This document shows, piece by piece, positions 1 to 47,646 of a stretch of 47,646 bases of DNA. Within the stretch, counting starts at the first letter, position 1; each line of letters opens with the position of its first letter. Position numbers and translations under genes: made by a program. The notes beneath the pieces are model-generated. The model did not search any database. It was not told the origin of the DNA and worked only from the letters and a program-made list of their open reading frames with translations. The DNA comes from a virus. Location of the stretch: positions 1 to 47,646 of IMG/VR virus record IMGVR_UViG_3300025771_000044. One strand, given 5' to 3'.

Positions 1-1
1 T

Positions 2-3000
2 ATTGGTGTTAACACATCAATCACCTCTGAAACAATAACACTCGGCAACTTTAATGTTGACGCAGACGGTTCAATTCGCATTCCAGGTGTTGATATTGCA
101 GCTGATGCAAATGCCGTTGAAAGCGTACAGATTGTTGCTAGTGATCTTGCATCTAACGCAGCAATTCACGCTATCACAGGTGAGCTTGAAGATCTAGTTA
201 CAGCAAATACAGTACATCTAGTTGCAGCGATCAATGAAATCTTTAACAAGACTAACTTCTCTGCATTGAGTGTTAACACTTCCATCTCAGCTGAGTCGTT
301 AGAGATTTCCACAAACGCATCTGTAGGTGGCATTAGCATCGCCGGTTCAAACATTAGTGCTACAGAGGGAACGCTTACTTTTGACGGCACAGATATACTA
401 GTCCAAGGTAATCTAATTGTAGAAGGCAATACTACTCAGGTAGATTCTACAGTTACCACCTTGCAAGATCCGATTGTCACTCTTGGTGGCAATAGTGCGC
501 TTACAGTGGATGACGGTAAAGATCGTGGTGTTGAATTTAGATACTATGAAGACTCACAAAGCAAGCTTGGTTTCTTTGGTTATGATAATGACGCTAATGC
601 ATTTACATTCTTTGTAGACGCTGTAAACTCAGAAGAAGAGTTTTCTGGAACGCATGGCGATGTACGCTTTGGAGATGTAACTCTTGACGATTTAAGTGCA
701 AATGTAGTTGATGCAAACTATGTGGTAGCCTATGACTGGTTTGAGGGTAACGTTCGTGGAAATGTTGAGGCAACAACTGTAAACGTTAGCGATAGCATCA
801 CTACAGTAAGCATTGATGTTGAAACACTAAGCGCTAACTCACTCAGTGCTAATACAATTGTTGGTGGTGTAGAAGGTGACGTTACTGGTAATATTACAGG
901 TAACATAGTTTCACAAACTGCAAATGTTACAGCACTTGAGATTGTTACTGTTAACTCGCTAACCTTCCCAACCGAAGACGGAACTTCAAATCAAGTTCTT
1001 GCCACCGATGGTGCAGGTAATCTGTTCTTTAAAAATGACAACTCAGGCGGTGGATCAGGTGTTGGAATTGTCTTAGGTGCTCCAAGTGACGGAACGTTTA
1101 CTGACGGCGCATATCAGTCTTTTGAATCTGGTGATTCACTCACAGATGCAATTGATACTTTAAATGAGGTGATTGAAAATGTTCGTAATGACACATTTGT
1201 AAAATCAGTCAGCTTTACCGCTTCTCCTACTAGTGGTAATTCTCCCCTTAGTGTAGCTCTATCTATCAGTGCTACAGGCAATGCAAATCAGTATGAAATT
1301 GACTGGGGAGACGGAACCTCTAATACTACAACCTCTTCCTCAACTCCTTCTCATACATATACAGTTCCTGAAGGTGGAACTCAAACTATTACTGTAACTG
1401 CTAAAAATACATCAGGCAGTGGAGAAGGTTCTGAGGCTTCAAATACTCGTGCAGACTATATTTCTCTTGCAACACCAGCTCCAATTGCTGGATTTACGCT
1501 AGCTGATGATACGCTAGACTCCTCTTCTAGTGTATCACTTACAAATATTTCACAATATACAGACTCCTATGAAATTGATTGGGGAGATGGATCGGCTAAC
1601 ACTTCACTAGGCTCTAGTGGAGCAGGCACTCCAGGTGGAGGTGCGATTACTCATGCCTACACCAATACGGGTGGAGATGCAACCTATACTATAATTTTAA
1701 CCGCAGCATCCTCGTCGAACGGACAGGACGATTCTACTACAGACGAAGTATACGTGTACTCCACTCATTCTCCCACCTTCTCTTCTAATGTTACATCTGG
1801 TAATAATGAAGAAGCCACTTCTGGTCTTCCAGTACGCTTTACTAATACCACTTCAACCTCTCCAGGCGCTAACTCGTCTTATCCAGATACAATTCAGTAT
1901 GTATGGACTTGGGGTGATGGCACTACAAACAGCGTGTCATCTGGAAGCGGATCTGCTGGTGATACATCACAAACTATTGATCATACTTTTGCACTTTCAG
2001 ATCGTGAGGTGCAGCAGACCTTTGAAGTACAGCTACAACTATATAATGGTCATTCATCTTCACCTTTTGCAAGTGCTAACACTACAATTACTGTGAATCC
2101 TGATCCTCGTGCAGAGTTTACTGGAACTTTTGTAAATCAGTCTACTGGGCTAACTTCTTCAAGTGTTCGCACAGGATATCTATTTACTGACTATCTTGGT
2201 AATAAGCGTAATGTTGTAACCTTCTTAAACCAGTCAGAAAATACTGCTGACTATGAGTGGGACTTTGGTGATTCAAATACTGTTATCTTAGCTGAAGGAG
2301 CTGATGGAACGCCTACAGGTGGAAATATTGTTCATGAGTACGCAACTGTAGGAAACTTTACAGTTGAGTTAACAGCAAATGGAACATACTCTCTCAGTGC
2401 TACTGATGATACAGATACTCTATCTAACTATATCACAATAGCCTCTAACCCAACACCTCCTGCAGGCTTAAGTTCTAAGACTATTACAATGAGTGGAGAA
2501 GATGTTGGTACTGATCCAAAACTTGCAGCTAACTTTGACGACAATACTGGAGGTGCTTCTGCCACTGCAGGTGATGACTTACCAAGAACTGTAGATCAAG
2601 TTGGATTTATTACTACAGATGTTCTTTCAACTTTTGCAGGTACCTCTAACACAGGAACGCTTTCTGCTACAGTGAATGGAAGTGTAGATGGTTCAAAAGC
2701 ATTTACTACAGGTGATGATTCAGGCACTTATACCTCACTAGTTATTTCATCTGATATTGATGCAAATACTGTAGATAGCGGTGGTAATACTGTATCTGGC
2801 GGTAGTAAAATTTACCCAACAGGCTTCTATCGTGTATTTAAAGCCTATATTCAAAAAAGTGCCACTGCACTGTCTGATGGAGTAAACTCATTTAGACTTT
2901 CACACAGTGAGAGTGGCAATACAAATACTCTAGAGTTTATTAAAGAATCGCTAACTACTACCCCAACGATAGACCTATCTAGTGCTACTCTCTCGCAAAA

Positions 3001-4084
3001 CGCAGCTGGAACACAACGTTATATTTCAGGTATTCCTTACTATAATACAGGAGGCAGCGTAACTCTCTCAGGCGCGCAAGTTTATAACTGGATTGATCAA
3101 ACATATCGTGACACAACAACTCCTTTCCAAATTGAGGCAGGTACAAATGACGAATCTACAAGCGGAAATGTTATAAACTCACAAACAAGATCGTATACTT
3201 CTATTGATGGTAGCTCTACTTTCTTGTCTGGAGGTATTCCAATTAAAGGAACAGGAATAAACTCTGGAGCTGCCTACTCTCTTGGTAATATTAATATTAA
3301 TATAGATGGAACAGCTCGTGCAATAGAAACACTAAAATTTAGGATGTTAAACGTGAACGGATCAGGATCTTATTCAGAATTTACAGGAACTAAAATTCAA
3401 GCCTATAGTGACTCAATTTCAGGATTTAATGAAGAGCTTATCACTGTAAGTGATGATTTAGGAGCAACCTATGATGATGATGGAAAACGTATTGTAATTT
3501 CTGGTGCATCAGGAGCTACACCAGGTTTCAATAGTGCAACTAACTACTATACTGGTGCAGCTTGGAGTGGTTCACAAACAATTGCTGGTACTGACGAGTC
3601 AGTTGTTAGATGGGGTACGTTATCACACTTTACTACTGATCTTAGTACTGGATATTTGCCTGTAGGTCCTGACCTAAATACTGGACGCTCAGGTACTCAA
3701 TATTTTAGAATGGCGTTTAGACGTTCTAACATGAGTAATTTTGTAGTACGTATAAGCGGTCAGATTTCATCTTTCAATATTGCTCTTCCAGGGTCAGGCA
3801 TTGATGATTCTTCTGGATCTAATGGTTGGTTGGACGCAACTGTTCAGTACGCAGGTGCTGGACAGCCTGGTTCAAATACTGGAAATGGTGGTAATGGATC
3901 AGATGGTTGTGCACTCACTGGAGGAGATATTATACCAACAGGAACTTCAATATCTAATCAAACGTATACTCTAACCTTTGGTACAGAAAACGCATCTAAC
4001 TCAACCGGTAACCAAGTATTAATTTCTATAGGACTTGCTAGTGGTGATTCTATCACTGCACTAAGCTTCGAGGAGACTTCATAA
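2..4084 (+). CDS. PKD-domain tail fibre/adhesin, 5' end cut by window
   Basis: The frame is open from base 2, so the start lies outside the window; a Met codon at 266 is internal. The visible part is about 1360 residues. The first 80 residues match a segment of the fibre at 8177-11944 (both carry RIPGV and VAAINE stretches), so this is a modular fibre, not a new gene at 266. A fibre module with a YDNDANAFTFF segment follows, then four PKD-type beta-sandwich domains at about 1205-1480, 1480-1760, 1765-2100 and 2100-2450, marked by WGDG (three copies) or WDFGDS. The C-terminal 540 residues are Ser/Thr/Gly-rich and unrecognised. PKD domains mediate adhesion, so host-surface binding is inferred. 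No signal peptide or membrane segment is seen. The stop overlaps the next ATG by one base. Confidence 0.85.
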   Translation: MGVNTSITSETITLGNFNVDADGSIRIPGVDIAADANAVESVQIVASDLASNAAIHAITGELEDLVTANTVHLVAAINEIFNKTNFSALSVNTSISAESLEISTNASVGGISIAGSNISATEGTLTFDGTDILVQGNLIVEGNTTQVDSTVTTLQDPIVTLGGNSALTVDDGKDRGVEFRYYEDSQSKLGFFGYDNDANAFTFFVDAVNSEEEFSGTHGDVRFGDVTLDDLSANVVDANYVVAYDWFEGNVRGNVEATTVNVSDSITTVSIDVETLSANSLSANTIVGGVEGDVTGNITGNIVSQTANVTALEIVTVNSLTFPTEDGTSNQVLATDGAGNLFFKNDNSGGGSGVGIVLGAPSDGTFTDGAYQSFESGDSLTDAIDTLNEVIENVRNDTFVKSVSFTASPTSGNSPLSVALSISATGNANQYEIDWGDGTSNTTTSSSTPSHTYTVPEGGTQTITVTAKNTSGSGEGSEASNTRADYISLATPAPIAGFTLADDTLDSSSSVSLTNISQYTDSYEIDWGDGSANTSLGSSGAGTPGGGAITHAYTNTGGDATYTIILTAASSSNGQDDSTTDEVYVYSTHSPTFSSNVTSGNNEEATSGLPVRFTNTTSTSPGANSSYPDTIQYVWTWGDGTTNSVSSGSGSAGDTSQTIDHTFALSDREVQQTFEVQLQLYNGHSSSPFASANTTITVNPDPRAEFTGTFVNQSTGLTSSSVRTGYLFTDYLGNKRNVVTFLNQSENTADYEWDFGDSNTVILAEGADGTPTGGNIVHEYATVGNFTVELTANGTYSLSATDDTDTLSNYITIASNPTPPAGLSSKTITMSGEDVGTDPKLAANFDDNTGGASATAGDDLPRTVDQVGFITTDVLSTFAGTSNTGTLSATVNGSVDGSKAFTTGDDSGTYTSLVISSDIDANTVDSGGNTVSGGSKIYPTGFYRVFKAYIQKSATALSDGVNSFRLSHSESGNTNTLEFIKESLTTTPTIDLSSATLSQNAAGTQRYISGIPYYNTGGSVTLSGAQVYNWIDQTYRDTTTPFQIEAGTNDESTSGNVINSQTRSYTSIDGSSTFLSGGIPIKGTGINSGAAYSLGNININIDGTARAIETLKFRMLNVNGSGSYSEFTGTKIQAYSDSISGFNEELITVSDDLGATYDDDGKRIVISGASGATPGFNSATNYYTGAAWSGSQTIAGTDESVVRWGTLSHFTTDLSTGYLPVGPDLNTGRSGTQYFRMAFRRSNMSNFVVRISGQISSFNIALPGSGIDDSSGSNGWLDATVQYAGAGQPGSNTGNGGNGSDGCALTGGDIIPTGTSISNQTYTLTFGTENASNSTGNQVLISIGLASGDSITALSFEETS

Positions 4085-4989
4085 TGGCTATTACTGATAC
4101 CCAAAAAGTCGACTATCTATGGAAAAAAGTTGGTTATGCAGTAACCAAAACAGATACTAATGCTAATAAACTAGCAGCTAACGAATCTATTCCATCACCA
4201 ATGTTAAATCGTGGCGATACTTCTTGGATTCAAGCTGATAGAATTCCTGGAGTCAATCCTGCAACCTCATCAGGAGTTGTTACCCGATACTCAGACGCTG
4301 TAGGAAATACAGTTGAGTGTTCTGCTGATAATACAGCTGCCCAATATAGAACATGGAAAACAAATCTTACAAACTGGATACCACCTGAATTTGGATCTAC
4401 TTATCTAGTTAGTGTTTACGTTGCAACCGCTGGTGAGAGCTCTCCTGAAACAAACGGTACAAAACTTTTTACAACAGGATCAGGTAATAATGATGAGTGG
4501 TTCTTTGACTACTCTTCAGGAGTATTACACTTTATTGGTACAAACCTACCTAATGGTATAAATTTTTCAGGTAAAAGTATTTTTATAACAGGCGCAAGAT
4601 ATACTGGAACTATTGGCGTAGAAAATATATCTGAGTTAGCAGCTGTTTCTAATATTACTTTTTCAACCTCTAGTGCTGTAATTGATACTGCTATAGCAAC
4701 TGATGTTGCAATAGGAGAGAGTGAGATAAGCACTTGGAATAAAAATGACTTCAATTTTGCAAAGCTAATTGTGAATACTGAAGATATTACATATGGACAA
4801 TATCAAAGTTCTGAGGTATTATTAGTTCATGATGGAACGAATGTAAAACTAACGGAATATGCGTTAATATATACGTCTACTGAACCTTTAATAACTTTTA
4901 ATGCTTTCATTGAAAGCAATAATGTCGTACTAAAAGCAAATGCGAATAGTGCAAATAATACAGTTAGAATTTTAAGAATTCTTAACTAA
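4084..4989 (+). CDS. Virion structural protein with shared C-terminal beta domain
   Basis: This 301-residue protein starts on the ATG that overlaps the previous stop (TAATG). Its last 65 residues, with LLVHDGTNVKLTEYALIYTS, closely match the end of the next protein (LIVHDGTDVHFTEYGAVHTG), so the two share a C-terminal domain. The N-terminal 190 residues are different and include a beta-rich stretch with WFFDYSSGVLHFIG. I recognise this as the style of marine phage fibre or baseplate-associated proteins but cannot name a specific function. Translational coupling with the upstream PKD protein suggests that the two are made in matching amounts and may assemble together. Virion structural role is inferred from context and the shared domain. 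Confidence 0.7.
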   Translation: MAITDTQKVDYLWKKVGYAVTKTDTNANKLAANESIPSPMLNRGDTSWIQADRIPGVNPATSSGVVTRYSDAVGNTVECSADNTAAQYRTWKTNLTNWIPPEFGSTYLVSVYVATAGESSPETNGTKLFTTGSGNNDEWFFDYSSGVLHFIGTNLPNGINFSGKSIFITGARYTGTIGVENISELAAVSNITFSTSSAVIDTAIATDVAIGESEISTWNKNDFNFAKLIVNTEDITYGQYQSSEVLLVHDGTNVKLTEYALIYTSTEPLITFNAFIESNNVVLKANANSANNTVRILRILN

Positions 4990-5000
4990 GGAGATACAGA

Positions 5001-6728
5001 ATGGCCACTGAGCAAAAAGACTTTAAGGTCAAAAAAGGTATTATCGTTGGAGCAAATATTGCTTCGGTAACAAACGGTTTCCTTTATGACTCAACAGCAA
5101 ATACCCTATCTGTCGGCGGATCGAGTGTGGCACTCCAATCTGCCGTAGATACCGTACAAGATAATGTAGCAACTAATGCTAGTTCAATTCAAACTGGCGT
5201 TGCTAATACATATAACACATATACAACTCTAAATGGGCGTATTAATACAGTTCAAGGTAATGTTACTAGCTTAGCTAGTGATGTTAGTGCTCTTGATAGT
5301 GATATTGATACAGTACAAGATAACGTTGCAACTAATGCTTCAAGCATTACAACACTAAGTGGGGATGTTGATACAGTTCAAGATAACGTTGCTGCAAATG
5401 CTGGACGTTTAGACTCACTAAAATACTATCGCACTATTACAGCTAATGGTGTTAATATAACAGCATCTTCAAATGCTGATTCGTTAACTCTCGCAGCTGG
5501 TGATGGTATTACTCTTATCGGTGATGCAGGTACAGATACTATTGAAATTCATGTTGACGGTTCAACAGACATTGATTCTGTACAAGATAACGTAAATGCA
5601 GCCGAAGCAAATATTGCTAGTATCATTGATGGCACTACACCATTTACTGGTGCAGTTACAATGCAAGACAATCTTACAGTTAATGGTGATTTAATTGTTG
5701 GAGGTTCAACAACTTCAATTGAATCAACTGATACTACTATTTCTGATAGAACCATTGTTCTTGCTAATGGCGCTTCAAGTGCATCATTTGATGTTGGTTT
5801 ACTCTTAAATCGTGGAAGCGACTCAAATGTGTTTGTTGGTTATGACGAATCAGCAGATCAGTTTGTAGCAGCCTTTACTACTGATGAAGGTGGAAATGTA
5901 ACTTCTGACTTTACCATTGCTTCATATGTAAATGCTCGCTTTAATAACATTGTTGTTGATGGTACCGTTGATGGTGTGGACATCGCTACTCGTGATGGAA
6001 ACTTAACAACAGTTGAAACTGATCTACCTACAATTTCAGGTAATACAGTTGCTAACGAAGGTCGACTAGACTCACTAAAATACTATCGTACCTTCCAGGT
6101 ATCTGGAGAGTCTGACATTGAAGCATCAGCTAATGCAGATAGCTTTACTTTTGTAGCAGGCACAGGTATTACCCTTACAACTGCAGCTGACCAATTAACG
6201 ATTAACTCAGCAGTGGGTGGCGATATTGATCAGGTACAAGACAATGTTGCAGCTAATACTACAAAGATTAATACTGTATCGTCTAATGTTGATACTGTAC
6301 AATCAAATGTATCGTCTCTACAGAGTGGATCAACAGCCTTTACAGGAATTGATTTAAATGGTAATCAAACTCTAGATGGTGGTAATTTAACACTCGATTC
6401 AACCTTTGCTATTGAGTCTAACTCAGCAACAGGAATTGGATCAACAGAAACTACACTATTTAGTTTCCCAGGAGCTACATATCGTGGTGCAGAACTACTA
6501 CTCATGACGCAAGATATTACTAATTCAGAGTATCAAATTAACAAAATGTTAATTGTGCATGATGGTACAGATGTACACTTCACAGAATATGGAGCTGTAC
6601 ATACTGGAACAGACGAACTAGCAACATTTAACGTCGCAATCGATGGATCAGACGTTATTTCAATTAAAACAACAGGCGGAAGCGCTAATAAGAAAATTAC
6701 TGTAGCTCAACATCTATTATTACAATAA
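5001..6728 (+). CDS. Modular tail fibre with VDTVQDNV repeats
   Basis: The 575-residue protein has an SD (AAGGAG) ahead of its ATG. Several short repeats of the DTVQDNVATNASSI type lie in the N-terminal third; similar segments in phage fibres form trimeric coiled or beta-helical stalks. Two related modules beginning LDSLKYYRT occur around 5410 and 6065, separated by a module with NRGSDSNVFVGYDESAD that is also present in the fibres at 266-4084 and 8177-11944. The C-terminal 65 residues are the same domain that ends the upstream gene. The layout indicates a fibre shaft with a terminal globular domain. A role in host recognition is inferred; the receptor is unknown. Confidence 0.8.
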   Translation: MATEQKDFKVKKGIIVGANIASVTNGFLYDSTANTLSVGGSSVALQSAVDTVQDNVATNASSIQTGVANTYNTYTTLNGRINTVQGNVTSLASDVSALDSDIDTVQDNVATNASSITTLSGDVDTVQDNVAANAGRLDSLKYYRTITANGVNITASSNADSLTLAAGDGITLIGDAGTDTIEIHVDGSTDIDSVQDNVNAAEANIASIIDGTTPFTGAVTMQDNLTVNGDLIVGGSTTSIESTDTTISDRTIVLANGASSASFDVGLLLNRGSDSNVFVGYDESADQFVAAFTTDEGGNVTSDFTIASYVNARFNNIVVDGTVDGVDIATRDGNLTTVETDLPTISGNTVANEGRLDSLKYYRTFQVSGESDIEASANADSFTFVAGTGITLTTAADQLTINSAVGGDIDQVQDNVAANTTKINTVSSNVDTVQSNVSSLQSGSTAFTGIDLNGNQTLDGGNLTLDSTFAIESNSATGIGSTETTLFSFPGATYRGAELLLMTQDITNSEYQINKMLIVHDGTDVHFTEYGAVHTGTDELATFNVAIDGSDVISIKTTGGSANKKITVAQHLLLQ

Positions 6729-6757
6729 TGTTAGCTAATTAGTGGATAGGGAAACTA

Positions 6758-8170
6758 ATGGCACAACAAGACTTTAAAATTGATGGACTCAATACGTCCA
6801 ACGTAAAGCTTAGATCAAACGGGTTTTATACAACCTTAACAGCTAATGCTGATCTTGCATCTAATGTGTCATTACAACTTCCTGGCTCTGTTGGAACATC
6901 TGGACAGGTTCTCACTACTGATGGTAGTGGGAACCTTTTCTTTTCTTCTTCTACAGCAGATACCTCTGTTTATGTAGGAGACACACAAGTATCAAATACC
7001 TCAATTATACTTGAAGCAGGTAATGGCGTATCTCTTACAGCTAATGCTACTTCTTCTGTAGTGACATTCACTACAAATATGAGTAATGTAACTTCTCAAA
7101 CTATTCCAGTGGATGGCAGTGCTAACTCTTTTAGTTTGGTTAAAGGCGTGGCTAACTCTCATATGGTTCTCATTTCTTACAATGGATTATTACAAGAGCC
7201 AAATCAGTATGAAATAACAGGATCAACATTAAATATCTCTAACTCAAAACCACTTATAGCAGATTCAACTCTTGAGGTACGTTATTTTGATTTTTTTGAT
7301 TTTTCTGGAGGAACAGGATCACCAGCACCGGCGCCTGCTCCATACGCTTTCCAAGGAACTTCTTACGGTTATATGAGTGGAGGTTATGTTGGCAATCTGG
7401 GTGTTACAGATATAGAGAAATTTTCTTTTACTTCAGACTCTAACGGTACTGATATAGCAGATTTATCGATTGGTCGAAGACTTTTGGCTGGAACATCTTC
7501 TACAACTTATGGATATGTACACGGCGGTTTCCCCAATAGGCCAAGTAATATAGAGAAATTTTCATTCTCCTCAGATTCGAATGGAGTAAGCGTAGGAGAT
7601 TTGACCGTAGGACTGAATCAAAGCACAGGCCAGTCATCAGAGTTTTATGGTTATGATTCAGGAGGACTCGAACCCAATAATACAGCTAAAATAGATAAAT
7701 TTCCATTTTCTTCAGATACAAATGCAAGTAGGGTTGGAAATTTAACAAATGCTAGAGGAGGCCTTGCAGGACAGTCTTCATCAACTCACGGATACGCTAC
7801 TGGAGGAGGCGGCAGTAATATTATCGAAAAATTCCCATTCTCTTCAGATACAGATGCAACTGATGTTGGTGAATTAGCAGCTACTAATACCAGCGGTGCT
7901 GGACAGAGTTCAAGTACTCATGGTTATCATATTACACAACAAGTAATGAATAAATTCTCTTTTTCTTCTGACTCTGGAGCTACAGACATTGGAGATACTG
8001 TAGATTCAAGAATTTATCAGGCGGGTCAATCTTCTACAACCCATGGTTACGCTACTGGTGGCCCTGGTAGTACCACAATTGATAAACACCCATTTTCTTC
8101 TGATACAAATACAACAGACGTAGGAGAGCTTTCAAGAGCAAAGTCTCAAGGTGCAGGACATCAGGTGTAA
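6758..8170 (+). CDS. Fibre protein with Kelch-like beta-propeller tip
   Basis: The N-terminal half (470 residues in all) carries common fibre modules, including a SYNGLLQEPNQYEI segment that has relatives in the fibres at 8177, 13645 and 19409. After a Pro/Ala linker near residue 190 come six repeats of about 50 residues with the pattern HGYxxGG, IEKFPFSSD, a DVGxL-type strand and AGQSS. This periodic Gly-Gly and aromatic pattern resembles Kelch blades, so a six-bladed propeller is likely. Such propellers at the end of phage fibres usually bind host glycans or proteins. Two other genes here (29141-30574 and 30574-31650) carry the same repeat family, pointing to a set of alternative or stacked tips. 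Confidence 0.8.
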   Translation: MAQQDFKIDGLNTSNVKLRSNGFYTTLTANADLASNVSLQLPGSVGTSGQVLTTDGSGNLFFSSSTADTSVYVGDTQVSNTSIILEAGNGVSLTANATSSVVTFTTNMSNVTSQTIPVDGSANSFSLVKGVANSHMVLISYNGLLQEPNQYEITGSTLNISNSKPLIADSTLEVRYFDFFDFSGGTGSPAPAPAPYAFQGTSYGYMSGGYVGNLGVTDIEKFSFTSDSNGTDIADLSIGRRLLAGTSSTTYGYVHGGFPNRPSNIEKFSFSSDSNGVSVGDLTVGLNQSTGQSSEFYGYDSGGLEPNNTAKIDKFPFSSDTNASRVGNLTNARGGLAGQSSSTHGYATGGGGSNIIEKFPFSSDTDATDVGELAATNTSGAGQSSSTHGYHITQQVMNKFSFSSDSGATDIGDTVDSRIYQAGQSSTTHGYATGGPGSTTIDKHPFSSDTNTTDVGELSRAKSQGAGHQV

Positions 8171-8176
8171 AAACTC

Positions 8177-11100
8177 ATGACAATAGAACTTAAAATTGGA
8201 CAACTAAACACATCAAACGCCACCGACGGAGACTTACTGGTCTACGTAGGTGCGAATGATGTTGTTGAGTATCGCGATGTTGTTAGTGATATTGATTCTC
8301 GCGTTTTAGCAAATGTTAATGCAGTTCAAGATAATGTAGATACTTTTGCTTCTTATGCAAATTCAACTTTTGTTTCTTCAGTATCTGGAACTGCAAATGA
8401 AATTGATGTTTCAGGATCAACCTCTGTTACCCTTTCTCTCCCAGATAATCTGATTGCTCCTGGTGATCTAACTATTACAGGTAATTTAACTGTTAGTGGT
8501 AATACTACCTATGTTAATACTGAGACTCTTGAAGTAGAAGATAATATTATCACTCTAAATTCATCTCTTGGAAGTGGAGTAACTCCTACTGAAAACGCTG
8601 GTTTAGAAGTAAATCGCGGAGCTCAAGCAAATGTACAGTTCCGTTGGAATGAAACTCTTGAGACTTGGGAATATGGAGAGGTAGATACTTCAGACTTTAT
8701 TCGAGTAGATCAATCTCAGTCTATAGTTGTGTCAGCTCGTAACGAGTCTGGTTCTACTATTGCTGCAGGTGTTCCTGTTTATATTACAGGATATAGTGCT
8801 GGTGGATCACGACCAACTATTGCTCCAGCTGATGCAGATTTAGCAGGTGCGATGCCTGCACTTGGTATTACTCTTGAATCAGCAAACACAAATTCAAACC
8901 AAAGAGTTGTAACCTACGGTACTATAACAACGTTAAATACTTCGTCCTTTGCCCCAGGCGATGAGCTTTATGTATCTGCAACTGTAGGTACACTACAAAA
9001 TACACGTCCTACAGGTTCAAGCGTTGAAATTCAAAAGATTGCAAAAGTTCTTCGTGCTGATGCAACTGATGGCTCTATTATTGTTATGGGAGCTGGTCGT
9101 ACTAATGCTATTCCCAATCTTCCAACAGATCATGTGTTTATTGGCGATGGAGGAGCTACGCATACAACAATTAATCTTAATGCCACAATACAAACACAAA
9201 GTGCTGCAAATGACTATAGCACTTATACCACTCTTGTAAGCTTAATCGATACAGTACAAGATAACGTAACCGTTAGCGATAATAACGTATGGGTAAATGC
9301 AAATGATCATACAACTTACACAACTCTTTCAGGATTTATCAACACAGTTCAAGATAATGTAAGTGCTTTACCCGATTCAGCGGCTAATGACTATAGCACC
9401 TATACTACTCTCTCTGGACTTATCAATACAATTCAAGACAATGTTTCTGCAAGTGACAATAATGTTTGGGTAAATGCTAATGACCATGCAACCTACACTG
9501 CAGTAAGTAGCTTAGTTGATACAGTACAGGCTAATTTAAGCACTGATGTGGCAGTTTTAGACAGTTTTGCCTCTTATGCTAATTCTAACTTCGCACTATC
9601 AAATGAAGCAGTTACTTTTGCAGATCTTGAAGTTGCAAACCTTGTTGTTAGTGGTGACTTTACAATTGTTGGTGATGTAACAACTATTGAATCAAATAAT
9701 ACAGTTGTTAGTGATCCTCTTATTCTACTTAATAATGGTGTAAGCGGTGCAAACACTCTTGATGCTGGTTTTATTATTAATCGTGGTAGTTCATCAAATG
9801 TTGCACTGTACTATGACGAAAGTGAAGATGTTTTACAAGTAGGTTATACTACTCAAGGTGCTGAAGATTCTGATATTACTTTAGATTCAAGAGTTGTTAT
9901 TCGCTCAGATACAGTAAGAGCAGGTAATGTTGAAGTTGGAGCTGGTGCTTTAAGAAACGAAATCACAGCTATTGGCGATCAAAATTTAAAAATCTCAGGT
10001 AACACATTACAAGCAGGGAATATTGAAATTGCTTCAAATGTAGTCCCGACTCAGAATGCAGTATTTTCTATCGGATCACCAACTGCTCAACTTAAAGACA
10101 TTTATGTTAGCGATGGTACAATTTTCATCGGTACAAACTCTCAAATTTCGGCAGAATCTGTATCTTTAACAAACTTTAATGTTGATTCTGATGGTACTAT
10201 TAGGATTCCAGGTGTTAATATTTCTGCAGATGCAAATGCTGTAGAAACTGTTGAAATTATAGCTTCTGACCTCGCATCAAATAATCTTATTCAGACACAA
10301 ATTAATACAACAGTTGGTTTCTTAACAGAGTTGAACACCACTACGCAAGACAATGTTGTTGCTGCAATTAATGAACTTGTAACAAATATCGGTACAGTAA
10401 GTGATAATGCATCTGGTACTTCAGACTCTACGAGTGATCAATTTACTATCACTACAGCTAACGCATTTACACTTTCTTCATCAGTTTCAGAAGCCAATAA
10501 TATTATTGTTTCAGTTAGCGGTCTAGTTCAGCTTCCAAATGATGATTATGTCGTATCCGGAACAACACTAACTCTTAATAATACAACGCCTCTCCCACAA
10601 GGAGCCTCAGTTGAGGTAAGACACTTAACCAGCAGCGGTGGTTCTGGAGGTAGTACTGATTTTACAGCAGTAGCCTCTAACATAGTGCCATCCGCTAATA
10701 ATGTATACTCTCTTGGTAGTCCAGATAAAATCTGGAAAGATCTATACCTAGCAAATGGAACTATCTATATTGGTGATACTAAGATTTCAACAACTGCTGA
10801 TGGAAATGTTGAATTTAGATCCTCTTCTACAGACACAAGAAAAACAATTGAAGTAGATGACCTAGTTATCGGTTCAGGATCTAACAGAAAAAGATTTAGA
10901 GTTGACGAAAGCGGTAAGTTTAGATTAGGAGCAGCAGCTATTGATCCAGATAGTGATAAAGATGTTTCAGCAGAAATTGATTCTGCACTATCTAAGATAG
11001 ACACAGTACAGGCTAATCTTACCTCTGTAATTGGTGCGGCTCCAACAACACTAGACACTCTAGCTGAGATAGCTGCTGCGTTGGAGAATGATGCGAATGT

Positions 11101-11944
11101 CGCGGTAACTCTTACTAATCAGATAAGCACTGTTGATACCGATGCAAAAGCTAATACATACAATACATATGTTACACTAAACAATAGAATCAATACAGTT
11201 TCTGATAATGCAGCCGCTAGTGGCGGAAGTTCTAGTTCTACTGAGGCTTGGGAAATTATTTCAACAAATCAAACTTTAACTGCTAACACTAACTATTTTG
11301 TTGATGTTTCTAGTAGTGCTAGAACAGTCACACTACCTAGCAGTCCTGCTCTCGGAACAAAAATTCATATTGCTGATTTAGCAGATTATGCAGCAATTAA
11401 CAATATTATAGTAGATAGGAATTCTCAAAAAATTCAACGAAATAGCAAAAATCTACTTGTATCGTCTAACTCAGCCGCACTCTCTCTAATTTATTCTAAC
11501 TCAACACATGGTTGGCTTCTAGGAGATTCTTATAATTATACTTATACTCCTTATGAACTTCCTGGTGATCCTTATACATGGAAAATGACTTGGAATAATA
11601 AGAGTGCCGGTCGATTAGGTTTTGATTATGGAAGAGCTGGTAACTATTTAGAAATTAGTATCTATGCTACTGAAGGCGAGACTAATAATATTAATAGTAC
11701 AGTTGATGTTGAATCATTTTTCAACGGCTTACCAGCATCAGGTAGTATAACTGTTTATATAACAGGAGACTATGATGATGAAATCAACACTAGCTATACA
11801 AGCTTTACTGATCAAGGTTCGTACTGGAAAATGAGTGGATCTATAAGAACTGCATTAACATCAGACATAGATGGCGGGAATGGATATTTTGGTTACGCGC
11901 TAGGCGGTGCTAATATTAACTTTACACTAAGATTCGGGAGCTAG
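8177..11944 (+). CDS. Long modular tail fibre (1255 aa)
   Basis: This is the longest complete fibre. Recognisable modules in order are an N-terminal INxSNATDGDLL-type virion-attachment segment, a SGNTTYVNTETLEVED segment, YSTYTTL/DTVQDNV stalk repeats at about 9205-9540, a NRGSSSNVALYYDESED module, two YSLGSP-type modules (about 10070 and 10700), a segment resembling the IGAAP-LDTLAEIAAAL tail-fibre repeat known from many phages (about 11030), and a WEIIS...GWLLGD beta domain near 11250-11530. The last 130 residues form a unique Tyr/Gly-rich domain, perhaps the receptor-binding tip. The ATG at 8177 lies shortly after the preceding stop with a weak GGTG SD. Fibre function is well supported; receptor unknown. 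Confidence 0.85.
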   Translation: MTIELKIGQLNTSNATDGDLLVYVGANDVVEYRDVVSDIDSRVLANVNAVQDNVDTFASYANSTFVSSVSGTANEIDVSGSTSVTLSLPDNLIAPGDLTITGNLTVSGNTTYVNTETLEVEDNIITLNSSLGSGVTPTENAGLEVNRGAQANVQFRWNETLETWEYGEVDTSDFIRVDQSQSIVVSARNESGSTIAAGVPVYITGYSAGGSRPTIAPADADLAGAMPALGITLESANTNSNQRVVTYGTITTLNTSSFAPGDELYVSATVGTLQNTRPTGSSVEIQKIAKVLRADATDGSIIVMGAGRTNAIPNLPTDHVFIGDGGATHTTINLNATIQTQSAANDYSTYTTLVSLIDTVQDNVTVSDNNVWVNANDHTTYTTLSGFINTVQDNVSALPDSAANDYSTYTTLSGLINTIQDNVSASDNNVWVNANDHATYTAVSSLVDTVQANLSTDVAVLDSFASYANSNFALSNEAVTFADLEVANLVVSGDFTIVGDVTTIESNNTVVSDPLILLNNGVSGANTLDAGFIINRGSSSNVALYYDESEDVLQVGYTTQGAEDSDITLDSRVVIRSDTVRAGNVEVGAGALRNEITAIGDQNLKISGNTLQAGNIEIASNVVPTQNAVFSIGSPTAQLKDIYVSDGTIFIGTNSQISAESVSLTNFNVDSDGTIRIPGVNISADANAVETVEIIASDLASNNLIQTQINTTVGFLTELNTTTQDNVVAAINELVTNIGTVSDNASGTSDSTSDQFTITTANAFTLSSSVSEANNIIVSVSGLVQLPNDDYVVSGTTLTLNNTTPLPQGASVEVRHLTSSGGSGGSTDFTAVASNIVPSANNVYSLGSPDKIWKDLYLANGTIYIGDTKISTTADGNVEFRSSSTDTRKTIEVDDLVIGSGSNRKRFRVDESGKFRLGAAAIDPDSDKDVSAEIDSALSKIDTVQANLTSVIGAAPTTLDTLAEIAAALENDANVAVTLTNQISTVDTDAKANTYNTYVTLNNRINTVSDNAAASGGSSSSTEAWEIISTNQTLTANTNYFVDVSSSARTVTLPSSPALGTKIHIADLADYAAINNIIVDRNSQKIQRNSKNLLVSSNSAALSLIYSNSTHGWLLGDSYNYTYTPYELPGDPYTWKMTWNNKSAGRLGFDYGRAGNYLEISIYATEGETNNINSTVDVESFFNGLPASGSITVYITGDYDDEINTSYTSFTDQGSYWKMSGSIRTALTSDIDGGNGYFGYALGGANINFTLRFGS

Positions 11945-11955
11945 GAGAGATATAA

Positions 11956-13587
11956 ATGACTAACTATAGCACTATAAGATATGCAGGAGCTGCAGAAGCA
12001 GCTAGAAATTACCCTTATCAAACTGGAACTGCTACTAGTAGCGGATCTAATAGATTATTAGATATTTCTACCGGCAATGCGTTTGATATTGGTGTTGCTG
12101 GTGCAAATATTCTTTATCTAAATAACGTAACTGGTCCTATCGATTTAACAGTAAAAGTAGCCGCTACTCAAGGAGTTGTCGGTGGGTATAATTTAGACTC
12201 TAACGCAACTGTTGATACCACTGAGGTATTTTCTTACAGCTGGTCTACTAATACAGGGCTTTTAGGAAGTCCATCAGGAGGGTTATCTTTTAGCCCTGAT
12301 GGAACAAAAATGTTTGTAAATTGTATTGGGTCAAATATGAATCTAATTGGGCAGTTTTCTCTTAGTACTGCTTGGGATCCTAGTACAGCAAATACATCTC
12401 CTGATTACCAATATGGATATGGAAGTAGCTATTTAAAAAATTACAACGGGCATTATTGGGATAAGGGGGGTAAAACAGTAACTCAGTTTTTGACTACTGG
12501 TAGTGATACTTCTTGGTGGTCGACACATATGACAACTCCTTATGATCTTAGTACTTATACTACTACCAGTCAAAGCACAACCCTTACTCGGCCAGAATCG
12601 CCCTATCTCGGTGCCACATCTGCTCGAACAATGACCTCTCATATAATTGACGATCCTGATTCAGAAAATGATTGGTGGTTTTATGTAGATAAAAGCAGAA
12701 ATTTAAGACGCATATCATACAATAGTTCTAGTGCTACAGTTCAAAGTTCAACTATAAATACAGTATTTGGGGTAGATAATGATCCACATTCTATATATGT
12801 CAGCCCTGATGGGACTATACTAACAGTGCTATTTACAACAACTATGAGAGCAAGAAGTGTTATAATGTCAACACCTTTTGATATGACAACAGCTGGTACT
12901 CCTACGGAGTATGATTTAAATAGCGATATTTTAACAACAAATACTAGTACTAACTGGTTTGCTGATCTTGCACCTAACGATGATGGTTCAAAAATATTTG
13001 CATTAAGAATGTATAAGGGACAATTTAAAATTCATGAAATAACACCCAACGCTACGATCACACCACCTTCATTGACTTTTAACTCTAACCATACTCCAAT
13101 AAGTGGTTCTGCAAATATTAGTTTAAGCCATAATTCTAATGCAGTTTTTAAGATTAAATCTTTGACTAGCGATGCTAGTGAAGTAACAGTGCTACAAGCA
13201 GCTACAGGTGGTGGTGGTAATGCTGTTACTATATGGAAGTCTGCTCCTGTTACAAATAGCACTTATGGAGCTTATGCAGCTCATGGTCAAGGTATTGCTG
13301 CAGATAAAGTTTGGGTTGAGATGACGTGTACTACTGCGCAACTTGGGTGGGCAGTCGGTGATATAGTATATAAGTATCAAGCACAATACTCAAGTACTGC
13401 ACAGCTGACTATGTACTCAGATGCCACTGATATTGGGTATAGACAAGATCAAATAGATGCAATAATGGATTCAGCTTACGGTCCAGATACTAATAGCACT
13501 TCTTATGCTAGGTTAGCTGAAGCTAACTGGGAAATTAGAATTTGTGGTGCTTGGTATGATTCAAGTGTGGTAACACAAGCAACTTAG
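11956..13587 (+). CDS. Virion protein with SPDGTK beta-propeller repeats
   Basis: The 543-residue protein has AGGAGA ahead of its ATG. Between residues about 90 and 390 it carries repeats with SFSPDGTKMFV, STAWDPSTA, SIYVSPDGT and MTTAGTPTEYDL, the signature of a YVTN/WD40-like beta-propeller in which a D-G-T-K turn is followed by a hydrophobic strand. This propeller type differs from the Kelch-like one in neighbouring genes. The C-terminal 100 residues, with DDIGYRQDQIDAIM-like helices, are unrecognised. I infer a host-binding or decoration role. A 57-base gap with a candidate promoter follows, so this gene may close a transcription unit, although I see no clear intrinsic terminator. Confidence 0.7.
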   Translation: MTNYSTIRYAGAAEAARNYPYQTGTATSSGSNRLLDISTGNAFDIGVAGANILYLNNVTGPIDLTVKVAATQGVVGGYNLDSNATVDTTEVFSYSWSTNTGLLGSPSGGLSFSPDGTKMFVNCIGSNMNLIGQFSLSTAWDPSTANTSPDYQYGYGSSYLKNYNGHYWDKGGKTVTQFLTTGSDTSWWSTHMTTPYDLSTYTTTSQSTTLTRPESPYLGATSARTMTSHIIDDPDSENDWWFYVDKSRNLRRISYNSSSATVQSSTINTVFGVDNDPHSIYVSPDGTILTVLFTTTMRARSVIMSTPFDMTTAGTPTEYDLNSDILTTNTSTNWFADLAPNDDGSKIFALRMYKGQFKIHEITPNATITPPSLTFNSNHTPISGSANISLSHNSNAVFKIKSLTSDASEVTVLQAATGGGGNAVTIWKSAPVTNSTYGAYAAHGQGIAADKVWVEMTCTTAQLGWAVGDIVYKYQAQYSSTAQLTMYSDATDIGYRQDQIDAIMDSAYGPDTNSTSYARLAEANWEIRICGAWYDSSVVTQAT

Positions 13588-13598
13588 TTTTAAAACAT

Positions 13599-13627
13599 TT
13601 GCCAATTATGAGTATAAAGTATATACT
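13599..13627 (+). promoter_or_regulatory. Candidate sigma70-type promoter
   Basis: TTGCCA (13599-13604) and TATACT (13622-13627) are separated by exactly 17 bases, in the small gap before the fibre gene at 13645. The predicted transcription start near 13634 falls at the AAGGAG SD (13634-13639), giving a very short leader. A 7-bp inverted repeat (GAGTATA, 13610-13616, and TATACTC, 13622-13628) covers the -10 box and could bind a regulator. The same box pair and spacing recur upstream of 44297. Confidence 0.55.
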
Positions 13628-13644
13628 CTATACAAGGAGTCGAA

Positions 13645-14856
13645 ATGGCATTAGGAAGAATTAAACCTTATCTTATAGACGCAACTGGTGCAAGTGCTAA
13701 CCAGGTGCTTACATATAATGTCGCTACTGGTTTTGTTTCATTTGAAAACTCAACTGGTGGCGATACTATTGCTACAATTGATTCTTCTAATATTACGTTT
13801 GAGATAGGTAACGTCTTACCTGCTGCTAATGCTGTTTACTCTCTTGGTGGTCCAGATCTATACTGGAAAGACTTATTTGTTAGTGACGGAACTATCATTT
13901 TAGGTAATACTTCAATCTCTGTAGATGAAAGCGCTAATGTTGTATTTACTAATCGTATTACTGATCAACCTGCAAAAATTGAAGTAGATGAAATTGTTTT
14001 AGGGCGTGGGGAAAATAAGAAGCGTATCAGACTAGATGCTGGAAATACCGATAAGTTAAAATTTGGTTCTTTACAACTAGACACCACTGATACTGTAGAT
14101 TTATCTGCAGAACTACACAATGTTAGTGCTAATGTTGATACCGTACAAAGTAATGCCTCAGCAAATGACTATAGTACATATACTACACTAGTAAACTTAA
14201 TCAATACTGTTAGCGGAAACGCTTCATCGAATGAAAATAATGTTTGGGTAAATGCTAATGACTATAGTACCTATACAACCCTTGAGTCTTTAGTAAATAC
14301 AGTTCAAGATAACGTAGCTTCTCTTGGAAGTGCTACAGACTTGGTTAGTGATAGGTTTACTGTTTCTACCTCTAATGCCTTTACTCTATCTCAATCTGTT
14401 ACAGATTCTAATAATATAATAGTTGCACTTTCTGGTATTTTGCAGTATCCTGGAGTAGGATATGAAGTTTCAGGATCTGCATTAACTATATCAAACGTTG
14501 CTCCTCTTCAAAGTGGAACTGTTTTAGAAGTAAGACATTTATCAGGTTCTTTAAAGACTAGTATAGATTGGCTTGAGGTAACCTCAGACTATACACTTTC
14601 AGTAGATTCTAAAGTTTTAGTTAATACTGGTGCCTCTGCTATTACACTAACTTTACCTCTCAGTCCTTCACTAGGTAATGAGGTTAAAATAGTAGATGCA
14701 TGGGCAAATGCAGCAAATAATAATATAACACTATATGGTAATGGAAGCAATATTGAGGGCGATACTAGTAACGTACTAATAGATGTAGATGCAACACACA
14801 CCGGTTTAGTATATTATAACGCATATAGAGGATGGGTATTTACAGAAAATGGCTAG
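13645..14856 (+). CDS. Modular tail fibre (403 aa)
   Basis: The start is fixed by AAGGAG five bases before the ATG and by the promoter just upstream. Modules in order are an N-terminal LIDATGASANQVL segment resembling the starts of the proteins at 19409 and 21830, a YSLGGPDLYWKDLF module shared with the 8177 fibre, YSTYTTL/NTVQDNV stalk repeats (about 14160-14320), the SGILQYPGVGYEVSG module, and a C-terminal beta domain ending in GWVFTENG that matches the domains ending in GWLLG in the 8177 and 19409 proteins. It is a shorter fibre built from the same parts. The stop lies inside the next gene (8-base overlap), so translation is likely coupled. Confidence 0.8.
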   Translation: MALGRIKPYLIDATGASANQVLTYNVATGFVSFENSTGGDTIATIDSSNITFEIGNVLPAANAVYSLGGPDLYWKDLFVSDGTIILGNTSISVDESANVVFTNRITDQPAKIEVDEIVLGRGENKKRIRLDAGNTDKLKFGSLQLDTTDTVDLSAELHNVSANVDTVQSNASANDYSTYTTLVNLINTVSGNASSNENNVWVNANDYSTYTTLESLVNTVQDNVASLGSATDLVSDRFTVSTSNAFTLSQSVTDSNNIIVALSGILQYPGVGYEVSGSALTISNVAPLQSGTVLEVRHLSGSLKTSIDWLEVTSDYTLSVDSKVLVNTGASAITLTLPLSPSLGNEVKIVDAWANAANNNITLYGNGSNIEGDTSNVLIDVDATHTGLVYYNAYRGWVFTENG

Positions 14857-16468
14857 AAGATTTTCTACTATTAAAAAGATAGAAAAAGAGATTGCTAATG
14901 TTAATGCACTACCAACTGCTAATATTGCAGTAGGTGCGCGCCGTTTTGTAGCCTCTGAGAATACCACCTATAAATGGACAGGTGATGAGTGGGTTGACAC
15001 TGAATTAAACTTTGATCTTTCTATAGCCCCTGAAGTTTTAAGCATACAGGTAGATACTCCTACAGCAGGACACGGCAATGACTGGTTATGGACTTGGGAA
15101 CAATCAACTTTACCTTATGCAAGAACTACAATTACAAACTCAGCACAGCTTTCAGTACCTTTATATAAACAAGGTACCTATACTATAGATAATTATGCTG
15201 CTTATGATCTTCATGATTCTATGACTCAAACTCATAAGATATTTTTAAAATGGATTGATGGAGCAGGTACGCAGAATTTAGTAGATTGGGTTACATATAG
15301 TAATGTTACAGCAACACACGCAAATATCAATTCAGGATTAAGTACTAATGTGCATAGACTAAGTGTTAGTGTACCCTCTAGTATTACACTTCCTACTTTA
15401 ACAGCTCCCAATGTCAGTTATACTATTGCAAATACGGCTTCTAGCGCATATAATTTTACAGGTACAGCAAGCGGTAATAATCCGTCATTAGGTCCTTGGA
15501 GACGCGGAGGAACATACGTATTTAATATTAATGCAAACGGTCATCCAATGTATCTCTCTACAGACAATGGAACAAACTATGTTTCAAACCAGTTTGTTTC
15601 AGAGTATACTAATGGAGTTTCAAACAGTAGAACTGAATCAGGCATAATGAGCATTACAGTTCCTGATAGCGCTCCTGATACTCTATATTATCAATGCGGT
15701 TATCATGCAGGAATGAGAGGCGTCATTAGCATTAAGAACTTAGAATTGGAAACTAATGATAATGACAACTACGTTATATACGCTCAACACTCTCAAGAAG
15801 GGCATAAAACACCAGTAGAGTTAAGACCAATTCCTTCTCTTGTTAATCAAATGTGTTTAGTATATGATGCAGAAAATGGTGAGTTTGTACCCCAAGATTT
15901 AGCAACATATGTAGAGAACACTCCAAGCTTTAAGAACAAGATAAAAGAAGTTGCAGGAACTGCAACACTTATAGCCCCTGATGGAGTTCCTGTTGTTGCT
16001 ACAGTTAATATATTTAATGACAGTTCTTATCTACCCTATGTAGATAACAATGACGGAGATATAGCATTTGCCCTTGATACAGAAGTATTATATATTTGGA
16101 ATACAAATCAATGGATTCAGGCAGGATCTAATACTTCAACACAAACTAATGCTTATGTGCAGCTAATACAGGCTGGCACTTTAGAACAAACGACCGGCAA
16201 TACTCGATGGTATGCTCCTGCTGATATTACAATTACTAATGTCATAGCAAGAGTAGGCACTGCCCCTGTGGGAGCTGACCTAGTTGTTGACTTGAATAGA
16301 AATGGTACATCAAATAGTATAGTTACAGTTTCAGACGGTGATAGTTTATCATTTAACGCATCTTCTATCAGTGCATCAGAGGGAGACTATTTAACTATAG
16401 ATATTAATAGTGTAGGGTCAACCACTGCTGGATCAGATTTGAACGTTACAATAAAATATTTAATTTAG
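14849..16468 (+). CDS. Virion protein with cupredoxin-like domain
   Basis: The 539-residue protein begins inside the preceding gene. Residues about 190-300 look like a cupredoxin fold: GGTYVFNINANGHPMYL with His232, and YYQCGYHAGMRG with Cys283, His286 and Met289, the His, C-x2-H-x2-M ligand set of type-1 copper proteins. Residues about 435-539 (AYVQLIQAGTLE to the end) are homologous to the whole 140-residue protein at 21830-22252, with shared RWYAP, TAPVGA and EGDY motifs. The N-terminal part has a short helix and a TYKWTGDEWVD strand typical of phage decoration proteins. Copper binding is predicted from ligands only; a purely structural cupredoxin fold is possible. It is the first member of a five-gene order that recurs at 21830-25191. 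Confidence 0.7.
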   Translation: MARRFSTIKKIEKEIANVNALPTANIAVGARRFVASENTTYKWTGDEWVDTELNFDLSIAPEVLSIQVDTPTAGHGNDWLWTWEQSTLPYARTTITNSAQLSVPLYKQGTYTIDNYAAYDLHDSMTQTHKIFLKWIDGAGTQNLVDWVTYSNVTATHANINSGLSTNVHRLSVSVPSSITLPTLTAPNVSYTIANTASSAYNFTGTASGNNPSLGPWRRGGTYVFNINANGHPMYLSTDNGTNYVSNQFVSEYTNGVSNSRTESGIMSITVPDSAPDTLYYQCGYHAGMRGVISIKNLELETNDNDNYVIYAQHSQEGHKTPVELRPIPSLVNQMCLVYDAENGEFVPQDLATYVENTPSFKNKIKEVAGTATLIAPDGVPVVATVNIFNDSSYLPYVDNNDGDIAFALDTEVLYIWNTNQWIQAGSNTSTQTNAYVQLIQAGTLEQTTGNTRWYAPADITITNVIARVGTAPVGADLVVDLNRNGTSNSIVTVSDGDSLSFNASSISASEGDYLTIDINSVGSTTAGSDLNVTIKYLI

Positions 16469-16479
16469 GAGAATATAAT

Positions 16480-16767
16480 ATGGCACTTACTACAGCTGAA
16501 CAAACTTTTGTAGAAACAATTATGGGAGAAGTACCCGCAGATTTAGGATGTTATGTTTATCATGTAGCTGAACATAATACTCCAAAAGAATCTAGAGATT
16601 ACTTTAATTCTATAGAGATAGAAAATCATGTCGGTATCACTACTGTATATAGAGGATACAACGACACTCGACCTAGACTTTATGCTATTATATTAACAGA
16701 ATCCGCAGATAGCACACCTGTGATACCTGCTGAAGCTACAGGACTAGTGTCTGGCTTAGGAGAGTGA
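16480..16767 (+). CDS. Small hypothetical protein, block 1 (95 aa)
   Basis: A 95-residue protein with AGGAG before its ATG and a stop two bases before the next start. It is acidic, with no signal peptide or membrane segment, and I recognise no family. A helical N-terminus (TTAEQTFVETIM) is followed by beta-like stretches (CYVYHVAE, TTVYRGY, RLYAIILTES). It holds the same place, and is exactly as long, as the protein at 22262-22549 in the second block, but the two sequences are not obviously alike. A minor virion or chaperone role for the adjoining large proteins is a guess from position. Confidence 0.6.
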   Translation: MALTTAEQTFVETIMGEVPADLGCYVYHVAEHNTPKESRDYFNSIEIENHVGITTVYRGYNDTRPRLYAIILTESADSTPVIPAEATGLVSGLGE

Positions 16768-16768
16768 T

Positions 16769-17857
16769 ATGGCTTTTTTAAGATATGTAATAAGCGCATC
16801 AGCTGGAGATAACGCTACAACAGTAAATAACGTATTCTCTGATATTAAAAATTGGATAGACGGTACTACTACTGCCACTTCAGGTTTTAGTTCTACATAT
16901 TGTAACACTGGAGCAAGTGAAATTGTAGGCACTATTCCCTCTAGTATTTATGATGACTGCGTTAAGAATACAAATACTAGTTCCACAAATGATAGCTATA
17001 TAAGTGTTCGTAAATATCATAACGAATGGAGTACGTATAGCTCTAGTACACACCCTAGTAACTATTTTACACTATACTGGTCTATTTCTGGAACTTATGG
17101 AATTCGTATGAGAATAGGTAATGCAAGTCAAAGCAACTATATGCCTTATCCATCTACTAACTATTATCATGCAGGTAATACTAACGACAATTATAAACAG
17201 GACTATACACCTTCTAATACTACAATTTTTATGTGGTTGGAAGAAGATTTTATGGCTGTTCAAGTTGTGCACTCACAGGCTCCAAACTCTGATTCAATAT
17301 TTATAGGTGCGTTTGATTTACCTAGAAGTGAGTATGCTGAGTATGCATACTCTGAAGATTCAGATTTTGGCAATATGTGGACATTTTCTTCTAGTATGAA
17401 AAATACTCACAATAATAGTGCTGTGCCTACCTATGATTGGATATACGCAGGTTCTAATGACTATGTAGATGATCAAGGAGTTAATCAATCTTATCCAGCA
17501 AACTATAATCAAGGATATGGTGATGGATTTAGTTCAATTGATAGTTATGCTGTGCATACAATTTATCCTACTCCATGGAGAATGATGCCACAAGTTAATA
17601 TAGCAACAGGAGTTGGACATCAGTTAGTTCCTTGCTTTTCCGCTGGTGGAGGAGGAGAAGCTGGTACTGGATATTTTCCTATAACTGCAAGAATTAAAGG
17701 ACTCTACAGAACTAGTGATAATTTTGCTGATACAGGTACAGCTATCTCTTATGGCGGTAATAACTATAGAGTAGCCCTAATTCATAAATGCGGGTCTAGC
17801 ATGACTGATGCGGATAATACTTTGAACGCTTGCTATTTATTACCGGTGACAGGATAA
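16769..17857 (+). CDS. Putative virion protein A, block 1 (362 aa)
   Basis: Rich in Tyr, Ser, Asn and Trp, and beginning with a short strand (FLRYVISASAGDNATTV) followed by what looks like a helix, a start shared in style with the proteins at 17868, 22549 and 23441. The C-terminal third has PWRMMPQVNIA, TARIKGLYRTSD and NYRVALIHKCGSS, which line up in order with PWQMHPPHYYN, TIMSPLRGV and KYVLYHSYGSMH in the next protein, so the two are probably divergent paralogs. I do not recognise the family. The composition is typical of extracellular beta-rich phage proteins. Decoration or adhesin function is inferred from context only. Confidence 0.65.
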   Translation: MAFLRYVISASAGDNATTVNNVFSDIKNWIDGTTTATSGFSSTYCNTGASEIVGTIPSSIYDDCVKNTNTSSTNDSYISVRKYHNEWSTYSSSTHPSNYFTLYWSISGTYGIRMRIGNASQSNYMPYPSTNYYHAGNTNDNYKQDYTPSNTTIFMWLEEDFMAVQVVHSQAPNSDSIFIGAFDLPRSEYAEYAYSEDSDFGNMWTFSSSMKNTHNNSAVPTYDWIYAGSNDYVDDQGVNQSYPANYNQGYGDGFSSIDSYAVHTIYPTPWRMMPQVNIATGVGHQLVPCFSAGGGGEAGTGYFPITARIKGLYRTSDNFADTGTAISYGGNNYRVALIHKCGSSMTDADNTLNACYLLPVTG

Positions 17858-17867
17858 GGAGAGAGTA

Positions 17868-19016
17868 ATGTATATTAAATTTAAAGTAGGAGATGGAGGA
17901 TATGCTAATGGAGGACATGGGTTGATGGGTGCTATTGACTGGGCTATGACAGCTAATGCAGCATCCACAGCTACCTCTTCGGATTTTACTGGATCTTTTA
18001 GCAATGAAATAAGCGATTTTAAAGTTATAGCAAATGATGAGGCAGGAGGATGGACAAATTTTGACGCTATATCCTCTGCTAGTTCATCGCATAATTGGAG
18101 TGCGGGTTGGGAGGCAGATTCTCCTAAAACAGGAAGATCTTTTAAAAAGAGGTTCTCAGTATCATCAAATACTACTCAAGCTGGATACTATGGACACTGG
18201 AGTCCTAAAGGGGGATTATATGATAATGATGCGTCATCTTACTTAAGAGCTTTGACCTCTTTAAGTTACAGTACAATTACTACTAATTCCGTAGCTCGTC
18301 ATACATGGTTTTCTAACCTTCAACCAGCACAGTTTACTTGGGGATGGTGGAACTTATCAGTTACAAGTAAGTATGTATATTTTTGGCCTGATACTAATTC
18401 AAGCTCTCAATCAGGAACAAAATATTTTGCAGGAGTAGCAGACTTAGCAGGAACTCCCGATTATCTATTAAGTGCAATTTCAGATAATTTTAATTCTGTG
18501 GGTTTTTATGTGGGCGGCAGCAACGATACTGGAAGTCTTGGAACTTCAACTTCCGCCTCTTTTATGAATGACTATATTCACTACTATTTTGCAGGTATAG
18601 ATGGAGGATTTTCAAGTACTGCATCTGCAACTAATGCTATGTTAACCCAATCAGGTGCATTACCTAGTATTAATGCGACAGCTATACCCTGGCAAATGCA
18701 TCCTCCACACTACTATAACGTAGTAGATCAAACATATGAGCATCATCTACCTATTTTTAATGATTATGGTAGTGCAGTAGGAGCTTTACACCCCATTACT
18801 ATTATGAGCCCTTTACGAGGTGTTCCTGCAACTCAATTAGAAGGTATTTATTACTATGGTATTCAAACTAATGCTAACGTAACCAGAAATTTAGAATGGT
18901 CAAATAGAGGAGCACATGCTCATGACGGAAGAACTGTTTATGATTCAAATGGAGATAAATATGTGCTTTATCACTCATATGGTAGTATGCATATAAAAGC
19001 TATACGAGCAATGTGA
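17868..19016 (+). CDS. Putative virion protein B, block 1 (382 aa)
   Basis: Probably a divergent paralog of the upstream protein: a short N-terminal strand (YIKFKVGDGGY), a small helix, then a long aromatic beta-rich body and a C-terminus with PWQMHPPHYYN, TIMSPLRGV and DKYVLYHSYGSMHIKA. GGAGAG precedes the ATG. No enzyme motif, signal peptide or membrane segment is visible. A DNKYY/GDKYVLY-type final strand recurs in the proteins at 22549 and 23441, supporting one family with four members here. Virion surface role is inferred. Confidence 0.65.
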   Translation: MYIKFKVGDGGYANGGHGLMGAIDWAMTANAASTATSSDFTGSFSNEISDFKVIANDEAGGWTNFDAISSASSSHNWSAGWEADSPKTGRSFKKRFSVSSNTTQAGYYGHWSPKGGLYDNDASSYLRALTSLSYSTITTNSVARHTWFSNLQPAQFTWGWWNLSVTSKYVYFWPDTNSSSQSGTKYFAGVADLAGTPDYLLSAISDNFNSVGFYVGGSNDTGSLGTSTSASFMNDYIHYYFAGIDGGFSSTASATNAMLTQSGALPSINATAIPWQMHPPHYYNVVDQTYEHHLPIFNDYGSAVGALHPITIMSPLRGVPATQLEGIYYYGIQTNANVTRNLEWSNRGAHAHDGRTVYDSNGDKYVLYHSYGSMHIKAIRAM

Positions 19017-19023
19017 GTTAAGT

Positions 19024-19392
19024 ATGGTTTGGAATGCATCTAATGGGACAATATTTTATACTAGTGAGTTATCTTTAAACACTGCATATACTGCATCTGC
19101 AAATGCAGTTATACTGAATTCTGTTTTTGCAAGTAGTACTGCTGGTTATAATGTAACAGTAGCCACTTTTAATGCTGTTGGCACTATTAATTCAGAAATG
19201 TATTTATCTAATGTTTCTACAAATTCAGTTATATTAACAGCTAGTAATAGTGTTGCATTTTTAGGAGGTGCTGATACTATAAGTTTAAGTAATTTAACAA
19301 GCAATGTTATAAGTGATTCATTAATTGCTAGTGAAGTTACAGTTTCCTCTACACCAACAGACACAACACCTTCCCAAGTATGGATAGGTTAA
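19024..19392 (+). CDS. Small beta-rich protein ending in VWIG, block 1 (122 aa)
   Basis: A 122-residue Ser/Thr/Asn/Val-rich protein of alternating strands (TASANAVILNSVFAS, NVTVATFNAVGTINSEMYL), ending PSQVWIG. The gene at 24916-25191, in the same position of the second block, ends EAAEVWIG after a similar Ser/Thr-rich tail, so the two are likely related in their C-terminus. The weak SD and an ATG eight bases after the previous stop fit a coupled gene. Family not recognised; perhaps a small structural or capping protein for the two large proteins upstream. Confidence 0.6.
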   Translation: MVWNASNGTIFYTSELSLNTAYTASANAVILNSVFASSTAGYNVTVATFNAVGTINSEMYLSNVSTNSVILTASNSVAFLGGADTISLSNLTSNVISDSLIASEVTVSSTPTDTTPSQVWIG

Positions 19393-19408
19393 TAGGAGTT
19401 ATACGCTA

Positions 19409-21739
19409 ATGTCATTAATAAAAGTAGACCTAAGTTTAATTGACACTACCTCTGCTAGTGATGGTGATGTATTAAAGTACGTTAGTGCTAACTCTAAGTT
19501 AGAGTATGGAGAAGCTAGTACTGATAACAATACTTGGGTAAATGCTAATGACTATAGTACCTATACAACGGTATCTACGTTAATAGACACTGTTAACGCC
19601 AATGTAGACGCATTACCTGATTCAGCAGCTAATGACTATAGTACCTATACAACGGTATCTACGTTAATAGACACTGTTAACGCCAATGTAGACGCATTAC
19701 CTGATTCAGCAGCTAATGACTATAGTACCTATACAACGGTATCTACGTTAATAGACACTGTTAACGCCAATGTAGACGCATTACCTGATTCAGCAGCTAA
19801 TGACTATAGTACCTATACAACGGTATCTACGTTAATAGACACTGTTAATGCCAATGTAGATGCTTTACCTGATTCAGCAGCTAATGACTATAGTACCTAT
19901 ACAACGGTATCTACGTTAATAGACACTGTTCAGTCAAACTTAACTTCTGTAATAGGTGCCTCTCCAACTGCTTTAGATACTCTTGCTGAAATTGCTGCAG
20001 CCTTAGAAAACGACGCTAATATTGCAGTTACTTTAACTAATCAAATAGGTTTGGTATCCAGCAATGTAGATGCTTTACCAGATAGTGCTGCAAATGATTA
20101 TAGCACATATACAACCGTAACAGCAAATACATATGATACGTATGTAACTCTTACAGGTTTAGTAGATACGGTACAAGATAATGTTGGAATAGTTAGTAAC
20201 AATGCTAAGTTTAACTCCTCTAATTTTTGGGGATACTATGCTAATGAAACTGAATTAAACTCTAATTATATTCATGGTGGGTTTGCTCATGTTCATGGTA
20301 CCGGACGAGCATACTTTGGACACGCAGGAAGTTGGGTTAAGCTTGCTCATGAGTCTGAAATAATCGAAGATAATAATACATTTGTAAATTCAAACGATCA
20401 TGTAACATACACAACTTTAACAGCAAATACATATGATACATACGTTACTTTAACAGGACTAATTGACACAGTTCAAGATAATGTATCTGCAGGAAGTACA
20501 GATAATAATACATTTGTAAACTCTAATGATCATGTAACTTATACTACTCTTACAGCCAATGATTATAACACCTATACTACATTATCCTCTTTAATTGATA
20601 CAGTTCAAGACAACGTTGCAGCTGGAGGAGGTTCTGGAGGTTCCTCAGGGGCATCTGGTGGAATTCCTATAAGTGATACTTTTACAACCTCTTCAAACTC
20701 TAATACTTTTTCTCTTAGTGAAAGCGTAACTAGTGCAAATTCTTTAATTGTAAGTTTTCAAGGGATAAACCAGGTTCCAAATGAAGATTATGTCATCTCA
20801 GGATCTACTCTTACTCTAATAAATACAGCCCCAATTACAGCAGGTTTAACTTTAGAAGTAAGGCACTTAAAACTATTAACAGTAACGAGTACTGATGCAA
20901 CAATTTCTACAGCAAATGGAGTTACTACGTCGTTTACTTCTCCATTCGATACTAATGACCCTAATGATGTTATAGTAACTGTTGATGGTCTAATGCAGAG
21001 ACCAACTACAGATTATTCTATTTCTGGAACTACTGTTACTTTTGGTTCTGCTCCTCCAGATGGTACATCGGTAATGATTCGACATGCAGCTGTTACAGCG
21101 AATTATCAATCTTCTAATTCTCAACAGTCCTCATTTTGGTTAACTCACTCAAACCTTACAGAATTACAAGCGAATTATATACCTGGTGCTTTTTCAGTTG
21201 TGGACTCAGAAGCTTCAGGATATTTTGGATACGGTGGTTCTTGGAGTAAAATAGGTAAGCATTCTGATATAAATTTAATACAAGATAACGTAGATTCTCT
21301 AACTTCTACAGTTGACAGTACTAATGCAAACCTGTACAATACTTATAATACAGTCACTGCAAATACTCATAGCACCTATGTTACTTTAACAAGCTTAATA
21401 GATACAGTACAAGATAATGTAGCTGCTGGAAGCGGAGGCGGAGGTTCTCAAGAGTCTTGGAATACTATATCTTCTAATATAACTCTAACTTCCAATACTA
21501 ATTATTTTATAGATTGTGCAAATACAGCAATTACAGTAACTCTCCCTTCGCCTGTATATGGAGCTAAAATTAAACTTATTGATGCCACTGGCTCCGCTAA
21601 CACTAATGCTATAACTATTAATAGTGGAGGTAATAAGATTATGGGAGATGCAGGAGATATGACTGTTTCTACACATAGAGCAGCATTGACCTTAATCTAT
21701 TTTAATAGTGATTATGGCTGGTTACTAGGAGAGCTATAA
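19409..21739 (+). CDS. Modular tail fibre with 84-bp tandem repeats (776 aa)
   Basis: An N-terminal SLIDTTSASDGDVLKYV attachment segment is followed by more than four near-identical 28-residue units containing DYSTYTTVSTLIDTVNANVD (encoded at 19547-19930), then the IGASPTALDTLAEIAAAL repeat, more YDTYVTL/DTVQDNV stalk units, a NFWGYYANETELNSNYI module present twice (about 20220 and 21135), two SGSTLTL/DYVISG modules, and a C-terminal TLTSNTNYFID...GWLLGEL beta domain like those ending the 13645 protein and near the end of the 8177 protein. This is clearly a trimeric fibre shaft with a terminal domain. The repeat copy number may set stalk length. AGGAG ahead of the ATG supports the start. Confidence 0.85.
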   Translation: MSLIKVDLSLIDTTSASDGDVLKYVSANSKLEYGEASTDNNTWVNANDYSTYTTVSTLIDTVNANVDALPDSAANDYSTYTTVSTLIDTVNANVDALPDSAANDYSTYTTVSTLIDTVNANVDALPDSAANDYSTYTTVSTLIDTVNANVDALPDSAANDYSTYTTVSTLIDTVQSNLTSVIGASPTALDTLAEIAAALENDANIAVTLTNQIGLVSSNVDALPDSAANDYSTYTTVTANTYDTYVTLTGLVDTVQDNVGIVSNNAKFNSSNFWGYYANETELNSNYIHGGFAHVHGTGRAYFGHAGSWVKLAHESEIIEDNNTFVNSNDHVTYTTLTANTYDTYVTLTGLIDTVQDNVSAGSTDNNTFVNSNDHVTYTTLTANDYNTYTTLSSLIDTVQDNVAAGGGSGGSSGASGGIPISDTFTTSSNSNTFSLSESVTSANSLIVSFQGINQVPNEDYVISGSTLTLINTAPITAGLTLEVRHLKLLTVTSTDATISTANGVTTSFTSPFDTNDPNDVIVTVDGLMQRPTTDYSISGTTVTFGSAPPDGTSVMIRHAAVTANYQSSNSQQSSFWLTHSNLTELQANYIPGAFSVVDSEASGYFGYGGSWSKIGKHSDINLIQDNVDSLTSTVDSTNANLYNTYNTVTANTHSTYVTLTSLIDTVQDNVAAGSGGGGSQESWNTISSNITLTSNTNYFIDCANTAITVTLPSPVYGAKIKLIDATGSANTNAITINSGGNKIMGDAGDMTVSTHRAALTLIYFNSDYGWLLGEL
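19547..19930 (+). repeat. 84-bp in-frame tandem repeat, 4.6 copies
   Basis: Units start at 19547, 19631, 19715 and 19799, each 84 bases (28 codons), with a fifth partial copy from 19883 that keeps the sequence for 48 bases. The first three units are identical by eye; the fourth differs at a few positions near its end (AATGCC for AACGCC, GCTTTA for GCATTA). The near-identity at DNA level, beyond protein conservation, indicates recent expansion by slippage or recombination. Confidence 0.93.
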
Positions 21740-21817
21740 ATGGCTACATCATCTATCACAGCATCTACACCTTACCAATGCTCTGCTAAAATAACCTGGA
21801 CAGAATCTCAGGCTTAA
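21740..21817 (+). CDS. Possible 25-residue micro-protein
   Basis: An ATG directly after the previous stop codon opens a 25-codon frame, with AGGAG (21727-21731) eight bases upstream inside the end of the fibre gene. The peptide starts MATSSITASTPYQC and contains a WTESQ stretch. No family is recognised. It could be a real coupled small gene, a leader for the following gene, or the remnant of a longer gene lost by deletion. The following gene starts 12 bases after its stop. Confidence 0.3.
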   Translation: MATSSITASTPYQCSAKITWTESQA

Positions 21818-21829
21818 TAGGATTGAAAT

Positions 21830-22252
21830 ATGGCTATAACTAAAATACACCCTTCTACTATAAGTTCAACCGGAGCTACTGACGGTCAGCTGCTAAGCTT
21901 TTCTACTGTTAATGGAGTGGCATTTGTAGATAATACTAACTATGTACAACTCGTAAGAAAAGGTGAATTAAGTGCAGTTACAGGAAATGCTAGATGGTAT
22001 GCTCCCTCTGCGATATCTATTAGTAATGTAGTTGCTAGAGTTAGTACTGCCCCTGTAGGTGCTGCACTGTCAGTAGATATAAAACGAAATGGTGTGTCGA
22101 ACAATATTGTGACTATCGCTGATGGGGGATCAGAGGCTTCAAATGTAACTACTATTACTGCAAATGAAGGTGACTATTTTACAATAGACGTATTGAGTGT
22201 GGGCAGTAATACTGCAGGTTCTGATTTACACGTGATTATGAAGTATACTTAG
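21830..22252 (+). CDS. Stand-alone YVQL beta-domain protein, block 2 (140 aa)
   Basis: A short N-terminus (TKIHPSTISSTGATDGQLL) of the type that begins other fibres here is joined to a domain homologous to the C-terminal 105 residues of the cupredoxin-like protein at 14849-16468, sharing NARWYAPSAIS, VSTAPVGA, ANEGDYFTID and SNTAGSDLHV motifs. The domain is all-beta by appearance and lacks catalytic signatures. It heads the second five-gene block, taking the place of the 14849 gene but without the cupredoxin part. A virion attachment or capping domain is the best inference. Confidence 0.7.
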   Translation: MAITKIHPSTISSTGATDGQLLSFSTVNGVAFVDNTNYVQLVRKGELSAVTGNARWYAPSAISISNVVARVSTAPVGAALSVDIKRNGVSNNIVTIADGGSEASNVTTITANEGDYFTIDVLSVGSNTAGSDLHVIMKYT

Positions 22253-22261
22253 GAGATTAAA

Positions 22262-22549
22262 ATGACTGATGAAGAAAGAAATGCAAAACTAGCAGCAGTT
22301 TACTCAACAGATAGCGGTTGGATATATAGCAACGTTAGTTCAAATTCTTACAATGAACCAAATGATCTTAGAGAACATTTACAAACTCTTAATTTTGAGG
22401 GACTAGCTAAAGATGAACCTGAGATAATGTTTTTCAAAATTAGAATTAGAGATGACGAGGGAAACATATTAGGACCATATTTTTGGTTTAACGGAGAAAT
22501 CAATAGTTCAGATTTTGAGTTAGTTCATTCGTACACAGGGAGCGGCTAA
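22262..22549 (+). CDS. Small hypothetical protein, block 2 (95 aa)
   Basis: A 95-residue acidic protein with AGGAG before the ATG and a one-base overlap with the next start (TAATG). Its C-terminal half looks like a beta-hairpin domain (EIMFFKIRIRDDEGNILGPYFWFNGE). I recognise no family. It occupies the position of the equally long protein at 16480-16767 in block 1, though sequence resemblance is weak. Likely partner of the downstream large proteins by position only. Confidence 0.6.
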   Translation: MTDEERNAKLAAVYSTDSGWIYSNVSSNSYNEPNDLREHLQTLNFEGLAKDEPEIMFFKIRIRDDEGNILGPYFWFNGEINSSDFELVHSYTGSG

Positions 22550-23439
22550 TGATAGTTAAACTAATTTACTCAGGAGCTTCAGCAGCTAACATTATAGCAG
22601 ATATAAATACTTGTATCGAAGGCGGAATTACAACTTCTTTAGACGGAAGTATAAAACGTCCTTCAAATTTAAATGCATCCTCTACTGAGTCTATCGTATA
22701 TGGAACAAATTATGCAAATACAGGAACAGTATATAATGATAATGCAACTGGAGATCACTGGGAGAAGAAGCATAATTTCTATTCAGGAGTAACTAATTGG
22801 TTTAGTTTAGAGCTTGATAGCGGATATTTAAGTATACAGGGTGGCTTAAACTACGCAGATCAAACAGTAAAAAATACAACTCTTACTAGCACGGGTATAG
22901 TTCTTGATACAACATCAAACACAGATACATATTGGTTAGGTGTTACTGATGATATATTTTACTTTTACTCAAGAGGTAGTTATGCTATAGCCGCTGATTT
23001 ACTTAAAAATGGTCTAAACTCTGTGTTCACAGAAACAACTACTTTTGGTATATTTGCTGGAGGATTAACAGCAGGAAGCGGTATCTTACCTCATACGTAT
23101 GATTCAGAGTTTAGACAATATCAAGAACAGTCAAGCTTATATCTACACAGTTTAGGCGCTACTAAAGGAGTTTTAAGCGCAAGTGACTCTTCAGTAGCTT
23201 ATGTACCTTTAGACACCGTTTCTGTAGGTACACGAACTAAAGGTATGTGGCAAGTATTTGGTATGCGTTCAGCATATCCTTCACCTGTTTTTACTGGTGG
23301 AGGTATACTTCAAGATTCAGATGATAAATACTATTTTACAACAGGAATTAGTTTATATTCCGTTGAAACAAACGCAACGTTGGTAGCTACAGGTGGTGAT
23401 ACAGTAACAGGCAATCAACTTATTTTAGAAGGAGAATAA
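22549..23439 (+). CDS. Putative virion protein A, block 2 (296 aa)
   Basis: Starts on an ATG overlapping the previous stop. The N-terminus (IVKLIYSGASAANIIADIN) is a strand plus helix similar in pattern to 16769, 17868 and 23441. The body is beta-rich with many Tyr, Gly and Ser residues, and near the C-terminus a DDKYYFTTGISLYSVETN stretch resembles the final strands of the related proteins. It is the shortest of the four. No catalytic motif is visible. A virion surface function is inferred from neighbours. Confidence 0.65.
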   Translation: MIVKLIYSGASAANIIADINTCIEGGITTSLDGSIKRPSNLNASSTESIVYGTNYANTGTVYNDNATGDHWEKKHNFYSGVTNWFSLELDSGYLSIQGGLNYADQTVKNTTLTSTGIVLDTTSNTDTYWLGVTDDIFYFYSRGSYAIAADLLKNGLNSVFTETTTFGIFAGGLTAGSGILPHTYDSEFRQYQEQSSLYLHSLGATKGVLSASDSSVAYVPLDTVSVGTRTKGMWQVFGMRSAYPSPVFTGGGILQDSDDKYYFTTGISLYSVETNATLVATGGDTVTGNQLILEGE

Positions 23440-23440
23440 A

Positions 23441-24916
23441 ATGTTATGTAAAGTGATTATTGATGGAGACGCAGATGCAGCCTCTCAACACAGATCTTTG
23501 ATGAAAGCTATTAGAGCAGTTGCAACAGCTTCGGCAAACTCAACTCCTTCAGCTACAGGACATTTAGCTAGTAATAGTACAGCTGATTCTTATGAACTTA
23601 TAGATACAGTAATTGATAATACAGTTGCAGGAGGTTGGACTGAGTTAACGACCAGCACAACTCTTGTAGCAGACTCAGCTAGCTCTGCTATTACTACACC
23701 TGAACTATTAACTCTATATACCACAACAGGAAAGTCAGGAAGACCCTACTCTTTTATTCATTTTTATGGCGGTGCATATGGTGCGAACTGGATCGATACA
23801 ACATACTCTAACTCAATTGGAATTGTGTGGGGAACAGGAACTTTAGCACAAGCTGAATGGGATTATAACTATGATAATACTGGAGATGAAAATTGGAATA
23901 GATGGTTTAACGTTAGCTCTCAAAATGGTAAGAAAAATACTGGTGAGGTATGTTTTCTACCTGCACAGAGTGTAGGAACAGGTAATACTACTCCAACAAC
24001 CGCTGGATTTTTAAAGTCTTATGATGATTATGCCACGTATAATAGAATATACTATATTGCAGCTAATTCTACAGCTATAACAATAGCTGCTTGTGGGCAA
24101 GACGGCACAACAGAGCATACGCTGAGTACAGAAGGGGCTGACTATTACCAGAGTGGTGGGTTTTTTCACTGGGGAGAACGTACTAACACAGCTTGGGAAG
24201 ACAACTATAATGATAATCCATATTGGGTAGCTATTTGGCAATTAACTAATAATGAACAAACTGCTTATAAAGATGGAGGGTACTGGACTAGAATGAGAAG
24301 AAAAGACGTAAACGGAACTGTAACAGGACCGTTCTCTCATTTTGATTTTTGCACTGCTCAACATGGTAACTATAAAAGAAATCCTTTGAATGGTGCATTT
24401 AATGGGACTTCAGTTTCTTATCATCAGTATGAATCTGATTATTATAGGAGAGACACATACTATCCAGGTAATGTGACCAGTGTTACACAAGGATTATGGA
24501 TTCCAGCAACTACTGAAGCTCAACTATTAAATGATATATTTGGTACCACCGTTAATAATTATGCTATGTATCACAGTGATTATAGTTTATGTAGTCCTCT
24601 AATGACTGGAGCGTATTCAAGTGCTTATCTAGTAGCGGGAGGACTAATGTACTCTCCTGAAGCTGATTCAAGCACAGGAGCACAGATACCCCCAGCTATT
24701 CCGATTAGGATTGAGTCTGAAGGTGGTACAAACGCAGGTGGGTATATGAAAAATATATTCAATAGCTGCCAAGTAAGAGACTATACGTACTTAGACTCTA
24801 TACGAATAAAAGAGGCTGTTTATACATTTAATGGATCTAAGTATATTTGTTTAAATAGAGGCACATATAGAACTAATTCTAACATTGAGCAAGATCTATT
24901 CTGGATTCATGTCTAA
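23441..24916 (+). CDS. Putative virion protein B, block 2 (491 aa)
   Basis: The longest of the four related proteins, 491 residues, starting LCKVIIDGDADAASQHRSLM (strand then helix) with GGAG upstream. It is rich in Tyr, Trp, Asn and Thr. The C-terminus carries IPIRIESEGGTN and GSKYICLNRGTYR, comparable with the PITIMSPLRG and DKYVLYHSYG pair in 17868-19016. Six Cys residues are scattered through the body. No enzyme signature recognised. Probably a host-contact or decoration protein; it overlaps the next gene by one base. Confidence 0.65.
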   Translation: MLCKVIIDGDADAASQHRSLMKAIRAVATASANSTPSATGHLASNSTADSYELIDTVIDNTVAGGWTELTTSTTLVADSASSAITTPELLTLYTTTGKSGRPYSFIHFYGGAYGANWIDTTYSNSIGIVWGTGTLAQAEWDYNYDNTGDENWNRWFNVSSQNGKKNTGEVCFLPAQSVGTGNTTPTTAGFLKSYDDYATYNRIYYIAANSTAITIAACGQDGTTEHTLSTEGADYYQSGGFFHWGERTNTAWEDNYNDNPYWVAIWQLTNNEQTAYKDGGYWTRMRRKDVNGTVTGPFSHFDFCTAQHGNYKRNPLNGAFNGTSVSYHQYESDYYRRDTYYPGNVTSVTQGLWIPATTEAQLLNDIFGTTVNNYAMYHSDYSLCSPLMTGAYSSAYLVAGGLMYSPEADSSTGAQIPPAIPIRIESEGGTNAGGYMKNIFNSCQVRDYTYLDSIRIKEAVYTFNGSKYICLNRGTYRTNSNIEQDLFWIHV

Positions 24917-25191
24917 TGGCTTATGACACAGCAAATGCAAATGCAACCACATCAATATTTAATTACTTAGCTAACTCCAATCCTACTATTGGAATAACAC
25001 TACTTGGAGTTACTAATAACTCTTCTCAAAATGTAAGCAGTTTAGCAGTAAGCACTGTAGGCCTTTTTAATGATGCGTCATTTACTCCTACAATTACATA
25101 TACACTGCTTAAAGATGATGCATTTGCTGTCGCTGCAGCAAGCGGATCTGGAAGTTCTTCTTCAGAAGCTGCTGAAGTTTGGATTGGTTGA
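24916..25191 (+). CDS. Small beta-rich protein ending in VWIG, block 2 (91 aa)
   Basis: A 91-residue protein starting on TAATG. It is Ser/Asn/Thr-rich with alternating hydrophobic strands (TIGITLLGVTNNSSQNVS) and ends after a Gly/Ser linker in AEVWIG, the same ending as the 122-residue protein at 19024-19392. It closes the second block, and a promoter-containing gap follows. Function not recognised. Confidence 0.6.
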   Translation: MAYDTANANATTSIFNYLANSNPTIGITLLGVTNNSSQNVSSLAVSTVGLFNDASFTPTITYTLLKDDAFAVAAASGSGSSSSEAAEVWIG

Positions 25192-25234
25192 TAACTTTTT
25201 ACTAGATTTAAAATAGTAATTAAAATTATAAAAA

Positions 25235-25263
25235 TTGACTAGCAGGCGTAATTTATTTAAAAT
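25235..25263 (+). promoter_or_regulatory. Candidate sigma70-type promoter
   Basis: TTGACT (25235-25240) and TAAAAT (25258-25263) are 17 bases apart in the 97-base AT-rich gap 25192-25288. Transcription would begin near 25270, with the SD AGGAG (25279-25283) and the ATG of the LamG protein at 25289 shortly after. The rest of the gap holds no other structure I can see. The spacing equals that of the other three candidate promoters. Confidence 0.55.
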
Positions 25264-25288
25264 ATAGTAAAAGTAAGCAGGAGTAATA

Positions 25289-27877
25289 ATGGTACAATCA
25301 CTTTCATATTTAGCAGCTAATACTAAGCTTGGAACTGGGGACGATAGCGTTAGCCTTGTAGCTAGCGGTAACTCTTTTGTCATCTCTGACGGAAGCCAGT
25401 CGTCAACAATCGCTGCCGGAACTGATTTAGGTTCTGGAGGTGCTACTGTATATGCTAATTCTCAAGCTTTTCCTCTTACAGGACTAAGTGCTGGAGACTT
25501 TGCTTTTGCCTCAAACAACAATACTCTATATATGACAAATGGATCTGGTTGGTATAAAATTGCTCTTGTTAATCAAGATCCTAGCATCAGCCTCAGTGCA
25601 ACCTCTGTTACTACAGAACCAGGTTCTAATACAGCAAATGTTACCTATACTATTACTGAGCCTGAAGGCACTCCTACAACCATTACAATATCATATGACT
25701 TTACAGCTAATGCGAATATTGTTCATGATAGTTCTAACACAAGCCTCTCAATAACTAATACTGATTCTAATACGTATACTGGAACCGTTACAGTTACTGT
25801 ATCTGATGGTGTTAATACTGGCGTAGGAACAATATCTCTTACTAATTCAGTAGTTATCATAATAGATAATTCAAACTACACTTCACTACTTGTTAAAGCA
25901 TCTGGTAATGGTGGTACAAATACAAGTATTACTGATTCATCAACTAATGCTCACACCGTTTCTGTATATGGTAACACTCAAGCTACTTCGTTCAGTCCGT
26001 ATCGTGCTAGTGGATATAGTGCTTATATTGACGGGAGTGGTTCTGATTGGTTAAAAACAGATACACATGCAGACTTTACTTTTGGAACTGGAGATTTTAC
26101 AGTTGAATGTTGGTATTATCCCATATCAAAAGCTCAGAGCTATGCTCGTATTCTTCATTTTGGCCCATATTGGCTAAACAACCAAGCGTGGGGAATATTA
26201 GATAGACATGATTCATACAGTACCAAAATCACTGTACAAGCATATACCGGAGCTGTATTAGAGTCTTCAACAACCGTTACTGATGGTGAATGGTATCATA
26301 TTGCGTTAGAAAGAAGTGGTACCACTATCACTCTGTATATAAATGGTATTGCAGAAGATACCTATAATATTTCTACAAATAATTTCCCTGATGCTTCATC
26401 TACAAGTTATCTGAATATTGGTAATGTAAGTAATGGTCCTAATCTTTCGGAAGCAGAAGCAAATGGATATGTTAAGGATGTTCGTATTGTAAAGGGAAGC
26501 GCTGTATATCAAGGCAACTTTACTCCACCCACTTCTTCATTAACAGCAGTCACAAATACAGTATTTCTTGGATTGACTAAGCCATATTTTACAGATGCAT
26601 CTGGTCAAGGTCATACATTAACTCCTAATGGATCGATCACGCATGAACCAGTTTCTCCATATGATTATGTAGTCTATTCTGCTTCTACTCATGGTGGTTC
26701 AGTATACCTTGACGGGACTGGTGATAGTTTGGGTATTGCTGATGATGCATCGTTAGAATTAGGAAGTGGTGATTTTACACTAGAAGGTTGGTTCTATGCA
26801 ACAGCTGCAGGCCCCGCTGATAATGTAATTGTTGCGAAATGTTCTCCTTCATATGCTCCTTATTGGGTTTCTTTCTACGGTGGCGCCACAATGCAGTTTT
26901 GTTCTTCAAGTACTAATAGTGGTTGGGATATAGCTAATAATGTGCAGTTTGGTTCAGCTAAGAAAAATAATTGGAATCATTTTGCGGTTAGTAGATCTGG
27001 TACTTCAATTCGATTGTTTCTAAATGGGGTTTTGGGTAACACTGTTACTTCTTCTGCTGCGTTAACTGATCACACTAGTCCGTTTACTGTAGGAGGCCAA
27101 TATGGTGGGGCTAATCCTTTTACCGGATATGTTTCAGATATACGTTTAGTCAAAGGTACAGCGGTTTATACTGCAGCTTTTACTCCTCCAACCGAATCAT
27201 TAACTGCAATTACAAATACATCAGTATTGATAAGCGGAACTGATGCTAAAGTATATGATGCGTCACAATCTTCCGGTACATTAACTTTATATGGAAATGC
27301 TGCTTCATCAACTACTCAAACAAAAAATGCATCATCATCAGTATATTTTGATGGTACTGGAGATTGGATACATCTACCTGCATCAGAGCAATTAGAACCT
27401 CTAGGTAACGATTTTACATTCGAATGGTGGTGGTATCCTACAACTCTCAGTCAAAGACAATGGTTTTTCCATTCTGCCACGGATTATTGGTTAGGAGTAG
27501 ATTTTCAGACTACAGTCGGAAGAGGACTTGGGATGTGGGCCAGCAGTAACGGCTCTAGTTGGAATTTGCTTCATTGCGATGCTGGTGGTAATGGAATATC
27601 AAATACTAATCCAACATTAAATGCTTGGAATCATATCGCATATACTCGAAATGGAAACACCTTTACACTTTGGCTGAATGGAACATCAATTGTATCTGTT
27701 GGTAGTATAACTTCAAGCATTGTTAACAGATCTACAGAATCGAAGGTAATAGGTTCATGGGCTCAATCAAATCATCAATTACCTGTAGTGGGTTATATTG
27801 AAGACTTCAGAATTACTAAGGGTCTTGCACGTTATACAACATCATTTACACCACCAACAACAGAATTAGAGGGATAA
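25289..27877 (+). CDS. Adhesin with three LamG/concanavalin-like domains
   Basis: The 862-residue protein has an N-terminal attachment region (LGTGDDSVSLVASGNSF), an Ig/cadherin-like beta domain at about residues 100-195, then three LamG (concanavalin A-like) domains at about 200-420, 430-640 and 645-860. Each LamG domain shows the same series: YLDGTGD-type strand, SGDFTLEGWFY, WNHFAVSRSG, LFLNG, and a YVSDIRLVKGTAVY strand followed by FTPPT. Domains of this type bind glycans or proteins, so host-surface binding is the likely role. The head-tail connector at 41540-42805 contains a related domain. AGGAG precedes the ATG and a promoter lies just upstream. Confidence 0.85.
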   Translation: MVQSLSYLAANTKLGTGDDSVSLVASGNSFVISDGSQSSTIAAGTDLGSGGATVYANSQAFPLTGLSAGDFAFASNNNTLYMTNGSGWYKIALVNQDPSISLSATSVTTEPGSNTANVTYTITEPEGTPTTITISYDFTANANIVHDSSNTSLSITNTDSNTYTGTVTVTVSDGVNTGVGTISLTNSVVIIIDNSNYTSLLVKASGNGGTNTSITDSSTNAHTVSVYGNTQATSFSPYRASGYSAYIDGSGSDWLKTDTHADFTFGTGDFTVECWYYPISKAQSYARILHFGPYWLNNQAWGILDRHDSYSTKITVQAYTGAVLESSTTVTDGEWYHIALERSGTTITLYINGIAEDTYNISTNNFPDASSTSYLNIGNVSNGPNLSEAEANGYVKDVRIVKGSAVYQGNFTPPTSSLTAVTNTVFLGLTKPYFTDASGQGHTLTPNGSITHEPVSPYDYVVYSASTHGGSVYLDGTGDSLGIADDASLELGSGDFTLEGWFYATAAGPADNVIVAKCSPSYAPYWVSFYGGATMQFCSSSTNSGWDIANNVQFGSAKKNNWNHFAVSRSGTSIRLFLNGVLGNTVTSSAALTDHTSPFTVGGQYGGANPFTGYVSDIRLVKGTAVYTAAFTPPTESLTAITNTSVLISGTDAKVYDASQSSGTLTLYGNAASSTTQTKNASSSVYFDGTGDWIHLPASEQLEPLGNDFTFEWWWYPTTLSQRQWFFHSATDYWLGVDFQTTVGRGLGMWASSNGSSWNLLHCDAGGNGISNTNPTLNAWNHIAYTRNGNTFTLWLNGTSIVSVGSITSSIVNRSTESKVIGSWAQSNHQLPVVGYIEDFRITKGLARYTTSFTPPTTELEG

Positions 27878-27880
27878 AAA

Positions 27881-28201
27881 ATGGCAACAAATAATTTTAA
27901 ACTAATATCATCAGACTCAGTTAGTGGAATCGCTAACACACTGATCAATACAGCACCAACGTCTTCGACAATGGTGATACATTCAATATATTTAACAAAT
28001 ATAGGCGCTAGTGAAAGCTTTGCTAACGTACTAGTAGAAGATGTCTCTGCATCTACAACTACACACGTAGCATATAACGCATCAATTCCTGTAGGAGAAA
28101 CTCTTATCTTTGATAAGCCCTTAAACCTAGAAACTGGAGATAAGCTATATGTTAGAGGCACAGATTTAGAAGTAACTGTGAGTGCGTTGGAGATTAGCTA
28201 G
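27881..28201 (+). CDS. Small beta-rich virion protein (106 aa)
   Basis: A 106-residue protein three bases downstream of the LamG adhesin. It appears as a single beta-sandwich: HSIYLTNIGASESFANVLVEDVS, a hydrophobic middle and GDKLYVRGTDLEVTVSALEIS at the end. Proteins of this size and pattern occur as tail or fibre accessory proteins in marine phages. No catalytic motif. It shares its last base with the GTG start of the next gene, so translation is coupled. Fibre accessory role inferred. Confidence 0.65.
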   Translation: MATNNFKLISSDSVSGIANTLINTAPTSSTMVIHSIYLTNIGASESFANVLVEDVSASTTTHVAYNASIPVGETLIFDKPLNLETGDKLYVRGTDLEVTVSALEIS

Positions 28202-29154
28202 TGAGACAACGTTATCTAGGCGATTCAGTCACAATCATTTCACCAATTGATGTATTAACTGATAATACAAACAAACTTTATAACAATGGTGGAACACTAT
28301 ACTTTAACGGCACTGAGGTAGGGGCAGGTGCTGAAGACAATAACGCTTGGGTAAATTCAAACGACTATGCAACTTATACAACTCTTTCTGGATTAATAGA
28401 TACAGTACAAGATAATGTTAGTGCAGCTTCAGACGCAGCAGCTAATGATTATAATACATATACTACAGTAACAGCTAATACATATGATACATATGTAACT
28501 GTTTCTGGATTGATAAATACTGTTAATGCAAATGTTGATGCACTACCAGATTCAGCAGCTAACGATCACACCACATATACAACACTTTCTGGGCTTATTG
28601 ACACAGTACAAGACAATGTTACTGCCAACGAAAATAATGCTTGGGTAAATGCAAATGACTATACAACTTATAATACACTATCTGGACTAATAGACACAGT
28701 TCAAGATAATGTTGCTGCTTCTACAGGTGCTTGGACAGAGAGTGGTTCTGATATCTATTTTGCTACTGGTGCAGTAACTGTTGGGCCTGGTGCTAGTTAT
28801 AATCCAGCATCAAATCTCTATGTTTATGGAAATACCTATGTTAGTGGAAATGTAGAAGTAGGAGACACACTAATTGAGCTATCTTCTATGGCTATTAAAA
28901 CAAATATAGTACCATTAAGACAACAACTCTCTAAAATTCAATTGCTAAATCCTGTAGAGTATGATAAAATACAAACTAATAATCATGAACTAGGATTGAT
29001 TGCAGAAGAAGTTTCTCAAGTATTACCTCACGTTGTAGCAGAAGGTAATACTGCAATCTCCTATACACGAATTGTTCCTGTATTAATTCAAGCAATGAAA
29101 GAACTTAAATCAGAAGTCGATGAATTGAAGAGAAAACTAAATGGCTCAACTTAA
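28201..29154 (+). CDS. Tail fibre with C-terminal S74 intramolecular chaperone
   Basis: The start is GTG, overlapping the previous stop (TAGTG). YATYTTL/DTVQDNV stalk repeats fill residues about 45-175, then a beta module (NLYVYGNTYVSGNVEVGD). The last 90 residues are an S74-type chaperone domain of the endosialidase kind: SSMAIKTNI, LLNPVEYDKI, ELGLIAEEVSQVLPHVV, YTRIVPVLIQAMKEL and a terminal coiled coil. This domain drives fibre trimerisation and in many relatives is cleaved off at a Ser followed by Asp near its start. Here the corresponding motif reads SMAIK, keeping Ser and Lys but not the usual Asp. The gene overlaps the next one by 14 bases. Confidence 0.88.
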   Translation: MRQRYLGDSVTIISPIDVLTDNTNKLYNNGGTLYFNGTEVGAGAEDNNAWVNSNDYATYTTLSGLIDTVQDNVSAASDAAANDYNTYTTVTANTYDTYVTVSGLINTVNANVDALPDSAANDHTTYTTLSGLIDTVQDNVTANENNAWVNANDYTTYNTLSGLIDTVQDNVAASTGAWTESGSDIYFATGAVTVGPGASYNPASNLYVYGNTYVSGNVEVGDTLIELSSMAIKTNIVPLRQQLSKIQLLNPVEYDKIQTNNHELGLIAEEVSQVLPHVVAEGNTAISYTRIVPVLIQAMKELKSEVDELKRKLNGST

Positions 29155-30574
29155 ATCTGGAAGTACTCTAGGCGCAAACTCTATTGTTGACACAACTACT
29201 ACTAGTATTACCTCTAGTAATTTTAATTTTTATTCACTATTTCCAGCTTCAATTATACAAGATGAGACAATAGTGTTTAAAGATGCTAATGATGTTGTTC
29301 AATTAGGCACTATTCAAGGTACTCTTTCAGTTTCTTTATCTAAAACGCCTTCAGCTTCATTAGAAGAAGAAGGTAATGTTATTACATATTCTGCTACAGC
29401 TACTCCAGTGCCTTTAGTTCAAGGACGAAGTATTAACTACTATCTAAGTGGTGATATTTCTCCATCTGACTTATCTCCTTCTTCAAATACAGGATCCTTT
29501 ACATTCCCTCCTAGTAGTCCTGGGACAGCTTCTGTTGCATATACCGTAGTAAATGACGGCGTTACTGAATCTCCTGAAAGTTTAAGTTTAACACTTACTG
29601 ATGTATATCCTGCTAATTCTATATCTACTACTATTCAAGATTTAGTTCCTAAATATGTAGGAGATACATCAGGCTATATAGTAGGTGGAGTAAATGCTTC
29701 ATTTAACGGACTTGTGAGAGACATACAAAAGTTTCCTTTTTCTTCAGAGACTTCAGCTTCTTCTCTCGGTAATATAACTCAATATGCATACCGTTGGATA
29801 GGCGGAGCAGGGCCTACTTCAGGTTATATAATTGGAGGACTACACTATCCTAGTAGCAGCTTTCCAGGAACTAGCAGTATTCCTAATTATCAAGTTAAAT
29901 TTCCATTTTCTTCAGAAACATTTAGTACAATGCCAGGATGGTTAACCACTCCAGCTACTTCAACACCAGGAATCTTCGACCATGCTACTCATAATAATGG
30001 TTCATATCTATTTGTAACAGGAGGTACAACTTCTCCTGCTCCAACATTTAATCATGTTGAAAGAATGCCTTTCAGTTCAGAAGGTTCTTGGGTAGATATA
30101 GGAGAGCTTACATATATTTCTCGTAATCATGGGGCACACTCTTCTGCTACTAATGGTTATACAGTAGGAGGAAGCGGGAACTTGGTGGATGATGCAATGG
30201 TGAAGTTTCCTTTTGCAATCTCAGGATCGTCGTCTACTGATATCGGAGAGCTTCCTTATAATATGAGTTTTGATGGTAGTGGAATATCTTCCTCAGAGAA
30301 TGGTTATACAGTAGGTGGAGGCTCACCCCCTTTTCTCTTAAATAGATCTGTATATAAGTTTCCATTTTCATCTGATACTCCTGCTTCTACTCTAGTTAAT
30401 CAAAATACATATTTTGGATCTACACATTCTAGTCAAACTGATGGCTATTCTTCAGGACAGCCTGGAGGTACAGCAATAAATAAATTTACATTTTCATCAG
30501 ATGCTAATTCATCTGATATAGGAGAGCTGAATACTGGTATTTATGGTAGACCTTCAGCAGCATTTCATACATAA
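29141..30574 (+). CDS. Calx-beta-like plus Kelch-like propeller protein (477 aa)
   Basis: The N-terminus MAQLKSGSTLGANSIVD resembles those of 30574 (MAILKPDSTSNSK) and 33057 (MAKLKDNSTVGGN), suggesting a common virion-attachment peptide. Residues about 60-165 form a Calx-beta-like sandwich (GNVITYSATATP, NDGVTESPESLSLTLTD). From about 170 to the end are five to six Kelch-like repeats with SGYIVGG, KFPFSSE and SSTDIGEL motifs, related to those in 6758-8170. The S74 fibre just upstream overlaps it, so both are probably translated together and may form one adhesin complex. Receptor unknown. Confidence 0.78.
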   Translation: MAQLKSGSTLGANSIVDTTTTSITSSNFNFYSLFPASIIQDETIVFKDANDVVQLGTIQGTLSVSLSKTPSASLEEEGNVITYSATATPVPLVQGRSINYYLSGDISPSDLSPSSNTGSFTFPPSSPGTASVAYTVVNDGVTESPESLSLTLTDVYPANSISTTIQDLVPKYVGDTSGYIVGGVNASFNGLVRDIQKFPFSSETSASSLGNITQYAYRWIGGAGPTSGYIIGGLHYPSSSFPGTSSIPNYQVKFPFSSETFSTMPGWLTTPATSTPGIFDHATHNNGSYLFVTGGTTSPAPTFNHVERMPFSSEGSWVDIGELTYISRNHGAHSSATNGYTVGGSGNLVDDAMVKFPFAISGSSSTDIGELPYNMSFDGSGISSSENGYTVGGGSPPFLLNRSVYKFPFSSDTPASTLVNQNTYFGSTHSSQTDGYSSGQPGGTAINKFTFSSDANSSDIGELNTGIYGRPSAAFHT

Positions 30575-31650
30575 TGGCAATATTAAAACCCGACTCAACG
30601 AGCAACTCTAAACCACTTGTAGGTTCTACACCGACTATCAATGTTTCTAGCATTGAAGGTTCTGCTAATGCTACTGTACGAGCATTATCAAGTGATCCAG
30701 ACGGTAATCTTTTATTTACTGATATCTCTCCTCTTACTGTTTACAGCTTTTATGAGATTATCTTTCAAGGTACAGTGAGCGGTTATACAAGTGGAGGGTA
30801 TTCTCCAACAGTATCTAGTACATTATCTACAATTGAAAAGTTTCCTTTTAGCTCAGATACAAATGCTACAAGCGTTGGCGACTTAACACAAGCAAGATCA
30901 AGAATGACAGGACAGTCGTCATCGGATAATGGGTACACAAGTGGCGGTTTACCAGCTCCAACACCTCCGTTTGGCGGCAGCATTATTGAAAAATTTCCAT
31001 TTAGTTCAGACGCAAATGCGGTAGGTGTTGGTGATTTAACAGTAGATAAATATGATATGGCTGGACAATCATCAGATTATAATGGTTATGTTTCTGGTGG
31101 TCAAACTCCTTCAATCATCAACACTATTGAAAAATTTCCTTTTAATTCAGATACTAACGCAACTGACATTGCTGATTTGACAATAGCAAGATATGGTGGA
31201 TCTGGTCAATCATCAACTACTCATGGATATACATCAGGAGGGTATTATGATAGAGATATCATAGATAGGTTTCCTTTTAGTTCAGATGCAAATGCTTCTG
31301 ATGTAGGAGAGCTAACTTCAATTAAAATTAGAGCGTCTGGTCAATCTTCACGTACCCATGGATATTCTTCTGGAGGATATTTTTCTCCAACCAATACTGC
31401 AATTAATGTTATAGAAAAATTCTCATTTGCCGCCAGCAGTAATGGAGCTGATGTGGGGGATTTAACAACAGCAAAATGGAATATGTCTGGGCAGTCAAGT
31501 GTTACTAATGGTTATGCAGCTGGAGGTAGAATATCAACTCCAGTTTATACAGCTATAATCGAAAAGTTCCCATTTGCATCAGATACAAATGCAACAAATA
31601 TTGGAAGTTTAACTCAAGTTAAAAGCACTGAAGCTGGACACCAAATATAA
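30574..31650 (+). CDS. Kelch-like propeller protein (358 aa)
   Basis: After an N-terminal MAILKPDSTSNSK attachment-like peptide and about 65 further residues come six very regular repeats of about 50 residues, each with GYTSGG, IEKFPFSSDTNA, DVGDLT and GQSS motifs. They are the closest of the three repeat sets to a perfect six-blade propeller. The start overlaps the previous stop by one base. Blade-to-blade similarity is high in protein and partly in DNA, which would allow recombination among the three propeller genes. Likely a receptor-binding head. Confidence 0.8.
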   Translation: MAILKPDSTSNSKPLVGSTPTINVSSIEGSANATVRALSSDPDGNLLFTDISPLTVYSFYEIIFQGTVSGYTSGGYSPTVSSTLSTIEKFPFSSDTNATSVGDLTQARSRMTGQSSSDNGYTSGGLPAPTPPFGGSIIEKFPFSSDANAVGVGDLTVDKYDMAGQSSDYNGYVSGGQTPSIINTIEKFPFNSDTNATDIADLTIARYGGSGQSSTTHGYTSGGYYDRDIIDRFPFSSDANASDVGELTSIKIRASGQSSRTHGYSSGGYFSPTNTAINVIEKFSFAASSNGADVGDLTTAKWNMSGQSSVTNGYAAGGRISTPVYTAIIEKFPFASDTNATNIGSLTQVKSTEAGHQI

Positions 31651-31661
31651 TGCTAACAACA

Positions 31662-31677
31662 TTTATTAATTAATAAA
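31662..31677. repeat. 16-bp perfect palindrome
   Basis: TTTATTAATTAATAAA reads the same on both strands and sits in the 41-base gap between the last propeller gene and the first oxygenase gene, just before the GAAAGG SD. It could be an operator, but in AT-rich DNA such a palindrome can arise by chance. Confidence 0.5.
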
Positions 31678-31691
31678 CGAAAGGTAAAATA

Positions 31692-32432
31692 ATGACACCA
31701 CAAGAAAAATTTAAACGAGATAAATATGTACTTTTTGATGATGTAATATCAAAAGATATGTGCACTTTTCTAACAAACTATATGCACTTACGTAAAGATG
31801 CAGGTTATATGACTCCGCCAGTTTCAATGGGAGGAGATGATACTCAATGCCCAAAGAGTTGGAGTATTTATGGAGATCCAGCTTTTGATACGTTATTATT
31901 ACAGCTTGCTCAACCGCTATCAAATCTTTTAGGTATGCAACTAATTCCGGCATATACCTATGCACGTATTTATCAGCCTGGTGAAATTCTAGAATGGCAT
32001 AAAGATCGTCCGTCTTGTGAAATATCAGGTACAATGACGCTTGGCATGTCTAGTCCAACAGATATCTGGCCTATCTATGTAGGCAGTCCAGACTCTACAA
32101 AAGAAGAAAAAGTAGGTAATCCAATTAATATTGGGGTCGGAGAACTTATGATGTATGAAGGATGTGAAGTACCTCATTGGCGTGATGAATATACAGGCAC
32201 TTGGCAAGCTCAAGTATTTATTCACTATGTACGTGCTAATGGTCCATATGCTGCAGAGCATAGATTTGATGGACGTCCAAGTCTAGGTATTTTTAAACAC
32301 TCTGACGAGTATAAAAAGCAAACAGACAGAATTATTCAATATGCTTTAAACAAACCGAAAGAAACTTCTGTTTCAAAAACTGAACAAGTTCAAGCACAAG
32401 ACTCAATTAAACCTTTTAAATTTGAGGTATAA
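31692..32432 (+). CDS. 2OG-Fe(II) dioxygenase-like protein 1
   Basis: The 246-residue protein fits the 2-oxoglutarate/Fe(II) oxygenase fold. His103 and Asp105 in EWHKDRPSCEISGTM form the H-x-D metal pair, and His162 in CEVPHWRDEY is the likely distal His; the 2OG-binding basic residue is less clear (Arg181 follows in FIHYVRANG). The N-terminal KYVLFDDVISKDMCTFL is the usual entry segment of this family. The substrate is unknown: known family reactions include hydroxylation of proteins and modification of nucleobases. A Gln/Lys-rich tail ends in KPFKFEV. It is followed after one base by a second oxygenase, implying joint expression. Confidence 0.8.
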   Translation: MTPQEKFKRDKYVLFDDVISKDMCTFLTNYMHLRKDAGYMTPPVSMGGDDTQCPKSWSIYGDPAFDTLLLQLAQPLSNLLGMQLIPAYTYARIYQPGEILEWHKDRPSCEISGTMTLGMSSPTDIWPIYVGSPDSTKEEKVGNPINIGVGELMMYEGCEVPHWRDEYTGTWQAQVFIHYVRANGPYAAEHRFDGRPSLGIFKHSDEYKKQTDRIIQYALNKPKETSVSKTEQVQAQDSIKPFKFEV

Positions 32433-32433
32433 A

Positions 32434-33048
32434 ATGCTATTACTAAATAAAGAACTACCACCAACTCCGTCATTTATTGTACATGATAAAAATACTTGTC
32501 CTGATGATCCAAAACTATATTTTTCTCCTGAAGAATGTATGTGGATAAGACAGTGGGCAGAAAAAAGAACTCCACAATTTGCATCAGTTGGTGTAGGAGA
32601 ACAATCTGAGGTACGTCGTTCAACTAGAGATGTGTATTTATATGGTATGCCTCGTGATGAAATAACTGATGGGGTATTTAGAAAGATACTATATCAAGTA
32701 GACTATGCTAACAAAAATGCCTTTAATTTTGAGTTAACTGGTATTTTACATGATCTTCAAGTTCTTAAGTATGATTCAAAAACAGAGCAACATTATGATT
32801 GGCATATTGATATTAGCGGAGGAAACTCTTATGGGCGTAAAATCTCTTACAGTTTACAGCTAAGTGATCCTTCAGAATATGAGGGAGGAACTTTAGAAAT
32901 TTATGATGGCAATAATCATATTGTGCCTCAAGCGCAAGGTACAGCAGTGATGTTTCCAAGTTATATGTGTCACAGAGTAGCTCCGGTTACTGCTGGTACT
33001 CGTTGGAGTTTAGTAATTTGGATTCAAGGATCATCACATTTTAGGTAG
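32434..33048 (+). CDS. 2OG-Fe(II) oxygenase, prolyl-4-hydroxylase/PKHD-like
   Basis: The start is the ATG at 32434, with GAGG six bases upstream; a TTG further upstream in frame is disfavoured. The 204-residue protein has YDWHID with His124 and Asp126, distal His170 in SYMCHRVAPV and Arg180 in TAGTRWSLVIW, the full H-x-D, H, R set. YEGGTLEIYDG fits the conserved strand of prolyl-4-hydroxylase/PKHD-type enzymes. It should use Fe(II), O2 and 2-oxoglutarate. The target is not apparent; the position between fibre and packaging genes suggests modification of a virion protein, but DNA or host targets are possible. Confidence 0.88.
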   Translation: MLLLNKELPPTPSFIVHDKNTCPDDPKLYFSPEECMWIRQWAEKRTPQFASVGVGEQSEVRRSTRDVYLYGMPRDEITDGVFRKILYQVDYANKNAFNFELTGILHDLQVLKYDSKTEQHYDWHIDISGGNSYGRKISYSLQLSDPSEYEGGTLEIYDGNNHIVPQAQGTAVMFPSYMCHRVAPVTAGTRWSLVIWIQGSSHFR

Positions 33049-33056
33049 AAAACAAA

Positions 33057-33536
33057 ATGGCAAAGTTAAAGGATAACTCAACCGTAGGCGGTAATGTAAT
33101 ACTTCATGAAGGAAACATAGATTTAGATAATTTATCTAAACTAAATACTCCTACTGGATCTAATAACTCTTTAGTAACATTTTCAAACTCTACTAGTAGT
33201 TTTACGTTTATAAACCATCCTACTTTACCATCATACTCAGTAAGCGCGAATGTATCTTCTACTCAAGAAGGAAATACTGTTGCGTTTACTCTACAGACTG
33301 ATAATGTAGATTCAGGAACTTCAGTACCTTATACAATAACAGGAATTACTAGTGGGGACTTATCAAGCGGTAGCTTAACTGGAAATTTTGTGCTATCCGG
33401 TTCTTCAAATACTTTAACCTTCACTCTATCGGAAGATGTTTCTACTGGTGAAGGCATTGAAACAATGACACTATCTCTAGATGATTATCCGTTAGCCTCT
33501 GCCTCTATAGAAGTTTTAGACACTAGTAGTATCTAA
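33057..33536 (+). CDS. Calx-beta-like small virion protein (159 aa)
   Basis: It begins MAKLKDNSTVGGNVILHEGN, the same kind of N-terminus as the two propeller proteins. From about residue 60 it has a Calx-beta-like sandwich: SVSANVSSTQEGNTVAFTL, a middle strand pair, and EGIETMTLSLDDYP. It is in effect the front half of the 29141 protein without the propeller. It may be a capping or spacer protein using the same attachment site, or a truncated fibre. It overlaps the next gene by one base. Confidence 0.65.
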   Translation: MAKLKDNSTVGGNVILHEGNIDLDNLSKLNTPTGSNNSLVTFSNSTSSFTFINHPTLPSYSVSANVSSTQEGNTVAFTLQTDNVDSGTSVPYTITGITSGDLSSGSLTGNFVLSGSSNTLTFTLSEDVSTGEGIETMTLSLDDYPLASASIEVLDTSSI

Positions 33537-33982
33537 TGATTTTAGTATACATAGAGCATTTCCCTGTTAAGCTTCTTACTCCCGAGTTTCCTCGTCCACC
33601 TGAGTTTTTTAAGACTCGTCCAGAGTTTGTAGAAATGCAAAAAATTATAATTGACAGCATTCGTAAAAATGGGTTAAAATATCCATTATGTGCTAGAAAT
33701 AAAAATGATGATGGTGAGTTGTACCATGTTGGAATGGGTATGCAACGTCTAGCCGCATTAAAAGAAATGCAAGCTGATACTTGTAAAACTATAGTAGCTT
33801 GTAAAGAAGATCAACAGTTTATTCCTGTTGGAGAGTTTGTAAAAACTAAAGAACATTTAGAACAGATATTTGGTTGTCGATTACGAAAGTTTACGTTACA
33901 ACCAAACTGTTTTGAAGCACAACCAAACGAAGATCTCAAGCAATGGGATCCTATATATTTAAAGAGGGGACATAATGAGTAA
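33536..33982 (+). CDS. ParB/sulfiredoxin-like domain protein (148 aa)
   Basis: Residues about 35-90 match the ParB N-terminal (ParB/Srx) fold: IIIDSIRKNGLKYPLCA, then YHVGMGMQRLAALKEM, the strand and G-x-x-R-L-x-A-L helix that bind nucleotide in this superfamily, then TIVACKED. No helix-turn-helix follows, so it is not a complete partition protein. In phages, proteins of this fold occur among DNA-processing genes and some are nucleases or methyl-donor partners. The C-terminal part (EHLEQIFGCRLRKFTLQ) is unrecognised. The overlaps with both neighbours suggest a packaging-linked role, which is inference. Confidence 0.65.
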   Translation: MILVYIEHFPVKLLTPEFPRPPEFFKTRPEFVEMQKIIIDSIRKNGLKYPLCARNKNDDGELYHVGMGMQRLAALKEMQADTCKTIVACKEDQQFIPVGEFVKTKEHLEQIFGCRLRKFTLQPNCFEAQPNEDLKQWDPIYLKRGHNE

Positions 33983-34841
33983 TGATATTATTAAGTCAAA
34001 AGACTTAAATACTTGGATACAAGATCACCAATCTACTCATTTGAGTGAGGTATTTTCTGCAAAGAATTTACCTAATGTTAAAAGTTTTGGAAACAAAACA
34101 TTTGCTGAAAACGCAGCATTAGCTGAAGCAGCTATGTTAAACTGCGTAGAAACAGAAAGAATTTGGAATAGATCACATTCTCAATGGACTTGGAGACATA
34201 TTAACTTAAGCTACGCAGCACCAATGAAGAATCTAAGACAGATTAGTGCTGAAGTAAGTTCTAAGCGTCAAGCGCTAGAAGAGGCTAAGTGGAACTATCT
34301 TAAAACTCAAGCAAAAATTAAGATTAAAGAATCACAAGTAGAAAAAGAGAAAGATCCAAACAGAAAAACGCTTTTAGAGATTGAATTAGCAGAAATGAGA
34401 TCTTCTAGCGCTGCTGGAATGAAATATGTAGAAGGAGCTATGAAAGATGTTATAACTCTTTCAGAACTCTACGACCAGTTAAAAGCGCCCTATGAAGGTT
34501 ATACAGAAGAAGACTTCGAAAAAGAAGAAGCTAAGTCTCATTTAAAACGTAGTTTAGTTCAATGTTTAAGAGATATCCGTCAAAGCGGACGCATAACTAA
34601 AGGCGAACAAGAATATCTAGAACAAATTGGGGTTAATCCCGGAAAAATATTTCAAGACATGATGCGTTACTTAGCACAAGAAGAACAGTCTGATGACTAC
34701 ACTGTAACAGGTATGTATGAGTTTTTAGATGATATGTGTGATAAGTTAATTGATCAGCTACATGTTGATGACATTAGAATGAAACTTCAAGGTCTAGAAA
34801 ACAGAATTCTTGATGATGCCTTATTTAAAGGAGATCAATAA
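33975..34841 (+). CDS. Helical coiled-coil protein upstream of terminase (288 aa)
   Basis: The protein is nearly all helix by composition, with long charged heptad stretches at about residues 90-150 (AEVSSKRQALEEAKWNYLK, IKESQVEKEKDPNRKTLLEIELAEM) and again at about 170-285. It contains no enzyme motif. The location two genes before the large terminase, overlaps with both neighbours and helical build would suit a small-terminase-like or scaffold protein, but I see no helix-turn-helix and do not assign one. Unknown function; late packaging or assembly role inferred from context. Confidence 0.7.
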   Translation: MSNDIIKSKDLNTWIQDHQSTHLSEVFSAKNLPNVKSFGNKTFAENAALAEAAMLNCVETERIWNRSHSQWTWRHINLSYAAPMKNLRQISAEVSSKRQALEEAKWNYLKTQAKIKIKESQVEKEKDPNRKTLLEIELAEMRSSSAAGMKYVEGAMKDVITLSELYDQLKAPYEGYTEEDFEKEEAKSHLKRSLVQCLRDIRQSGRITKGEQEYLEQIGVNPGKIFQDMMRYLAQEEQSDDYTVTGMYEFLDDMCDKLIDQLHVDDIRMKLQGLENRILDDALFKGDQ

Positions 34842-35494
34842 TGATTGTTGAATACATGTTAGAACAAGTTGGTAGAGGCGATGCAAAACGTGCTCCTACT
34901 TTTATTAGAGATGGTGGTTACCACTTTAATAGTTCCGACTATACATATGTAGGTTGGGTGCCTAACCTAGCTGAAAGAGAATTTTATATTCCTGACTCAT
35001 TAACAGTACTAACTAGAGAAAGTATTGTAACTCGCGCTCTTGCAATGCACGCTGCTAATACTATGCAACAAGAAGATCCTGATAATGAAGGACAGTATAT
35101 TGATATGACAGATGCTGAAGTTACTTCTATGATGCAACAATGGTGGGATGCTATAATCGCTCAGTATGTTCAAAAACCTGCTTCAGCCACAATCGAAGCT
35201 GATACTGATAATAACCATATTGAAGTTAAAGTTACTTTTGCAAGAAAAGGTGTAGTAATTAGTGGGACTCCTCAATTAACTGTAGATGTTGATGGGAGTT
35301 CAGTAGTTCTTAGTGCTTCAAGCACTAACTATAACTCAATTATCTTTAGTGCAAGCCATACTTTAAATGGAGGAGAAACAATCACAGTATCTGCTAGCTC
35401 TTCTATTGACTTGAATGGTGGAACAATTACAGATGGTACAGATAATGCATTAGTAGCATTATCGCTTTCAGAGGATGTAACTGCTACAGTGTAG
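34841..35494 (+). CDS. Unknown protein with C-terminal Ig-like domain (217 aa)
   Basis: The first 110 residues are mixed helix and strand, with HFNSSDYTYVGWVPNLAERE and a helical TDAEVTSMMQQWWDAIIAQYV segment. The last 100 residues (NHIEVKVTFARKGVVISG to the end) look like a SwmB/Ig-like beta-sandwich, as seen in surface and virion proteins. I do not recognise the N-terminal domain. The start overlaps the previous stop, and the next gene (large terminase) begins one base after its stop, so it is tightly placed in the packaging unit. Probably a virion or head protein. Confidence 0.65.
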   Translation: MIVEYMLEQVGRGDAKRAPTFIRDGGYHFNSSDYTYVGWVPNLAEREFYIPDSLTVLTRESIVTRALAMHAANTMQQEDPDNEGQYIDMTDAEVTSMMQQWWDAIIAQYVQKPASATIEADTDNNHIEVKVTFARKGVVISGTPQLTVDVDGSSVVLSASSTNYNSIIFSASHTLNGGETITVSASSSIDLNGGTITDGTDNALVALSLSEDVTATV

Positions 35495-35495
35495 T

Positions 35496-36764
35496 ATGAG
35501 TGAACCATATTTTAAAGTACCAATTGAAAAACTGACTGCAAAGCTACCTGACAAGTTTGGATTTAAAGAATTCAATCCTAGTCAGGTAGCAATGCTTGAG
35601 GGGTTAGAAGATCATCGCTTTTGGGTACATATCTCAGCAAGAAGAACAGGTAAATCTAGTGCTGCATCGGTACTAGCTCTAGCAAAACTACTAGAGCCTG
35701 GACAACAAGTAATTGTTGTAGCTCCTGACTATAACTTATCATCTATTATTTGGGACTATACTACAGAACTCATACAAGCTTTCGGTATAGAAACTAAGCG
35801 ACTAAATTTAAAAGATAGAGTTGTAAGACTTATCAATGATAGTACCTTTAGACTACTATCTGCAAATAATAGAACTAGTCTAGTTGGTCGAGCTGCTCAC
35901 CTATTAATTGTTGACGAAGCAGCTATTATCCCAGATGACGAATACTTTACAAGAGATTTAAGACCCGCGCTATCTACTTATCAAGGAAGTAGAGCTCTTT
36001 TCATATCTACTCCACGAGGTAAGCAAAACTATCTCTATGATTACTATCAGCGTGGCGATGACGATAACTACCCGGAATGGGGTAGTGGTTTATATGCTTG
36101 GCACGTTAATCCTGCCCTAAAAGAAGCAGATATTGAAGAAGCAAAAAAGACTTTACCCCCAACAATCTTCCAGCAAGAGTACTATTGTGAGTGGACAAGC
36201 TTTGAAGGGCAGATTTATAAAGTTGATGATTCTGTGCATCTAATAGATGCTAAAGAGCATATTTTACCTCAAGACCAACGTTATACCTTTATAGCAGGAT
36301 TAGATATTGGTTTTAGAGATGATACAGCTTTTGTAGTAGTGGCTACAGATGGTGAAAATTATATAGTAGTAGACGAATATGTTGCAACAGAGGGTACTAC
36401 CTCTTCTCATGCAGAAGTGATTGGCGAAATGATTGAACATTGGGGGGTTGAGAATGTTTATATTGACTCAGCTGCTCAACAAACTAAAGCTGATTTAGCG
36501 TATGATTATGATATCTTTTGTGAAAACGCAATAAAATCTGTTAATGATGGTATCAGTTATCTTCAAGTACTAGTACAAAATGAAAACATATTTTTTGATA
36601 TAGAAAATGCTGAAAGAACTTATTCTAGTGTAACAGCATATAGATGGAATACAAAAGGAGAAAAAGCAAAACCTTTACATGATTGGAGTTCACATTGTTG
36701 TGACGCTTTAAGGTACGCTATTTATTCTTACTCTAAAAATTCCTCAGTGAGTATTTATGCCTAA
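35496..36764 (+). CDS. terL: Terminase large subunit
   Basis: This 422-residue ATPase-nuclease pumps DNA into the prohead and cuts it. Walker A is ARRTGKSS (residues 48-55), Walker B LLIVDEA with Asp140 and Glu141, and the coupling motif STPRG is at 171-175. The RNase H-like nuclease has Asp270 (GLDIGFRDD), Asp324 (YIDSAA) and Asp403 (SHCCDALRYA). Length and motif order suit a complete protein. It starts one base after the preceding stop, without a strong SD, so coupling is probable. Its last eight bases overlap a small basic protein gene. The HNH gene and portal follow, the usual packaging neighbourhood. Confidence 0.95.
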   Translation: MSEPYFKVPIEKLTAKLPDKFGFKEFNPSQVAMLEGLEDHRFWVHISARRTGKSSAASVLALAKLLEPGQQVIVVAPDYNLSSIIWDYTTELIQAFGIETKRLNLKDRVVRLINDSTFRLLSANNRTSLVGRAAHLLIVDEAAIIPDDEYFTRDLRPALSTYQGSRALFISTPRGKQNYLYDYYQRGDDDNYPEWGSGLYAWHVNPALKEADIEEAKKTLPPTIFQQEYYCEWTSFEGQIYKVDDSVHLIDAKEHILPQDQRYTFIAGLDIGFRDDTAFVVVATDGENYIVVDEYVATEGTTSSHAEVIGEMIEHWGVENVYIDSAAQQTKADLAYDYDIFCENAIKSVNDGISYLQVLVQNENIFFDIENAERTYSSVTAYRWNTKGEKAKPLHDWSSHCCDALRYAIYSYSKNSSVSIYA

Positions 36765-36990
36765 AAAAATTAAACCAATGAACTCAGTAAAACGTGGTAT
36801 GTTTCCACTAAGAAAGAAACATACTACAAAGACTCTTAAAAAAGATGTAGCTAGTTTGAGAAAGCTAGGTTATCCAGTAAAACTAGCTACTCATACTCTC
36901 ACAACTAATACAAAGTCACTCAGCAAAAAGAAAAAGAAAACACGAGGTTTGGTTACAACAGTTACAAAACGCAATAAAGCAAAAAGATAG
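36757..36990 (+). CDS. Very basic small protein (77 aa)
   Basis: A 77-residue protein with about one third Lys and Arg and hardly any acidic residues (KKHTTKTLKKDVASLRKLGYPVKLATHTL, with KKKKK near the C-terminus). Its ATG lies in the end of the terminase gene. The single central helix and basic tail suggest nucleic acid binding, for instance an internal head protein or a packaging accessory. No known family recognised. The pairing with terminase is supported by the overlap only. Confidence 0.65.
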   Translation: MPKKIKPMNSVKRGMFPLRKKHTTKTLKKDVASLRKLGYPVKLATHTLTTNTKSLSKKKKKTRGLVTTVTKRNKAKR

Positions 36991-37001
36991 AAAATAAAAT
37001 T

Positions 37002-37030
37002 TTGACTGCTATGTAATTAAAGTTTATAAT
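37002..37030 (+). promoter_or_regulatory. Near-consensus sigma70-type promoter over HNH start
   Basis: TTGACT (37002-37007) and a perfect TATAAT (37025-37030) are 17 bases apart. This is the closest match to consensus in the window. The HNH start codon at 37032 lies two bases after the -10 box, so a transcript begun near 37037 would lack that ATG and would chiefly serve the portal and capsid genes downstream. Confidence 0.6.
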
Positions 37031-37031
37031 A

Positions 37032-37412
37032 ATGTCAGAACTTAAAAGAATCCCAGTAAAATATGTAAGAGATTATATTAAAAAACATTACAGCTACGGT
37101 AAGAGTTGTTATATATGTAAATCTACTAGTAATTTAGAGCTTCACCACTTATATAGCATTTCTGAACTATGGAACAACTGGGTAGATAAAAGAAATCTAA
37201 ATATAACAGAATATGAAGAGATAAAAGAACTACGAGTAGAATTTTACGAAGAACACTTAGATCTACTCTCTTCTGAAAACCTTTATACACTATGTAAAGC
37301 TCATCATGAGAAGTTACATTCTATATATGGTCAAAGATACTCAAATTGGCGATCAGAAAAAGTTAAAAATTGGATTGAAGCTCAAAAGAATAAGTTTGGA
37401 GAAACTAACTAA
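37032..37412 (+). CDS. HNH endonuclease
   Basis: A 126-residue HNH protein: Cys26-x2-Cys29 (CYIC) begins the zinc site, ELHHLYS has His38-His39, Asn83 lies in SSENLYTLCKAHHEKLH with Cys88, His91, His92 and His96. Two Cys pairs plus the HNH residues give a complete beta-beta-alpha metal finger. HNH proteins beside terminase and portal assist DNA packaging in HK97-like phages; a homing enzyme is less likely because it fits in the gene order with a one-base overlap to the portal. The only Met in the protein is the first residue, and the region before it lacks a strong SD. Confidence 0.88.
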   Translation: MSELKRIPVKYVRDYIKKHYSYGKSCYICKSTSNLELHHLYSISELWNNWVDKRNLNITEYEEIKELRVEFYEEHLDLLSSENLYTLCKAHHEKLHSIYGQRYSNWRSEKVKNWIEAQKNKFGETN

Positions 37413-38713
37413 TGGCAGGCCCTATATCTTGGATTAGAGAAAAACTAACTAGAGAAAAACTAAATCCAATTCAACCTTATCTACAAAGCCAAGAGCCCTT
37501 AATTCAACCTGATAGTAATGTAGATTTTAGAGCTGCTTATGATCAAGTTGAAATTATTCATCGCTGTATAGAGATGATTATAAACTCAGCAGTAGGTATA
37601 CCATTTGCAGTTGAAACAGGTCCAGGTGGAGGACCAGTTAAAAAAGTTAATAAACTTTTAAACGAGAGACCTAACCCCTTTGAGGATAAAATAAGATTTT
37701 TACGTCGTGGACTTTTTGATTTTTTAATTGACGGAAATGCATTTTTCTATTATGATGGTAATGATATATATATTTTACCTGCGAACGATATAGAAATCGA
37801 AACTGACGCAAAACGATTTATAAAAGGTTATACATATCTACTAAGCGGTGCAGGATCTAGTTACGACTCAGGATTTGAACCATTTGCAGGATCATCTACA
37901 GGTAGAAACAGAAGCCCTTCTACTGGAGTTAAACAAGAGACTAAAATTTACTTTGATGCTTCAGAAGTTATTCACGTAAAAGATGACAATGAAGAAAGTA
38001 TTTTTAGAGGTAAAAGTAGATTAAAAAGTTTAACAGATTTAATTAATCTATACTACGCTCTTTTAAAATTCCAAAGACAGTTCTTTAGGAATAATGCAAT
38101 TCCAGGGGTTGTTTTAACTACTGATAATGTAATGAGTGCAAAAGTAAAAGAAAGATTACTACAATCTTGGAGATCTAGTTATACTACTATTTTTGAAGGT
38201 GCTAGAAACCCTGCAATTTTAGATGGTGGACTAAAAATTGACAAGTTTAGTGATATAAATTTTCAAAACTTAGATTTTGAAAACAGTGTTGAAAGATTAC
38301 AACAAGATATGGCAAAAGCTTTAGGTGTACCATATGTCTTGTTAAAAAGCGGGAACAACGCGAATATAGCGACTAACCAGGTTTTATTTTATGAACATAC
38401 AATAATTCCAATTGTACAACAATTTGCTAGTGCGTTCGAACACTTCTTTAACTCAGTTAAGGTTAGACCAGAATTAAGAAATATACCTGCTTTACAACCA
38501 GATTTAAAAACACAAGCACAATATTTTACTTCTTTAGTAAATGCTGGAATTATAACTGCGGATGAAGCTAGAGAAAAGCTATACTTCCCTAAGTTAGAAG
38601 AAGAAGCTACAGCTAATATTAGAATACCTCAAAATATAGCAGGAAGCGCAATAAGTCCAGAACTAGGCGGTAGACCTCCTGAAGAAGATAAAACGGAGTT
38701 AACAAATGAATGA
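37412..38713 (+). CDS. Portal protein
   Basis: The 433-residue protein matches HK97-family portals, the dodecameric ring at the head vertex for DNA passage. Supporting segments are VEIIHRCIEMIINSAVGIPF near the start, the FLRRGLFDFLIDGNAFFYYD core, DASEVIHVKDDN, the long helix FQRQFFRNNAIPGVVL, LDFENSVERLQQDMAKALGVP, and the C-terminal LVNAGIITADEARE. A Gly/Ser/Arg loop at about residues 150-172 (SSTGRNRSPSTG) appears inserted in the wing. It overlaps the HNH gene by one base and the protease-capsid gene by eight. Confidence 0.92.
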   Translation: MAGPISWIREKLTREKLNPIQPYLQSQEPLIQPDSNVDFRAAYDQVEIIHRCIEMIINSAVGIPFAVETGPGGGPVKKVNKLLNERPNPFEDKIRFLRRGLFDFLIDGNAFFYYDGNDIYILPANDIEIETDAKRFIKGYTYLLSGAGSSYDSGFEPFAGSSTGRNRSPSTGVKQETKIYFDASEVIHVKDDNEESIFRGKSRLKSLTDLINLYYALLKFQRQFFRNNAIPGVVLTTDNVMSAKVKERLLQSWRSSYTTIFEGARNPAILDGGLKIDKFSDINFQNLDFENSVERLQQDMAKALGVPYVLLKSGNNANIATNQVLFYEHTIIPIVQQFASAFEHFFNSVKVRPELRNIPALQPDLKTQAQYFTSLVNAGIITADEAREKLYFPKLEEEATANIRIPQNIAGSAISPELGGRPPEEDKTELTNE

Positions 38714-41465
38714 TAAAAAATTCTTTATAAATAGTGATGATATCGAAATTAAAAGTAAAGATAGCACCACTAAGAGTAAATTTAAGATTGCAGGATATGC
38801 AAATACTAAAGATAAAGACAGGGTTGGCGATATCGTACTTCCAGAAGCATGGGCAAAAGGAGTAGAGAACTATCGTAAAAATCCTGTATTACTTTATCAG
38901 CATGATCATGGTAAACCGATTGGTAGATCAGATGTGGTTAGAGTCGATAAAAAAGGAATCTTTGTCGAAGCTTCTGTCTCAGATGCGGCAGAAAAACTAC
39001 ACGGTGTACAAACATTAATTAACGATGGAGCACTAAAAAGCTTTAGTGTTGGTTTTAGAGTTAAAGATGCGGATTTTGATAGAAACTCAGATACTTTCGT
39101 AGTTAAAGATCTAGAGTTGTTAGAAATCAGTGTAGTGAGCGTACCTGCCAATCAAGAGTCTTTATTTAGTATCAGAAAAAGTTTTGAATCTGATGAAAGC
39201 TATGAAGAATTCAAAAAACAATTCATATCTGAAAAAACTAATGAGGAGAATGAAATGACAGAAGAAGCTCAAGTAGAAGAGATTACTGAAGAAGTAATCG
39301 AATCTTCAGAAGAGGTTAAAACTTCAGAAGAAGTAGTTGAGAGTATTGAAGAGAAATCTGAAGCAGTAGTAACTGATGCAGAATCTGAAGAACTAGATAC
39401 TAAATCATCTGCTCCTGAAGTAGAAACTATTAAAGAAGAGGATGAAGAAGCTAGTTATGAAGATCCAACTAAACCTATCCCATTCTATAATATGTTAAGT
39501 GCTGAGACATCAAAACTTAATAACAACGACTTTGTTAAAATGAACGGGCAAAGATATGTAGTGACTAAAATTGCTACAGCCGAAAGCCCATCTTTTATAT
39601 TTAAAGAGGTTGACATTAACGGTAATTCCAGCGATAATACAATTAAAGTTGATGCTGTTAATTTATCTGTGGTCAATACATGGGATCTTAATACTAAGTA
39701 TGATGTTGTACTAGTAGATCATGTAGATGCTACAAATTATACAGATTCAGACAGAGAGTCTATTAAACAACAATTCGAAGAATATGTTAAAGCCTCTGAA
39801 CTAGATCTTTATTCTATGAAGAATAATGAAAAGATTAAAACAAGTGTTGAGTTACAAACAACATTAAACAACTTGATCAATCTAAAAAGCATGGAAGCCG
39901 GCTCATGGAGTGACACACACTATGGAATGGCTCAAAGATTCACTAAAACTATTAAAGCTCTAATCAACCTTCCAGAGGAAGAAGATAGAAACTTCGCTTT
40001 AAGTTTACACGGTTATCTAACCGAAGATAAGGAGAACACAAAAATGGCAACTCAAGATATTGGTGATACCATTAATGTAGAAACACAAACCCCTGCGGCT
40101 CCTGCTGTTGAAGAAAAAGCAGTCGCTCAGGTTTCAGAGCCAAGAGTAGCTGAACTAGTTAAAGAAGCTGGCACAGTTATTGAAAAGCAATCTGAAGAAA
40201 AGATTAAGGCTAATGACGAAGATCATGAAAATTCTCGTCTTGCTGAAGAACTTGCTGAACTTAGAGGTCAGATGAAAGCTTATAAAGAGCAGATTCATTC
40301 CTTTACCGAAAGCAAAATGATCTATCAGGAGAACACTCGTAGAAATACTCAGTTCTCACAGAAAGATCTATCAAATGCATATTTCCTAGCTAAAGCTCTA
40401 CGTAAGAGCCCAATGGATACAAAAATGGGTATGCGTATGAAAGACGTTGTTGCTGGTAACTCAGTTGATGCTTTCGAAAACGCCTTCTCAACAAACGTAT
40501 ACGAAGAAATGAGACAGCAGCTTGTTGTAGCTCCTCTTTTCAATCGTATTGAAGTAAATGCACGTCAATTCTCAGTTCCAGTAGCTGATGAAGATACAGA
40601 TGATGCAATTGCACAATTCGAGTCAGGTACATATACAACTGATACAAATAGCTCTGTACCAACAACTAACCAGCATCAGATTAAATCTGTTGAACTTACA
40701 CCACATAAGTTCATGGTTAAGACTCACATTGCTAAAGACGAAGAAGAAGATACAATTCTTCCGCTAGTTGACTTCTTACGTTCAGCTGCTACTCGTCGTC
40801 TAGCTCGCTTTACCGATAAGGTTCTACTTCGCGGTACAGGTGCTCTTACTGGGTTTGATGCTACTGAGTCACTCTCAGCTGGTTCAACTACAGGTGTCGG
40901 CGGTGTTGCTTCACCAATTAAAGGTGTTGTCAACCACGCTGGTGCAGTTAGTGCCCTTAACCTCTATCGTGGTGTTGGCCTAACAGGTGCCTCCGCTAAT
41001 ACTGCTAAAGCTAATGCAGCTACTGTTGCTTCAGCTCGCGGTCTAATGGGTAAATACGGACTTGCTCTAGGTGAAAACCTAGTACTTCTAACATCAGTTG
41101 AAGGTTATAATGCTTTCGTAACTGAGACTGATTTCCAGACAGTTGACAAGTTCGGTGCTCAGGCAACATACCTAACAGGTTCACTTGGAGCCATCTATGG
41201 TATCCCACTATATATTTCAGAGTTCATGGACTCAGTTTCTGGCACAGCCAACAACCGCGTCCTTGCTACAATGATTTATAAGCCTGGATTCCTAATCGGT
41301 GAGCGTCGTGCAATGGAAGTTGAAAGTGAATATCTTCCAGAGCGTCAGGTAACTGCTATGTATATGTCAACTCGTTATGACATGAAGGCACTTACAACTG
41401 TCGCATCTGCAGCACTAAGCTCAACTTATTCTTACGCTGTTAACATCCTAAGTGGTGCTGAGTAA
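38706..41465 (+). CDS. Prohead protease-scaffold-major capsid fusion
   Basis: A single 919-residue frame without stop. Residues about 25-160 are an HK97-type prohead protease: YANTKDKDRVGDIVLPEA, His66/His68 in YQHDHGKPIG, Ser114 in KSFSVGF and ELLEISVVSVPANQ. Residues about 170-250 are very acidic, followed by a domain at about 255-440 with PIPFYNML and QRYVVTKI segments that I do not recognise. From Met447 on come a delta-domain-like coiled coil (to about 560) and the HK97-fold major capsid protein. SD-preceded ATGs at 39255 and 40044 allow shorter products. It overlaps the portal gene by eight bases and is followed by a strong terminator. Confidence 0.88.
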   Translation: MNDKKFFINSDDIEIKSKDSTTKSKFKIAGYANTKDKDRVGDIVLPEAWAKGVENYRKNPVLLYQHDHGKPIGRSDVVRVDKKGIFVEASVSDAAEKLHGVQTLINDGALKSFSVGFRVKDADFDRNSDTFVVKDLELLEISVVSVPANQESLFSIRKSFESDESYEEFKKQFISEKTNEENEMTEEAQVEEITEEVIESSEEVKTSEEVVESIEEKSEAVVTDAESEELDTKSSAPEVETIKEEDEEASYEDPTKPIPFYNMLSAETSKLNNNDFVKMNGQRYVVTKIATAESPSFIFKEVDINGNSSDNTIKVDAVNLSVVNTWDLNTKYDVVLVDHVDATNYTDSDRESIKQQFEEYVKASELDLYSMKNNEKIKTSVELQTTLNNLINLKSMEAGSWSDTHYGMAQRFTKTIKALINLPEEEDRNFALSLHGYLTEDKENTKMATQDIGDTINVETQTPAAPAVEEKAVAQVSEPRVAELVKEAGTVIEKQSEEKIKANDEDHENSRLAEELAELRGQMKAYKEQIHSFTESKMIYQENTRRNTQFSQKDLSNAYFLAKALRKSPMDTKMGMRMKDVVAGNSVDAFENAFSTNVYEEMRQQLVVAPLFNRIEVNARQFSVPVADEDTDDAIAQFESGTYTTDTNSSVPTTNQHQIKSVELTPHKFMVKTHIAKDEEEDTILPLVDFLRSAATRRLARFTDKVLLRGTGALTGFDATESLSAGSTTGVGGVASPIKGVVNHAGAVSALNLYRGVGLTGASANTAKANAATVASARGLMGKYGLALGENLVLLTSVEGYNAFVTETDFQTVDKFGAQATYLTGSLGAIYGIPLYISEFMDSVSGTANNRVLATMIYKPGFLIGERRAMEVESEYLPERQVTAMYMSTRYDMKALTTVASAALSSTYSYAVNILSGAE
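39242..39257 (+). promoter_or_regulatory. Internal SD and ATG before the acidic middle domain
   Basis: TGAGGAG (39242-39248) lies six bases before an in-frame ATG at 39255 (Met184), just after the protease domain. Initiation here would give a protease-free scaffold-plus-capsid product of 736 residues. It may instead be the fossil start of a once separate gene. Confidence 0.5.
40044..41465 (+). CDS. Major capsid protein from internal start (nested)
   Basis: An in-frame ATG at 40044 (Met447 of the long frame) follows AAGGAG at 40029-40034, nine bases away. It gives a 473-residue product of ordinary length for an HK97-type capsid protein with its delta domain. The N-terminal part is acidic and helical (VSEPRVAELVKEAG, RLAEELAELRGQMKAYKEQ). 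The fold core starts near TNVYEEMRQQLVVAPLFNRIEV, with HKFMVKTHIAKDEEEDT (E-loop/spine region) and the C-terminal MYMSTRYDMKALTTVAS. Phe codons here are mostly TTC (14 of 17 by my count), against 4 of 12 in the protease part, as expected for the most abundant protein. Confidence 0.75.
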   Translation: MATQDIGDTINVETQTPAAPAVEEKAVAQVSEPRVAELVKEAGTVIEKQSEEKIKANDEDHENSRLAEELAELRGQMKAYKEQIHSFTESKMIYQENTRRNTQFSQKDLSNAYFLAKALRKSPMDTKMGMRMKDVVAGNSVDAFENAFSTNVYEEMRQQLVVAPLFNRIEVNARQFSVPVADEDTDDAIAQFESGTYTTDTNSSVPTTNQHQIKSVELTPHKFMVKTHIAKDEEEDTILPLVDFLRSAATRRLARFTDKVLLRGTGALTGFDATESLSAGSTTGVGGVASPIKGVVNHAGAVSALNLYRGVGLTGASANTAKANAATVASARGLMGKYGLALGENLVLLTSVEGYNAFVTETDFQTVDKFGAQATYLTGSLGAIYGIPLYISEFMDSVSGTANNRVLATMIYKPGFLIGERRAMEVESEYLPERQVTAMYMSTRYDMKALTTVASAALSSTYSYAVNILSGAE

Positions 41466-41485
41466 GAATACTTTTTAACCTAAGT

Positions 41486-41529
41486 AAAAAGGGGATGTGG
41501 GCCTCCAGCCCCATCCCCTTTTATTTTTT
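41486..41529 (+). terminator. Strong intrinsic terminator after capsid gene
   Basis: AAAAGGGGATG (41487-41497) pairs perfectly with CATCCCCTTTT (41512-41522), extended after a bulged T by GGGC/GCCC around a CTCCA loop, and is followed by six T (41524-41529). The hairpin begins 21 bases after the capsid stop. It should reduce expression of the connector and neck genes relative to capsid. Confidence 0.9.
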
Positions 41530-41539
41530 GGAGAATTCG

Positions 41540-42805
41540 ATGCTTGTAACGCTTCTTGAAATAAAAGAGTTTTTAAAAATTAAGTTAGATAATGATTCCG
41601 AAGACGATAGATTAAATTCTATTAATACTTATGTATCGTCTCTCGTAGAGTCTTATTGTGGTAGGGTTTTTTCTTCTAATACCTATACTGAATATTTTGA
41701 TGGAGGAATATCCTCCGTCTTTATTAAAAATCCACCAATTATTAGTGTTAATGAAGTATCTCAGTATCTTGGAGAGAAATATTCAGCGCTCGGAGGACCA
41801 GGTCCTTCTGGAGAGCAAATTGAATTAGAAGGTACAAGTCATACAGTTTCTACTATTGGAAATGCAAAAACAACTAAAAGAATTAAAAAATATGGAACAT
41901 CTAGTCTAACTTTAGATGGGTCTGGTGATTATTTAAGTATTGGGTCTTCAACTGATTTTGACTTTGATTCAGAGCCTTTTACTATTGAACTTTATACTAG
42001 ACCAAAAGCTTTAACTGATCATTGTTTGGTATCTAGAGTAGATGACTCTTCTAACTATTGGGAACTATCTTATGACGAAACTAACGGTATATATTTTAAA
42101 ACAGTAGAGGATGGAACTGAAACCACATATATAGAAGGTGCTACCTTAACAGCCAATACATTTACACATATTGCAGTCGTAAGAAGTGATTCTGAGTATA
42201 AAATATTTAAAGATGGATCTCAGGTTGGAGATACAGTCACATCTTCTAATGCAGTACCAACACTAAGTTCTTCTGTTGAAATTGGTAGAATTAATTTAAC
42301 ATCTAACAAAAATTATAAAGGTAATTTAGATGAACTAAGAGTTTCTTGGATAGATAGATATTCCGCTAACTTTACTACTTTAACAAATCCTTTTAGTTCT
42401 GATGAAGATACTAAACTGTTATTACATTTTAACGAAGGACAAAACAAAACAGAAATTATAGACTTCTCTAGAAAAGTAAATGAGTATATGTGGTACGCTG
42501 AAACTGGAGAGATAAATTTTGATGCTGGTAGAGGCGGAGGAACTCCTCGTTTAGGATTCTTTAATCCTAGACAGTTTCAAAACTTTGCTAACGGTGTAAA
42601 AGTTAATTATACTGGAGGCTATGTAAGTGTACCTGCAGATTTAAAACTAGCTGCACTAGAAATGGTTAAAGTACTTTACAAAGGTAGATCAGGTGTTTCT
42701 TCTGCTAGATTAGCTGGTGATGATTCTGTAGCACATGAGCTTTCTATGGATGGATTTCCTCCTCAAATAAGACGAGTGTTAAATCTTTATAGGTTGCCTA
42801 TATAA
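41540..42805 (+). CDS. Head-tail connector with inserted LamG domain
   Basis: The ATG at 41540, preceded by GGAG right after the terminator T-run, is the likely start (421 residues). Residues 1-80 (LLEIKEFLKIKL, SLVESYCGR, KNPPIISVNEVSQYL) and 311-421 (FANGVKVNYTGGY, VPADLKLAALEMVKVLYKGR) together form a gp6-like connector of HK97-type phages. Between them, at about 105-305, sits a LamG domain: SLTLDGSGDYLSIG, EPFTIELYTRP, FTHIAVVRSDSEYKIFKDG, YKGNLDELRVSWIDRY and TKLLLHFNEG. The insertion lies between the two parts of the connector, so the LamG would project from the neck. Ordinary connectors of this family are about 100 residues long. Confidence 0.82.
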   Translation: MLVTLLEIKEFLKIKLDNDSEDDRLNSINTYVSSLVESYCGRVFSSNTYTEYFDGGISSVFIKNPPIISVNEVSQYLGEKYSALGGPGPSGEQIELEGTSHTVSTIGNAKTTKRIKKYGTSSLTLDGSGDYLSIGSSTDFDFDSEPFTIELYTRPKALTDHCLVSRVDDSSNYWELSYDETNGIYFKTVEDGTETTYIEGATLTANTFTHIAVVRSDSEYKIFKDGSQVGDTVTSSNAVPTLSSSVEIGRINLTSNKNYKGNLDELRVSWIDRYSANFTTLTNPFSSDEDTKLLLHFNEGQNKTEIIDFSRKVNEYMWYAETGEINFDAGRGGGTPRLGFFNPRQFQNFANGVKVNYTGGYVSVPADLKLAALEMVKVLYKGRSGVSSARLAGDDSVAHELSMDGFPPQIRRVLNLYRLPI

Positions 42806-44235
42806 TGATTTCTGTTTTAATCAACATTTCAGATAAAGATTTTGAAAAAGGCTTAAATGAAGCAAAAAGATTAAAAAGAGATCCTAATGCAGCTTTGGGT
42901 TATTTAGGTGAACAAATAGTTAAAGGGGTTTTTGAAGGTAAAGGGGAGGCCACTACCGCATCTGGTAAAGCAGATATTCAAGGTGTTCCACCTAGTGTTG
43001 TAGCTTCATTAATTAAAAAGGCAGAACCTGGAGTAGTTGAAGCAAGTATAGTATCTGAAATTCAGTCTACTATGGGGGTTTCAGATCTTGACATTGAAGC
43101 CAAGTTTACATTAGGTCAGTTAGCACCAGGTAAGTCTTATGAAGCAGCTGGACAACTAAAATTAACTCAAGCCACTCCTACTGTAGCTGCTAGTGTAGCA
43201 AATGACCCAGACTACATTTATAGACAAAAATTACTGATTACAGAATTAATTAGAATAGGATTAGGTAATACTGCTTTGATAACTTCTGTAGAAAACAACT
43301 TCAAAGAGTTACAAGAATTATCAAAAGTAACTCAAAAAGATGTAAAGGCTTTTCAAGATATGTTTATATCGGCAGTAGGAGGAGTAGAGGGACTAAATAA
43401 TTTATTTGAGAGTGTGTTGAAAAATAATTGGAATGAGTTTATGAACGGTCCCTTTGGGATAAAACTTAAAAACAAAGCTAGAAATTTAACTGCACAAGTA
43501 AACGTAAGCGCACCTCAAGGTAAAACTTTAAGATTTTTTCAAACATTTGTAGGATTGAAGTTTAATAATAACGACATAGGATTCTCTTATTATGATAAGA
43601 ACTCAGCTGGGATTAAAACTTATAAGTTCTTTTTTACAAGTGGTTTTGAAAGAAAATTATTAGCTGAAACTAGAAAAAAATTAGAACAAAATGCTATTTT
43701 ATCTGTTGATACAAAAAATATAAGAAATCTTGGCTTTAAAGCAGGAGCAAAAACAGAACTAGGAGCATTATTAGGCTCTGCCGCTTCGATAGATAAATTA
43801 AAATTTTCTGTATCAATACCTACAGGAGGATCTATTCCCTTAGATTTTGTAGTAGATGCGTCAGCTTTATTAAATACAATTAGTAAAGATTTACCAAGAT
43901 CTTTGACCCCTAAAAGATCTAAACAAAAAACAGGACAATTTATATCTGCCGTTACAATGACAAAACTCTTACAAGATGTAACAAAAAGCAGAATGAGAAA
44001 AGGGGGTGAGCCTACTCCACCGACATTAACATACAGAAGTGGTAGATTTATAGAAAATCTAAGAGTAGCTCAAGTAAACTATAGAAATTCAATCATAAGA
44101 TATTATTCAAACCCTATCTACTACTCGTTAGAGCAATACGGATATGATGTTTCAGAGATGATTGAGGGGAGTCTAAGAAGTATCACTCAAAATTTATATT
44201 CTAGACAGTTTAAATTGATTCGTGGTGATATTTAA
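42805..44235 (+). CDS. Neck/tail-completion-like protein (476 aa)
   Basis: The protein starts on the ATG overlapping the connector stop (TAATG). Residues 1-60 (VLINISDKDFEKGLNEAKRL) and the C-terminal 100 residues (TYRSGRFIENLRVAQVNY, IYYSLEQYGYD) recall HK97 gp10-type neck proteins, in which a helix is followed by a T/S-G-R-L segment. The middle 300 residues are not recognised. Position between connector and tail terminator supports a head-tail joining role. It is much longer than usual for the family, so the assignment is mainly by context. Confidence 0.6.
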   Translation: MISVLINISDKDFEKGLNEAKRLKRDPNAALGYLGEQIVKGVFEGKGEATTASGKADIQGVPPSVVASLIKKAEPGVVEASIVSEIQSTMGVSDLDIEAKFTLGQLAPGKSYEAAGQLKLTQATPTVAASVANDPDYIYRQKLLITELIRIGLGNTALITSVENNFKELQELSKVTQKDVKAFQDMFISAVGGVEGLNNLFESVLKNNWNEFMNGPFGIKLKNKARNLTAQVNVSAPQGKTLRFFQTFVGLKFNNNDIGFSYYDKNSAGIKTYKFFFTSGFERKLLAETRKKLEQNAILSVDTKNIRNLGFKAGAKTELGALLGSAASIDKLKFSVSIPTGGSIPLDFVVDASALLNTISKDLPRSLTPKRSKQKTGQFISAVTMTKLLQDVTKSRMRKGGEPTPPTLTYRSGRFIENLRVAQVNYRNSIIRYYSNPIYYSLEQYGYDVSEMIEGSLRSITQNLYSRQFKLIRGDI

Positions 44236-44245
44236 AAATTTATAA

Positions 44246-44274
44246 TTGCCCGAGTCAACTCCCTATGATATACT
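44246..44274 (+). promoter_or_regulatory. Candidate sigma70-type promoter for tail genes
   Basis: TTGCCC (44246-44251) and TATACT (44269-44274), 17 bases apart, are in the 61-base gap after the neck gene. A transcript start near 44281 leads straight to AAGGTG (44285-44290) and the ATG at 44297. The box pair closely repeats the one at 13599-13627. Confidence 0.6.
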
Positions 44275-44296
44275 CAATTTAAGTAAGGTGAAAAAT

Positions 44297-44755
44297 ATGT
44301 CTCAGAGAAGAGATATTGTAAACTTTGTAGTAGATAACTTAAAATTAATTGACGGGACAGGATCCCCTTTAAGTACTACATATAGATTCAAATCAGATCT
44401 ACATGAAAATGTTTTTAGAGGGTACAAATTTATTGATGAAATAAATGATTTTCCTTCTATCTACATTGTAGCTGGAACAGAAACTAGAAATTATCAAACT
44501 CACGGTAATACCCAGTCTCAGTTAATTTTAGCTCTTAGAGCGTATATATACGATGAAGAATATGAATTACTAAATGAGCAATATGGTAATTTAACAAGTG
44601 ATATAGAACATGTCATTTATAACTTACCTAAAACTCATTCACATTTTGAAATTTTAGACATTACTATACAGTCTATAAATACTGACGAAGGACTTCTAAC
44701 CCCCTACGGAATTGTAGAATTACAAATCTTAGTTAGTTACGAAGTCACTTTATAA
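44297..44755 (+). CDS. Tail terminator-like protein
   Basis: The ATG at 44297 is chosen because AAGGTG lies six bases before it and because an upstream in-frame TTG at 44246 is part of the promoter -35 box. The 152-residue protein shows the alternating pattern of gpU-like tail terminators: an N-terminal helix (RRDIVNFVVDNLKLID), FPSIYIVAGTETRNY, a SQLILALRAYIYD strand, a helical LTSDIEHVIYNLP, and ending YGIVELQILVSYEVTL. Such proteins cap the tail tube and join it to the neck. The tail tube gene follows 12 bases later. Confidence 0.72.
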   Translation: MSQRRDIVNFVVDNLKLIDGTGSPLSTTYRFKSDLHENVFRGYKFIDEINDFPSIYIVAGTETRNYQTHGNTQSQLILALRAYIYDEEYELLNEQYGNLTSDIEHVIYNLPKTHSHFEILDITIQSINTDEGLLTPYGIVELQILVSYEVTL

Positions 44756-44767
44756 GGAGATAAATAA

Positions 44768-46060
44768 ATGGCTAATTGCGGTCCTAATACACAGATTAAC
44801 CTTCAGAGAAATACTGAAGTGTTTTGGTCAACAATTGACTTAAATGGTGGTGGTCTTTCATCAAGCATGAAACCTACTAACACATGGAGAGTCGAAGTCT
44901 TGGCTGGTTATGCATTCAACCAGAGTGCTGCTAATCAGGACATCACAACTCTTGAATCAGGTAATACACCTGATAGATCAACCCAAAGATTTAATACATC
45001 AGTTAATCCTGTTGAGTGGAGCTTCACAACTTACATTCGTCCAACAGGAATGATTGCAACTGACGGTTCTGATTCTCAAACTGGTAATTCAAAGCCAGTT
45101 GCAGATTGGTTCTTATGGCAGTCAATGATGTCAAACACTGCACCAGCAGCTAGTGGTGCTGAGACATCATCATGGGAAAACAATGGTATCTTCCATCTAA
45201 AGCATAGAGGTTTTGCAGACGCTGCTGACATTGGTGAGTCATCTAATGCTAACGTTACAGCTCATAGCTCAAACTTCCCATCAATGAATGAATACTCACT
45301 TTACTTTAAAGTTGATAATGTTGTTTATCAGGTTGGTCAGGCTGCTGTTAACGAAGCTACAGTTGATGCTGCTATTGATACAATCGCATCAACATCATGG
45401 AGTGGGTTTGGTACAAACCTTTACGAACTTACAGGTTCAACAAGAGACGAAGCTATCTCAGTATTTGGTGGTACATTGAATTCTGGAACATCAACTGCTG
45501 CTAACTCAACAATTGATGCTAATGGAGCTGCTGGTCAGCACTATCATCCATTTGGTTCTTCAAACGTTGCTGGTTCAGCTACAACAGCTGCCTTCATTAA
45601 GAACCGTCTAAGCTCAATTAATGTTGTATCTGCTGCATCTGGTGCTGCTAAGTCTTATACTTTCCCAGTAACAGGATTAAGCTGGTCTTACAACAACAAT
45701 GCAACATATCTAACACCTGAAGAACTTGCTGCTCTTAATACACCAATTGGTCAGTTCACAGGTTCAAGATCAGTTACAGGTAACTTTACTGCATATCTAC
45801 GTGCAGGAGCTAACCAGTCAGCTGAGTTCCTAAGAGATATTGTTGGTAATACTTCAACTCAAACAACTGGAGCAAGTGCTAACCTACAAATCGGTGGTAC
45901 AACTGCACCATATTTCGCACTAAATATGGAATCAGTCCAGTTTGACTTCCCATCACATTCAATTGATGATGTGGTTGGAATCACAGTTGACTTCCTCGCA
46001 CAGGAAACAGATCCAACTTGCGGTGATGAAGTCACAATTTTTGCTTCAGAAGTAAGCTAA
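44768..46060 (+). CDS. Major tail tube protein
   Basis: A 430-residue protein just before the tail chaperones, with an AAGGAG SD. It contains two strand motifs of similar form, NPVEWSFTTYIRPTG (about residue 80) and GSRSVTGNFTAYLRAG (about residue 335), and ends SIDDVVGITVDFLAQETDP, a pattern typical of tail tube C-termini. The two motifs raise the possibility of two tube-type domains in one chain, as in T5. The position, length and single copy before the frameshifted chaperones make it the tube protein. A noncoding structured stretch follows its stop. Confidence 0.8.
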   Translation: MANCGPNTQINLQRNTEVFWSTIDLNGGGLSSSMKPTNTWRVEVLAGYAFNQSAANQDITTLESGNTPDRSTQRFNTSVNPVEWSFTTYIRPTGMIATDGSDSQTGNSKPVADWFLWQSMMSNTAPAASGAETSSWENNGIFHLKHRGFADAADIGESSNANVTAHSSNFPSMNEYSLYFKVDNVVYQVGQAAVNEATVDAAIDTIASTSWSGFGTNLYELTGSTRDEAISVFGGTLNSGTSTAANSTIDANGAAGQHYHPFGSSNVAGSATTAAFIKNRLSSINVVSAASGAAKSYTFPVTGLSWSYNNNATYLTPEELAALNTPIGQFTGSRSVTGNFTAYLRAGANQSAEFLRDIVGNTSTQTTGASANLQIGGTTAPYFALNMESVQFDFPSHSIDDVVGITVDFLAQETDPTCGDEVTIFASEVS

Positions 46061-46063
46061 ATA

Positions 46064-46185
46064 ATTCATGTCGAGGGGGTCATGAATGAATAATAACTGT
46101 GAGACAGCTATCCTTAACACGCAACAGTACCCCCTCGCTGATTGTAAGTTAGATACGATAGCTGTCTCTTCATTTTAAGGAGGGG
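46064..46185 (+). ncRNA. Interlocked inverted repeats; candidate pseudoknot leader
   Basis: The 131-base gap holds four perfect arms in the order A, B, A', B': CGAGGGGGT (46072-46080) with ACCCCCTCG (46129-46137), and GAGACAGCTATC (46101-46112) with GATAGCTGTCTC (46157-46168). ACTGT (46096-46100) and ACAGT (46124-46128) extend the first helix and place B in its loop, an H-type pseudoknot. Arm A is also in the loop of an ATTCATG/CATGAAT hairpin (46064-46087). CCCCTC within A' (46131-46136) can pair with GAGGGG of the SD (46180-46185). I infer a translational or attenuation control element for the chaperone gene; no known class is recognised. Confidence 0.7.
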
Positions 46186-46191
46186 AAACCT

Positions 46192-46623
46192 ATGAGTATG
46201 ATTAAAAATTTAATGATTGAAGAAAAAATCATTGAAGTAGAATTTCCAGACAGTGATGGTTTTTTAGTAAAACTATCCTATGTCGGACGTGACAAGCTAA
46301 TGAAGATCCGTAATCGTGCATTAGTTTTTAAGTTTAATAAACGCACACGTCAACGTGAAGAAGAAGTCGATAACGATAAGTTTTTGGAAGAGTATTCAAG
46401 AGAAGTTATTCGTGGATGGAAAGGTCTTACAATTCGTGAACTAGCCCGCATTCTTCCAATTGACACAGCAGGTGCTGATATGACTAAGGATGTTCCTTAC
46501 TCAGAAGAAGATGCACTAGAGCTATTAAAGAATTCAACTATTTTTGATCAGTTTGTTACAGACTGTATGAATGATTTTGAAATCTTTGAGAGAGATGCTA
46601 TAGAGGTGTCGGAAAAAAACTAA
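46192..46623 (+). CDS. Tail assembly chaperone, short product (gpG-like)
   Basis: This 143-residue product begins six bases after a strong AAGGAGGGG SD. It has a beta-rich N-terminal half (IIEVEFPDSDGFLVKLSYVG) and a helical rest (KIRNRALVFKFNKRTRQREEE, FEIFERDAIEVSEKN). By position between tail tube and tape measure it is the counterpart of lambda gpG, which coats the tape measure protein during tail assembly. The frame ends with TAA directly after the slippery site A AAA AAC. Confidence 0.88.
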   Translation: MSMIKNLMIEEKIIEVEFPDSDGFLVKLSYVGRDKLMKIRNRALVFKFNKRTRQREEEVDNDKFLEEYSREVIRGWKGLTIRELARILPIDTAGADMTKDVPYSEEDALELLKNSTIFDQFVTDCMNDFEIFERDAIEVSEKN

Positions 46624-46979
46624 CTCGTTTCATATCAGAAAGACTCCAAACTGGAGGAATAACCAAAGAACAATACTTTCTGATGTGTGAACAAATGGGA
46701 ACAGATCCTATTCCTGAAGAGATTCCAATTGAATACACAGATTTAGACTTTAATGGTCAATTGGCTCTGAAAATATTTAATATGCTTCCAGATAATATCG
46801 AAGGTATGAGCGGAAGTTGGTTAGGAAAAGACTTTTCAGGTTTAGGTGTTCTCTTAGATGTGTACGAGGTTGTAGAGCGTCAAAAAGTATTAGATTTAAT
46901 GATGATACTAATTTCTGAAACTGATGCACACTACAAACAACAACAAAAGCAAAAAGCACAAAAATCTAAAAGAAGGTAG
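46192..46979 (+). CDS. Tail assembly chaperone, -1 frameshift product (gpGT-like)
   Basis: Ribosomes slipping back one base at A AAA AAC (46614-46620) enter a frame that stays open from 46620 to the TAG at 46977-46979, giving a 262-residue fusion. The added 119 residues start LTRFISERLQTGGITKEQYF and contain a helical FNGQLALKIFNMLPDN part and a Lys/Gln-rich tail. This mirrors lambda gpGT. The second frame has an ATG at 46683 but no convincing SD of its own, and coding signal runs continuously back to the slip site. A small hairpin (CTCCA, 46644-46648, with TGGAG, 46652-46656) lies downstream. Confidence 0.88.
46614..46620 (+). other. -1 programmed frameshift site A AAA AAC
   Basis: The heptamer is in the zero-frame phase needed for tandem slippage (codons GAA AAA AAC, then the TAA stop), directly at the end of the short chaperone frame. 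Confidence 0.9.
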
Positions 46980-46986
46980 AACATGA

Positions 46987-47646
46987 TTGGCCACCAATAC
47001 TAATATTAACATCAATTACAAGTCTACTGGCGAGGGTAAAGCCCTCAAGACTATGGAAAGAGTCAATAAACAGTTAGGTGGTTTAGAAGCCGGTGCAAAT
47101 AAAGCTGGTAAAGAGTCAGTAAGTTTAACTCGTTCTACTACTCGGTTAGGTCAAGCGTCAGCATCAGCTGGTCGTCAATTTGGTGCACAAGCAAGTGGAC
47201 TCGGTGGTTTAGTCAGTGCCTATGCAGGTGCTGCTGCCACCGTTTTTGCGTTACAACAAGCTTTTTCTGCCTTAAACAGAGCAGCTCAAGCTGAAACTAT
47301 TTTAAGAGGTACTCAGAACTTAGCTGCTGGTATTGGTGAAAGCAGTAGCAAAATTCTAACCTCACTTCAAGATATAACACAAGGACAACTTACTCTAGTT
47401 GAAGCCGCTGAAAAAGCAAACCTAGCCTTAGCTTCAGGGTTTAATACAAAACAGATTGAACAACTCGGTGAAGTATCACTTAAAGCTTCAAAAGCTTTAG
47501 GTAGAAACTTAGGTGATGCTTTTGAAAGACTAGTTAGAGGTGCTGCAAAATTAGAACCTGAACTATTAGACGAATTAGGTATTTTTACTCGCATCGAGCC
47601 AGCAGCTGAAAAATATGCTAAACAACTAGGTAAAACAGCTAGTGAG
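46987..47646 (+). CDS. Tail tape measure protein, 3' end cut by window
   Basis: The open frame runs from TTG at 46987 to the window end (220 codons). TTG directly follows an in-frame TGA, so no earlier start is possible; the next Met is at 47053 without an SD. An AAGGT SD ends ten bases before the TTG. The sequence begins ATNTNININ, has a charged coiled-coil-like part, then a hydrophobic stretch (GLGGLVSAYAGAAATVFALQQAF) and helices with ASKALGRNLGDAFERLVRGAAKLEPELLDELG, a segment typical of tape measure N-termini. The protein sets tail length and passes with the DNA. It follows the frameshifted chaperones, as expected. Confidence 0.9.
   Translation, partial: MATNTNININYKSTGEGKALKTMERVNKQLGGLEAGANKAGKESVSLTRSTTRLGQASASAGRQFGAQASGLGGLVSAYAGAAATVFALQQAFSALNRAAQAETILRGTQNLAAGIGESSSKILTSLQDITQGQLTLVEAAEKANLALASGFNTKQIEQLGEVSLKASKALGRNLGDAFERLVRGAAKLEPELLDELGIFTRIEPAAEKYAKQLGKTASE

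Follow-up and report, generated by a model that had tools for sequence, protein, structure and literature searches.

The open reading frame (ORF) at positions 41540-42805 of the analysed DNA (IMG/VR record IMGVR_UViG_3300025771_000044, 47,646 nt in total, referred to as the window) is, as judged from its sequence, a T5-type head completion protein, that is, a head-tail adaptor of PHROG 442. A complete LamG module of about 210 residues (99-309) occupies one loop of its portal-attachment domain, between strands that are adjacent in other phages. The simplest reading of the allele pattern among its relatives is recombination that replaces the LamG segment alone. We consider it probable that this adaptor ring displays about twelve outward LamG domains that bind the host surface, with their specificity renewed by recombination. 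The adaptor family, the LamG domain and neck-located binding modules are already known, whereas the location of LamG inside the adaptor ring and its cassette exchange are new; neither a LamG or lectin domain within an adaptor ring nor its cassette exchange was found described in the open-access literature.

Domain Architecture of the Adaptor Protein

The ORF lies between the major capsid gene and the genes for the tail completion protein (TCP), the terminator and the tail tube, as shown in Table 1. It opens with an ATG at 41540, and its stop codon ends at 42805. In several relatives, a stop codon is found immediately 5' of the matching ATG, which supports the start at 41540. All three Pfam matches of the ORF exceed the curated cut-offs.

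Table 1. Features of the portal-to-tail-tube region of the window and parts of the adaptor protein.
Feature	Position	Strand	Basis
Portal protein (ring under connector)	37412..38713	+	PF04860, E 4.5e-51
Prohead protease fused to major capsid protein	38706..41465	+	Peptidase_S78 and Phage_capsid
Head-tail adaptor (head completion protein), 421 aa, containing LamG	41540..42805	+	Pfam and PHROG 442 profiles
Connector core, N part, residues 1-84	41540..41791	+	Phage_connect_1 (gp6-like, PF05135) residues 4-48, E 4e-6; PHROG 442 positions 87-164; AF2
Linker, residues 85-98	41792..41833	+	Alignments
Inserted LamG (concanavalin A-like) module, residues 99-309	41834..42466	+	Laminin_G_3 (PF13385) residues 126-268, E 3e-19; AF2; VIA-align; cyanophage boundaries
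Connector core, C part, residues 310-421	42467..42802	+	Head completion protein (PF24163) residues 350-418, E 4e-6; PHROG 442 positions 172-263
TCP, enlarged to 476 aa	42805..44235	+	Weak match to T5 TCP; T5 gene order
Tail terminator	44246..44755	+	PF23818, E 4e-21
Major tail protein	44768..46060	+	phrog_3575, E 2e-52

The N and C parts of the core match adjoining stretches of the PHROG 442 (head-tail adaptor) profile, and the two halves joined without the middle gave an E-value of 3e-23, as compared with 6e-9 and 7e-12 for the halves separately, which indicates that the middle interrupts one known domain. A profile of the joined core matched LamG-less connectors with an hhalign probability of 99.4% (E 1e-21), and the LamG part alone gave no match to these connectors (probability 1.7% or less). 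Both flanks of the insert align with the LamG-less proteins of T5, Quenya, an Oceanotoga phage, Constance, Roos and the IMG/VR locus L022. The insertion point was located between PHROG 442 positions 164 and 172, corresponding approximately to residues 74-80 of the T5 protein.

A monomer model was built by AlphaFold2 (AF2) with 15 sequences. Its mean pLDDT was 78; the values were mostly 85-92 in the LamG module and moderate, about 72-88, in the connector core, where they fell below 50 at residues 329-347 and 383-400. The N part of the core comprises half of the helix bundle and the first strands of the attachment domain (helices at 5-12 and 22-40, strands at 47-84 in the model), and the C part comprises the remainder of the attachment domain and the C-terminal helices. 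The N terminus opens directly with the connector helices, and the extra domain, LamG, is internal. The predicted LamG part superposes on carbohydrate-binding and LamG/ConA-like domains with VIA-align Z values of 17-18 and an rmsd of 2.7-3.0 over 175-182 residues, where the closest folds are AbnA domain 4 and BACOVA_03559; the CBM40 domains score lower, and with these included the Z values are 16-18. The predicted sharing of a fold with carbohydrate-binding domains does not prove sugar binding, and LamG domains also mediate protein-protein contacts, which is a point against reading the ring as a binding collar. Foldseek and VIA searches with the whole model returned LamG matches only; the assignment of the connector comes from the sequence profiles.

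The initial annotation had proposed a domain insertion into a core connector protein, and this is borne out by the joined-half search and the predicted structure, in which the middle is a distinct LamG fold and the halves belong to one domain. Two of its details require adjustment. The description of the core as gp6-like holds for the Phage_connect_1 match, but the core is most closely related to the head completion protein of T5 and not strictly to HK97 gp6. LamG motifs do lie between the halves, as the Laminin_G_3 match indicates, but the module is somewhat larger than the approximately 200 residues given there, with cyanophage LamG proteins matching it from residue 98/101 to 310.

Two database matches of the LamG module were set aside. 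A match to ACG-2014d over residues 93-417 sits in a structural protein of 6,800 aa, and its extension into the connector part looks spurious. The BFVD match H8ZN75, named "Gp14 neck protein", was considered as a precedent for LamG in a neck and is probably mislabelled. The corresponding record, Synechococcus phage metaG-MbCM1 (L031, JN371769), has two proteins of about 2400 aa automatically labelled Gp14 (1-5567 and 18957-26186), while a gene of 309 aa stands at the gp14 place, between gp13 and gp15.

Family, Gene Order and the Insertion Loop

Three scans of IMG/VR retrieved about 75 contigs, some of them more than once, and gave at least 54 distinct full-length sequences with the same architecture, which are 32% to 100% identical to the window protein. 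LamG is present in all the full-length members found. The gene order of portal, protease-capsid, head completion protein, TCP, terminator and tail tube is kept wherever the contig extends and is the order of T5. No named phage in the collection searched covers 80% of the adaptor protein. When bacterial and archaeal genomes were scanned with the LamG-adaptor family, no relatives were found, nor were any found in viral contigs scanned with the Oceanotoga protein. A full-length structural match was found in BFVD (A0A218MK94, uncultured virus), with 36% identity over 441 columns.

The protease-capsid gene of the window is a single ORF of 919 aa, in which about 430 residues separate the two recognised domains, and the fusion is seemingly kept in relatives. 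The 862-aa protein at 25289-27877 has three LamG stretches and is likely another LamG-bearing virion protein, and the 1272-aa protein at 266-4084 contains PKD domains and matches phage structural proteins.

The loop that holds LamG takes different forms in related adaptors. It is empty in T5, whereas in L113-L121, which are relatives of the LamG-less L022, it holds about 100 residues that belong to no known family, flanked by PHROG 442 positions 162/165 and 171/172. Four of these sequences (L113, L114, L116 and L118) are, in addition, extended at the N terminus by about 110 residues, which gave no Pfam match where tested. It is an evenly balanced proposition that T5-type adaptor rings have, in their attachment-domain loop, a general site for insertions, and that the neck ring of the window family is a twelve-valent, cassette-exchanged lectin collar, so that a core assembly protein has become the place where receptor diversification occurs.

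Exchange of the LamG Module

In 97% of pairs, the core has a higher identity than LamG. Among the 52 pairs with cores at least 95% identical, LamG is at least 85% identical in 42 and less than 60% (50-54%) in 10, and no pair falls between 60 and 85%. In the DNA of L087 and L093, the identity is mostly 95-100% over nearly 4 kb upstream, which holds the portal and capsid genes, is only 52% within LamG and is back at 96-100% in the next gene. The two LamG alleles occur in five contigs from five different metagenomes (L086 and L087 versus L091, L092 and L093), which makes chimeric assembly unlikely. Furthermore, alleles A and B are paired with nearly the same TCP (96% for L085/L100 and 97% for L087/L099) and, in L087/L093, also with nearly identical portal and capsid proteins, and the LamG cassette thus moves independently of both neighbours. 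The pair L085/L094 had suggested a coupled exchange of LamG and TCP alleles, but this reading was discarded, as the alleles reassort.

The main alternative is that LamG serves as a structural clamp, as has been proposed for the peripheral adaptor domain of roseophage R4C, and we regard it as unlikely. In R4C, the peripheral Ig-like adaptor domain touches capsid proteins, with a proposed role in stability (PMC10276861), and the attachment domain of the RcGTA adaptor binds the capsid (PMC7296036). The regional pattern of the L087/L093 alleles is also in its favour; close to the insertion points, LamG is better conserved (74-79% at residues 99-120 and 271-309) than at residues 151-240 (20-47%). 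However, a clamp is expected to change with its partner, and the LamG alleles of L087 and L091-L093 are only 50-54% identical overall, whereas their portal and capsid proteins agree at 98-100%; a partner that stays constant while LamG changes weakens this explanation. An exposed binding module that faces the host would account for the cassette exchange better than a structural clamp would, and the exchange agrees well with the neck adhesin suggested in the initial annotation.

The TCP gene next to the adaptor is variable as well. Its product has 476 aa as compared with 255 in T5, and is only 36-38% identical among relatives (L067-L101) in which the portal, capsid, terminator and tail tube are 93-99% identical. 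Since its alleles reassort with those of LamG, the TCP may be a second swapped neck module; a fold search with its predicted model (pLDDT 66) gave no useful match. This enlarged and hypervariable neighbour, together with the fibre-bearing collars of T4, phiRSL1 and XM1 (PMC11313276), would agree with a docking ring, in which LamG anchors another phage protein, such as a neck fibre or a collar, and not the host. Such a role seems decidedly improbable, because the LamG and TCP alleles are unlinked and no partner gene was found when the neck operon was compared between genomes of allele A and allele B.

Some defence systems sense phage structural proteins, and the exchange of LamG alleles would also be compatible with evasion of an intracellular bacterial defence that senses neck proteins, in place of altered binding outside the cell. 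A lectin-like domain would be an odd decoy, however, and LamG is widespread among the structural and baseplate proteins of cyanophages, which suggests that it acts outside the cell, so that we give this explanation little weight. Least credible of all is a functionless domain tolerated at an exposed loop, even though that loop takes other inserts of about 100 aa (L113-L121) and is empty in T5, because LamG is kept in every full-length member found and appears to be under purifying selection within close pairs, where the median dN/dS was about 0.08 for LamG and 0.05 for the core (computed under dS limits that exclude saturated pairs, and rough, as dS is high in many pairs).

Proposed Function of the Inserted Module

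The explanation we favour is a neck-borne binding collar, whose function is predicted by analogy. The gene product would form the T5-type head completion ring of a long-tailed phage, in which the N and C parts fold together into a helix bundle and a small beta domain for attachment, which holds on to the outer surface of the portal. One loop of the attachment domain bears a complete LamG, and about twelve LamG domains would point outward around the neck. In T5 and DT57C, the adaptor ring has C12 symmetry, and its attachment domain sits on the outside of the portal (PMC11313276, PMC10713586), and the ring of DT57C is a dodecamer (PMC10713586); from this homology we infer the twelve copies and the outward position. 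Ligand binding and a role in adsorption we infer only. LamG would most likely bind glycans or another structure of the host surface, and the many weak contacts could hold the virion before or beside the engagement of the tail-tip receptor. Recombination that swaps the LamG segment would renew this specificity, while the core remains fixed by the need to fit the portal and the tail.

The exchange of a single exposed domain between near-identical genomes is typical of host-contact modules. This, together with the similar behaviour of the neck passage proteins of 936 phages, is why the neck collar is favoured. The authors of the R4C study, by contrast, considered a role in adsorption unlikely for a peripheral adaptor domain so near the head (PMC10276861).

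Exchangeable binding modules are known in tail tips, fibres, tail tubes and separate collar proteins. Here, the putative binding module is built into a ring whose two faces must match the portal and the tail, respectively, and it is replaced while the ring stays nearly unchanged. If LamG binds host surfaces, models that confine adsorption to the tail tip overlook an additional contact close to the head, and the insertion loop would offer a natural place for display on phage necks.

Comparison with Known Systems

The head completion protein of T5/DT57C (p144; AAS77187, T5.148; PF24163/PHROG 442) has the same core by profile, the same position in the gene order and the same portal and TCP neighbours. 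It has 170 aa, with a short turn at the site where the 421-aa window protein has LamG. A0A218MK94 is an earlier database member of the window adaptor family and is annotated just as a "putative structural protein". The structural and baseplate wedge proteins of cyanophages contain the same LamG module with the same boundaries and up to about 38% identity; however, in cyanophages it is part of large tail, baseplate or structural proteins, and in the window phage it is part of the adaptor.

The nearest precedents are the R4C adaptor and the neck passage proteins of lactococcal 936 phages. The R4C roseophage also has an adaptor ring with an extra peripheral beta domain (PMC10276861). That domain is Ig-like, precedes the tube domain at the N terminus and touches the capsid, whereas the LamG of the window adaptor is internal, which sets it apart from the R4C type. 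The evolved Dit of 936 phages is likewise a core ring protein with an inserted carbohydrate-binding module (PMC6669499), but it is located at the distal end of the tail, where adhesion is expected, whereas the window LamG is at the neck.

The neck passage structure of 936 lactococcal phages similarly has carbohydrate-binding modules located at the neck and exchanged between related phages, and a neck module of a 936 phage was shown to bind cells (PMC6669499, PMC10684548). It is formed by a separate collar protein, absent in about one-third of the phages, in which variable modules follow a constant N terminus. The window LamG lies inside the adaptor ORF and so does not belong to this type of structure, in which a separate collar stands beside the connector.

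Follow-up and report, generated by a model that had tools for sequence, protein, structure and literature searches.

The window, as we call the whole 47,646-nt stretch of viral DNA analyzed here, carries a tail gene locus in the order tube, structured element, chaperone and tape measure (Table 1). The tail-tube protein is about 30% identical to its T5-family relatives. The gap between the tube and chaperone genes is 131 nt long, and the first hairpin, P1, starts 4 nt 3' of the tube stop codon. Tailed phages need many tube subunits and few tape-measure and chaperone proteins from these adjacent genes, and the setting of the ratio is known in few systems.

The 3' end of the chaperone gene has its own feature, a slippery heptamer (A AAA AAC, 46614-46620) right before the stop codon (GAA AAA AAC TAA). 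This is the classical -1 frameshift site of a G/GT-type tail chaperone pair. AAAAAAC was found before the chaperone stop in 43 of 52 representative loci (defined below), and G-rich runs (e.g. GGGGGGA) were present in several others.

Table 1. Genes and RNA features at the tube/chaperone junction of the window
Feature	Position	Strand	Remarks
Major tail (tube) protein gene, 430 aa	44768..46060	+	PHROG 3575 major tail protein, E 1.9e-52; directly upstream of the element
Whole element	46058..46175	+	Covariance model R1: 49.4 bits, E 3.9e-8; sole match in the window
P1 hairpin	Stem 46064-46070 ATTCATG / 46081-46087 CATGAAT; loop 46071-46080	+	Perfect 7-bp repeat
Kissing arm A, in P1 loop; CGAGGGGGT	46072..46080	+	9 bp with 46129-46137
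P2 5' strand (B); GAGACAGCTATC	46101..46112	+	12 bp with B'
P2b 5' strand, TTAAC	46114..46118	+	Pairs with GTTAG 46148-46152
P3 hairpin, CAACAG 46122-46127 / CTGATTG 46138-46144	46122..46144	+	A46141 bulged; A' in apical loop
Kissing arm A', in P3 apical loop; ACCCCCTCG	46129..46137	+	CCCCTC core invariant
P2b 3' strand, GTTAG	46148..46152	+	Clade alignments A8, A9
P2 3' strand (B'); GATAGCTGTCTC	46157..46168	+	Pairs with B
U-rich tract; TTCATTTT	46169..46176	+	Directly 3' of P2; terminator-like
Chaperone Shine-Dalgarno (SD); AAGGAGGGG	46177..46185	+	GAGGGG 46180-46185 complementary to A' core
Tail assembly chaperone gene, 143 aa	46192..46623	+	PHROG 313, E 5.3e-13; first gene downstream of the element

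Two perfect helices, A/A' of 9 bp and B/B' of 12 bp, had been noticed in the gap in the interlocked order A-B-A'-B', and both are present. The preliminary description had also held that 21 bp of perfect pairing in a 131-nt gap is unlikely to be chance. This was borne out by dinucleotide shuffles of the gap: a perfect helix of at least 12 bp appeared in 0 of 3000, and interlocked perfect helices with a total of 21 bp likewise in none. The region folds with z = -2.86 against shuffles. The pseudoknot deduced from these helices stood as far as the interleaving of A/A' and B/B' is concerned, but it is not a simple one, because the 7-bp stem of P1 holds A. A simple H-type pseudoknot would need a loop pairing with a single-stranded flank. 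Here both partners sit in hairpin loops, A in that of P1 and A' in that of P3, which makes the contact a kissing loop between two hairpins.

A third helix (ACTGT/ACAGT) proposed at the same time had to be given up. It is lost in a 93%-identical relative (L002; ACTAT/ACAGT) and in others, and in the conserved fold its ACAG belongs to P3 (CAACAG/CTG-a-TTG). A pairing of TCCTTAA with TTAAGGA over the SD (46111-46117/46175-46181) was likewise set aside, as it was seen in the window and L002 only. An HDV-like nested pseudoknot ribozyme, hinted at by the A-B-A'-B' order, was rejected on its unfit spacing and the lack of an Rfam match.

Homologous loci were collected by a chaperone search of IMG/VR, which gave about 200 (201). 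The fully readable gaps among them comprised 105 distinct sequences of 120-156 nt, and a subset of 52 representatives was used for the shuffle, U-tract, SD and duplex counts. The element was found in all 105: P1 with its GAGGGG loop, P2, P3 with its CCCCTC loop, a U-rich stretch, an SD and the start codon. The core of arm A was GAGGGG in 104 of them, the exception being L124 (GGGGGG). P2 was 10-17 bp long throughout and beat all 100 dinucleotide shuffles in 49 of the 52 representatives. The P1 stem was better than shuffles (p<=0.05) in 36. In most homologues the structured RNA starts 0-12 nt after the tube stop. P2b has analogues in other clades (UUGC/GCAG, CGAC/GUCG and UUAAC/GUUGA), and two internal loops are conserved, a GAT bulge between P2 and P2b and an A-rich loop between P2b and P3.

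The covariance model R1 was built from a 19-sequence subset with the window's own clade left out. It recovered every held-out clade at the tube/chaperone locus only, the weakest with an E of 3e-4. Twelve long records of 53-174 kb contained one copy each, and no second copy was found in them or, with R1, in the window. A motif scan of IMG/VR that was independent of proteins returned at least 120 stretches. Of its 76 newly fetched matches, 75 lay at the tube/chaperone locus (74 confirmed by the chaperone and 1 cut off inside it), and the remaining one was a chance G+C-rich match. The element is thus common to a large group of uncultured phages that are distantly related to T5.

One 5-kb contig binned in a SAR86 cluster MAG (L210; LUQU01000016.1) had the same tail locus and element, and the element was absent from 273 other genomes of that contig's class. 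This is a weak hint to SAR86 as a host and could be a binning error.

Covariation in the A/A' and B/B' helices of relatives, which had been suggested as a check, was decisive. P2 was counted on a model-based alignment (A6) of 57 rows, 53 of them true homologues and four weak antisense matches that mirror the hairpins, because the MAFFT alignment A4 shifts P2 by one base between clades. Both-side changes were found at 11/11 pairs of P2, with 98.6% of the cells paired. The whole-structure covariation score was 0.734 in A6, against 0.284 +/- 0.013 in shuffles and at most 0.196 for slid partners.

The stem of P1 shifts between clades and was therefore tested by shuffles and within clades, not in one joint alignment. 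In the L016-type clade, where P2 is nearly invariant, 8 of 10 pairs showed both-side changes and 99.2% of the cells were paired; in the window's own clade both-side changes were seen at 4/10 pairs. P2b was 100% paired in A8 and A9, with one both-side change (C-G to U-A) in A9. In a loose alignment of all clades P3 was 79.1% paired with 7/7 pairs doubly changed, and in the clade alignments it was 98-100% paired.

The kiss core, GAGGGG/CCCCTC, is invariant and so is uninformative on pairing by itself; the evidence comes from its flanks. These were counted by the GAGGGG/CCCCTC anchors, as the MAFFT alignment A8 misregisters the kiss for L007, L008 and L012. Flank position +6 could pair in 94/105 sequences against 81.9 expected, and position +7 in 76/105 against 38.9; in neither case did any of 1000 shuffles reach the observed value. 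The extended A/A' helix averaged 9.42 bp with its own partner and 8.42 bp with swapped partners (0/2000 permutations). Relatedness is not corrected for in these shuffle controls, but it has no bearing on compensations seen in separate clades. Compensatory changes of both partners separate the near relatives L147/L148 (A-U to G-C) and L126/L132 (U-A to A-U). Others were found in L088/L016 (C-G to U-A), L010/L007 (U-A to G-C) and, at position -1, the window and L015 (C-G to U-A).

The pairing of P1, P2, P2b, P3 and A/A' is therefore real, and the element almost certainly consists of two hairpins, P1 and P2-P2b-P3, joined by the A/A' loop-loop kiss; all helices are probably folded simultaneously. 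In agreement with the first reading of the sequence, the change from tube gene to chaperone gene is the site of a structured RNA under selection, whose A/A' and B/B' helices are conserved and covary. Stems that drift beside frozen kissing loops make it a clean natural example of selected tertiary RNA pairing. That the structure is one of the mRNA strand follows from its G-U pairs and from where the U tract and SD lie.

P2 is followed by a U-rich tract. The 8 nt after it contained a mean of 5.5 T in the 52 representatives, against 2.3 expected from a gap content of 0.29 per base. At least 4 T were present in 98/105 sequences and at least 5 T in 81/105, and T runs shorter than 4 were found in 15/52 representatives. 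The tract varies by clade, from a textbook CCC-TTTTTT in some to the weak tracts of L129 (ACCTTATG) and L084 (ACCTTTAC). As in an intrinsic terminator, P2 is a stable stem with a G+C-rich base. In place of the short loop (3-8 nt) of a terminator it carries a structured apical region of about 40 nt, and a terminator scan made no call at the element. The distance from the end of P2 to the chaperone start codon is 18-36 nt, which is outside or at the edge of the 30S footprint. This suggested that the stem can stay folded while the 30S subunit binds and the chaperone is translated.

Among cultured phages the relatives are T5-like (Demerecviridae), and their chaperones are 25-36% identical. The element is absent from them. 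A minor tail gene lies between their tube and chaperone genes, and in the records read the gaps were of a few bases. Uncultured outgroup clades with the tube-chaperone order were also found (L217-L228, L231-L237, L241, L242, L244 and L261), and the upstream gene was a major tail protein in all four tested. Their gaps, of 46-86 nt, contain a single strong hairpin of 9-13 bp, followed by a T run in some (CTTCTTTTT, CTCTTTTTT) and by none in others. Some outgroups among L217-L228, L232-L237, L241, L242, L244 and L261 had no recognisable SD before the chaperone gene. A hairpin at this boundary is thus a shared solution, and the kissing form the elaborate version of it in the window's clade. Together with the U-rich tract after P2, these simple hairpins point to control at the level of the transcript, which was absent from the preliminary description. 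Termination cannot be the sole output, since the U tract is weak in some clades and some outgroup hairpins lack a U run.

We interpreted the element as an intercistronic attenuator or 3'-end protector, clamped by the kiss, that fixes how strongly the tube gene is expressed relative to the genes downstream, and give this reading a probability of about one half. The functions that we infer, namely termination or protection, an effect on the tube-to-chaperone ratio and coupling to tube translation, could come about as follows. The cis-acting intercistronic RNA would fold as the transcript emerges. P1 would form first, right after the tube stop codon, and P2-P2b-P3, a long and imperfect hairpin, next; the CCCCUC of its apical loop would kiss the GAGGGG of the P1 loop and so clamp the long hairpin. 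The clamped hairpin would stop some polymerases at the U tract and/or block 3'-5' exonucleases. Tube mRNA would then accumulate, and a smaller share of the transcripts would carry the chaperone and tape-measure genes. The P1 loop lies 8-26 nt 3' of the tube stop. A ribosome that terminates on the tube gene can reach this far and could open P1 and the kiss, so that tube translation may modulate the hairpin.

Hairpins that separate differently needed genes of an operon are a documented means of control, and those of malE-malF and puf protect the mRNA (PMC5927463). The phage element is, like these, a stable conserved hairpin between genes for an abundant and a scarce product in one operon. In E. 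coli malE-malF and R. capsulatus pufBA-LMX the stable hairpin likewise has the same orientation, with the more-needed gene upstream (PMC5927463). Those hairpins are plain, whereas the phage element adds a second hairpin clamped loop to loop and a conserved loop sequence. Intrinsic (Rho-independent) terminators and attenuators share with it a G+C-richer stem, here of 10-17 bp, and then, in most of the sequences, a U-rich tract on the same strand. Unlike them, the element has its apical region with P2b, P3 and the kissing loop, the U tract is weak in some clades, and the downstream genes must be expressed. The size of the apical region is unusual for an intrinsic terminator and counts against the attenuator reading. 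The strict invariance of GAGGGG/CCCCTC beside other helices that drift suggests a further partner (the SD, 16S rRNA or a protein), which the attenuator model does not need.

If that partner is the SD, the element would be a translational switch, which we regard as a possible but less favored alternative. A' would be an anti-SD mimic and A an SD mimic. In the kissing state the chaperone SD would be free; once P1 is opened, as might be done by ribosomes that finish the tube gene, A' would pair with the SD and chaperone translation would stop. A form of this switch had been put forward in the preliminary description. The part that held is the 6-bp complement between CCCCTC (46131-46136) and GAGGGG, together with an enrichment of this SD. 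GAGGGG was contained in the chaperone SD of 79/105 distinct sequences, and it served 36 of the 52 representatives' chaperones against 2 of 126 other ORFs of the same loci, where AGGAG dominated. In these cases the chaperone SD repeats the sequence of the P1 loop and is a complement of A'. The predicted SD/A' duplex had a mean of -12.9 kcal/mol, and the position of the P1 loop behind the tube stop is suitable. Arm A provides the exclusive alternative partner that an SD-sequestering switch calls for, as it pairs the same CCCCTC in 105/105 sequences. Cores of A and A' that stay frozen while the other helices drift would also be expected if the SD is held constant by the ribosome and in turn constrains A' and A.

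On the other hand, the proposed coupling of A' to the SD failed in its evolution. The flanks of SD and A', unlike those of A and A', do not coevolve: own partners gave 6.33 bp and swapped ones 6.48, with 1954 of 2000 permutations at least as good, and an A in the SD flank faces C in 54 of the 79 GAGGGG-SD sequences. An anti-SD complement kept in 79/105 only is neither conserved nor coevolving as such a switch would require. The kiss is kept with a reduced or lost SD complement in the L016 clade (GAGAGG), the L041 clade (TGAGG) and locus L229 (AAAAGGAAA), and A/A' was predicted to be stronger than SD/A' in 46/52 representatives. The switch stays a serious rival because partners free to pair in any sequence would not account for the frozen A/A' core. 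One possible reason is a three-way constraint, with the SD held by 16S rRNA, A' by the SD and A by A'; another is a bound protein. The same SD motif at 33964-33969 serves the gene starting at 33975. The window's only CCCCTC on the plus strand is that at 46131, which leaves this second SD without a comparable partner in its vicinity.

T runs of at least 4 followed P2 in 16/16 representatives with other SDs and in 21/36 with GAGGGG. This suggested that lineages may use either the SD or the terminator as the output, and the independent clades behind these counts are few. The two outputs could be combined in one device. The C-rich, anti-SD-mimic loop would be shared between the SD-mimic hairpin loop and the real SD, ribosomes terminating on the tube gene would open the first hairpin, and the level of tube translation would determine how much chaperone and tape measure is expressed, some lineages using SD masking and others the terminator. 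We consider this combination speculative and somewhat doubtful.

Switches between an SD and its complement operate in the mRNAs of hok/sok and of the ColIb-P9 repZ pseudoknot. Such competition is also known in the aapA3 toxin mRNA of Helicobacter pylori (PMC6733600). A C-rich SD complement with a competing G-rich partner upstream is common to all of these and the phage element. In the latter, unlike in these switches, the competition is not found in all lineages, and no antisense RNA or leader peptide is known.

Processing is an unlikely explanation. A host or phage RNase III-like enzyme would cut P2-P2b-P3, and the tube and chaperone mRNAs would then decay differently. With about 23 stacked pairs in total, interrupted by internal loops, P2, P2b and P3 match phage RNase III sites such as those of T7 in size, and the outgroup hairpins lacking a U run at the same junction would fit cleavage as well. 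The outgroup stems are too modest for this reading at just 9-13 bp, and RNase III cutting needs neither the kiss nor its invariant sequence. Rather improbable, too, is a feedback of tail assembly on expression through a small ligand or a protein (e.g. the chaperone, or tube protein not yet assembled) that binds the kissing complex. The invariant kissing sequence, the conserved internal loops and the exclusive place beside the tube gene are consistent with it. The invariant residues of the RNA are confined to the kiss, however, and can be accounted for with no ligand at all.

Recoding, in which the structure close behind the stop would cause readthrough or frameshifting and extend the tube protein, is very improbable: the start of the structured RNA 0-12 nt past the stop would suit it, but no frame is kept open through the gap (stop codons were found in 99/105 gaps for frame 0 and in 105 and 102 for the two others), and the gap length is not kept modulo 3 (43/36/26). 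The chance of a DNA-level element (a recombination, packaging or replication site) is negligible. Inverted repeats can form DNA cruciforms, but here G-U pairs have been retained on the strand of the mRNA, P2 is followed on that strand by the U tract and SD in every case, and the element lies between this one pair of genes throughout.

Tertiary pairing near a ribosome binding site is also found in another phage transcript, the gene 32 mRNA of T4 and T2, whose H-type pseudoknot operator at the 5' end is bound by the gene product. The phage tail element differs from it in that two hairpins kiss, the site is an intercistronic gap and a U tract is present. Structured RNAs known mainly from marine metagenomes and phages include manA, wcaG and PhotoRC-II (PMC2864571). 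These belong to cyanophage metabolic or photosystem genes and are in Rfam, whereas the tail element had no Rfam match: a search of Rfam 15 with the window and 17 homologous loci gave 0 matches at the gathering threshold and only chance matches at E 0.1-1. No description of such an element was found in the literature searched, which was mostly outside subscription papers; the motifs compared were those in Rfam, where some (e.g. Ocean-VI, PMC2864571) were never deposited. The intercistronic hairpin, terminator-like tail, kissing loops and SD complement are known ingredients; their combination, conservation and place are, to our knowledge, new. A widespread and strongly selected RNA without an Rfam entry, exactly at the tube/chaperone boundary, offers a testable handle on stoichiometry control in uncultured aquatic phages.

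Elsewhere in the window, the ORF at 38706-41465 (919 aa) is a protease-capsid fusion, with a prohead protease (Peptidase_S78) at residues 12-156 and the major capsid domain (Phage_capsid) at residues 592-895. A head-tail connector or head completion protein with an inserted concanavalin-type lectin domain (Laminin_G_3) is encoded at 41495-42805. The ORF at 31692-32432 matched PHROG 2954 'ferrochelatase' (E 5.8e-43) and no Pfam family, and is a possible auxiliary metabolic gene.
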